DNA from: Halichondria panicea
Lineage: Eukaryota > Porifera > Demospongiae > Suberitida > Halichondriidae
Reading direction: 5' to 3'
Assembly: GCF_963675165.1 (NCBI RefSeq)
Contig: NC_087390.1
Span: forward strand, 5,928,250-5,992,249
Length of the DNA: 64,000 bases
Shown here in pieces: positions 1 through 64,000 of the stretch (positions are counted from its first letter, which is position 1; every line of letters starts with the position of its first letter). Under the pieces are notes generated by a model that was not told the origin of the DNA, searched no databases, and saw only the letters and a list, made by a program, of their open reading frames with translations. A program made the translations under genes and the position numbers.

Positions 1-273
1 GTATCTAAGCTAGACTTTAGTTGCTATTTGCGTACCATAATAATTAATTCCTAGATATTTGATACAAGATTATAATTAATAAACTTAATTTCTCCAAACG
101 TTTTCCGTTACAAGATTGTATATGTAAAATTATTCACCTTGTTATTCTTTCTTTCTGACAACTGGGTGAAAAACATTAGGGACGATATACTAAGCAGATC
201 TAAAGTATACCGATGATGCCTGTACTTGTGTAAATTACTTATGATTATTATACTGTTTTTGTTCTCACTGCAG
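1..273. other. intron of the AT-hook gene, cut by the window edge
   Basis: AT-rich sequence without a convincing coding segment. It ends in a pyrimidine-rich tract and the acceptor CTGCAG at 268-273, directly before the coding exon. I read it as the last intron of the plus-strand gene; nothing else is visible. Confidence 0.6.
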
Positions 274-1058
274 ACAAGCATCCTTCCAAGCGCATAGTGG
301 GTACCAAGCTGAGACACTTTGCACAAACGTCGTCACCACGGACAATTGCCAATGACCCCTCCCCCAACTCTCTCTCCATACCTAGTGCAACTCAAATCCC
401 TTCCACTTCACGAATTGAGCCGACCATCGTGACTGGAAAAAAAAAGAGAGGCCGTCCACCGAAAGTGAAACATCCAAGACCGACAGCACTCAGCACATTT
501 GCAACCAAGAAACGTCCAATCAGTCGAACTCCGACCCCCCTCGAGGATGGTGATAGACAATTAAGAAGAATGGGCGAATTTCAAGGGGAGCCTCCTTCAT
601 TAAGAGCTGATATTGACAAACAGACTGAAGTTACCAAACGTCAAGCGCCGTCTTTGCTACAACTATCCACTGCTCATAACTTATACACTGACTCAACGAA
701 CACGCCCGCTAATTCAGTTTTGGACGATGATATCGGTTCTGTCGCAAGTGTATCGACCAATAGCTCGGGTCAAAGGTCATCTACAAGGGTCACCAGACGT
801 ACTAGAGCGAGTGAAAAAGAAAAACAGGCTCCGTTTAGATTCAACGATTTGTTTAATTTCTACCCCCCAAAACTTATAGTTCGAGACGGTGAATTGGTAC
901 CCGAGCAAAGCCTCTCTGTAAAACATATGGATAGAGTTTCAATAAGCAATCTCCCTGAGTCACATCCGTTCATGAATTGGCGGGTGGGGGAACCCGTGTC
1001 TGAGAACGAGGAGGAGTCAAGTAAGAACAACAGTCGGAAGCGAAAAACTTTTACATAA
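274..1058 (+). CDS. terminal exon of an AT-hook nuclear protein (partial)
   Basis: This is the 3' end of a gene whose earlier exons lie outside the window. The exon opens after the acceptor CTGCAG and stays open for about 261 codons to a TAA at 1056-1058. Near residue 55 of the exon is GKKKRGRPPK, a classical AT-hook that binds the minor groove of AT-rich DNA. Around it the chain is rich in Ser, Thr, Pro, Lys and Arg and looks disordered. The last third has a more ordered stretch containing FNFYPPKLIVRDGELVPEQ. The C-terminus is basic (RKRKTFT) and could act as a nuclear localisation signal. A chromatin or transcription role is inferred from the AT-hook only; I do not recognise the family. 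The gene converges on the minus-strand gene that ends near 1.3 kb. Confidence 0.7.
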
Positions 1059-1289
1059 ATCTTTTTTGTATAATACTTTCTATATGTGGCACTCCTCTGC
1101 AATCTCTTGTATTTGTATAATTATAATCATCCATCATGCATATGCTTATGCTTAATTGCCTCTAATTATAAGCACTGCAACATGCATGCCTTTATTATCG
1201 CTAAGCATAACATTTTTTGTTTATGAAAATGACGACCAATACCATGAAGGGTGCACTTAGAAACAATAATTAATTTCATAATTAAATGT
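1059..1289. other. convergent intergenic gap
   Basis: AT-rich sequence between the stop of the plus-strand AT-hook gene and the putative last exon of the minus-strand coiled-coil gene. It presumably holds both 3' UTRs. No further gene is visible. Confidence 0.5.
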
Positions 1290-7230
<5,941 letters not shown>

Positions 7231-7459
7231 GAGGGAGCAGCTACACCCCCTCTTTCGCCATGGCAACGCGCATGCGTACAAACAAACCACAACTTTGTTT
7301 TCGAACATTGTTGTTCTGTTGCCTATGGCATTGAGTGGGCGTACCTCATAACTAACCTTCAAAGAAATAAACTTCTGAGCTAAAGAAAGACATTGCAAGC
7401 CAAAATTCAAGCAATGCAGATAGAAAACAGTAATCTGTATTGAGCAAAGACAGTGAAAA
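7231..7459. promoter_or_regulatory. bidirectional promoter with X-box-like and NRF1-like sites
   Basis: The start codons of the minus-strand C10orf67-like gene (7230) and the plus-strand giant gene (7460) are only 229 bp apart, head to head. At 7252-7266 is TTTCGCCATGGCAAC: one perfect RFX half-site (GGCAAC), a weaker partner half and the usual short spacer. Directly after it, CGCGCATGCGTA at 7267-7278 matches the NRF1 consensus except for one T. Both lie 22-48 bp upstream of the minus-strand start. Which gene they control is inferred from distance only. Confidence 0.55.
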
Positions 7460-10411
7460 ATGACTAGGCGATCGCGAGGAACTACAACTAGTACAAGGCT
7501 TGTAGTGAGTGTGATCTGTATGCTCTCGCTGCTGCTGTCTGCACAGGCACAGTTCGAGGAGCTTATACTCCGACTACGCAAGCCAGGTAAGTGTAGAGCT
7601 ATTCCTAAACTACTATCAATAGACTATAAATCAGCTAAACTCTAGCTTGTATATTAACCAGCCCCTCCCCCTTATGAAGCCATTGTAGCTCTGAATCAAT
7701 AATCATTAATTAAGGTCTAGAGTACATGTACATGGTCTTCTGCTTGCTTTGCTTTTTATCCAGTAAGCCATAGCCTATTATTGTCCACACATACCTATAA
7801 TTTGATTGGACTAACATAATTATAAGAGCTTCAACTCGTATTGCTAATTCTAATTTTACCTCTATCGTGCAGTTCCCATCAAGGTGGCCTTTACAACCTC
7901 GGAGTACACGGTATCGGAGGACGTGGACGTGCTGGAGGTATGTCTGGAGGTGGACTTAGGTCTGCCCATCCCTATAACTGTGCAGATCACCTCGTATCAA
8001 ACAGACGAACAAGATAGTGCCTTGGGTAAGTCAACTTAATTAAAATCTTTAGTTAGGAATTATCCTCAATACTTCGCTATTAAATAACGATTGGTTTATG
8101 TTTTTTTCCAGCCACTCTTGATTTTGAGCCGTCAGTGCGGACTATTGTGTTTCCTCGAAGCCTGGCATCTACCAGCGTCTGTATCAACCACACCACTATA
8201 GTCGATGACCAGCTAGCTGCAGAAGGGCTGGAGTGGTTCAGTCTCTCTCTGGAGGTGACTAGTGAGACAATGTTTGGAGAGAGAGAGTTTGAAGTGGTTG
8301 TACCAGTTAGCAAGACGAGGGTCACCATCTTGGATAATGATGGTGAGACATAATTATAATCAATGGGAGGGGGTGTCATAAAATGAAGTGCAACGGTATT
8401 TGCCCCTTTTACTCTATACTGCTGCTGCATAGTTAGATGCAACTATCCAATGGAATTAATCACTCTGTCTCAACCATTAAAACTGTATAAGCGACTGGCT
8501 AATGTTTGCCTGAGAAAATGCAGTATGAATTCAGGTACTGGCTAGGTCCAATAAAAGCAACAAATTGTAAAAGCAGCTCCAATAAAAGCAGCAAATTGAA
8601 TGTTGTATACGTAATTTGTTTTCTTGTTCCAGATGTGATAGTGGAGTTCACTCAAAGCAACCTGACAGTGGATGAGGGGGAGGGTGTAGTCGATGTCTGT
8701 ATCTCGGTAGACACGCCCACTGCCACACCCATTTCATTTTTCATTGAGGCAGTCGAAAGCAGTCCCATCTCTGCTATAGGTCTGTTGATATATGCATCAA
8801 TTTAGTCAAATAGTAAATTTAAATACTTTACAATAGCTAAGCTAGAAATGATTAATTTGTTCATTTTTTCATCATCTTCTGTAGCTCATCTCGACTTCAC
8901 TCCTGATCAGAGAACTGTAACCATTCCTCCATCTAACATCACTGACACTACTTGTGTTTCATTCTCAATCCTCGAAGACAAACTGGCCTTCGAAGGACAA
9001 GAGACTTTCTCAGTGCAGCTGCTCCCCCCGATACAGGGGATCGGAGAGATACAGCTCGGAGCCATCACCACCGCCACCGTGTATATCCTTGATAATGACA
9101 GTAAGTGATTGCTATATAAAGTAGACCAGCATTTAATTAACTGAAAGCATCATGATTGTAGCACATGCAGACCATACTCTACTGTACTCAGTAGTTCTAG
9201 TCACATCAAGGCAAAGGTGCTGACTTGCTGCAGTACTACAAGCTACTATATAGTGTGTTAATTCTGCTGTTGCTGTACACCTAATTATATGGAAGCATGC
9301 ATATGGTTAACTATAGCTCATCTTTCTGCAGATGTTACTCTGACCGTTGGCATAGTAGAGAGGCCAGAAGCAGTGCGTCCAATCACAGGAGAGACGGTGG
9401 TGTTCTCGTGTGAGGTACGCTCCTCTAGTGGCCTCCTCTGGCAGAGCTCAACCATCGAGGATATAGTGTTTGTGAGAGCAATTCATGATGTCAATGAAGT
9501 CATGTCCGATGGAGACGCAGGTACGTAATTATACATGTGCAAAATTCCCCTTGTGTATAATTTATTGCTTTTTGTGCCTATCGTTTTGAGCCGGAGGTCG
9601 AGTTACAGTGAAATTGTAGTTATCCTACAAGAGGTCACCCTCTATCAACTAATTATACAGCCAACCCCAAAGCATCCATACTGATAGCATCCTGTGTTAG
9701 TGTAGGGCCCTGCATGCACTTCTTCAAAACCACTGCTCAAGGGTGACCTCTATACAAGTGTTCACAGCACTTATAGAAGCTATATCCCTTCATTTGTTGT
9801 TTACACTTTAGATTGCCTAATAAAGATAAAAGTGCCTGAAGCCTGCAAGAGTGAATAATAATTATATGCATCCCATTGTGGTATTGAAACACTGGACATG
9901 TGTCTCTCTAATAATTGACCTCCTGTTGATATACATGTAGTTACACGTTTATAGCAAAGCATAATAAAACTCCTTTCAGTTGTATAGAAGCAAAAAAGTA
10001 CACTAGTGATCATGATTGGAACAGTATACATATATTACAGCCGTAAACTAAATTATGTTTTTTCATGCCATTAGATGCTGTGGCTGTATTGACATTCGAG
10101 TCACCTGACGTTCTAATGTCCACTCTCACATTCTCCAACGTAACTGGGGGTGGTGTGCTCAATCAGACGGATTTCTTCTGCGTCAGTGCCGACGATCCCA
10201 ACATCAGGAACGTGGAGAGAGTCATACTAGCAGGTAGGGGCATTACCTCATCACACATTCATGAGGATATGCAGCATATAGCCTATGTGCATGTAATGTT
10301 CGTATATGTAATAGCTATATAACAAATCACCAGACAGCTAGCTAGGAAACAAACTGTTGTCTAATTATAAAACAGAATTTTAGTAGCCATTATAGCTTTT
10401 TATGGCATCTG

Positions 10412-10469
<58 letters not shown>

Positions 10470-11784
10470 ACACCCACACCCACACACCCACCCACCCACA
10501 CACATACACACACACACACACACCCTCCACACACACACACACACCACGTACACAGGTATACCCTCCCCTCCCATCAATGTAACAGTTGAGAACAGGACTT
10601 GTAATTGTCTCCACGTAACCTGGACAACACCACTCTACGATGGAGATGCTCCACTGCTCTACACACAGCTGCAGTTCAACGATACGTCAAATTCTTCGGC
10701 AGCTCTTCGTAATCTTCGTACGCAGAGTGGGGGTGTAAAGAGTGTGGAAGTGTGTGACCTCGTGCCAAATGTGCTCTATCTTGGGAGTGTATGGGCGGTG
10801 AATCGTGTGGGCATTAGTGCTAGTGTGGAGGTAGAGCTACTCATCACGGCAAAAGGTGAGAATTACGATTACACTCTGTACTTATATAAATGCCACGCCC
10901 CCACAGTGCCTAGCCCCCCCGGGAACTTTGAGGCTAAGAGCAGCTGTGTGGACTCCACCCTGTGTTTAGACGGCACACTCGCCTTCTCATGGAACGTGAG
11001 TTGATGTGGTTACCAACTATACGAGCGTTACTGTAGCTGGGATTATTAGAATAATGATGTGTACCAGTACTTGATGATAATGTAATGCACGGAAGTTATT
11101 AGTTACCAGTAGTCTATTTTTGAACTTCAAAGTTCAGCTATCTAGTTGATCATTTTTCTCTTTTTATAGCCTCCAGAGACAGACCTCCTCTGTCCGGTGT
11201 ATGCCGTTCACTTGGACTACTCTGTCACTCACTTGGAGGCACTCATCAACTCCACCACCCTCGTCCTGGATAGTCATGTGACCTCCTACACATTCTCTAG
11301 CATAGCCCCGGGGCGGAGTTACGTAGGGACAATTGCCTTTGAGAACGAGGTCGGACTGAGCATGGCCAATCATTCAGGTGAGAGAACAACTACAGCTCAA
11401 TCTCATGCATAAGTTTGCCCTCTTTCATAATTCTTATATGTGTTTTTTTTGTTCATTTTCATTCACTTTATTCGCATTATGATATGCTCTTTACTATGTA
11501 CGTAGCTATGTAGTACTAGTAAGTACCCACTCACAAATACTATGCAAATGTTCTCATCATAGTCCAAAGTAACAAACCTTACACTATATTCGTATGCTAC
11601 TGCTTTTCTACTGTTCACTGACAGTGAGGGAAGATGTCCTCCTCTTTGGAAGCGTGCAGCTGCGCAAGTTGACCTCCCGTAGCACCATCTTCGAGGGAGA
11701 TAACGCTATCTACTCTGCTAGACTGAATGGACCTCCACCGAATAGTTTCTCACTGGACTTCAACAATCTGGACGACTTCACAAG
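7460..11784 (+). CDS. giant gene, exons 1-11: signal peptide, Calx-beta, Ig-like, FN3
   Basis: Exon 1 gives a hydrophobic signal sequence (VVSVICMLSLLLSAQAQ) with likely cleavage after AQA. Exons 2-3 (residues about 43-170) and 4-5 (171-291) each encode one Calx-beta domain. Each is split at the same place, before ATLDF or AHLDF, and ends in ILDND, the usual acidic calcium-binding end of the fold. Exons 6-7 (292-407) look Ig-like, with Cys in VVFSCEV and FFCVSA and a Trp in LLWQSS. Exons 8 and 9-10 (408-606) are two FN3 domains (PSPPINVTV, then PSPPGNF with a Trp in FSWN). Exon 11 (607-659) starts a further Calx-beta-like domain that is finished by exon 12, 25.8 kb downstream. Most introns are phase 1, as is common for extracellular modules. 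Confidence 0.85.
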
Positions 11785-14700
11785 GTGAGCAAAGAGGGAC
11801 ATTATTACCACAAACGCCGTAAGTGTATATAGGCCCCTCTCATAATAGTATACCAGTATAATTGTAATCGTCAGTCAAAGAGATTAACATTCAACGTCTT
11901 AGGCTCCTCTTTTGAAGATGATAATCTTCACTTATAGCATACTATCAGGATGTGATTAGGTGCTCACATTTTTGCATGGAGCTAAGGTATAGCTAAAGTA
12001 GCCCAACCTTATAGTACATAGTAGATGTACTGTGTGTGTGTGTGCGTGTGGTGCGTGTGCGTGTGTGTGGTCCTTGTTGGCTACTGTACAATACCTATAC
12101 TTGTATGTGTGTGGTCTTTGCTTAGTCACTGCGGTTTGCTACTATGTAATAGATACATAAGACAGTATACAGGTATGACTGACAATAATATTGTAGAATA
12201 AAACGACTTTGTACAGAAACGTTTACTACGTTCCAATAGCAAAATCTTATTGTTCAAGCTAAACATGATGTGAATGATAATGACTACTAAATTAGGTCTA
12301 GTGTACTCACTGACCCATATATATATATAGCTGCTATTGTTTGTAAATGTATATAGTCTCATAACTGTTCAAACAATGTTCTGTGAGGTGGGGCACCTCG
12401 TGATGACAAGTGTGCAGGTATGTGTAGGGAAGTTTGATGATGCATGTACTCCTGATGATGAAGGAACGGATGTGATCAAACAATAACAGAACACATCTGG
12501 CTCAATCGGACGAAGAATGCTAGTGCCCAACCTCCCTATTGCTAGGTCATAATCACATGCCATGCTCAGTGTGTAGTATCCCTGTATGTGGCATAGAGAT
12601 AATAAAATAATCGCACTTATCCAAAGTTAAAAACTTACAGATTTGTCCACTGGTAGAGATGTCGTTCCACAGGCTCTCCAGTCCGCATCACCAGATTGTA
12701 TTAGAGTGCAGTTTCCTGTCTCCTTGATGCAGTTCTGATAGAGGTTCACTGTAGAGTTGACTCGAGTGGTCAGAGAGCTCACTAAAGACTGTAGGCTGTT
12801 CAATTGAGTCGTGAATCTATTATCAGTTACGTTCATTAGTTGTGCAATGTCCGCTTCACTTGCTTCTTTTGTCTTGTTCAATTGGAACTTAAGCTCTTGG
12901 ATTTCTTGCATCAAGTTGTCCATGCCTTGGTTAGAACTCACTAGAGCATACACAGACAATGCAATTGCTGCCACCATGGCAGTTAATATCGAGAGAGAAA
13001 AAACTACACGTATGCACTTAACCTTCAAGTTAGTCTCCTTCTTAATTTAAGTTGCAGCAGCGTACATGTGTGTGTTGTCTGCAATGCTCCTCTCAGCCAA
13101 CTTAACTCTGGCATCAGTTAGTTCATCTGCTTTGTCTTGCAGCTCCGGTACTTCCTCGTACACTGGCAGTGTGTGGCCCCCATAGCAAGGATTATTTTCC
13201 ATATGTTGTGTACACAATCCTAATTATTGTGCTGCTGTGTTAATTGATTTTGTACTCTTCTGTATTTATTATGCGTCGGTGGTTGTGTTAGTTTACTGGA
13301 CTTTATACCCAGGATCATATTTCCTTATATTGCTGATCACGTGACGTACAATCAATTACAACCATCAAATCCAGTCATGTGACCGTACTTTAAATGACTT
13401 ATGCGCATATGCAACTGGTGTTTGTTCTACTTCCCTATTATACTCATTGTTGTATGTATGAATTCAATAAACAGATTACCTCTCATGTGATGTTTGTTCT
13501 ACTTACGTATTGTCATGTGCTCTCGTGCAATCTAGTGGGATGTTCTAGAATTCTCCATTCTAAACTCCTCATGTTCTATTTTTAGTGTCATTTTTGTTGG
13601 TCTCTGCACCACATAATTATATGGTTGAATTTATGAATATAAGTTGAATCTGATGTATGAGCCTATATATAAGCTATAGTATAGACTATAGGTTACAATT
13701 ATTTCCTAGTTAATCTGGCTATAGCTAGAACTGTTTATCTGAGAAAGAACTCGACACTCATAAAGTTATGTTACAGTACAAGCATGCATGTGCTTTTACG
13801 CAGGCATACATTGAATATAGCATTGTTTGGGGCTTTCTTTCTGCATGTCCTGTAACAACACTGTGATGGATTGCAGTGGGATTATGCATTATGAGTTGTT
13901 CAGGCTTTCCTTCTGTCCAACACTAAACTTCCTATATCTCAATAGTACAATCATGTAGTCACTGTGGTTTGCTGCTATAATAGTTACACAAGACAGTATA
14001 CATTATGATAATGACTGACAATTGTACAATAAAATGACTTTGTACAGAAACATAGCATGTGTTTGTGACGTAGGTTGGACAGAACGCCTACCATGGTTTT
14101 AAGTGGAGTTGTGTACCTTTTCCAATGAACTCTTGACGCTATAATTATAGATACTAAACAATGTTCTGTGAGATGGGGCACCTTGTGATGACAAGTGTGC
14201 AGGTAAATGTGGAGAAGTTTACAAATAAATGTTCTCCTGACGATGAAGTAATGGACGTAGTTTTACAAACACAGTCCACATTTGACCCAGACTGACGAAG
14301 AGCAGTACTCTTCAAACTCCCTGATGATGAGTCATACTTACACGCCATGCTCAGTGTGTAGTATCCCTGTAGTGGCATATTAGTACTAGAACAATCATAC
14401 CAAAACTTATTAATACATGCAGCAAAGTTGACAACTTACTGGTTTGTTTGCTGGTAGAGATGGTGTTGTACAGAGTTTCCAGTACGCAGAACCAAATGTA
14501 CAAATACGACTTCTTGTGTCTTGACTGCAGTTCTGGTAGAGGTTCACTCGAGAGTTGGTCTTGCATCTGAAGCTGTTGGATTTCCAGCATCACGCTGTCC
14601 ATGCCTTGGTTAGAACTCACTAGAGCGTATGTAGACAATGTAATTGCTGCTACCATGGCAATAGCTGACAGGAAAAGAACAACAACAAAGCTACCCTTTT

Positions 14701-17700
14701 GGCAAAGTTGATTGAAATCCTCTGTTTGCTTTAACTCTGTCATCACTTAGTTCAGCCGCTTTGTTTTGCAGCTGTACTTCCTCGTACACTGGCGGTGTAT
14801 GGTCTCCATAGCAAGGGTTCTTTTGCATGTTAAAACTTCAGGATTTGCACACACTGATTGTAACCAACGGCCTATTGTGGTCAATGATGCGTAGCCTATA
14901 CAATAGCTTTCAACTTATTAGGTATAGCATATCGTAACATCCTTAATTTATACAAACAATGTTATCTCTGTTGAAACATGAAAGTTCATCTCTGTGCAAA
15001 TATTCCTAAAGTTCTACTGTTTCAGTTTCAATGTTTACATAACTTTAATGCGTAGAGATACTGGTTAGCTAGGGCATCTGGTGATCACTAGGAACACGTA
15101 AAAAACAAACGACTGAATAGCAGCATGCTGTGACCCTCCCAGCACTGACGATTTCTTTCATCAAGCTATCCATGCTTTGGTTACAACTCATGTACACAGA
15201 CGACGCAATTGCTGTTACCATGGCAAAGGCTAATAGGGAGAGAGAGAAAACCAAACTGATGCACTTAGCTTCCAGTTAGTCTCTTTTTTGGTGGAAGCTT
15301 CAGCGTTTGTATTGTCTGCAATGTTGCTTGCACTCCTCTCAGTCAGCTTAACTCTGGCATCAGCTAGTTCCGCCCTGTTTGGCAGCTGTACTTCCTCGTA
15401 CACTGGCAGTGTATAGTCCTCGTAGCAAGGGTTCTTTTCCATGTTGCAGTAATACCTCACAATTGTAGCTGTCTATATTAATTGTGCTGCTGATTCTATA
15501 CTCCTTACTCACTTACTCACTAATGTTTAATGGGTGACTGTGTGTTGCTGGATAAATTGTCACATAAAGCTACATGCACCTGGTATTTGCTCTATAATCC
15601 CCCATTATTTTACGTACATGCATTAAAATTAATTACCTTGCCAATGTTATAATAATTATGTCATACAGTAGGCTGCTCAATTGAGTCATGGTTGCTTCAA
15701 TTGATTCTACTCCCTGAGAATACGCTCCTTCGCATAAGCCGCTTCTCATAGCATACCAGAGTTGCAATTGATTGCTCATGTGTATCAATTAACTGAACGC
15801 ATTTTCATTTTGAGTTGCGGTTCATATAAAATTAGCCAACAAACGGCTATAATTATGTATGTGGTATAATAGTACATCAATCACTGCAGTTTTGATACAA
15901 TGTAATAATTATTTAATAAGAGCAGGTATAATTATTATAGTTATTATTTACTACGTTCCAATAGCTGTTCAAGCTAAACATGATGTGAATGATAATGACT
16001 ACTAAATTAGGTCTAGTGTACTCACTGACCCATATATATATATATAGCTGCTATTGTTTGTAAATGTATATAGTCTCATAACTGTTCAAACAATGTTCTG
16101 TGAGGTGGGGCACCTCGTGATGACAAGTGTGCAGGTATGTGTAGGGAAGTTTGATGATGCATGTACTCCTGATGATGAAGGAACGGATGTAACCAAACAA
16201 TAACAGAACACAACTGGCCCAGCTGGACGAAGAATGCTAGTGCCCAACCTCCCTATTGCTAGGTCATAATCACATGCCATGCTCAGTGTGTAGTATCCCT
16301 GTATGTGGCATAGAGATAATAAATAATCGCACTTATCAAAGTTAAAAACTTACAGATTTGTCCACTGGTAGAGTTGTTGTTCCACACGCTCTCCAGTTCA
16401 CATCATCAGATTGTGTTAGAGTGCAGCTTCTTGTCTCCTGGATGCAGTTCTGATAGAGGTTCACTGGAGAGTTGACTCGAGTGGTTAGAGAGCCCACTGA
16501 AGACTGTAGGCTGTTCAATTGAGTCGTGGTTGCTCCATTGGCTGTGTTTAGAGAGCTCACTGAAGACTCTAGGCTGTTCAATTGAGTCATCGTTGCTTCA
16601 TTGGCTGTGTTTAGAGAGCTCACTAAAGACTCTAGGTTGTTCAATTGAGTCATCGTTGCTCCATTGGCTGTGTTTAGAGAGCTCACTGAAGACTCTAGGT
16701 TGTTCAATTGAGTCATGAATCTATTATCAGTTACGTTCATTAGTTGTGCAATGTTTGCTTCACTTGCTTCTTTTGTCTTGTTCAATTGCAACTTTAGCTC
16801 TTGAATTTCTTGCATCAAGTTGTTCATGCCTTGGTTAGAACTCACTAGAGTATATACAGACAATGCCATTGCTGCTACTATGGCAGTTAATATGGAGAGA
16901 GAAAAAACTACATGTATGCACTTAACCTTCAAGTTGGTCTCCTTCTTAATTGAAGTTGCAGCAGCGTGCAAGTTTGTGTTGTCTGCAATGCTCCTCTCAG
17001 CCATCTTAACTCTGGCATCAGTTGGTTCAGCCGCTTTGTTTTTCAGCTCCGGTACTTCTTCGTACTCTGGCACTGTATAGTCCTCGTAGCAAGGGTTCTT
17101 TTCCATGTTGCAGTAATACCTCACAATTGCAGCTGTCTATATTAATTGTGCTGCTGATTCTATACTCCTTACTCACTTACTCACTAATGTTTAATGCATG
17201 GGTGATTGTGTGTTGCTGGATAAATTGTTCACATTCTCCTGAATTAACGCTACATGCACCTGGTATTTGCTCTATACTCCCCCATTATTTTACGTACATT
17301 CATTAAACTGCAGCATAATTACCTTGCCAATGTTGTAATAATTATGTCATACAGTAGGCTGCTCAATTGAGTCATGGTTGCTTCAATTGATTCTACGCCC
17401 TGAGAATACGCTCAGTTTGTTTGGCCTTATCTCCCTGCTGTACTTCCTCGTATACTGGCACTGTACTGTCCGCATAGCAAGGATTATTTTCCGTACACAT
17501 TCCTAATTATCGTGCTGTGTTGATTTTGTCGGTGGTTGTGTTAGTTTACTGGACTTTACCCAAGATCATAATTCCTTATATTGCTGATCACGTGACGTAC
17601 AACCAATTACAACCATCAAATCCAGTCATGTGACCGTAAAATGACTTATGCTCATGCAACTTGTGTTTGCTCTACTTCCTCATTGTATGAATGAATAGTT

Positions 17701-20700
17701 ACAATCAGCCATAATTATTTCCTTGCAATGCAAATTGATCGTAAGGAAATAAATGGCTGATCTCCTGAGTGTTTCCTAGCTGTATTACGTTACTGCTATT
17801 ATGAAGGAAATCAGTGGTATGCTAAGAATAGTGTGGGGTGTGGGGTGTAGTTTTCTTTATGCCTCAGTGCGCATGCGCAAGCGAGGTATACGGTAGTGTG
17901 TTTGTGTGTCTGTGTGTGTAGACTATTTCAGCTGCTCAAGGATCAATGAAGTGCAAGTAAGAGTTTCTATAGGCTTCTAGTCATGTTTTCTTGGCTTGCA
18001 ATGGTTGGATTTGCAAAATAAAGCTTCGTTCTCTAGTTTTGCTTACTTGGAATGCCATTGCAGCCTTTTCAGAAGAGTTTGTAGCAAAATTTGTTCACAG
18101 AGTGTTGCTACTCTACTTAGCAATTAGCTCTCCACTAGAACGCTAGCTGTAGAGTGAGAAGAGAGCTGCAAGGCTCTGCTCTGCTGACTTGCAGCCATTA
18201 ATTTTAGACTTGAACTTTTGGCATCAATCGTTTTTAACAACAATCATGGTCGCCAATCATACCCGAGTTTCTCGCATGCAGCAAATTATTCATCCAATAA
18301 TAAATTAAATGTGTGTATAAAAGCTAGCTTAGTTAGTAGCTATATGTTTTATGTAGCTTTGGCACCTCCACCGAGGCATCAGCACCGCAGTGCTTTCATT
18401 GTCAAAACGGTGTCTGCATATATACGCATATGCACCTGCATGGTGTTTGCTCTACTTCCCGGCCTATTATATCCATTACTGGATGTGAACTGATTACCTC
18501 TCATGAGATATCTGTCATGTTTGCGTTTTATCATGTGCTCTCGTGCAATCTACATGCATCTGTGGAATGTTGTAGAATTCTCCATCCTATATAAGTGTCT
18601 GTAGTCACTGCGGTTTGCTACTATAGTTACATGAGACAGTTCTTATGACTGACAATTGCAGAATGAATGGCTTCATATACAGAAACACAGTATGTGTTTG
18701 TGACGTAGGTTGGACAGAACGCCTACCATGGTTTTAAGTGGAGTTGTGTACCTTTTCCAATGAACTCTTGACGCTATAATTATAGATACTAAACAATGTT
18801 CTGTGAGATGGGGCACCTTGTGATGACAAGTGTGCAGGTAAATGTGGAGAAGTTTACAAATAAATGTTCTCCTGACGATGAAGTAATGGATGTAGTCACA
18901 CAAACACAGTCCACATTTGACCCAGACTGACGAAGAGCAGTACTCTCCAAACTCCCTGATGATGAGTCATACTTACACGTCATGCTCAGTGTGTAGTATC
19001 CCTGTAGTGGCATATTAGTACTAGAACAATCATACCAGAACTTATTAATACATGCAGCAAAGTTGACAACTTACTGGTTTGTTTGCTGGTAGAGATGGTG
19101 TTGTACAGAGTTTCCAGTACGCAGAACCGGATGTACTAGTACAACTTCTTGTGTCTTGACTGCAGTTCTGGTAGAGGTTCACTCGAGAGTTGACTCGAGT
19201 GGTCAGAGAGCTCACTGAAGACTGTAGGCTGTTCAATTGAGTCATGGTTCCATTTTTTGCCATATCAACCGATTTCTGTAGCCCTAAGCCATCAGTTTTT
19301 AATCGTGTAAGAACTCTCTGCAATTTTGCAGTCGCTTCTCTTGTCTTGTTTAATTGCATCTGAAGCTGTTGGATTTCCACTATCACGCTGTCCATGCCTT
19401 GGTTAGAACTTACTAGAGCATATGTAGACAATGTAATTGCTACTACCATGGCAATAGCTGACAGGAAAAGAACAACAACCAAAGCTACCCTTTTGGCAAA
19501 GTTGATTGAAATCCTCTCGTTTGCTTTAACTCTGTCATCACTTAGTTCAGCCGCTTTGTTTTGCAGCTGTACTTCCTCGTACACTGGCAGTGTATGGTCT
19601 CCATAGCAAGGGTTCTTTTGCATGTTAAAACTTCAGGATTTGCACACACTGATTGCAACCAACGGCCTATTGTGGTCGATGATGCGTAGCCTATACAATA
19701 GCTTTCAACTTCTTAGGTATAGCATATCGTAACATCTTTAATTTATACAAACAATGTTATCTCTGTTGAAACATGAAAGTTCATCTCTGTGCAAATATTC
19801 CTAAAGTTCTACTGTTTCAGTTTCAATGTTTACATAACTTTAATGAGTAGAGACACTCGTTAGCTAGGGCATCTGGTGATCACTAGGGAACACATAGAAA
19901 CAAACGACTGAATAGCAGCATGCTGTGACCCTCCCAGCACTGACAGGTGGCATTGACATTGAATGTTTTGACCAAGTTTGCGCAAGATATGAGTCTCTTG
20001 AATGCCGTCGGTAGTTGGTGCTTCGTATTCACACCTGATGTCTGTTGTGTAGTAACCCTGCATGGGGAATTAATGCATGGCAGATACCAACATCCATCAA
20101 AGGCCATCTATTCGTTTTAGCTCTTATGGCTCAATCTACCTCGTGCAGTTGTATGTATTCCCTCGGGCTGCGCCCTCGGGGAATACATACAACTGCCCTC
20201 GGTGGTACAAATCCATTACACCCTTGATATTTAACTATTACATGTATATTCATGTAACTATGTACACAGTACCTCCTTATAAGGCAATGCGGCGGTCAGG
20301 AAAACACGCTTTAAAAATATATTGTATAGCTCAATGGCAATCCTTACAGGCACTTCTGAAATAGGATATTGTACATACATCCATGCATGCATACATGCCC
20401 AGAATAAACTTACTGTTTTGGTAATGGGTTCAAATGCTGTTTGACACCATGTCCAATAAGTGTCTATAGCTCTTGGGCCGATTGTGCAACTTCTTGTCTC
20501 CTGGATGCAGTTCTGGTAGAGGTTCACTGGAGAGTTGACTCGAGTGGTTAGAGAGCTCACTAAAGACTGAAGGCTGTTCAATTGAGTCATAGTTGCTGCA
20601 TTAGTTGTGTTTAGAGAGCTCACTGAAGACTGAAGACTGTTCAATGCTGCCATGAAATCATTAGCCGTTATATTCAAAGCATTTATTGAAGACAGTAGGT

Positions 20701-23700
20701 TTACCAACTGAGCCATATTTTCCATGAAACTGTCAGTTTCTATCCGTGTGAAATCGTCTTTTAATTTTGCAATATCCATTTTTGTCTTATTTAATTGCAT
20801 CATAAGCTCTTGATTTTCTTTCATCAAGCTGTCCATGCCTTGGTTAGAACTCACGTACACGGATGATGCAATTGCTATTACCATGGCAAAGGCTAATAGG
20901 GAGAGAGAGAAAACCAAACCGATGCACTTTGCTTTCCAGTTAGTCTTTTTCTTGATAGAAGCTTCAGCGTTTGTATTGTCTGCAATGTTGCTTGCACTCC
21001 TCTCAGTCAGCTTAACTCTGGCATCAGCTAGTTCCGCCCTGTTTGGCAGCTGTACTTCCTCGTACACTGGCAGTGTATAGTCCTCGTAGCAAGGGTTCTT
21101 TTCCATGTTGCAGTAATACCTCACAATTGCAGCTGTCTATATTAATTGTGCTGCTGATTCTATACTCTTCTTTCACTTACAGTTTTAATGAGTGCATGGT
21201 TGTGTGTAAGGAACAGTTGCTGGATAAATTGTTCACATTCTCCTGAATTAAAGCTACATGCACCTGGTATTTACTCTATACTCCCCCATTATTATACGTA
21301 TATGCATTAAACAGCATAAAATTATCTTGCCAATGTTGTAATAATTATGTCATACTTGCCTTACCATATATTATTTAGAACACACCTAGGTGTTTAATCT
21401 GCGTGCCGAGAATTGACTCAGGTTACCGTGGTACCCGAGGCGCAGCTAAGTGCATTATGTAACGCATCACACATTAGTTTCTAGTATGGTAGATGAACTG
21501 TAATAGTCTTACTGCATCGTTTATTGATGGGTAGATGTGCATGCCATGGTGTGTTGCACAATACTTCTGATGTACAGAATCTGTTTGTACAGATAGTGGT
21601 CTTCCTTACACAGTGTTGGTAGAGGTTCACTGGATAGAGCTCGAGTTCAATCGAGGAATTAGAGAATTCACTGAAGGCTGAGGATTGGTTATAGTTTTGA
21701 ATCTATCCTATAATTGATTCTACTCCCTGAGAATAGGCTCCTTCATAAGCTGCTTCTCATAGCATACCGGAGTTTCAATTGAATGCTCGTGTATCAATTA
21801 ACTGAACGTAATTTCCTTTGAGTTGCGGTTCATATAAAATTAGCCCAACAAACGGCTGCATGTATGTGGTTAAAAGTACAGTCACTGCAGTTTTGAGCTA
21901 CAATGTAATATTTTATATATAAGAGCAGATATTATAGTCCAGTAGCGGATCTATAGGATTCTTGAAAAGGGGGTTCCAGTAGCACAGGGTTTTAAGAGAG
22001 GCAAGACTCTTCCAATTTTTCCTAAAAAAAGGTCGTCACTTTTCATAAACAGTCAGCATGCGCTGTGCTGAAGAGAACTTTTAGCCTGCACAGACAAGGA
22101 CTAAAGGTAAGTGAGAAGTGCATGTGAAAGGTAGTAAGAAAGGAACAACTTGCTAACTAGTTGCTTAAGCCTCCCACTCGCTTATGTGTCAGAGGGGGGT
22201 TCAATCGAACCCCCTCTGGATTCGCCACTGTAGCCACTGATGATTTTAATTAAAATGCTATACAGATCATTCTGAAAATTCTGTTGTTCAGCTAAACATG
22301 ACAATAATGTTTGAAGTACTGGTAATGGCAACTACCTTAGCAACTAGTACAAACGTGAATGATAATGACTACTTCGGTCTAGTACTCACTGACCCATAAC
22401 TGATTAAGCTGCTAGCGTTTGTAAATGTATAGTCTCAAACAATGTTCTGTGAGATGGGGCACCTCGTGACAACAAGTGTGCAGGTAAATGGAATGAAGGT
22501 TGATGATACATGTGCTCCTGAAATATGGGATGTAGTCAAACAATAACAGTCTACATTTGACCCAAACTGACGAAGAGTGCTAGTGTCCAAACGAAGTGCT
22601 GGTGGGTCATACTTACACGCCATGCTCAGTGTGTAGTATCCCTGCATGTATATGGCGTAGATAGAATCATAACAGCAGTTATTAATAAATAGCAAAGTTA
22701 ACAACTTACTGATTTGTTCACTGGTAGGGATGGTGTTACACAGTCTTTCAAATACCCAGTACCTGATGTACCAGTGCAACTTCGTGTCTCCTGGATGCAG
22801 TTTTGGTAAAGGTTCACTGGAGAGTTGACTCGAGTGGTCAGAGAGCCCACTGAAGACTGTAGGCTGTTTAACAGTGCCATGTTTGCATTATTTGTCGTAG
22901 TAAGTGTGTTGATCAAACCAGCAGTTTCGGAATCCGTTTTTGTCTTGTTTAATTGCAACATAAGCTCTTGGTTTTCTTTCATCAAGTTGTCCATGCCTTG
23001 GTTAGAACTCACTAGAGCATATGCAGACAATGCAATTGCTGCTACCATGGCAATGGCTAACAGGGAGAGAACAACAACCAAAGCAATGTACTTAGCTTTC
23101 AAGTTAGGCTGGCTTATAGAAGTTGAACTTATTGACTCGTCAGCATTGGTATTCAAGTTCCTCTCACTCAGTTTAACTCTGATATAGGGTATGTCTCGCA
23201 GCAGTACTTCCTCGTACTCTGGCTCTGTATGGTTTTCGTAGCAAGTATTCTTTTGCATTTCGGAATTGCACAACTGTAGCAGCCTATTTCACTGTGCTGA
23301 TTATATCACTATATACTCATCTCTTTCATTATAGGTGTAATGTTGTGACAGAGTGAGTTGTTATGTATCCAAATAGTTGATAGAGTTTTGTGTACTTAGA
23401 TTTCTTGGTGCCGTCAAAAAGTACTGACCAGCAGTAGTAAATACTATAATTGCTATTACATTTGGTGTTCGCTGCACATGTCCCATATAGTATATTATAG
23501 TCTTCCCACTGTATGTACTGAACTTGTGATCACTACTAACAACCAAACCGATGCACTTAGGCTTCAAGTTAGTCTCTTTCTTGATAGAAGGTGCAATGTA
23601 CATGTTTGTGTTATCTGCTGTATATGTTGCTCGAAATCCTATCAGTCCGAAATCAGTTTGTTTGACCTTATTATCTTCCATTTTGCAATCCTTGTATTGA

Positions 23701-26700
23701 GAATGGGTGGTGTGTGTGTATGCTATGGGAACAGTTGCGGGGGTGTTGTTTGTCACTCAGAGTCTGTTGATTTTAGTATAGGATAAACTACACCAACGAG
23801 TAGAATATTTGAATAAGTGCGCTTCTTGTAGATTATGCTTCCATGTAAGCTACTGTTTTCAGCCTATTGTTTTCAGCCTACAGATCAAAGTGTAGTCTAA
23901 AGCTGCATATGCACATTATTTGCTGTACTCTCCCATTATTACTACATACATGTGTGCATTGACACACAGCACCCTTTGGAACAGCATCCTTTAGGCTTTC
24001 CTCCTGTTCTGTAACAACACTGCAATGATATTGTTATTGGTTTAATACCAATGGCCTTCCTTCTGTCCTGTGCATGGCAATACTCTACACGATGTTAGCT
24101 ACATAATTTTTTTGAGCTATACTGAATTATGTGTATAGACTTTACATGCTCCATCTTGGTTTTTATCAGTCATATCATATGTGTTCGTAGTGCTAGTATA
24201 TATAATGAGAACGGTTCAATTTGGCTGCAGATAATTATCATTCTTGATATAATTTATCTACTAAACTTAGTAATGATAGCAGATATTTTTCAGTTATTGG
24301 CCGAGGTTCCATGGCAATGAACTGAAATGAACAGTACATAAATAAAAAAAAGATTGCAACTACTTTGGTCAAGTACTCACTGACCCATAACTAAATACTC
24401 TGTCAGCGTTTATAATTATATTGTTTAGTTCAAACAATGTTCTGTGAGGTGGGGCACCTCGTGATGACAAGTGTGCAGGTAAATGTACGAAAGCTTGTTA
24501 ATACATGTGCTCCTGTTGGTGCGGTATCAGCTGTAGCCACACAAAGACAGGCTACGTTTGACCCAGACTGATGAAGACCAGTAGTGTCCAAACTCCCTGA
24601 TGATGGGTCATACTTACACGCCATGCTCAGTGTGTAGTATCCCTGTACACGGCATAGATATATGGTGTCATCATACAGCATGCATTCAGAAAAGGTAACA
24701 ACTTACTGATTTGTTCACTGGTAGGGATGGTGTTGTACAGAATTTACGGTATGCAGAACCAGATTGTGTACTAGTACAGCTTTCTGTCTCCTGAGTGCAG
24801 TTTTGGTAGAGGTTCACTGGAGAGTTGACTCGAGTGGTCAGAGAGTTCACTGAAGACTGAAGGCTGCTAATTGCATTGACTGTAGTAACCACTTGTCCAG
24901 GGCTTAAACTGTTCAGTACACTCTCCAGGGTGCTCACTGAAGACTGCAGGCTGTTCAATTGAGTCGTAGTTGATTGATTGGTTGTGTTTAGAGAGCTCAC
25001 TGAAGACTGCAGGCTGTTCAATTGAGTCACGGCTGCTCCATTGGTTCTGTTTAGAGAGCTCACTGAAGACTCAAGACTGTTTAATTCTGCCATGAAATTA
25101 CTATTTGTTACATTCAAAGCATTCACTGAAGACAGTAGATTTCCCAACAGAGCCAGATTTGCAATACTAACCGTGTTCATGCCATCAGTTTCTATTTGTG
25201 AGAGAGTATAGTACGTTTAGATATTCATTAATTGTGCACCATCTGTTTTACTTTCTTCTTTTGTCTTATTTAATTGCATCTTTAGCTCTTGGAACTCCAG
25301 CATCACGCTGTCCATACCTTGGTTAGAAATCACTAGAGCATACACAGACAATGCAATAGCTGCTACCATGGTAATGGCCAACAGGGAGAGAACAATAACC
25401 AAACTGATGCACTTAGCTTTCAAGTTGGTCTCTTTCTTGATAGAGGTTGCTGCAGCGTTTGTGTTATCTGGGATGTTGCTTGCACTCCTCTCAGTCAGTT
25501 CAACTCTGACATCACATTGTTCGACCTTATCTCCCAGCTGTAATTCCTCGTATACTGGCAGTCTACTGTCCTCATAGAGAGGATTATCTTCCATTTTAAA
25601 ATTGCACGATTGTAGCAGTGTTTCTTACTGTGCTGATTATATACTCATCTTGTGTATTATTTTCCCCGAAACAGTTGATGGTGTCGTGTATACCTATAGA
25701 TTTCTTGGTGCCGTCAAAACTCCCAGACCAGCAGTGTCAGGGTTGATTTAGACCTTCATGTATACTGTTGTGTACTGCACGTGTCCAATATCAGTATGCC
25801 TATAATTATTATACTTATAATTATACTGTACTGTACTGAAGGAACTGTGTTGGTTCAGTACTGTCCTCATAGCAATTAAGGGTTATTATATCCATTGAAA
25901 TTGCCCAAGAGTAGCTGCCTACCTTAATAATCATATAATGCATGGATACACTAGTAGCGTATTTGCTAACTGAATGTGTACCCAATCATCTTTCATTATA
26001 GGTGCAATGTTGTAGTGTGTATTGTTATTCCCCTAACAGTTGATGGTGTGTTGTATGCTTAGATTTCTTGATGACATCAAAGCACAGTAATAAATACTGT
26101 GCAGCTCTAAAGCAACCCGGAAAATACCCAGTTGATTATAGAGCTGCGTACATGCACACTTGCTGTTTGTCACATGTCCCATAATTAATGTCTGCCTATA
26201 ATTATGCTGTACTGCATGATGACTACTATAACTGTGTGTGCTATAATTAGTAGATATGACATGCAACTACACCAGAAAGTAAAAGATCTAGTGGCTATAT
26301 TGCTCTCGCCTCTCAAACAAGAACGTGGAGTGCCTTAATTTGTGTCTCCGTAATTTATTATTAGAATCATACTGCCACCAATTAACTGTATATGTCCCAC
26401 ATGAATACAATAATTATGCTTACTGTACCTACATGATGTGCATTTGCTTATTTGCATTTGCATTATGAAAGGAAAACCAGCAAGCAACACGTAATTAGTT
26501 ACTGTTGTCTGTTTTGAAAGCTGCGTATATAATTATTGAAACCTGTATAATTATGTTTTGTAGTATACATGCCCCAATATATTTCTGCTCCTGGTATAAA
26601 TTATTAGCGCTATATACACTGTATCATTATAGTCAGTTCAAACAATGTTCTGTGAGGTGGGGCACCTCGTGATGACAAGTGTGCAGGTAAATGCAGGGAT

Positions 26701-29700
26701 GTTTGAGAATAAATGTGCTCCTGTTGATGAAACAAAAGATGCAGTTTCACAAAGACAGTGTACATCTGACCCATCTTGACGAAGAGTGCTAGTGTCTAAC
26801 TTTTGTGGTGCTGGGTCATACTTACACGCCATGCTCAGTGTGTAGTATCCCTGTATGGCAAGATAGAATCATACACATAGCCAATTAGTTGCAACTTACT
26901 GATTTGTTCACTGGTAGGAATGATGTTGTACAAAATCTCCGGTACGCAGAACCAGATTGAGCACTAGTGCAGCTTTGTGTCTCCTGAGTGCAGTTCTGGT
27001 AGAGGTTCACTTGAGAGTTGACTCGAGTGGTTAGAGAGTTCACTGAAGACTGTGTGTTGTTCAATTGAGTCATGGTTACCCCATTGGTTGTGTTTAGAGA
27101 GCTCACTGAAGACTGTAGGCTGTTCAATTGAGTCATCGTTGCTCCATTGGTTGAGTTTAGAGAGCTCACTGAAGACTGTAGGCTGTTCAATTGAGTCACG
27201 GTTGCTTCATTGGTTGTGTTTAGAGAGCTCACTGAAGACTGTAGGCTGTTCAATTGAGTCATGATTGCATTGTTTGCTGTATGAATCGAGTTCTGTAGTA
27301 TTATCTTCAATTTTGCAATTTCTGTTTTACTTGCTTCTTTCGTCTCGTTTAATTCCACCTGAAGCTCTTGGAAATCCATCATCAAGTTCTCCATGTCTTG
27401 GTTAGAGTCAACTACAGCATATGCCGACAATGCAATTGCTGCTACCATGGCAATGGCTAACAAGGATACCAAAGCGATGCACTTAGGCTTCTTTGTCTTC
27501 TTGGCAAAGCTGCTTGAAATCCTCTCAACTCTGACATCAGTTGGTTCAGCCGCCTTGTTTTGCAGCTGTATTTCCTCATACACTGGCAGTGTATAGTCCT
27601 CATAGCTAAGGTTCTTTTGCATGTTGAAAATTTAGGATTTGCACACACTGATTGTAATTGCTGGCTTGTTGTGGTTGATTACATAAGCTGCATGGTCTTG
27701 CTATAGAAAGCTTTCAACTTCTTAGGTATAGCATATCGTAACATCTTTAATTTATACAAACAATATAATTGCCGTTGAGACATGAAATGCAAATATTCTA
27801 AATCTATCCTAAACTTCTACTGTTTCAGTTTCAGTGTTTATCTTTATCTTTAGTGAGTAGAGACACTCGTTAGCTAGGGCATCTGGTGATCACTAGGGAA
27901 CACGTATAGAAACGAACGACTGAATAACAGCATGTTGTAACCCTCCCAGTACTGACAGGTGGCATTGACATTGAATGGTTGAGCCACTTCTGCGCAAGAT
28001 ATGCGTCTCCTGAACATTGCTGTTATCTTTATACATACTTACTTATACACATAAAACTTAAATAAGGCAATGCGGCGGTTAGGAAAATTAGTAAGTAGCC
28101 CAGTGGCAATTCTTGCAGGCACTTTTGAAACATGGATATTGTACATACATGCATGCATGCATGCACAGGATAAACTTACTGCTTTGCTAATTGGTTCAAA
28201 TTTCAAATACTGTTCCACACCCGCCCAATAAGTGTCTGTTGTTCTTGGGCCGATTGTGCAATTTCTTGTCTCCTGGATGCAGTTCTGGTAGAGGTTCACT
28301 GGAGAGTTGACCCGAGTGGTCAGAGAACTTACTGAAGACTCTAGGCTTTTTAATTGAGTCGTGGTTGCTCCATTGGCTGTGTTTAGAGATTTCACTGAAG
28401 TCTGTAGGCTGTTCAATTGAGTCGTGAAATTATTATCAGAGCATTTATTGAAGACTGTAGGTTTACCAACTGAGCCATATTTTTCATCAAATCGTCTGTT
28501 TCTATTCGTGTGAAATCTTCCTTCAATCTTGTAATATCCATCTTTGTTTTGTTTAATTGTAACATAAGCTCTTTGTTTTCTTCCATCAAGTTGTCCATGT
28601 CTTGATTAGAACTCACTAGAGCATACACAGACAATGCAATTGCTGCTACCATGGCAATGGCTAACAGGGATAGAACAACAACATGCAAAGGGACGCTAAC
28701 GTTAGTCTTTGTCTTTTTTGCGAAGCTGCTTGAAATCCTCTCGTTCTGTTTAACTCTGGTATCACTTCGTTCAGCCGCCTTGTCTTGCAGCTGTACTTCC
28801 TCGTACACTGGCAGTGTATAGTCCTCATAGCAAGGGTTCTTTTGCATGTTGAAACTTCAGGATTTGCTCACACTGATCTTATTGTAAATGACGGCTTGTT
28901 GTGGTCGATGATGCGTAGCTGCATGGTTTTTATAATTACATAGCTTTCAACTCTTAGGTAGTTATATCTTAACACATGTAACTTACACGACAATTATTAT
29001 AACATGAAATGCATATCTGTGTACAATTATTTTTAAATCTAGCTCTATAATTATAGCGTCATAATTTAAATTATAATGTTTCAGCTTCAATATTTACTTT
29101 AGTGAGTAGAGACACTCGTTAGCTAGGGCATCTGGTGATCACTAGGGAACACATAGAAACAAACGACTGAATAACAGCATGTTGTAACCCTCCCAGTACT
29201 GACAGGTGGTATTGACATTGAATGCTTGAGTCACTTTTGCGCAAGATATGCGTCTCCTGAACATTGCTGTTATCTGGTGCTTCGTATTCACACCTGATGT
29301 CTGTTGTGTAGTAACCCTGCATGGAGAATTAATACATCGTTCATAATACGTAGCTATTAGCTAATAGTCTGAAGTCCCTATAGTTTTTTGGTCAAAAATT
29401 TAGTATGACCTTTAAAACTGGACACATCCACGCCCAAACTAAACTTACTGCTTTGCTGATTGGTCCATATGCTGTTTGACACCATGTCCAATAAGTGTCA
29501 GTTGTTCTTGGGCCGATTGTGCAGCTTCTTGTCTCCTGGATGCAGTTCTGGTAGAGATTCACTGGAGAGTTGACTTCAGTTGTCAGATAGTTCACTGAAG
29601 ACCGAATGTTGTTCACTGAAAACTGTAGGTTGCTCAATTGAGTTATCGTTGTAGTATTTACCATATCAACCGATTTCTGTAACCTTAAGCCATCAGTTTT

Positions 29701-32700
29701 TAATCATGTGAGATCTCTATTCAATTTTGCAATCTCTGTTTCACTTTCTTCTTTTGTCTTGTTTAACTGCATCTTAAGCTCTTGAATTTCTTCCATCAAA
29801 CTGTCCATGCCTTGGTTAGAACCCACTAGAGCGTACACAGACAATGCAATTGCTGCTACCATAGTGACGGCTAACAAGGAGAGAACAACAACCAAACAGC
29901 ACTTCGCTCTCACGTTAGTCTGGTTTTTCGAAATTGAACGATTAATTTTATCGGTATTGCCACTTGAATTTTTCTTGCTGGGCTTTAATCCACCAGTTGG
30001 TACAACCTTGTTGTACAGCTCTATATCTTCGTACACTGATTGGTCCTCGTAGTAAGGGTTCTTTTGCATTTTGATTTGCCTGCTTTTTTTGTTGCCTGTT
30101 GTGCTATCTTGATTCGATCTACTCCTTCTGAAATATTCAACTGCATAAGAGTGCGTGCCTGTGTATATATTCAGGACACAATGTTATTTTTTAGCGTTAT
30201 TTTTGTGAACACCTGTTATTTTTATGAAACAGCAAACAGCTATGGCAGTCACTCACGCATGCATGTCAGTTGATGTAGAGCCCCACCTGGTGTTTGCTAT
30301 ACTGGTCCCTCCCTCCGTTCACTGTGGAGTAGGAGGGGCCAATAATCATGCCCCTCCCCCTTTTAAACCCCAGGGGTAAAGTGTCCGGCCCAAATGCTGC
30401 CAGAATGCTCCTCAGAGCATCTAGTTGGCCCCGCCCCTCCAATTGTTACAATGTGTAATAATTATGGTCAAGGGTTCTTTTACATGTTGAAGATTCAGGA
30501 CATGCACACACTGATTGTAACTGCCGGCTTGTTGTGGTTGATGATGCATAAGCTGCATGGTCTTGCTATAGAATTGTCATAGCTTTCAACTTCTTAGGTA
30601 TAGCATATCCGTAAAAACAAATCATTGATACATAAAAACACATCTCTATACAAATCTAGCATGCATGTAATCTCTTGCATAAAGTTCTATATACTGTTTC
30701 AGTTTCATAATTATATCTTTGGTGTAGTTATATTAGAGACACTCGTTAGCTAGGGCATCTGGTGATCACTAGGGAACACGTAGAAACGAACGATAGAACA
30801 GCAGTATGCTGTGACCCTTCCAGTCGTGATAGATGGCATTGACATTGAATGGTTGTGCCACGTTTGCGCAAGATATGAGTCTCTTGAATAATGTAGGTAG
30901 TTGGTGCTTCGTATTCACACCTGATGTCCGTTGTGTAGTAACCCTGCATGGAGAATTAATACATGGTTGGTTCATAATTATACGTAGCTATCAATAGTCT
31001 GAAATTCCTAGTTTTTAGTCAAAAGACCTTTAAACAGGATATACCTTAAGGTGACATATGTTTTCACAGGTGCATTTTTCTGCGATTTCACTTTTCAGTA
31101 CATTAATTTTTCCCGGTATTTCTGCGAAAATTAATGTTATTCGTAGCGTTTGTAATTACTCGTGTGGTTTTAATGCGATTCATTGCATTTTACAATCATC
31201 TGCAACTGACTGCGAGTTAAAATTAATTTTTGTGATTTTACTCTCATTTGCAGAAATTAATACCCGCGAAAACTTATGTCACATTAAGGTATTTGTCATT
31301 GGCTTTTACTTGTTGGTGTTGCAGTGCTCACTAATGCAAGTCCACTTATTTGGCTGCATGGTCATAATTACGTTTTATGAATGTGTACTCAATACATACA
31401 CCCCCAATTGCAAACTAAACTTACTGCTCTGCTGATTGGTTCAAACGCTGTGTAACACTCTGTCCAATAAGTATCTGTTGTTCTTGGGCCGATTGTGCAA
31501 TTTGTGATCTCCTGGATGCAGTTCTGGTATAGGTTCACTGGAGAGTTGACTCGAGTGGTCAAAGAGCTCACTGAAGACTGTAGGCTGTTCAATTGAGTCG
31601 TGGTTGCCCCATATGCTGTGTTTAGAGAGTTCACTGAAGACTGAAGGCTGTTCAATTGAGTCGTGGTTGCCCCATTCGCTGTGTTTAGAGAGTTCACTGA
31701 AGACTGTAGGCTGTTCAATTGAGTCGTGGTTGCCCCATTTGCTGTGTTTAGAGAGTTCACTGAAGACTGAAGGCTGTTCAATTGAGTCGTGATTGACCCA
31801 TTCGCTGTATATAAAGAGCTCACTGAAGACTGAAGGCTGTTCAATTGAGTCATGGTTGCTTCATTGGTTGTGTTTAGAGAGCTCACTGAAGACTGTAGGC
31901 TGTTCAATTGAGTCGTGGTTGCCCCATTTGCTGTGTTTAGAGAGTTCACTGAAGACTGAAGGCTGTTCAATTGAGTCGTGGTTTCCCCATTCGCTGTATT
32001 TAGAGAGTTCACTGAAGACTGTAGGCTGTTCAATTGAGTCGTGGTTGCCCCATTTGCTGTATTTAGAGAGTTCACTGAAGACTGAAGGCTGTTTAATTGA
32101 GTCGTGGTTGCCCCATTCGCTGTATTTAAAGAGCTCACTGAAGACTGAAGGCTGTTCAATTGAGTCATGGTTGCTTCATTGGTTGTGTTTAGAGAGCTCA
32201 CTGAAGACTGTAGGCTGTTTAACTTAGCCGTATCAACCGAGTTTTGTAGCATAAAGCCCTCAGTTTGTATTCGTGTGAGATCTCTCTTTAACTGTGCAAT
32301 TTCTTTTTCACTCACTTCTTTTGTCTCGTTTAATTGCATCTTTAGCTCTTGGAAATGCAGCATCAAGCTGTGAGTATCCATGCCTTGGTTAGAGCTAACT
32401 AGAGCATACACAGACAATGCAATTGCTGCCACTATGGCAATGGCTAACAGGAAGAGAACAACAACCAAACAGCACTTCGCTCTCCAGTTAGCCTGGTTCT
32501 TCGAAGTCGAATAATTTATCGTATCTGTATTGCCACTCTTGCCTGGCTTTAATCTGACATCAGTTGGTTCGGCTTTTTTTTGCAGCTCTATTTCTTCATA
32601 CACTGGTTGGTCCTCGTAGTAAGGGTTCATTTGCATTTTCACAATTTTTGTTGTCTGTTGTGCTATCCTGATTCTATACTCATTCTTTACTGGATTCTAT

Positions 32701-35700
32701 GAGTGCGCGTGGCTGTGTATATATATACGGAACATGACGTGTTATTTTTGTATGATTAAAACAGCAAACAGTTGTCATAATTATTTCAGTCATGTATGTC
32801 AGTTTATTTAGAGCTACATATTTCTGGTGTTTACTACTTGTTCCCCAGTATTTTTGTATGATCAAAAAACAGTAAACAGTTGTCATAATTATTTCAGTCA
32901 TGCATGTCAGTTTATTTAGAGCTACGTACATACATCTGGTGTTTACTACTTGTCCCCCAGTGACACTGTGCAAAAATTAGGAAGGGGCTGGGCCAATCAT
33001 TGCCCATCCCCCTTTCAAACCCCAGGGGGCAGAGTGTCTAGTCCAATTGCTGTCAGAAAGCTCCTCAGAGCATCTAGTTGGCCCCGCCCCTCTAATCGTT
33101 ACAATGTGTACTAGTACTGATAATTATTAATAATTATTATTTAATTACTTGCATGTGCTATTGAGATATTAAATCACTCACCTATAATTATGGTTGCATG
33201 TACGTAGTTACACTTTATCTCATAACATTCTAAATAATAGTTACTCGTAATTTATAGTACTAGTGCGCAAACCTTGCCCTCGATTTCAAACAAATCACTG
33301 TTGATACATGAAAATACATCTCTATACCATTCTGTACATTAATCTAGCATAATTATAATCTCATACATGAAGTTCTACTGTTTCAGTTTCAATGTTTACC
33401 ATAATTATATCTTTGGTGTAGTTATAAGTAGAGACACTCGTTAGCTAGGGCATCTGGTGATCACTAGGGAACACGTAGAAACGAACGACTGAATAGCAGC
33501 ATGCTGTGACCCTCCCAGTAGTGACAGTCCCAGTACTGACAGGTGGCATTGACATTGAATGTTTGAGCCACTTTTGCGCAAGATATGAGTCTCCTGAACA
33601 TTACCAGTATCTGGTGCTTCGTATTCACACCTGATGTCTGTTGTGTAGTAACCCTGCATGGAGAATTAATACATGGTTCATAATAAATAGTGTGAAACTA
33701 TATACATGACTGTAGTCCTTATCCTGCCCTGAAAGCTTGCTATACTCTTTGATCAAAACGTATGACTTTTGATATGGATTTGCAGTCCTCACTAATAACT
33801 ATACAAACTCTATGTTATTTTAAGACTGGCCACAATTATTTTGCGGATGATTGTGTGTGTGTACCTAAAATTACTGCTCTGCTGATTGGTCCATATGCTG
33901 TTTCACACCATGTCCAATAAGTGTTTGTTGTTCTTGGGCCGATTGTGCAATTTCTTGTCTCCTGGATGCAGTTCTGGTAGAGGTTCACTGGAGAGTTGAC
34001 TCGAGTGGTCAGAGAGTTCACTGAAGACTGTAGGCTGTTCAATTGAGTCATGAACACGTTATCAGTTATATTCAAAGCATTCACTGACAACTGGAGGTGG
34101 TTCAGTTCACTTCTTGTTTCACTGTTTGCTGTATTGAAAGTGTCAAGGGAAGATTGAAAGCTGTTTAGTTTTGATTCCATCTTGAGAATTTGTAGTTCTA
34201 TGGAAGAAACATTTTGTTTGCTTCTTATCTCTTGAATGTGATGGCTCAGCAAAGCATTGCTGCTGTCTTGTGTGGCAACCACAGCCCCAGCTACAGCAGC
34301 TGTGATGATTAGAGCCAGGCAACCGGTGACTATGGCAATGAAAACAGCTATTATTGAGCAATGTTTGCTCCTTTTGATATCATCACTTGTTTCTTTTTCT
34401 CCTTTCTTTATCGGTTGAGTCTTTACAATGGTGTAAGCATCCGGTTCTAGCCTTGATTGTTTATTGAGAGTGGTGTACTGCTTCAACTCAGTATCTACTT
34501 CTTCGTACGTTTCTTCCTCCATTTCAGACAAAAGCCAGATATCGTTTAGTAGTGCCGCATTAGTTACCCTTTTTATTGAAAGCAACTGCTTGTCATTAAT
34601 TTTATTTTCTCACTATTCTAATTATGCTATTCTTTCAACTTTCTATCATTTATTCACACTTCTGATGTTTACACAAGTCCTCATAAGCTGAATCCTAATA
34701 TCCCTTAGCTTCAGAATAGCAGTTTATTGAACCACAACTATTGGTAAAGGCACACATTATAAATTTAATACATTGACAGGCTGTAGTGGCTGTGCAGTCA
34801 CTGTGTGGTCTCTAGCGATAGCGGATTGTTGTTTCTCCCATAGCACACTGTTAGTGTTTTAGTTAGTACATCATGCACCTAAACATGCATGGTAAGGATG
34901 TTGAGGATGGCAACAAGCATGTATAGGAACGCAACTACCCATAGTATCATTTTATACTCGTGCACTAACCATTATTGATTACTCTGCTAGCATTTGTATA
35001 TGTCTAGTCTGATAGCTATAATTATCTGTTCAAACAATGTTCTGTGAGGTGGAACACCTCGTGATGACAAGTGTGCAAGTAAATGTGGGGAAGTTTACTG
35101 ATGCATGTTCTCCTGGTGACGAAATAGTGGATGTAATCCAACAAAGACACTTTACATTTGACCCAGACTGACGAAGAGTACTAGTATCCAACCACCCTGT
35201 TGGTGGGTCATACTTACACGTCATGCTCAGTGTGTAGTATCCCTGTACAAGGCAAATATAGATCATAACATAACAACAGTTATAATAGCAAAGTTGACAA
35301 CTTACTGATTCGTTTACTGGTAGCGATGATGTTGTACAGTGTTTCCAGTACGCAGAACCAGATGTAACAGTGCAACTTTGTGTCTCCTGGATGCACTTCT
35401 GGTAGAGGTTCACTGGAGAGTTGACTTGAGAAGTTAGAGAGCCCACTGAAGACTGCAGGCTGTTCAATTGAGTTGTGGTTGCTCCATTGGCTGTGTTTAG
35501 AGAGCTCACTGAAGACTCTAGGCTGTTCAATCGAGAGTTTATTGAAGACTGCAGACTGTTCAATTGTGTATCAAAAAGATTATCGGCTACATTCAAAGAA
35601 TTCACTGAAGACCCAAGGGTGTTCAATTCTGTCATGAAATCATTATCAGTTGTATTCAAGGTGCTCACTGAAGACAGTAAGCTGCTCAGCTGAGTCGTAG

Positions 35701-38700
35701 TTGCATTGATTTTTGTATCAAACGAGTTGTGTAACCTTAAGCTATCAGTTCTTAATCGTGTGAGATCTTCTTTTGTCTTGTTTAATTGCATCTTAAGCTC
35801 TTGGATTTCTTCTATCAAGTTATCCATGCTTTGGTTAGAGTCAACTCGAGTATACACAGACAATGCAATTGTTGTAATCATGGCAGAAGCTAGCAGGAAG
35901 AGAACAACAACCAAACCGATGCACTTTGCTGAGTTTGTCCTTAAGTTCGTGTTAGAAGTTGAAGTATTTGTTTTATCATCATTGCTCCTCGAAATAGTCT
36001 CGGACAGCTTAAATCTGACATCAGTTGGTTTGGCCTTGTCTTGCAGCTGTACTACTTCACGTACAGGTGGCCTGTGGGTTTCATACGAAGCGTTCTTTTT
36101 CATGTTGAAACTTAGCTAATGAGTATCTGCGCAAACAATCGTAGAAGTCAGTGCTGCACTGTGCTGACTCTTTACTCTATAGATGTACTGTGTCTAACTG
36201 GCTAAGTGCGTGGTTGTGTACAATATTATGCTCGAATGATAGGATCTTGTGTGCTTAGATTTGTTAGTGCATTAACAAAAATAGCAGTAAACAGTATCAT
36301 AGTCACTGCATGTCTGTTGATGGAAAGCATCTGGTGTTTTGTTGTATGTATATACCATTATACGCAGTATAGAGTAAAAAAGGAGGTCAATGCCCCGCCC
36401 CCTTTAAATTAAACCTGCCCCTCCCCAAAACAAACAAAATAATGAAATAATTATTAGCACTGAATGTCTGTTCTGAATACTCCACCCCCTAATCTTCAAA
36501 CCACTTGGAAATGGTGGCAAAACACAAGTCATTCCAATACACATCAGTATACAAACATACATGTACTAAGTACTGAATGGCACAGTCATGTTGCACTGTA
36601 ACTCTAAAGCATTGAATCTAGTTTGCAGTAACCCAATGTAAACAGCAGCTGCTACCAGCAGTCCCAACAACAGGATAATCCATAGCAACAAGGCTCTGTT
36701 CCAACAAGAACCACCTCCTCGACTTGTAGTAGTAGCCTTCTTGACGGGTGTAGGTGAGCTAGTTAGTACATCTTCTTGCACTACCATCTTGGGCACTTCT
36801 CTGGGTCGATGATCAACTGGGTCTGGGATGTCTTCGTAATCAAACGGTTTTCTTGGTTTTGCAGCAGCCATTACTGGCAACGTGTCTTCATAAAGGTGAT
36901 CCCTTACAACCGCTTCTACAGTGCTTGTCTCGGAAAGCTTTTTTATCGTCAGTGTGTTCTCATAATCATAACCAAAGCTCTCGAAAGTGGGACCATCACC
37001 TGGCCGACGAAGCAATGTGTCTTCATATCCATCGCTGCTCTGGCTCAAATCATCTCGTACAACTACATAATCCGAGCTGCTTGGCGAATCATTTACCCTC
37101 TGTCCGGGGATGGTATTGTAGTATATCTGATCACTGTCAGGATAGTTTTGGGACTCAAATCCGGTCATCTCAACTCCATCATACTCTCTAAACTGACTCA
37201 TGTTTGTAGCTGTAATTATTATACTTACAATACTAATACTCTCTTACTGTAGCCCAGTGGCAATCCTTGAAGGCTACTATTCCTAGTTATAGTTTCAATG
37301 TCCTTTGGCTGTATAGATATAGTACTGGGAAATGTTATGTCATGCATTACTGAGGGCATATGTGTGCATGTGTGTGTGTTTATCTAAACAGGTCACAATA
37401 CCATAAATAGTGTGTCCATTGACTGGATGCACCACTATGCATAAATAAACTTTCAGCTGCTATTGGCAACTGTGTTGTTATTGGAAACCACAAGCGGCAT
37501 TTAAAATATCACAACAGTTTGCAATTAAAAACAAAGTCATCTGTTGTATTTCCTTTATAGGATTCTGACACCTCAGCTATACTTCAACTCATCCCTGTGG
37601 TATCAGCAACGAGACATTATCGTCATGGCTACAGATGATGACATCATTAGAGACTCTCCGTACGGGGCGGTGGTTTCCATAGGAACGATGAGCGAGCGCC
37701 CGAAGTACAACGACAAGAGTATCAACCTGAGCCTGGTGATCCAGGATACAGACGATGGTGAGTGGGTGTATCAATTATTAGCTAGCTATACATTTATAGC
37801 CACACTTGTATGTAGTGGAAGCATGGTTGTACAGAATTGTGTCTTGTTACCTTTTATGTACATTAATTGATGCCAAGTTTGTAAACGGTAATAAGAACCC
37901 CTATGACCTCATACGTAATATGATCAAATATAGATATGTACTCATCATTCATGCTTCACCTTCCAGCTAGCGTCATGATTGTACGCAAAGAGGCGTACCC
38001 AGATCCCCCAAATATCCCTGAGGGGCGATGGAGTGTGTATCTCGTCTCGTTACCTAACCGCCCCTCACACACCCTCACCATTGTCTATCACACGGCCACA
38101 CCCACTATCACACTTTCACCGTTTCAAATGACCTTCGAACCCGAGGCCTGGAATATACCTCAAGAGTTGACGGTGATCGCCATTGACGACAGTGTGCATA
38201 TGGCCTCCACATACAGGTCAGGGTTTAATCTGACACTACTGAGTGATGACAAAAATTACGGAGGAATAACTTTGCCAGACTTCAACGTCACCATCAACGA
38301 CAATGATAATGGTGAGCTAGCAATTATACAATAAGTAAAGAGGAGTGCACATTCTATACAAGCCAAGATCTAATTTTTACATCATTGATAAAACCAATAA
38401 TTATAGATTTAGTGTTGCAAATCTCTAGCTATAGTTTCCCTTATCTGATACTGGAATCTGTGATTTATTATATGAATTATACCTATCATTCTGTATGAAA
38501 ATTATGTTCCTCCCGTCAATTAATCCCCAAGAGAGTGTTGTGTATACAATATAGCATCACCAGTTCCAGTGTATTTACAAGATCCCCCTTTTTTGTTTAT
38601 GTAAACAGAATGCGCAATCATTATTGAGTAGCTACACCTACGCACTGATGTCACATGATATGCCAATAAGAATGCCTTGTGAATTACTCATATGTAATGC

Positions 38701-38793
38701 GTATACTTTGTTTGAGTCAGAGTACCCATTGGGTTCTGTGAGTCTCTATTCGATTTACACGTTTTTACTAACTCTATACCTGATTCTAACCCT

Positions 38794-38866
<73 letters not shown>

Positions 38867-41800
38867 ACAGACGCTGCTGTTATTTCTGGCACGCTAACGT
38901 GGAAGTCTGCCACTGACGAGTACGGTCGAGCAGCTGTTCTTTTTACCATCTCTCTCGTCCTCGATAGCTCCTATTATCCCAATATCAACACCTTAAGTGT
39001 GGGCGTGGCTAATATATCGTTGCCAGGAAGTTTCGATCACGGAACTGGAGCTGATTATTTGAGAGTAGTTGGGCTTTACCGTGATTACGTTATTGCGTCC
39101 GGACAGATACTACATCGTTACCAAGACTACGACGATTCATTCTCGCTGGCCGAATACGAGTACTGTTGCAGGGGAGAGTCCCTTCGCAACAACCAGGGTA
39201 CAATGTAAGTTGATCAATAACTGTACACAATACACTTAGAAATATGTTTATGCTTTTCTGGTCAATGTTTAGCTGGATATAGTATTGCCTCGAATTAAGT
39301 TTTAGCTAGCGTAACGTACTCAATTTATGTTTGATACAACTATAAGGGGATACTCATGGTTGTCACCAGTGAATGCTAACTTTAGTCCTTTACACCAAAT
39401 ACCAAATATAAGCAGTACCAATATTGAAACAGTCCACCACTTGTAGAGACATTTGCTAAAATTAATGATTGTGTTCTCGTTCTCTGCAGGTTTACTCTGC
39501 GTGTGGGCGTTGACCTCACTCAAACCACCTCCCCCACACTCCCCCTACTCCCACGGGCCACACTCACACCATCACAACCCTCACAACCATTCTACTACTC
39601 GGCTCTCCATGGTAACGGCCACCCCCTCGTCTATTACCTTGGCGACGCTACAAACTATCAGTCCTCGCAAGGTGGAGCACCACAGTGGTTGGATATCGAC
39701 TATGCTACAGGTCATGTGACTTGGGACTCGGATCGTGTAACTCCCGGTGACTATAGTGTACAAGTGATTGTCGAAGACATCTTTACTGGAATTACAGTAA
39801 GTGAATGCACACATCATTTGAAAAGTCTCTTTCTGAGCTTTTAGAAATCATAATTATTATGTTTGATATAAATTTAAGGCTGTTGACATTTAACCAATGG
39901 TTCGCGGACTCTTTCAGCTGCCATAACTTGAATTCGTGTAATGATCAAAATAATAACACGTCAGCTAATCAGTTAACATTATTTTGCTTTCACTAAATTT
40001 ATTTCCTATATGCAGACCTCTTCTGAGTTTCTCGTTCGTGTACCTACACGCTCCTCCTACTCACCCCCCACAATTGTCACTTCTTTCACACCTCCCACTC
40101 ACTACATCGCCCCCGGGTACACCCTCTCCACCAACTTCACAGTCGTCGATAGCGACAGCATCCTCGGTGTACGTCTGGATCCCGTTCTCCCACTTCCTGA
40201 AGGGGCACGGATTAATCGGCAGATAATCACAGGAGCCAACTCTGTTGTATACGAGTTTCTATGGGAACCGACTGAAGATCAAATTGGAGAATACATACTA
40301 TGCTTTGTGAGCACGGATGGTTACGACTTGAGCTCCACTCCCAGCTGTCTAAGTGTGATCGTCACGGAGACTGATATACAGGTGAGAGAGAGTAACGGTA
40401 TTACAATTATATTATAATATTTCGTTAATATTTTAACCAAAGCAGCTACAAGCGTATATTTTTCGCTTATTCTTAACTGAGAAAAACCATGAGAACTTGT
40501 TATAAATTTCCACTTTTTTCCTGCAGCAACCGTCTCTGAGCCTAACTGGGAGCAATGACCCCGCCTACAGCCCCACCTACACTCGAGGAATCGACCAATC
40601 AGTACCAATCGCCAGTGTTAACTCCACCCTATTGTTATCGACCACCAGTCCGCTGGTGCATCACATGTCTGTCAGAATTATTAACCAACTTGATGGACAA
40701 TATGAATCAATCGAAGTGGCCAATCAGTTTTCGCATCCTTCGCTAACATTTGGTCGATCTGAGCCAAGAGGAAATGACGTACCATCTGTTGTATTCTTCA
40801 GTGGCATGGCAACATCGGAAGTATATCTCGAGGCTCTGCAAAATCTCGTCTATGTGAACAGCAAATCTAGACCTACTGTCGGGGATAGAATGATATCAGT
40901 GATCGTTTACGATGGACAATCGACCAATCAGGACGCTTATACAGTGGTTACTGTGGCGATACAAAATACCGAGCCTATAGTTCGAGTTAATGGTGATGAA
41001 AATGCGTATTTGAATCGATTTTTCCCTCATAAAGGTCCGGTTGCCGTGGTGAATCCTGCCAATGCCGTAATTTTGGACTCGGACAGTCAATATATCCAAT
41101 CAATGACATTGCAATTACACAATGTACGAAACGGTCCCAGTGAAATACTAACAGTTACCTATGTCACCCTGGAAACGCTTTCATTGCCGATAATTGCCGA
41201 GGCAACACAATTGAATATACCATTCGGTACGTTATTGCGTGGGGAGGAGGTCCCTGCAATTACCAGCACTCTACATGTGTACGAAATGGGTGTGGTTGGA
41301 GACCTTTCTGTCGTCATTGATATACGACACTCGTGGATTGGAGATTTGAAAATCGAACTAGAACACAACGGACGCAGAGAGCTGTTAGTCCTGAACCCTG
41401 GAGGGCATGTCTGCGATCAAGACAATCTTTTCCGAGCAACATTTGAAAGCCAGCTGGCTTCATCGAACGTCTACCTCTCCAAGAGTACCTCCTCACCTGG
41501 TGTGTGCGAGTTCCGCTCCGAAGGTGTATTTACGGCTGATGGGGAGCTTAATAATTTCCACGGTGATGCCATCGAAGGAGATTGGATGTTGCACGTTACA
41601 GATCTACTACTAGAGAATGATAACGGACGTTTATTTGGATGGAGTTTAGGGATACAACCAGAAGAGATTCACACGCTAATTTCCCACCCTCCTGTACTAC
41701 CTCCGTTAAAAGTGGGCGGGGCTCGTAGCGGAATACAAGAGAGCCACGAGAAGACAATTGAACTTGACGGTAGAATTATCGATATTTCTGTGCACGTAAA

Positions 41801-44800
41801 ATTAGGGATGGAGTTTACAGCCGAGCAACTGTTCTTACCGACGCTCACACTCGTACATCCTGATGGAAGTCATGTGATATTATCGTATTGGAGCACCCCT
41901 TTTTGTGCAATCGGCAACTATACAAACGTCGTATTCAACGATAGAGGTCAACAGTCGCGGTACTCGTGTGAGAGTATACTAAACCCCGTGAGTGGGTCTG
42001 GTTCCAGTTCTAGTTCTGGAATGGGGGTAACCTCCACTAGTGGCACCTTAGACCAAGTTGGAAGTGGGATGCCTGGTTCTAGTTTTGGCATGTCCGGTTT
42101 CGGTTCTGGTGGCTCTGGTATGTCCTTAAGTGATGGAATGTATCTGAACCTTGACGATATTTTCAATCTAAACATCACAATCCCGTACAAGTATACCCAA
42201 ATCGACCTTTTGAACCCTACGCAACCCCTATCGAATCTCCGAGGCAAAATGGCCGGGGGTAAATGGACATTGAAAATATCTAGTGGAAATATGTTTAAAT
42301 CTACGCTATACGGATGGTCGCTACGCATTGCTAGGGAACCAAACATCAACGAGAACTTTGATCCGATAACCAACACCCTATACCTGACAGGTGACGACTC
42401 GGTCGCCAACTATCAGACTGTGTTACGGAGTATTGTATATGATAATCGTGCAGCGGAACCGAACTTCTCCATCGAGAGATTGGTAACTACCGTTGTTAGT
42501 GATGGTGATACCGTATCTAATGTGTCTCTACCAACCTCAATATCTACCATCACAGTTCACCACGTTGAGATTGATTTGGACCCACTGAATACCACAGCTG
42601 CTCTTACACCCGATTACAGTGTTATATTCCGAGAACACAGTTCCCCCATTCCCATACTGGATCCGTACAATGCCGTCTTAAGAGACGCCAACTACAACGT
42701 TGGCAGATACATATTGACTGTCACGCTAAAAGGATACCAAAATGTCGGAGAAGAGGGACTTCTACTAAATACTTCAGTGGTTTCTGGTTTGCATGCTGTC
42801 TTCACAAATAACACCATTACTGAAGAATTCATCGTCACAGTTACAGCGGACGTGCTACAGCCAATTGATAAGTTTGAAACTGTTCTTCGTACGTTTGAAT
42901 ATTTCAATAGTGCAGAGGAGTTTGTTGGTGCTATTAGAACAGTCGAATTCAGTGTGACTGATTTGCAAATGAGCAGTTTCTTTGTCAGCGATGTTGCCGT
43001 GGTTGCAATCACTCTCCAGCCGACCAATGACCTTCCAATATTGCTACTGAACTCGGATCGTTATACACTGTCGGACCAATTCTCAAATATCGTTGATTAC
43101 ACAGAAGGTCAAAATCCTGTTGCACTAACCAATGCTACTTCTATTGTACTAACGGACAACGATCACAATTATCTCCTGTCCGTTACCATAACAATCGCAA
43201 ACCCGCAAGACCCGTTAAACGAGTTTCTACAAGCTAACACGACTGGTAGCACAATCACGGTCGTGTACAATCTCACAACATACACACTAGTACTCTCTGG
43301 AATGGAGACACTATCTAACTATATCGATGTGCTTGGAACCGTAACGTACGAAAACACTGTACACAGTCCAGGTATGCCCGGTACGGAGCCGAGACAGGTG
43401 AACTTCGTACCCTTTGACGGCACACACTACGGTCTACCTGCGATATCATTGGTCACTTTTGCAGCCGTAAATGACCCAGCATTTGGTGATCTAAACGGTG
43501 GTGATACAGGCACTGGATTTGCTACCGTGTACACTGAAGAAAGGGGGCGCGTACTTATTGTATCTGAGAACACCACCCTTTATGATGTAGATGATAACAC
43601 ACTGGCGTACATTGATGTGCAGATTACTAACATTCTTGATGCACCATTTGAGATTTTGTCCGTAATGAACGTTGAGGAAAGTTCAAATATTAACTCAAAA
43701 GTTGTTGAGTTTACTAACCTACGACCAGTAACTATGTACGACCCGAACACTGGTAATCTCAGGATATCCGGCTTGGATACTATACGCGAATATCAGGAAG
43801 TATTGAAGACGCTCACTTATGATAATTTAGCAGACGAACCGACTCAAGTAACGAGAGAAATTGTCGTTACTCTGAACGATTCGCGCTCTATCAGTCTGCC
43901 ACTGATTATACAATTAGAAATCGAGCTTGTAAATGATTCTCCGTATTTTAATCAACAGCTGTCACCAATTAGACAAGATATATACGAAGATATACCAAAT
44001 GCTGTCAATTATGGAGTGACTGTTCTTGAAATTGCAGAACTAATTATTGATGATGATCTAGATTCCGTTAAAGGTGTGGCTGTAATCGGATTGGACGCTA
44101 ACTTTGGAGACTGGCAGTACACAACTGATGGTTTCATATGGAATCAAATCGCTCCAAACGTAAGCATCAATTTCGCTCTGGCACTTGAAGCTACTATTGG
44201 AATGGCCATTCGTTTTGTACCTGGTGAGAATTTGAATGGAATTGTTACAGTCACTCTAGCGGCCTGGGACACTACGGATAACAGTGTGTCCGAGTCGTAC
44301 ATCAACGCACAGTCTGATTCCAATATCGATGCTTTCAGTTCCGATTCCACCGTGGTCACAGTGATAGTACGCCCAGTAAACGATGCTCCAGTATTGCAAC
44401 CAGTTCCTCTCAACATCACTACAAGATCGGAAGATAATCTCATCTCCATTGGCGACCCCATAACGTCCCTAGTGGAGTATATATCTGATATTGATGTACC
44501 TACCGAGTTTGGAATTGCTGTCATCAGTGTTGACCAAGAAAATGGGGCGTGGCAGTTTACAACAAACGGTGGTGGTTTGTGGGAGGAGTTTGGAGAAGTT
44601 AACGAGACGTCAGCACTGTTGCTGCATAGTCTGCCTGAGGGCATGCTCAGAGTGAGGTTTGTTCCGAGGTCAGACTTCAACGGACGGGCCGTATTTCGAT
44701 TCCGTGCGTGGGATTTGACACGCTTGCCTATTGAAAACATTGAAATCGGCTCAACCATGATGGAGTTCGGGTCTGGAGTCAGTTCCGGAGTCAGTTCTGG

Positions 44801-47800
44801 AATGGGGTCTGGGTCTGGCTCTGGTTTCGGTTCCGGTATGTTCTCAGGTGGTGGTCTTATTATGAATGAGACAATTCTTATGCCTTACCCCTCGGGAACT
44901 CGATTAAATATTTCAATGTCTGATCCAATCACTGGTCCATTTAGTGTTGCCTCTACGAGTGTTACCATAGCGATCGAGCCGCTAAACGATTCTCCAATTG
45001 TCCAACCTGGAATGACCCTCGGTAACATCACGGAAGACATTGACTTGTCCTTCAACCACGGGACAATGGTAGCCGACATAATCAGTGGGTTATATACCGA
45101 CATTGACGCAAACCCCGATCGAGGACTGGCTATAGTTAGCGTGGACGATCGCTATGGTGATTGGCAGTACACCTGTCAAAGTCCGTCCATTGGAAATTGG
45201 TCCATTTTTATCGGTGGTATGTATTATGGACAGATAATCCCACGGCTGCCACAGCCAGAGAGAGCCACTCTTCTACTATCCTCCTGCTGGATACGATTCC
45301 TGCCTAATCAGTTCTTCAACTCTGAGCTAAATACCGATGGCTACCCAAGACTTGCACTACCGTATATCGAAGCTTATGGTTGGGACAATACTGGAGCTAC
45401 AGCTGGCCGTTCTGGTACCTATGGAAACGATGCTACATACGCTAGCGATTCTACTAGCAACGAGTACAGTGCTAGATCTGAGAAGATTACAATTCAAGTC
45501 ATTTCATTGAATAATGTGCCTATTTTGAGACTGTCCGATCAAATGCAAGCCGAGTACAATACAGTGTTTGTTGAAGACCAATTACCTGTGTATGCAGTGG
45601 GACGAGATCTCACTCTGATAGACAATGACCATGCTCGGCTGAGAGATATTACCGTGATGATATACGGCTCAGAATTTGATGTTTCACCTTTTGATAGCCT
45701 CACATTTAGCGGAGATGGTATCTCAGGATCTGGAGTTATGCAAGGGTCTGGTTCTGGCTCTGCAATGTCTGGTTCCAGTTCTGGAAGTGGAAGTGGCCTA
45801 ACGTCAAGTGGGGTGGACCCATTGAACGAGTATGTCCCTGTAATTAGCTCCACCCCCAGCTACCCCCCTCTCAACAGGGTGCAAGAGTACGTGAGAAACT
45901 TGAATGCACCGACAAATTTGGAGCTCTACTGCTCGGGACTAACAGAGCGGAGGGAAGAGTTACTTGTTCAAACTACAAGCCCTGATCTTATCAGTGAAGT
46001 TATCAGCTATTGTCCGTATGTCCTGAGGCTATCTGCAAATCCGGAGATTTCACCAGACGCCCATAAAGATATGTTTCAATTGGCACTACGCAGCCTGAGG
46101 TACAATAACAGTATAGAAGAGCCAATGGGTGGAGATCGAACTCTAACCTTTGTGGTATCGGACAATATCGGTTTGAGCGAACCAGTGAACTCAACTATAT
46201 TTGTACGACTCGTTAACGACCTCCCACAACTTGATCTCAACATGTTTATACCAGACGTGCACAACTTTGTCTCGTACACGGAAGGTCAAGGTTCACTTCT
46301 GCTCACGAATGAAACTAAATTGGGACTCATAGACACGGACAACTTGTACTTACAGTCTGCTCGTGTAGTCCTCGTTGAAGCACCTGACGCAGACAACGAA
46401 ATCCTCAACGCCACAGTTGACGGCACAGATCTTAGTATAGATTTCAACACCACCACCTACACCCTCACGATATCTGGCAATGCTACCAAAGATACATACG
46501 CACAAGTACTATCAACTGTGAGCTATACCAATAATTACTCTCACCCTGGCAACCCCGATGAGCGGCAACGTCAAATCCAATTCTATGTCAATGATGGACT
46601 TAACGATAGTCGAGTTGCTATTACCTTCGTTTCTTTTGCTGGGGTCAATAATAGACCTTACCTTGATGTGAACGGAAATGAGCCTGGTGTAAATTATGTA
46701 GCAACATTTATTGAAGAGCAAGGTCCCGTTTCAATTGTTGATCAAAATGTACTTGTACATGATGAAGATAATACCACACTTGCGTATATTAGAGTCGAAT
46801 TGTTGGATGAGATGGAAATGTTCAGCGAGTTTCTATCGGTCGATAATGTCACACTGACGAAAGTTTTGGAGGAGAGCAGTTTGAATGCTGGTCAGGCGTT
46901 GCTAGTGACAACACTCGTACCCAATATGACATACGATGCTGTATATGGAACTCTCACGATCTCAGGCTTGGGCACGGTTGAGGAGTACCAGCTTGTGCTG
47001 CGTACCATCAAATACAACAACATCTTTGACGAGCCCGCCCCCATCTGCCGTACGATACGCTTCACTGCCAATGACGGAGAGTTAGACAGTGAACCCGTGT
47101 ACACTGAAGTGTGTGTGGAGGCTTTCAATGATTCACCGTTTTTCAATACCACATTCCTGAGTGTTTATAGCCCATTGATTTTGGAGGACGAATTTGCAAA
47201 TGAGGGTGTGCTAGTCGCTATGTTTGCATATCAGCTGTTTTCTGACGAGGACATCCAATCAATGTTCAGTATACCTGGAATTGGAGTTGTTGAAGTGGAA
47301 TCGGACCACGGTGAATGGGAATCAAGCACTGATGGTGGGAACAGCTGGATGCTGATTCGACCGGACACCGATATCCAATCACTCTCGCTACTACTAAGTG
47401 CTGAGCTGGACGGCGATAATCTCGTCAGATTTGTACCCGAGCTAAATTACCACGGCAATGCCTCATTGACCTTTGTACTCTGGGACGGCAGCGATGGAAT
47501 GTCACCTGGTGATACTCGTAGTGCACTTTCTACCTCCCATACCGACCCCTTCAGTAACGACACTCGTACACTGGTACTACGAATAGTACCAGTCAACGAT
47601 GCTCCTGTTATTGACTCTACGGTTGAGCCGCAGATGACCACCATCCGTGAAGACTCTGTAAGAGAGCGGGAATCAATCGGAGATCAAGTTAGCGCATTTT
47701 TAATACCACTGACTGAAGACGTTGATGTAAATATAATGCAACATCATTTTGGCATAGCTGTTACTAGTGTGGACATCTCCAATGGTTACTGGCAGTTTAG

Positions 47801-50800
47801 CGTTAGCGGTGGTTTAAATTGGACTAATGTAACGAATCCTTCTGTTTCTAACGCCATCGTGCTAAATAGTGAACCAGCAGATGTGAACAGAATACGATTT
47901 GTACCAGATCTTGATTTCAACGGAGAGGCCTGGTTCCAATTCAAACTATGGGATCGGAATGTGACTTGGCCGAGTGGTACTGAAGGTGTGGACACGCGTA
48001 CTAACCCTGTTACTGGTACGTTCAGTGTGGGCATAGCAACGGCAAGACTAACAATAGAGCCTGTGAACGATTCACCACTATTGAGCGGACCGAGCAGTCT
48101 GGATGAGATTGTGGAAGACGTTGTGCCTGGGGCAAATATCGGGACTTTTGTGAATCAAATTCTCCGTGATACTTTCATCGATATTGATGGTACGGATACG
48201 AGAGGCTTGGCGGTCGTGTACGTTGACCGTCGCTATGGAAACTGGCAGTACACTTGCGATCCTTTCTCGGCAACGAGCTGGATTGATTTCCGTGGGGAAC
48301 GGCTGGTTTTCGACACAGACTTTGGACAAGTGGCGCAGATTGCCCCCCGTGACCCCAACGAATATAAGGCCACCTTACTAAGTGGGGAAGATGATTCGCT
48401 GTGCAGAATACGATTTGTACCATCCGTGAATTACAATTCCGAGTTTGATGCAGACGGTTTTGCAAGAGATCCAAACAATCGCCCGTTCATAAGGATACGA
48501 GGGTGGGACGGTACTAGTGGCTCCAGCGAGGACGAGGGGGTGGATACAACCTCATCACCTGACGATCACACGGACGCATTCGGACGTGATTTTATCCCAG
48601 TCACGGTCGATGTACTCACAATTAACGACAATGCAATGCTCAGACTGAACGGGGAATTCCCTAATTACATGGCTACCTTTGTCGAGGCTGTCCCTCCTCA
48701 GAGAACAGTCATACCCGTACCCGTGACTAATCAACAACAGCTGTCTCTCACCGACCCCGACAATTCTCTGATAGCATACGTCAACATATTTTTCACACCA
48801 TACGATGGCGAAAACGAACGGTTGATTTTGAACGTTACAGGCACCTCCCTTAACTACACCTTGGAGACACTTAACGAACCATCTGGATTGACCTACATTG
48901 TCAGAATATTACCGACCAGCGGTGAAACTGCTCCCATTGGAGAATTTGAGACAGTGCTACGAACTGTGCTTTATGAGAATTCGGCCGAAGAGCCTGATCC
49001 AACTCTGCGAGTGATAACGTTTACTGTCAACGATGGGTTGGGTTTCAGCGTTGTACGCACAGAGTTATATATCAGCCTTCTTAATGACCCACCTCAACTA
49101 GACCTCGCTATGAACTGGCCAGATAGCTATCGATTCGTATCGTATCGAGAGGGCCAGGGACCACTTGTAATTGTCAATGACAACGCTACTCTTATCGATT
49201 TCGACTCCCCTGTTTTAAAATATGCACGTGTTGTCGTAGTAATCGCACCGGATAAGCAGCATGAACTATTGAATGCAGAGTCCAACTCAACCATAAATGT
49301 GATTCGCAATGGCAGTGAGATCGTACTTCAAGGTCCAGCCAGTGTTGATGATTTCCTGGCCGTGATAAAGACTGTTAGTTACGAGAACACTCTCTCCCAT
49401 CCTGGTGACCCCTCCCCCTTGTCTCGTACGATACAATTCACTGTCAGCGATGGAATGAACGAGAGCATACCTGCTTTTGTATATCTATCGTTTGGTACCA
49501 TCAACAACGCTCCGTTCTTTGATGCAAACGGTCGTCAACCTGGTGTCGGTAACCTGGTAACATTCTACGAAGAACAAGGTCCAATTTCTATAGTATCGCA
49601 AAATGCTGTTCTAGAGGATATCGATAACGCCACACTTAAGTATATACAAGTGAGTATTGTGAACCCATTGGACGCTGACAATGAAGTGCTATTTGTTGAT
49701 GATGTCACGGAAACGAGTGCTCCGCTAACAAGCAAGCAAGTCATGTTTTTCAATTTCAGACCAGAGCAAAGATACGACACGGATACGGCCACTCTGACAA
49801 TAACGGGACTAGAAACAGTGTACGAGTTCCAGGAAGTGTTGAAGACGTTGAAATATAATAACATAGCTGATGAACCTGATAATGAGAACCGAATGATTCA
49901 ATTTGTTATTTCTGATGGAAGTCTAAACACAACTGGTGTGTACGTCACTATTGAACTGGAACATGTGAACGATTCTCCCTATTTTAACTCTTCCGCTACT
50001 ATATTTTCTCCGAGCCTTGATGAAGATGTACACACACTATTGAATCCTGGTTGGTCGATTGAAAATGTGGTTTCAAATGGGTTAATACTAGACGATGACG
50101 CTAATTCCCTTCAGGGCATTGCAATCACATCAGCTGACACCAGTGACGGCTATTGGGAGGTCACTTGGGACTATACTACCGATCGAAACGAGTTTTTTTC
50201 TGGAATGGGAAGTGGCGATGAGAATGGAATGGAGTCAGGGTTCAGTGGACTCCAACCTAGCAGTGGCAGCGGCTCGGTAATCAGTGTAGATGGTAGTGGT
50301 GATTCTAACGGTACATTCGGAGGTACACCAACTGGCGCTATCAGTGGATCTGGGGCTGACTCCGGTTCTGGTTCCATGATGTCTAGTTCTGGTTCTGGAA
50401 TGTCTGGTTCTGGTATGTCAGGATCAGGAATCCTCGGGTCGGGTGATTCTACTGAAGCTCCTCCCACCCCACCACCCCCTAAATGCATGTCGACTACCCC
50501 ACCAACTTCACCAGATATCCAGCCAACTTTCTACGCCACATGGTATAGACTACCTAACACTACAAGCATTACCATGGCAACTTTGTTACGAGTAGAGGAC
50601 AATCGGACAAGAATTCGATTTATACCAATTAAAGATTTTAATGGTCAAACTTCATTCGGCTTTGTGGCCTGGGATGTTAGCAACAATCTTGATAATGGCG
50701 TAGTTACAAATGCTACTAGCAACTCTGGTATTGACTCGTTTAGCTCAAGCAGCGTGCAAATTATCCTCAATGTGTTACCTGTTAACGATGCACCTCTGTT

Positions 50801-53800
50801 GTACAATATCACTGTTCAACTCACTCCCATAGAGGAAGATGACATCACTTCCTCAGGAAATGACATCAGCGACTTTCTGTCTGGAGTCTCCGATATAGAC
50901 GTCCTCGATACAACACTAGGAATTGCAATTGTTGAGGCCGATGAAACTAAAGGGGCGTGGCAGTTTACGACAGATGGTGGGCGTGTCTGGACCACCATGT
51001 ATGATGTGTGTCCCTACAATGCTACTGTACTTAGCTCTGAACCTCCCGGCCAAAATAGAATCCGATTTATGCCAAACAGAGATTTTAATGGCTTTGTCAG
51101 TTTCTCCTTTTTAACCTGGGACCTAACGTCTAGTGAACCCTCAGGGACTATGGCCATTGATACTACAAGCAGCGACCGAGTTACTGGAGCGTTTAGTACG
51201 ACCTACGCCATGGCTACTATCAGAGTGGATCCAGTGAACGATTCCCCTGTACTTACACCTGGGTCTAGACTGCAAGCGATATTGGAAGACTTGCAAGCGG
51301 TCGAGAACGAGGGCACTCTAGTGTGGGACATTGTCGATGGATTCTATCACGATGTTGATTCTCAGTCCGCTAGAGGTATTGCTGTGAGGGGCGTGGATCT
51401 CAGGTATGGAACATGGGAATGGAAATGTCCCGATACTGACACATGGACTAAGTTCTTTGGTGATTTCCTCTATGGTGTGTTTGTGCCCCCGAATCCTAGA
51501 CCAGAGAAAGCCACTCTGTTGGATGGTGATTGCAGCGTACGGTTCCTACCAAATCTGAATTTTAACACTCTACGTGATACAAATGGTGACCTTCGACCTC
51601 TAACGGACTATCCATATATAACTGTGGTTGCCTGGGATACGACAGTCGGAAGTGCCGGCAAATACGGAGTTGACACCACCATTCACAACGACAGTATTAT
51701 AAACGAATACAGTGGCGAAGTTGAGAATGTCATAATTGAAATTATTTCTGTGAATGATCACCCACAAGTCAATATCTCGCAAGAGGGTGTGGTCTACTTA
51801 ACAAACTTCACGGAAGAGCAGTTATTTGTCAAGATTGTGCAACCTGTCTACGTGTCTATCACTGACGCTGATCACGCCAGATTAGAATCTATAACGATAG
51901 TTGTATCAAATTCAAACGATCCAACAACTGAAGTGGTGTTTTTTGATACGGACGCACTGAATGATTCTAATATCGAAGTTGATCAGAATACGAACACAAT
52001 TACCGTGACAACCACAGATAGAGACGGAATGGAAATAACTGAAGCAATACAAGTGCTATATCATATATACACAGGTGCTCAAAACTCCGCCCCTAGCAGC
52101 CTGACGCTAACAGCCCCTCCAGGCAGAGAGAGAGTGAAAATTGCCTCTTATCAGTATTTGCTGCAGTTTGTCGTGTATTCAAACATGAATTCTGAGCCGA
52201 ATAACGAAACTAGATTGATCAATTTCTATTTTGACGATTCGGAAGACGTCAACTCTATGGTTACCACGGAAGTGGAGATCTTGCTACTGAATGACAATCC
52301 CCCAGTACTGTACAACCCACTCACAGGGGTACAATTTACGGAAGACTCTAGAGTTCTGTTATCCTTATCCTCGTACAATCTAACGCTAACGGATTTTGAC
52401 CATAACGAGTACTTTTTTATGTCCAATGCTACCATCTCCTTGTACCCCATTCCAACCTCAAGTCTGGAGAATGTGAGCGTTCAAATCAGCTCCAATTTTA
52501 ACGAATATAATATCTCACAATCGTATAGCTCTGAAGAAGGCATATTGAGAATTACCGGCCGAGCACCTATACTGGTGTATGAGAGTATTATATTAACAGC
52601 TGTATACCAAAATTCTATCGAAGAGCCATTACCTGGAGACAGACTGGTAACCATGCAAGTTTTTGATGGTGATAACTGTAGCAACGTGCAACGAGTGAGA
52701 ATAAGTGTGATATTGATTAACGATCAAGTACCAATGGTGGCTACTTCAAACGAATCTTTCGTATTTACCGAGCGTACACGTCCAGTTGCTATCAGCAACG
52801 GTCTCATAGTCACTGACCAAGATAGTGGAGATTTTCTGCTAAGCCGTGTTGTTGTGACAATTGATAATCCTCTTGACAATGCATATGAGATACTTTCTGT
52901 TAGTGATTTTGATGCAGTGAATTCAACGTACAATGGTTCCACATTGTTGCTAGAGGGACCGGCTTCAGTTGCCGAGTTCCAAGCCATTCTGAGCACGCTC
53001 AGTTACAACAATATGGCGGAAGAACCCTCTCCTGTCACGAGAAACATCTCCATTATAGTATATGATGAGGATTTTGAGAGTGAGCGTGGATTGATTCAAG
53101 TGATTATACAGCTTGTTAATGATATTCCCCTCATTGCAATTCCTCCACACGAGCTTATGGTCAATTATATCGAAGGTAGCGGACAAGTTGCCATAGCAGC
53201 GAATGTCACAATCAGTGATAACGATCACACAGAGCTGACTCAACTAACTGCTGTGATTTTGAACCCTCTCGACCAGCCAAACGAATTTCTATCCATTTCT
53301 ATACCCAATGGCACTAACATCACGTCCGAATACAACCCTGACAACGGTTTGCTAATACTCAGTGGAATAGCAAGTCTAGATGATTATCAGACCACCCTCC
53401 GATCGCTAAGTTACGAGAATCTCGAAGCTAATCCTGGTTTCCCGGATACAGCCCCTCGCATGATCCAAGTGATTGCATTCGATGGTAGTAATTACAGCCT
53501 ACCCCTCGAGCTACTACTAACGTTTGATTCGGTAAATGACCCCCCAATGCTGGATTTGAATGGCGCAGGTCAGGGTACAAACTACACTACGTCTTTCATA
53601 GAGGAGGATATGCCAGTCTTTATAACCTCACCTGATGCTGTACTATTCGATATCGATAATACCTCACTGACATTTGTACGAGTTACCATAGAGAATTTGG
53701 AGGATGGAGATAATGAAATATTGTCTGTCTCTGCGAACACATCCGAAGAACTAGACCTTGCTTTCTATTCTTATGATAATGGAGTACTCCTGATTGAAGG

Positions 53801-56800
53801 TTTGGGTGAGACAGTGAGTTTTGAGAGAGCTGTAGCCTCGGTAACCTATCAGAATCTAGCCGACGAACCAAGTTATGCAACCCGTGTGATATCGTTCGTT
53901 GCAAGTGATGGACTCATTGATAGCGATCTGGTGTACTCCAACGTCGAGATAATACCTGTGAATGACCCCCCACGACTTTACATAGCAGGGGGTCGTAGAA
54001 CGTCCCCCTTGCCCACTGAAATGCCAACTGAACCTACAACTGGTAGTGGAGAAATGAGCGCTGATGGTTCTGGTGGCGTCTCTGAGTCTGGTTCCGGTAC
54101 ATCGTCTGCCTCCGGTTCCGGTACCATGTCTGCCTCTGGTTCCGGTTTCACTGGTCTAGAGGTTGGTTCCGGTATGGACCCCACAACACTCCCCACCACA
54201 GAGCTGCCGCCACAGCCTACAGTCGATCCTGATTCCATTCTGGGTAATGTGACTATCGGAGATAGTGGCAACTATTCCGTGATTTTCATCGAGAATTCCC
54301 CACCTGTAACTATTGTGGACATTAATGGTACGCTCGTTGAAGATGACGATGACGCAATTTTGATAAGATTTGAAGCTATTCTCAATGGCGTACAGGATTC
54401 TGGTTTTGAGGCCATCTTTTTCGATAGCAACGCTCTAAGTAACGAACTTGTTGCAGCTCTGTTTTCTAGTGCACCTTCAATGAACGGTTTCCTTGGTAAT
54501 GATATGACGTGTGTGGCTGGAAATACGGGTTTGAAACATGAGAGAATCGATATCAACATTTCACTTGGTATTTTGGAATGGGAAGAAGTTGTACGCAGCC
54601 TACGATATTGTAACGGCGATGAACACCCCGTGTCCGGTTCCAGAAACATCACGTTCAGGATCCAAGATCAGTCAATGGCCTGGAGCAATGTGGAGACGAC
54701 CATCCTCGAAGTTGTTGCCGTTAACGATGCTCCGATATGCACAACCATCCCTAACTTGTTCACCATCGATGAAGATACCAATCTGACAATAACAGCTCTA
54801 CGAAACTGCTTTGATCACGAAGAGACGCTCACTCCAACTTCCATCTTTGTATTTGCCGAACCATCAAAGGGACAGGTGGTACTCGATGCTACCACCGGAG
54901 ATTTGGTGTTCATTCCAATGCTCGATGATTACGGAACCAGGACGTTCGTCTACCAAGCGTGCGATTCGACCATGTTCTGTTCCAATCCTCAAATGGTTAC
55001 TGTGGTGATAAATCCCGTCAACGACGCACCGTACGCATTCAATAATCTCATTATCTCCACTCCAGAAGATACTTTGTTAATAATTCAACTCTCTCAGTTC
55101 TTTGGTGATGTCGAAGATGATCTGATACCAAATAATCGCTATCCCAGAGTCAACAGAATTCTCAACACACCGCTAGCAACCACGGGCCTCGAAAATGACC
55201 AAAACTCAACTTTTATGTATGAACCAAACCAAGATTATTTTGGTCCTGACGTAGTTGTCTTACAAGTGTGTGACAGTGACGATGTGTGTGTTACAATCAC
55301 GATCGAGGTGATGGTGATCTCTGTGAACGATGCCCCTGTGATACAAGTGTTATACCCTGAGGGCACTGTACCAGCTGCAACGGTAGAGGATCAGGCGGTG
55401 ATGGTTGAGGTGATGATCACTGAGGTGGAGGACAGGGAACCAGTTGAAGTTAGAATAGTGGCAGTAGGTGAGTGCGTGGGTGGGTGGAGTGGGTGGGTGT
55501 GTGAGTGTGTGGGTGTGTGAGTGTGGAACTTTGTGACATTAAAACAGATGCATTCTTTAGCTATTAGTTTTAGTGGTGTGAAGTAATAATTATACTACTA
55601 AATATATCTACGATTTTTATTGTATCGGTAGCTATCCTTGACTGCTGTACTCCTTACTTTACGCATACTGTAATTACACATGCACAGGTGATGGAACTGC
55701 TCACACCTCCTCCACAACCTCCGTGTTCCAGCTTGGAACTGACCGCCTCCTCCAAACCACCACCATAGTCTACACTCCGAACCAAGATTTCCATGGCAAC
55801 GATACAATCACTATAGCAGCCATAGACTCGGACAACAGCTATACGGAGGCTGTGATATCAGTGTCAGTTTCGTACGTTAACGACCCACCATTCTTTGGTA
55901 TAACTGAACTAACCATTGTCGAGGACATGGTGATGACCTGGCGTTTACCACATGACCTACAAATCACTGATCCGGAAAATACTCTACATGCCGGCTCGTT
56001 TGAAATCATACAAAATGCTACTCTCGGGAATGTGACCTACAATATCACTATGTCCGATTCCGGTACCAATCCTGCAGTGTATGGAATCCTCACGTACTAC
56101 CCACCAGAGCATTACTTCACAGACACTGAACCGGTGACCTTTGTCCTCCGAGCTTGCGATAACGACACAATGGGACCACGCCTTTGTACGGATGCTGTTA
56201 TTAATATCACTATACTATCCGACAACGATGCACCTCATCTTCCACCATTAACCGTAACAATTTGCGAGGATGGTGTTTCCTTGACTACCTGCAACAGTGG
56301 CGTTAATGTTCTAAATATTTGGGAGCAGATAACGGATGTTGAAGAAGGAAGGCCACCGATGGAAAATGTATTCCTGATGGATCCTCTACCTGAGAGGGGT
56401 GTGGCTACGTACGATCCTAGTTCCGGATATATAACTTATGTGCCGCACTTGAACGATCACGGGATTGATTACATATTCTACAATGCATGTGACAGTGAGA
56501 ACCACTGCAGCGCATTGAGAGGACAGATCGAAGTGACCATACTCCAAATTAACGATCCTCCACAAGCTCTCGAGTTTGTACACATTTCTCGCGAAGATGA
56601 TTTCGATTTGATTTCGTTTATTGACCAAATTTCAGACATTGAAACTGCAAATTTGAGACTAGAAATTGTAACGCCTGAAGGCACATACCTTGATGAAACT
56701 ACCACCTCCATAGGGGGAAATTTACGAGTTTATCATGCCCATCAGATCTTAACCTACGAGCCCCCTGCTAACTATGTCGGCCCTGACACGTTTACGTATG

Positions 56801-59800
56801 CCGTGTGCGATAACTGTGACCCTCGGAGGGACGATGAACTAGGGAGAGTCGATCCGGACCCAGAATGTACTCGACAAATCGAACAAAACGGTGGCACTGT
56901 ATCGAGAAGTGATGGTGTCTATATCACCTGCACTCAGGCGAGCGTGACTATCGTTGTGGCAAATGTTAATGATGTACCTGTCATTGGAGATATTGCCGTG
57001 AGCACAACCAGTGAAGTTACCGTATTTCTCACACCGTTTGAGAGCTCTAGAAATATGTCCGATTTACCTACACCGTCATATTTATATCTAAGCCGTTCGA
57101 CACCGGTTTTCGATTCTGATGACGAACAATTGTACCAAGCAGTTACGAATAATTTGAACTTGACACTGTATGGATTGCAATTGGACAGTGATATTAACGA
57201 AACTTCTCTCAATTTGAGAAGTTCCCCAGAAAATGGAGTGGCTTCAATTGTTACAGTCGATAATATAACAAGAATTTTGTACGTCCCTAATCCAAGTTTC
57301 AGTGGCTACGAGCAGTTTTCTTATCAGATATGTGACAAGCAACGATTCCCAATGGACGAGCCTCGCTGTGCAGAGGGTGTGGCTAGAGTTTGGGTGACGA
57401 AAGAGGGGCCGCAGATAGTGTCTGTAGTCGCTAATGGCGCTGAAACTGAAGGTGAAAGCATTCTTGATACTGACTCCAAAGTATCCGCCGGCGATTCATT
57501 TTTGATAACTTTTTCAGAGGACACTAACTTGCCACCTCATGGAGTTTTGAATACAGCATTGACTTGGGAACACATAACGAATATATTCACATTTTCTCAG
57601 CCTTTCTTCATTGACAATATCACCCCCAGCCCATTGCAGGGAGCGTGGATATCTCCCACACAGTTGCAGCTGACTATTATTGACGAGGGTTATCCCGTTC
57701 CATTCATCACTGAAGTACAGAACGGAGTAGAAGTTTCATCCGAGATTCAAATCGGACAATGGACAATATCCGTTTCTGAGACTGTTAGTCCTTGTGGTGG
57801 ATTCGATGATAGGGGACAATTGCTAACGGACTTGAGTGACTACTGTCTCCAGACGGCAGACACAAACTCTTTTCATTCCAATTCTAGTTCGCCAGCATTG
57901 GAAGGGGACTTTGGACTGAAGCTACCCGATGTTAGCAACATTGTCCTGAGCAACACTGGCATTGACGACAAATTGCTGGATAGTAACGAGAAAAATTTAC
58001 TAGAAGACTCACAAATTTCCATCCATTTCCAACAACCTCTCTCGTATACACAGCTGCAAAAGTACTGTCAGATGCCCGTAACAGATTTAATCGATGTTTC
58101 CAAACTTGGTTCCAATGTTGAATTACAATTAGTGGGTTGTGCTAATCTCCTAGCCGACGGTACGGTCGCTGAGGAAGTCTACGCCACTGAAATTGAATTA
58201 ATGAAGCAAACTTTTACCAAAACTAGCCGAAGAAAGCGGCAAGTCACCATGGATACGGCCTCAGAGCGAGAACGAAGACAAGCCACATCCGGTGCTGCTG
58301 CTCAACCAGTAACATCTGAAATTGTACTCCAAGTTGTCAATATTGTAAATCCGACGGTGGACCCAACGAAAGATCCTCAAGGTTTCGTCAATGTTCTAAC
58401 TGATAGTATCAACCAAATGACATTGGCTCAAGTCATTGCTGATAGCCACAACATCGACATACAGCTGCTACTCGGTGATGTCAGTAACGGTAACACTGCT
58501 CCACAATTAGATCCCTTCTATTATTTCGAATCTGATGACGATTTGACACCATTAATCTCCCGAGTGGTTGCATCCGATCCGGACAATGTTGACGATGTTT
58601 ACGGAGCCAACGATTTGATCACCATCTTTTTCGACCGTAGTACCGATCAACCCACAGTAACCACGCGTACGGACATCGATAAAATACTGATTTTCGATCC
58701 CTCACTTGGAGCTGATTACACTGGCCTGTGGGTCAGCCCAAGCGTGCTTCAAATCACAATCGTGGACCCAGCCCTTGGTGAAAATGTTGTGCGACCTTCG
58801 ACAAGCCCTCTGATCTTTAGTCTATCGTTTACGCCGAATTACTTTCACACAGGGACGGAGGTGACGTCTAGCAACGCCATACTGCCCACTCAAACTCCCT
58901 GGTGTGTCGGTGTCAACGTGTGCGGTGACCAAACTACCAACGGCGGCTCCGTTACATCGATTGGTATCTGTAACGATAATCAACAATCTTGTCGAGCCTA
59001 TCAGGGATGGACGAGCCTTGAGGGCAATTTCGGAACCGGGGTACCTGTTGTGATCCCAGTTTTTCCATTCTGGTGGATCATTATAGCCATTCTTGCTATT
59101 ATCGTCATTGTAGGTATCATTGTAACAGTCGTACTTGTCTATCGCTATTACAAGCGCAAGTCCGAACGCAAGGAAGCTTTGAGAGTAGTCAAGCGCTGGA
59201 AGAAAGAACAATTTACTCCTGGTGTTGAACCAGCAACACCTGGACCGAAACCGTGGGTGAAACCACCCGATGTGTCGACCATGAGGGAAAATCCTGATCC
59301 ATTCAATATCTTCAAGAGATTGCCTGAGGTGGTTCCAAGACCTGCTACAGCTCTTACAGAAGTTGAAAACTTGCCTCCTGTTCCTCAGCAGCCATTCAAG
59401 CCGCGAGGTGGAGCTAGTATTCGTCCATCGCTAAGCAGTTTGGGTACTGCTCCACCATTGCCTAGGATCAGTCGGACTATTAGTGGAGCATCACTACCTC
59501 CAGCACTGGTGAGTTAGACGGTATGTGGTTTAGGGTATGTGGTTAGGGTATTGGTGGGTATGTGATTAAGGTAGATGCATGGCCGTTAGTGCAGAATGTG
59601 GAAATTGATTGTCCATGTTCACCATAATTATATATCTGTATACTACCATGCATACTATCTGCTTACTTTATTTGTTACTACCACCGTAAAAATAATAAGC
59701 AAACTATTACCACTAAGCTTCACTCCGTGTAAATGTATTTATACCATGCAGGGACTCCCCCCTCTCTCCAAGCTACCAAGCCCCACCCCCGGAGTTGCTG

Positions 59801-60860
59801 CTCCCGAGAGACGAACCACCCTCCCCCCACTGAGAGGTGGTGCTATTGGTACTCAAGCTCGACGTGCCCTCGGTGACACCACTCCCCATACAAGTGGTTC
59901 CACTCTTCCAGGACAACTTCTTCCACGCTCCCTACCCCCTATGAGGCTCCCACTAAGCCCCACCTCCCCCGGAGCTCCACCCTTTATCGGCAAAGGAAAA
60001 GGACCTCTCAGTGGTAGGCCTGTGATTAAGAAATCTCCACCCACTTCGTCCGAGGAAGACATTAGTGGTTCTGAAATGGTTGGTGCTGGAAGTGGATCTG
60101 CACTACCCACGATCACCTCTCCCCCCTTTAAGACCACAAGGCCCCTTCCATCTCTCGGCTTACCCCCTATTGGAGGGGCTTCCCTCCCTCCGATAAGAAC
60201 ATCTGGAAATGGACCCCTACTACATCAACCCATGTCCCCAGTTGCCATGCCCTCGAGGCGAACGTCAATAGATCCGTTTGCGGCTGACTCTATTGGGCCT
60301 ACACGAAGGACCACCCCCTCCACACTGGGTCCCTTCTCACTGCCCACCACTCAGCTGCGGAACCCTCTCGCTCGAAGCCCACCCATTCCTCTGATGCCTG
60401 GAGCACCCCCTACAAGCCCAAGGTGAGTGTATTTCATAGCAGAGTTTGTGTGCATGGATCTGTACGACTGCTGCATGCTATGCTGCATGCGTCTGTGACA
60501 GTCTACTAATGCTACTTCAGTTTTGAGTATCTAATCCTTCATGCATGTATCCACACTATTTGCACTGCTTTGCAAAGTTGGGAAGAGCCATCAACATGAT
60601 TAGTATGACCTACCTATACTAGCTATGTTTGCTAGCTTTGAGGTATAGCTAGCTAGCTAGCTGCTTCATAGGATTTGTAGTATATTAAAAATACGTGCAA
60701 ATGTGGAAAACCCCACTCGTGTTGAGGTGACACTTGAGATGAATTAGTATAATTATAATGTACTTTTATCTTGTGTAGGCGTTCATTGGCGCCAGTGACT
60801 AGAGCGCTGAGTGTCGTCAGTGAGGAAGCAAAGAAGGAGACAGATGACTCACAAACGTGA
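7460..60860 (+). CDS. giant Calx-beta/FN3/P-domain/cadherin-like transmembrane protein (~7,680 aa)
   Basis: Twenty exons join with fully consistent phases: 7460-7586, 7873-8025, 8112-8342, 8633-8779, 8885-9100, 9332-9520, 10075-10233, 10556-10855, 10907-10995, 11170-11377, 11625-11784, 37561-37757, 37967-38311, 38871-39204, 39490-39796, 40016-40381, 40527-55467, 55688-59508, 59752-60422, 60779-60860. The coding length is 23,043 nt. Order: signal peptide (1-30), Calx-beta domains, an Ig-like domain, two FN3 domains, Calx-beta again, two P/Homo B domains, about 32 cadherin-like modules, dibasic furin sites near residue 7005, a membrane span near 7284-7308 and a Pro-rich cytoplasmic tail of about 370 residues. 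It should act at the cell surface as a very long, calcium-binding adhesion molecule; this is inferred from domains. I know no named gene with this architecture. Intron 11 contains the nested minus-strand gene array. Confidence 0.85.
10415..10551. repeat. (CA)n microsatellite before an FN3 exon
   Basis: A CA-rich tract with ACCC interruptions that reaches the acceptor GTACACAG of exon 8 of the giant gene (10556). It replaces the pyrimidine tract of that intron. Confidence 0.9.
12369..13202 (-). pseudogene. NCC-1: type II coiled-coil membrane protein, nonsense in N-terminus
   Basis: Exon 1 is 12639-13202 and exon 2 is 12369-12581, with a 57-nt intron and phase 0. The N-terminus has NNPCYGGHTLPVYEEVPEL, then a membrane span (VVFSLSILTAMVAAIAL), a short neck and the family C-terminal domain ending CTLVITRCPTSQNIV. 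At 13047-13049 the codon TCA of the near-identical NCC-4 is TAA, in the juxtamembrane cytoplasmic part. Translation from the later ATG at 13028 would keep the membrane span and ectodomain but lose the tyrosine tail. So this is either a pseudogene or a tail-less form. The neck has no full 21-residue unit. Confidence 0.75.
13203..14153. other. spacer between NCC-1 and NCC-2
   Basis: Contains the 5' flank of NCC-1. The part at 13230-13390, with GCTGATCACGTGACGTAC, is nearly repeated at 17500-17640 upstream of the NCC-5 relic. The rest, including stretches shared with the region before NCC-6, shows no gene. Confidence 0.6.
14154..14828 (-). pseudogene. NCC-2: frameshifted copy of NCC-6
   Basis: Exon 1 is 14440-14828 and exon 2 is 14154-14366. 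It is very close to NCC-6 but has two single-base deletions (near 14723 and 14686). It also has a deletion that joins the start of the neck (LQMQ) directly to the sequence for NSRVNLYQNC in the wrong frame. The original frame ends soon after the first deletion, before the membrane span. Exon 2 is intact (GYYTLSMACKYD to ITRCPISQNIV). The whole block with its spacer matches 18.8-19.9 kb, so this is a segmental duplicate that decayed. Confidence 0.8.
15065..15460 (-). pseudogene. NCC-3: collapsed copy of NCC-7
   Basis: The N-terminus (NPCYEDYTLPVYEEVQL) and membrane span match NCC-7. There is a frameshift near 15274, and nearly the whole neck, the intron and the first half of exon 2 are gone. 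The sequence jumps from SLMKE into the end of a type B exon 2 in a shifted frame. It lies where NCC-7 lies relative to NCC-6, so NCC-2 plus NCC-3 is a duplicate of the pair NCC-6 plus NCC-7. Confidence 0.8.
15461..16085. other. spacer with neck-repeat fragment
   Basis: Starts with the 5' flank shared by NCC-3, NCC-4 and NCC-7. Around 15661-15712 is a short relic of the neck repeat (minus-strand MTQLSSLL-like sequence) that recurs at 17349-17395 and near 21710. From about 15950 it matches the 3' flank of NCC-1. Confidence 0.6.
16086..17124 (-). CDS. NCC-4: intact type II membrane protein, coiled-coil neck, 8-Cys domain
   Basis: Exon 1 is 16354-17124 and exon 2 is 16086-16298, with a 55-nt intron in phase 0; about 327 residues. 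The start could be ATG 17124 or ATG 17106 (MEKNPCYEDY). The cytoplasmic tail has NPCYEDYTVPEYEEV; YEEV fits the SH2-binding type pYEE(I/V). Basic residues (KKETNLKVK) precede a membrane span of about 22 residues, which predicts type II topology. The ectodomain is a coiled coil with three 21-residue units (LNNLESSVSSLNTANGATMTQ type). The C-terminal domain is VNLYQNC-x6-C…C, then after the intron GYYTLSMAC…CYC…CTLVITRC. Exon 2 is type A (ends SQNIV). Function unknown; a cell-surface receptor or adhesin role is inferred. Confidence 0.8.
17390..17492 (-). pseudogene. NCC-5 relic: N-terminal fragment
   Basis: Minus-strand sequence encodes ENNPCYADSTVPVYEEVQQGDK, clearly the family tail, but the start codon is ACG instead of ATG and nothing of the membrane span follows. 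A neck-repeat scrap lies next to it. Its upstream flank is almost identical to that of NCC-1. Confidence 0.75.
17868..17879. promoter_or_regulatory. NRF1-type palindrome
   Basis: TGCGCATGCGCA matches the NRF1 consensus fully and sits in an otherwise AT-rich spacer. Seventy bases on, the plus strand has ATGAAGTGCAAGTAAGAG, an ATG followed by a GT donor. This could be an orphan first exon, but no acceptor partner was found. Confidence 0.4.
18355..18400. repeat. dispersed repeat, copy 1
   Basis: AGCTTTGGCACCTCCACCGA and the bases up to TGCTTTC recur, inverted, at 61006-61049 and partly at 63330-63367. The core can fold (AGCACCGCGGGTGCT in the other copies is a perfect hairpin). Probably a short non-autonomous mobile element; class unknown. 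Confidence 0.6.
18789..19623 (-). CDS. NCC-6: intact short-neck type II membrane protein
   Basis: Exon 1 is 19075-19623 and exon 2 is 18789-19001, with a 73-nt intron; about 253 residues. The start is ATG 19623 (MQKNPCYGDHTLPVYEEVQL). Here the first motif is YGDH rather than YEDY, but YEEV is kept. The membrane span is VALVVVLFLSAIAMVVAITL. The neck is short (NKTREATAKL…, with an N-glycosylation sequon NKT) and has only one LNSLQSSVSSL unit. The C-terminal domain has all eight cysteines and a type A exon 2. NCC-2 is its decayed duplicate. Confidence 0.8.
19860..21124 (-). CDS. NCC-7: intact type II membrane protein, type B C-terminus
   Basis: Exon 1 is 20414-21124 and exon 2 is 19860-20057; about 302 residues. 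The intron is 356 nt, longer than in type A genes, and contains a perfect hairpin. The tail is NPCYEDYTLPVYEEVQL, the span LVFSLSLLAFAMVIAIASSVY. The neck carries two LNSLQSS units and LNIT/LNTT sequons. The end of exon 1 is type B (SCTIGPRAIDTYWTWCQTAF). Exon 2 is GYYTTDIRCEYEAP…CQC…CSLVITRCPS. Cysteine spacing is the same as in type A although the sequence between differs. Confidence 0.8.
20145..20195. repeat. perfect 18-bp inverted repeat (hairpin)
   Basis: GCAGTTGTATGTATTCCC at 20145-20162 is exactly inverted at 20178-20195, with a GC-rich loop (TCGGGCTGCGCCCTC). It lies in the intron of NCC-7. It may be a small hairpin-type mobile element or its footprint. Confidence 0.8.
21600..21720 (-). 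pseudogene. NCC-8 relic: neck/C-terminal fragment
   Basis: Minus-strand sequence reads like SPVNLYQHC with a stretch resembling the preceding neck, but it is full of changes and has no exon borders. It shows that another copy once stood here. Confidence 0.6.
21950..22230. mobile_element. MITE-like element with terminal inverted repeats
   Basis: The left end CAGTAGCGGATCTATAGG matches the inverse of the right end (…CTGGATTCGCCACTG) with few changes. Both ends carry a GGGGGTTC-type block internally. It is 281 bp long with no coding capacity. A clear target-site duplication was not seen. The ends resemble widespread animal non-autonomous DNA elements of the 'CAGTGGCGGATCCA' type. Confidence 0.6.
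22435..23273 (-). CDS. NCC-9: intact short-neck type II membrane protein
   Basis: Exon 1 is 22710-23273 and exon 2 is 22435-22641, with a 68-nt intron. The start is ATG 23273 or, by analogy to the other genes, ATG 23258 (MQKNTCYENHTEPEYEEVLL); 251-256 residues. The membrane span is IALVVVLSLLAIAMVAAIAL. The neck is short with NKT and one LNSLQSSVGSL unit. Type A C-terminal domain; exon 2 is two codons shorter than in its sisters (around SHISGAH). All eight cysteines are present. Confidence 0.8.
23274..24429. other. spacer with NCC-10 relic
   Basis: 5' flank of NCC-9, then a relic at 23510-23690. The flank with GATTTCTTGGTGCCGTCAAA near 23400 recurs near 25700 and, more diverged, near 26060. 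From 23760 to 24429 nothing is recognised. Confidence 0.5.
23510..23690 (-). pseudogene. NCC-10 relic: cytoplasmic-tail fragment
   Basis: Minus-strand sequence reads MEDNKVKQTDF…TADNTNMYIAP and then SIKKETNLKPKCIGLVV, the tail and the start of the membrane span, after which similarity stops. The tyrosine motif block is missing. Confidence 0.7.
24430..25594 (-). pseudogene. NCC-11: full-length copy with one in-frame stop
   Basis: Exon 1 is 24707-25594 and exon 2 is 24430-24642, with a 64-nt intron; about 366 residues if read through. The tail is NPLYEDSRLPVYEELQL. The frame is open from the start to the end of exon 1 except for TAA at 25217-25219, in the first part of the neck (LMNI-stop-TYYTLSQIETDG). 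No intron of plausible size removes it. The neck after the stop has several LNSLQSSVSSL units with LNRT/LNTT sequons. The C-terminal domain is complete (type A). Either a recent pseudogene, a null allele or a sequence error. Confidence 0.75.
25595..26637. other. spacer with repeated 5'-flank fragments
   Basis: Contains two copies of the flank that also stands upstream of NCC-9. At about 25858-25905 there is a trace of a tail exon (minus-strand NCYEDST). Otherwise AT-rich and featureless. Confidence 0.5.
26638..27622 (-). CDS. NCC-12: intact type II membrane protein with YEEI tail
   Basis: Exon 1 is 26900-27622 and exon 2 is 26638-26850, with a 49-nt intron, the shortest of the array; about 311 residues. 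The tail SYEDYTLPVYEEIQL contains YEEI, the textbook Src-family SH2 ligand once phosphorylated. The membrane span is CIALVSLLAIAMVAAIAL. The neck has four to five LNSLQSSVSSLN-type units with LNTT/LNST sequons. Type A domain with eight cysteines. The basic stretch KKTKKPK before the span supports an inside N-terminus. Confidence 0.8.
27870..28847 (-). pseudogene. NCC-13: frameshifted type B copy
   Basis: Exon 1 starts at ATG 28847 (NPCYEDYTLPVYEEVQL) and keeps the tail, span and early neck. A deletion near 28430 after SINAL shifts the frame. Downstream, the sequence for the neck and VNLYQNC domain is open again in another frame, but the WTWCQT motif is altered (YWAGVEQ) and loses a cysteine. 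Exon 2 lacks its first 14 codons (GYYTTDIRCEYEAP is gone) and has a 2-base insertion near its end. Clearly broken. Confidence 0.8.
29119..30069 (-). pseudogene. NCC-14: type B copy with CpG-type nonsense
   Basis: Exon 1 is 29449-30069 and exon 2 is 29119-29316, with a 132-nt intron. The tail is NPYYEDQSVYEDIEL. The frame is open apart from TGA at 29704-29706, where NCC-6 has CGA (LTRLKTDGL), a change expected from deamination of methylated CpG. Exon 2 has CQY where others have CQC, so one of the eight cysteines is also lost. Without the stop it would encode about 272 residues. Confidence 0.75.
30070..30745. other. spacer with a duplicated GC-rich flank
   Basis: At 30296-30470 is a block with GTTGGCCCCGCCCCTCC (GC-box type) and TTACAATGTGTA. 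It recurs at about 32975-33120 upstream of NCC-15. It may be a shared promoter or enhancer; otherwise no gene. Confidence 0.5.
30746..32642 (-). CDS. NCC-15: long-neck type II membrane protein with ten 21-aa repeats
   Basis: Exon 1 is 31425-32642 and exon 2 is 30746-30943, with a 481-nt intron; about 471 residues, the longest member. The start is ATG 32642 (MKMQMNPYYEDQPVYEEIELQ); a second ATG follows two codons later. YEEI is present. The membrane span is CLVVVLFLLAIAIVAAIALSVY. The neck has ten tandem 21-residue units (LNSLQSSVNSLNTANGATTTQ type, 63 bp each, about 31590-32220) plus a terminal half unit. Leu/Val spacing is 3-4-3, so the units are three heptads each and form a continuous coiled coil. 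The C-terminal domain is type B with eight cysteines. Confidence 0.85.
31590..32222 (-). repeat. 63-bp coding repeat array in the NCC-15 neck
   Basis: Ten head-to-tail 63-bp units, many nearly identical at the DNA level, which points to recent expansion or homogenisation. On the plus strand the same array gives false open frames with LESSLKTEGCSIES repeats. Confidence 0.95.
32643..33440. other. spacer with a tandem duplication and GC-rich flank
   Basis: About 110 bp with GCAAACAGTTGTCATAATTA at 32760 is repeated in tandem from about 32870 with few changes. Then follows the GC-rich block shared with 30.3 kb. No gene visible. Confidence 0.6.
33441..34522 (-). CDS. NCC-16: divergent member with an ITAM-like tail
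   Basis: Exon 1 is 33875-34522 and exon 2 is 33441-33653, with a 221-nt intron and a GTAATT donor; about 286 residues. I choose ATG 34522 (MEEETYEEV); an upstream in-frame ATG at 34585 would add 21 residues unlike any sister. The tail has YEEV-x6-YTTL-x10-YTIV, which fits the ITAM spacing rule YxxL/V-x(6-12)-YxxL/V, in place of the YEDY…YEEV block. The membrane span (IIAVFIAIVTGCLALIITAA) also differs. The end of the neck and the 8-Cys domain are normal type B. Exon 2 has a 5-residue insertion (LGLSLLGG) made by a small tandem duplication. Confidence 0.75.
34523..35029. other. spacer between NCC-16 and NCC-17
   Basis: Apart from a possible N-terminal extension of NCC-16, no coding potential, repeat or recognised motif was seen. 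Confidence 0.5.
35030..36103 (-). CDS. NCC-17: type II membrane protein with an in-frame 63-nt intron
   Basis: Exon 1 is 35306-36103 and exon 2 is 35030-35242; about 336 residues spliced. The tail is NASYETHRPPVREVVQL: the second tyrosine (YEEV in sisters) is replaced by Arg, so the SH2-type site is lost. The membrane span is CIGLVVVLFLLASAMITTIAL. The neck has several degenerate LNSLESSVSSL units with NAT and NTT sequons. Type A domain with eight cysteines. The intron (35243-35305) has GT and AG ends and is 63 nt without a stop. If retained it inserts 21 residues with five extra cysteines between the two halves of the C-terminal domain. Confidence 0.8.
   Translation of the reverse strand: MKKNASYETHRPPVREVVQLQDKAKPTDVRFKLSETISRSNDDKTNTSTSNTNLRTNSAKCIGLVVVLFLLASAMITTIALSVYTRVDSNQSMDNLIEEIQELKMQLNKTKEDLTRLRTDSLRLHNSFDTKINATTTQLSSLLSSVSTLNTTDNDFMTELNTLGSSVNSLNVADNLFDTQLNSLQSSINSRLNSLESSVSSLNTANGATTTQLNSLQSSVGSLTSQVNSPVNLYQKCIQETQSCTVTSGSAYWKHCTTSSLPVNESVSCQLCYYNCCYVMIYICLVQGYYTLSMTCKYDPPTGWLDTSTLRQSGSNVKCLCWITSTISSPGEHASVNFPTFTCTLVITRCSTSQNIV
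36104..36565. other. spacer upstream of NCC-17
   Basis: 5' flank of NCC-17 and 3' flank of the adaptor-like gene. A C-rich block (GCCCCGCCCCC near 36390) recalls the GC-rich flank of NCC-14 and NCC-15. Nothing else. Confidence 0.5.
36566..37201 (-). CDS. membrane protein with multiple YEDTL motifs, adaptor-like
   Basis: A single open exon of 211 residues (ATG 37201 to a stop at 36566). Residues 1-165 are polar and hold many tyrosines in acidic settings: YYNTI, DYVVV, GYEDTLL, DYENTLTI, LYEDTLPV, DYEDIPD. A hydrophobic span (ALLLWIILLLGLLVAAAVYIG) follows, then about 20 residues with one glycosylation sequon (NMT). No coiled coil or 8-Cys domain is present. The array of pY-ready motifs on a tail with almost no ectodomain resembles transmembrane signalling adaptors such as LAT in design, though orientation would be type II; there is no sequence homology I recognise. 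Its motifs resemble YEDY in the NCC tails, so it may share kinases or SH2 partners with them (inference). A further exon cannot be excluded. Confidence 0.65.
   Translation of the reverse strand: MSQFREYDGVEMTGFESQNYPDSDQIYYNTIPGQRVNDSPSSSDYVVVRDDLSQSSDGYEDTLLRRPGDGPTFESFGYDYENTLTIKKLSETSTVEAVVRDHLYEDTLPVMAAAKPRKPFDYEDIPDPVDHRPREVPKMVVQEDVLTSSPTPVKKATTTSRGGGSCWNRALLLWIILLLGLLVAAAVYIGLLQTRFNALELQCNMTVPFST
37202..37560. other. end of host intron 11
   Basis: Promoter side of the adaptor-like gene and acceptor side of giant-gene exon 12. A fragment with CCCAGTGGCAATCCTTG near 37253 is also found in the introns of NCC-7 and NCC-13. Otherwise nothing. Confidence 0.5.
37561..40381 (+). CDS. giant gene, exons 12-16: Calx-beta continued and Ig-like fold modules
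   Basis: Exon 12 (residues 660-725) completes the Calx-beta-like domain begun in exon 11. Exon 13 (726-840) is a whole one, ending in NDNDN. Exon 14 (841-951) and exon 15 (952-1054) hold a region with a Cys pair (EYCCRG) and a module containing APQWLDIDYATGHVTW…GDYSVQVIVED, like the putative Ig/cadherin-like folds of bacterial and animal adhesins. Exon 16 (1055-1176) is another beta-rich module with GEYILCFVSTDG. The acceptor of exon 14 directly follows a (CA)n tract. Confidence 0.8.
38799..38866. repeat. (CA)n microsatellite before exon 14
   Basis: About 68 bases of pure CA repeat that ends in CCCACAG, the acceptor of exon 14 of the giant gene. Confidence 0.95.
40527..55467 (+). CDS. giant gene, exon 17: 14.9-kb exon with P domains and cadherin-like modules
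   Basis: One uninterrupted exon of 14,941 nt (residues about 1177-6156), open throughout and in phase with exons 16 and 18. It begins with cadherin-like sequence, then two P/Homo B domains. About 28 cadherin-like modules of 90-180 residues follow, each announced by a linker such as VNDAPV, VNDSPY, LNDSPI or INNAPF. Many start with an acidic ED or EEQ segment and contain DxDN. Modules with GDWQYTTDG or GAWQFTTDGG are like those in giant bacterial adhesins. Three copies of a six-module block are visible. Five Ser-Gly-rich loops interrupt the modules (41995-42130, 44765-44860, 45715-45815, 50195-50450, 54040-54180). Calcium binding and homophilic adhesion are plausible but inferred. Confidence 0.85.
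41255..42345 (+). other. two consecutive P/Homo B domains
   Basis: The first (about 41255-41670) has DLSVVIDIRHSWIGDLKIEL, then GDWMLHVTDLLLENDNGRLF and GWSLGI; these are the hallmark strands of the proprotein-convertase P domain (DL…H…GDL…L, W.L.V.D…G.L..W.L). The second (41740-42345) has DISVHVKLG, LTLVHPDGSHVIL, GGKWTLKISSGNMF and YGWSLRI, and is interrupted by a Ser-Gly loop. No subtilisin protease domain lies next to them, so they are probably used as binding modules. Confidence 0.75.
43025..46212 (+). repeat. six-module super-repeat, copy 1
   Basis: Protein-level repeat. The six linkers in order are NDLPILLLN, NDPAFGDLNGG, NDSPYFNQ, NDAPVLQP, NDSPIVQP, NNVPILRLSD. The same order with the same internal features occurs in copies 2 and 3. 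Ser-Gly loops lie in modules 4 and 6. Confidence 0.8.
46213..49083 (+). repeat. six-module super-repeat, copy 2
   Basis: Linkers in order: NDLPQLDLN, NNRPYLDVNG, NDSPFFNT, NDAPVIDS, NDSPLLSG, NDNAMLRLNG. Module 5 has YGNWQYTC and a CRIRFVP strand, as do its equivalents in the other copies. There is no Ser-Gly loop in this copy. Confidence 0.8.
49084..52289 (+). repeat. six-module super-repeat, copy 3
   Basis: Linkers in order: NDPPQLDLA, NNAPFFDANG, NDSPYFNS, NDAPLLYN, NDSPVLTPG, NDHPQVNIS. Module 3 carries the largest Ser-Gly loop (50195-50450). A partial fourth copy (positions 1 and 2, at about 53119 and 53538) follows after two further modules. Confidence 0.8.
55468..55687. other. intron 17 of the giant gene
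   Basis: A 220-nt intron with donor TAG|GTGAGT and a GTGGGTG-rich start. The acceptor is CACAG. The phase-1 codon G|GT gives Gly at the joint. Confidence 0.8.
55688..59508 (+). CDS. giant gene, exon 18: last modules, furin sites, membrane span
   Basis: Four more cadherin-like linkers (VNDPPFF, NDAPHL, INDPPQAL, VNDVPVI) with tightly spaced Cys (AVCDNCDP). Then come two related beta-rich domains, about residues 6730-6900 and 7095-7280. Both contain FITFSED or ITIFFDR, ISPTQLQLTI or VSPSVLQITI, a Cys cluster, and end in LEGDFG or LEGNFG. Between them are two furin-type sites, RRKR|Q (58228-58239) and RERR|Q, 9 residues apart. The membrane span is at about 59068-59142 (PFWWIIIAILAIIVIVGIIV and on), followed by YRYYKRKSERKE as a stop-transfer. 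The Pro-rich cytoplasmic tail begins here. Confidence 0.85.
59509..59751. other. intron 18 of the giant gene
   Basis: A 243-nt intron, phase 0 (CTG|GTGAGT to CATGCAG|GGA). Its first 70 bases and the end of exon 18 are duplicated at the window's right edge. Confidence 0.8.
59752..60860 (+). CDS. giant gene, exons 19-20: Pro-rich cytoplasmic tail
   Basis: Exon 19 (59752-60422) and exon 20 (60779-60860, stop TGA 60858-60860) encode the last 250 residues. The sequence is rich in Pro, Ser, Leu and Arg, with many PxxP cores (LPPLSKLPSPTP, LPPLRGG, RSLPPMRLP), as expected for SH3-binding or cytoskeletal scaffolding. A Ser/Glu cluster (TSSEEDISGSE) resembles a CK2 target. The last residues are EEAKKETDDSQT, without a clear PDZ ligand. 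The exon junction codon AG|G gives Arg. Confidence 0.8.
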
Positions 60861-61190
60861 GACAAAGAAACCACTGACTATAAACTAAAACTGAAAACTA
60901 TGTTTATATAATTATTATAACGTAGTACTGGAAAGTGTAATTGTAGTTGCATTACTAATTATATATAATTATGCAGTTCTCTTAATTGGTATGACATAAC
61001 TGAATGAAAGCATCGCGGGTGCTGATGCCTCGGTGGAGGTGCCAAAGCTATAATTATACATAACTAGCAATAATATACACATTGAAATTTAATCCTCAAA
61101 ACACTGCAAAACCAGTCATCGTCAATAGCTATAAAGAAAAGCAGTCTACAAAATAAATGTTATATACTCAGATAATTTCTAGCATCAAGT
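60861..61190. other. convergent intergenic gap with a dispersed repeat
   Basis: 3' flanks of the giant gene and of the ITIH-domain gene. At 61006-61049 is an inverted copy of the dispersed repeat found at 18355. Confidence 0.6.
61006..61049. repeat. dispersed repeat, copy 2
   Basis: Inverted copy of 18355-18400 with few differences; a shorter copy is at 63330-63367. Confidence 0.6.
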
Positions 61191-62267
61191 TCAATTAAGC
61201 ACATCTGTCCTCTCTAAAGAGACGATGTTGAGAGGCCTTTCGTTGAATGCACTATCCACCACATACTCTCCATACCGTCCCTCAATTACCGAGTCGTTCG
61301 GTTCGACTATCTCGTATATCGGACTGGCCTGGCTGTTTCCGGCGTACAGACAAGGACCATCCTCGAACTCCCAGGTTAGGTCATAGTACAAGCCGGTGAA
61401 GGATCGTTCTTCCCTAGTGCTGCTCAGATTGATGACGTAACGCTCGGGGGCAGGATCGCCGTGTCTGTCCATACCAGTGAAGGAGGTGACACTAACCTCA
61501 CGGTTCCAGAGTTGACCTGTAGTGTGTAGCGTGTATGAGGGGGGGGGGAGTTACAGCACATGTAGTTTTAGCAGGCCAAAGGTTCGTATTATAAACAAAG
61601 CCATCTAGGCTGCTCGTGCAGTCCAAGCGAGATCAACAAACATTAAGTATTAGCAAATTATCACACAAGTATAATTAGAGCTTACCGATTAGACCGTGGC
61701 CATAGGAGTGCTCAACGTTAAAGCCCCTCAAAATGTTAAATGTGATCATATCGGTAGTTACGCGTCCCGTAGGTGATTCAGGATCATCCATAGTACGAGA
61801 CTCACAGAACAAAAACATCTCAAGAGTCAACGTATCACAGTTAGGCACGGAGATACGAACTCTGTTGGGATAATGACGTACGGAAATATTGGCACTCATG
61901 TATTGACCGGTCGAATCAAGAGAAACACCATCCACTGAAACACTACACTCGACAACAACGTCGACCAGAATATTTCTACACTGACCATCATCGCCCACGG
62001 TACGTATATCTATTTGATTGATGACGTTTAGTCTCCTCTACTATCTATGGCTAGATACAGCTGCATAGTGTGCGTTGACGCTAATACTGTAACCAAGTTG
62101 AAGTACTTATCTGCAGCTCCCTGAATCTTGTAGCAGAAAAATGCTTGATCTGTTCCTAGAGCATCCAGGTCTTCTTGTCACACTCTGATAGGGACGGTCA
62201 AGAGAGGTTGTCCAATAGCAGGGACTATGGTACACACGACCAGCAAAACAATGCTCACAGCAGCCAT
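61191..62267 (-). pseudogene. secreted stand-alone ITIH C-terminal domain protein, with early in-frame TGA
   Basis: Three exons join in phase: 62107-62267, 61686-62035, 61191-61516, separated by a 70-nt and a 169-nt intron; 278 codons. Residues 1-20 are a signal peptide (MAAVSIVLLVVCTIVPAIG). The mature part starts FFCYKIQGAADK and contains SYGHGLIGQLWN and ends with IEGRYGEYVVDSAFN. In inter-alpha-trypsin inhibitor heavy chains the C-terminal domain has a CF-I-G start, a THGLLGQFF core and an IDG-YTDYIVP-F end in the same order. Codon 30 (62178-62180) is TGA in an otherwise open frame; CGA would give Arg, so a CpG transition is likely. It may be a pseudogene, a null allele or a sequence error. 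A full ITIH would also need VIT and vWA domains, which are absent here. Confidence 0.65.
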
Positions 62268-62935
62268 GCATGGCTCCCATATGCGCTGACAGCTTTTCAC
62301 TCAGTACTAAATTAACACAGAGATATACACTACAACACAGTACATGTTATATAGACGTGCAGTGCATGACCATAATTATCTTATAGGTGACCACATTGCT
62401 TCCACTTCTCAAGAATTGCATGCTGTGTACTGCATATTTCCTGGAACTTATTGTGGCTAGACTATATCACTTCTATAATTTTGCAGGAAATAATTTTATG
62501 CTTAGTTTAATTTCATATACTGGTAGTCATGAATAAAGTAGAGATACTATATACATTATCAACTGCTACAGCATGCCATGGCACAGAAGTCAGTCAATAT
62601 ACAGTATACTATAGGTCTAGATCTCTATTATTAATAGTGCATGACCACATGCATGCATGATAGGTGCATGACCATTACCACTTCTCAAGAATTGCTGGGT
62701 ACTACTACAGGCAACTGCATACTTTTCTGGGAACTTTCATATCTGCCTGGCAATCATTCCATGCATGCATGCACTTTGCAATCTCCAACATGCATATAAT
62801 ATAATAATATACATGCAATGCATGCACGTACGATTTTCCTTAATTACCGGATCGTTATATATAGGCTCACTCTATCCGACAGTCTTGAACTTCCATCATG
62901 CACATGAGGTCATATATATATAAGTATACAAGTGG
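62268..62935. other. AT-rich flank with an internal duplication
   Basis: A segment with TGACCA…ACTTCTCAAGAATTGC occurs twice (about 62387-62425 and 62658-62695), and CATGCATG repeats are frequent. No gene seen. Confidence 0.5.
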
Positions 62936-62949
62936 GTGAATGATCATTC

Positions 62950-63045
62950 TTTCCCGGCCGGAAATGGGGATGCCAGTGAGGTTGATAACGTAACGCGTGG
63001 GGGCGAGATTAGATCTACACATTCTGTCCACACCAGTGAAGGCTG
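62950..63045 (-). pseudogene. relic of the ITIH-domain gene's last exon
   Basis: Minus-strand sequence reads TAFTGVDRM…APTRYVINLTGIP, matching TSFTGMDRHGDPAPERYVINLSS of the gene at 61.4 kb in the same orientation, then breaks off. Confidence 0.7.
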
Positions 63046-63329
63046 TATAACACTATGCGCGTGTATATATTATGTTTGTGTCACTGCATGGGAGGTGGGG
63101 AAAGAGGTTAAAAGTTGGGATCAGTGGGGAACACAGTTGATTCAGAAGACCAGTCAAAAATTAATGTTGGATACATTAACTAACCTGCTTATTTTTATGG
63201 AGCTATATATATAGCTATAGCTGGACTTGCAAAACAAGGAGAAGCCCTTTTGGGGGACTGAATCTTCGTGAAACTTCACATTCATGATAGTTTTGGCGAG
63301 TTATTGTAATTTGTGATCACTAATTTAAT

Positions 63330-63367
63330 AAAAGCACCGCGGGTGCTGATGCCTCGGTGGAGCTATA
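63330..63367. repeat. dispersed repeat, copy 3 (short)
   Basis: Has the hairpin core AGCACCGCGGGTGCT followed by GATGCCTCGGTGGAGCT, as in the copy at 61006 but lacking its end. Confidence 0.6.
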
Positions 63368-63541
63368 GGTGTCAATTAAAGCTACAGAAAATAAAGCTAC
63401 TAACTATTAGCAATACTTTTTATACACACATTATATCAGATGAACATTTTTGCATTGCTGCATATAGAGGTTCAAATGACCACACCCCTACAGTAGAGAG
63501 GTTTCAATACCGTGTAAACCAATTTTCGAGGCACTAAATTT

Positions 63542-63632
63542 CGTGTTACTCAAAAATAACTCGCCTTAAATCAAATTGTTGTGTACAGCACTCAACTATT
63601 CGATTTAAGGCGAGTTATTTTCGAGTAACACG
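63542..63632. mobile_element. hairpin element, 35-bp inverted repeats
   Basis: CGTGTTACTCAAAAATAACT and the next 15 bases (63542-63576) are inverted at 63598-63632 with two mismatches; the loop is 21 bases. Typical of a foldback-type MITE; no coding sequence. Confidence 0.7.
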
Positions 63633-63838
63633 TTAACAGTTCTTTTTGTCCTCTTGAAACTTCAGTACCTACGAGTGTGTGTGTGTGTACAATAATGAAG
63701 TGGAATTGCAAAGAAGGAAACAGTAAATATACATGTAACTATTAAAATATCAGCTACTAGAGAAGCAGCTAAATGTGGACATCAATAATTGACATCAATA
63801 TAATTATATGAATAAATGCAACAACAACGTTGCCTATA

Positions 63839-63960
63839 GGATCAGTCGGACAATTAGTGGAGCCTCACTACCTCCAGCACTGCATGGTGAGTTAGAGGGT
63901 ATGTGGTTTAGGGTATGTGCATGGTTAGGGTATTAATGGGGATGTGATTAAAGTACATGC
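63839..63960 (+). pseudogene. duplicated end of giant-gene exon 18 plus intron start
   Basis: The sequence with AGGATCAGTCGGAC…CCTCCAGCACTG and the following GTGAGTTAGAGGGTATGTGG matches 59463-59580 in the same orientation. It lacks the rest of the exon, so it is a fragment, not a second gene within the window. Confidence 0.75.
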
Positions 63961-64000
63961 ATGAATATTAGTATATTTTACAGTGGATGAATGTTTATAG

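Follow-up and report, generated by a model that had tools for sequence, protein, structure and literature searches.

In the sponge Halichondria panicea, we found a tandem array of paralogous genes whose products may well form a family of type II receptors at the cell surface, in which a variable ligand-binding head, an oligomerising neck and a phosphotyrosine tail are combined with swapping of exons between copies; we put the probability of this reading at roughly 0.55. The array lies on C14 of this 131-Mb genome, part of which makes up the 64,000-nucleotide stretch analysed here (the window). Scanning the window revealed 12 copies of two exons each on the minus strand, running from the ATG of the first gene at 36103 to the stop codon that closes the final exon 2 at 12369, exactly the interval that the initial annotation had marked. 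The likeness of the copies is far above chance: with the domain of copy 16 as the query, copies 12 and 14 were matched at E values of 2e-39 and 2e-23, respectively. Exon 1 encodes the tail, the span, the neck and the beginning of the C-terminal domain (C-x6-C...C), and exon 2 encodes its remainder (C...C-x-C...C-x6-C). The claim of a single phase-0 intron at one site holds throughout, since the in-phase acceptor CAG|GGYTAYTAYAC precedes all 12 exons 2 on the minus strand (at 35242, 33653, 30943, 29316, 26850, 24642, 22641, 20057, 19001, 16298, 14366 and 12581). The introns measure 49 to 481 bp and each ends directly before GYYT; the donor is GTAAG in 11 of 12 copies and GTAATT in copy 34. The two types of exon 2 described earlier were likewise recovered, with eight copies of type A (ending SQNIV) and four of type B (ending ITRCPS).

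Eight of the 12 copies are intact. Among those of type A, copy 35 (35030..36103, 336 aa) has exon 1 at 36103-35306, an intron of 63 bp and exon 2 at 35242-35030, and copy 26 (26638..27622, 311 aa) has exon 1 at 27622-26900, an intron of 49 bp and exon 2 at 26850-26638; the others are copy 22 (22435..23258, 251 aa; exons 23258-22710 and 22641-22435), copy 19 (18789..19623, 253 aa; exons 19623-19075 and 19001-18789) and copy 16 (16086..17106, 321 aa; exons 17106-16354 and 16298-16086). The intact type B copies are copy 34 (33441..34522, 286 aa; exons 34522-33875 and 33653-33441), whose tail has diverged, copy 31 (30746..32636, 469 aa; exons 32636-31425 and 30943-30746) and copy 20 (19860..21106, 296 aa; exons 21106-20414 and 20057-19860). 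In the four remaining copies, exon 2 is still open despite a broken exon 1. Copy 12 (type A, 12369..13202) has an in-frame stop just past the tail, followed by exon 2 at 12581-12369; copy 24 (type A, 24430..25594) carries the stop in exon 1, with all cysteines kept in exon 2 at 24642-24430; copy 29 (type B, 29119..30069; exon 2 29316-29119) has it in the neck; and in copy 14 an exon 1 that starts near 14830 and contains a frameshift precedes a type A exon 2 (14154..14366) with complete cysteines. Additional minus-strand remnants lie near 28, 21.6, 17.4 and 15.4 kb of the window, including a broken type B remnant (copy 28, 27873..28847), a diverged exon-1 end standing alone (NLYQHC, 21484..21702) and a tail and span joined directly to a truncated exon-2 end (copy 15, 15068..15442).

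The proposed type II topology agrees with the charge distribution in all eight intact copies, where the 15 residues preceding the span carry a net charge of +1 to +5 and those following it one of -3 to 0. Tandem Repeats Finder resolved the neck into a 63-bp repeat (21 residues, three heptads) at five places, with 1.9 to 10.4 units; the repeat number differs among copies, and copy 31 has the longest neck (10.4 units, 31563-32219). AlphaFold2, run on the family protein P0001 with 24 sequences, predicted a disordered tail, a span helix and then a long helix at 94-211, in keeping with the coiled-coil neck that had been proposed. Additionally, the motif Y-E-[E/D]-[V/I/L] is present in 12 of the 13 tails read, copy 35 being the one without the motif tyrosine. 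In copies 26 and 31 the motif takes the form YEEI, which is the optimum for the Src SH2 domain.

We then consider the head. All eight cysteines of the pattern described earlier are invariant in an alignment of 14 members (A4) that includes distant paralogues; that every window copy keeps them is true of most, but not of copy 29, where C-x-C has become C-x-Y, nor of copy 14, where the frame of exon 1 is disturbed. A Pfam-A profile search of the C-terminal domain with the 14 members returned nothing strong: the best E value was 0.04, and each of the seven families reported at E<=1 was touched by one member. The initial annotation could not match the domain to C1q, fibrinogen, C-type lectin or SRCR, and none of these appeared among the seven families, among the matches of two domain sequences at E<=10 or among the best 25 of 39 matches of a full-length protein. 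Resistin/RELM gave no match at E<=1 with the 14 members, and no PDB sequence match accounts for the head. Taken as candidates for a known-domain identity, the hits from Pfam, PDB sequence and profile searches amounted to coiled-coil noise from the neck and two weak matches, a viral protein at E 0.21 and a tissue-factor alignment at E 0.09 covering 44 of 108 positions; such an identity was therefore rejected. Three protein searches (8, 49 and 96 matches, most without a species label) named no organism except Halichondria panicea; with so many matches unlabelled, the suggested restriction of the domain to sponges is a conjecture. As far as sequence comparison goes, the head is rightly called a new domain.

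At the level of fold, the claim of novelty is less secure. The AlphaFold2 model of P0001 shows an all-beta head with six strands between 222 and 315, with pLDDT values per block of 78-92 except for 58 at 291-300 and 70 at 311-320. H-type lectins (Helix pomatia agglutinin, the discoidin C-terminal domain, SLL-2; PF09458) came first in the VIA-align lists of both models, at grey-zone Z scores of 5.8 and 5.6. Known H-type lectins are small oligomeric beta-sandwiches, and the head could be a true but highly diverged member, anchored in the membrane, oligomerised by the neck and binding Gal/GalNAc-type glycans. We regard this as doubtful. Neither Foldseek nor sequence supports the likeness; PF09458 matched none of the 14 members at E<=1, and hhalign gave it a probability of 0.04 of 100, so that a canonical H-type lectin is ruled out by sequence. 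The sponge heads also differ from these lectins in having eight conserved cysteines, in belonging to a membrane-anchored family and in being split by a phase-0 intron. A somewhat better case, tentative and still short of even odds, can be made for an independently arisen disulfide-rich beta domain, convergent with resistin-like, phage-fibre or H-lectin heads and serving in an adhesion or allorecognition ligand-receptor pair. Consistent with such an origin, no named sequence relative lies beyond the family and the structural neighbours of the head are a mixed set; tandem arrays and the diversifying selection described below would suit self/non-self recognition. The secreted resistin/RELM proteins differ from C-x6-C...C...C...C-x-C...C-x6-C in the number and spacing of cysteines. 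Among the structure matches listed there is no SRCR, C-type lectin, C1q or fibrinogen entry, an absence that proves nothing. The most likely reading, in our judgement, is that the receptors are lineage-expanded surface recognition molecules with a lectin-like head.

Type A exon 2 is apparently under strong site-specific diversifying selection. Across the window copies, its mean pairwise dN is 0.222 and its dS 0.174, with dN exceeding dS in 20 of 28 pairs. The part of the domain encoded by exon 1 has such an excess in 2 of 28 pairs, the tail and span in none of 10 (five of the eight type A copies used) and the type B exons 2 in none of six. For the site models, the eight window exons 2 were joined by two from C14:5.83 and 5.92 Mb. 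This set of ten yielded a one-ratio omega of 1.48 (p 0.026 against 1) and a 2dlnL of 57.2 for M2a over M1a, with 37% of codons at an omega of 4.85. Refitting under looser settings with IQ-TREE branch lengths gave 58.0, and the maximum in 40 simulations under M1a, run on this type A data set, was 5.7. For these copies the part of the domain in exon 1 showed a weak signal (omega 0.70, 2dlnL 6.2). In a second subfamily at C14:6.32-6.37 Mb, tested separately on matches of at least 62 residues for exon 2 and 34 for exon 1, some of the latter from broken copies, 2dlnL reached 30.9 for exon 2 (n=10) and 30.4 for the exon-1 part (n=14). Omega values and site models came from a custom GY-type script, checked by the 40 null simulations on the one type A data set; the models do not include gene conversion, which among tandem copies can inflate such tests and is the main caveat to these values.

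The window sites with a posterior above 0.95, numbered on P0001, are 265-268, 270, 277, 282, 284, 286, 290-292, 296, 298-300 and 303. They fall in the loop past the first strand of exon 2, in residues beside or within C-x-C, and in the next long loop, which coincides with the stretch of low model confidence at 291-300. Mapped by hand on the model, 282, 284 and 286 are alternate residues of the strand carrying C-x-C (283-285). Both subfamilies have the x of C-x-C among their selected sites.

We next turn to the choice of exon 2. P0001, annotated as uncharacterized protein LOC135347949 isoform X2 [Halichondria panicea], is a RefSeq prediction known via one cluster representative. It combines exon 1 of copy 16 (251/251 residues) with exon 2 of copy 14 (70/70); among the four exons 2 compared, its C-terminal part agreed less well with those of copy 19 (67/70), copy 16 (44/70) and copy 12 (43/70). 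The annotated intron would therefore run from 16353 to 14367, bypassing copy 16's own exon 2. This one isoform suggests that an exon 1 can also be spliced to a neighbour's exon 2, in which case an exon 2 whose own exon 1 is broken would still be usable. At LOC135348196, isoforms X3 and X6, also RefSeq predictions, begin in two copies separated by some 4 kb, which suggests that the annotation evidence joins adjacent copies there too. The possible cross-copy splicing, the selection, the open exons of broken copies and the hint of a lectin-like fold all go beyond the initial annotation, which was correct on the anatomy and on the lack of a sequence match to any known family.

The swap might instead be an artefact of annotation, with each copy using its own exon 2 and the selection signal arising in part from gene conversion between paralogues. 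We consider this possible and give it rather less than an even chance. Type A exons 2 share their first 21-36 nt with that of copy 14, which could lead to the wrong placement of short junction reads, and a single isoform of this kind was found. Against it, a misplaced read would presumably go to the nearest acceptor rather than bypass it, the selected codons of the window sit mainly in loops and at every second residue of one strand, and selection on the x of C-x-C is seen again in the second subfamily. At the other extreme, the split head could be a combinatorial device. Because every copy is broken at a common phase-0 site, any exon 1, with its signalling tail, neck and half of the head, could be joined by read-through transcripts to any downstream exon 2 with its hypervariable half, and with such free joining the broken copies would persist as a reserve of exons 2. 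We think this unlikely; were it true, the sponge would make a splice-diversified, positively selected repertoire for self/non-self or microbes from a domain without known sequence relative.

Under the receptor reading that we prefer, the neck would oligomerise, probably as a trimer, and the head would bind a variable ligand, such as a glycan, a microbe or a non-self sponge surface. Binding could lead to phosphorylation of the tail tyrosine and thereby to recruitment of Src-type SH2 proteins, and the receptor might be used in sensing microbes or non-self tissue. A short tail, one span, a coiled-coil neck and a C-terminal cysteine-rich head characterise the class A scavenger receptors and the type II C-type lectin receptors, whose layout the sponge proteins share; unlike theirs, the sponge head has no SRCR or C-type lectin match in Pfam. 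FREPs, VCBPs, Botryllus fester/fuhc and Dscam are likewise multigene or splice-diversified with variable recognition parts, but they are built of other domains, and in the sponge family the variation sits in paralogous terminal exons. The sponge head appears to evolve unusually fast, as is often the case where a protein recognises microbes or other individuals. The molecules with which sponges distinguish self from non-self and deal with microbes are incompletely known. The family, tandem, apparently positively selected and with a head unknown to Pfam, supplies named genes and named codons for testing sponge recognition, and points to a possible route to receptor diversity via terminal-exon choice in an early-branching animal. 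The listed titles and opening lines of abstracts, from a literature collection covering a minority of subscription papers, contained no account of this receptor family. A published immune-receptor survey of Halichondria panicea relied on known Pfam domains (PMC8242945); a survey so designed cannot detect the family.

The family extends well beyond the window. Profiles of the two half-domains gave 46 exon-1 and 59 exon-2 matches on both strands of the window and 19 further stretches (domain E <= 0.01), counts that include fragments, one duplicate or more where stretches overlap, and a small number of matches probably due to chance. The matches are located at C14 3.06, 4.49, 5.83, 5.92, 5.94-5.96, 6.30 and 6.32-6.37 Mb and at C9 2.32 Mb; weaker single matches were seen on C4 and C6. 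Every intact copy in the window has a neck and a span, as had been claimed of all members, but the wider family does not conform, since some relatives lack one or the other. Short relatives without a neck occur at C14:6.30 Mb, a locus at first taken for exon-2 arrays behind one exon 1, until short diverged neckless exons 1 were found between them. By eye, the proteins at C14:5.83 Mb and P0006, P0008 and P0047 have a signal-peptide-like N-terminus. Given these neckless and apparently secreted relatives, signalling cannot be the function of every member.

Three further proteins, P0081, P0099 and P0004, share 38%, 45% and 36% identity with their best-scoring matches in this genome, and none exceeds 61% identity among the matches listed. 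Judging by this low identity, they probably come from other species. By best score, P0081 is closest to the window group and P0099 to the 6.3-Mb group; the two groups therefore probably predate the split from the sources of these proteins. In P0004 the protein continues across a stretch resembling an intron, located where the family intron lies.

In the present assembly, copy 29, a type B member of the array, carries an in-frame stop codon in the neck at window position 29704-29706, whereas the database proteins P0023 and P0024, which seem to come from the same gene, show its frame open. This difference may be allelic.

Relatives of the 8-cysteine receptor family were also seen elsewhere on C14. 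At 6.30 Mb (positions 1558-9179, minus strand, of the fetched stretch L025), two-exon relatives lack the neck and have short tails, and some of them contain an extra cysteine pair (GPYC...IIC). At 5.83 Mb, a further relative (7011-6032, minus strand, of the stretch L023) has a signal-peptide-like N-terminus in place of the tail and span, and could possibly be a secreted version of the receptor.

Next to the array, an open frame at window 36566-37243 (-) has an apparent cytoplasmic tail, with the motifs YEDTL, YENTL, YEDTL and YEDIP, and one span, and is possibly another type II receptor. No 8-cysteine half-domains were found between this frame and copy 35, the first gene of the array. Adjoining the array, frames at 8503-11412 (+) resemble, by eye, Calx-beta and fibronectin type III repeats and would encode a surface protein of a different kind. 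A single uninterrupted open frame of 5004 codons occupies 40506-55520 (+), in which apparent cadherin/CSPG-like repeats and Gly-Ser-rich inserts were seen by visual inspection. Plus-strand reading frames continue after it up to 60426, and the next long one (55642-59517) appears to contain a span and is rich in proline at its end.
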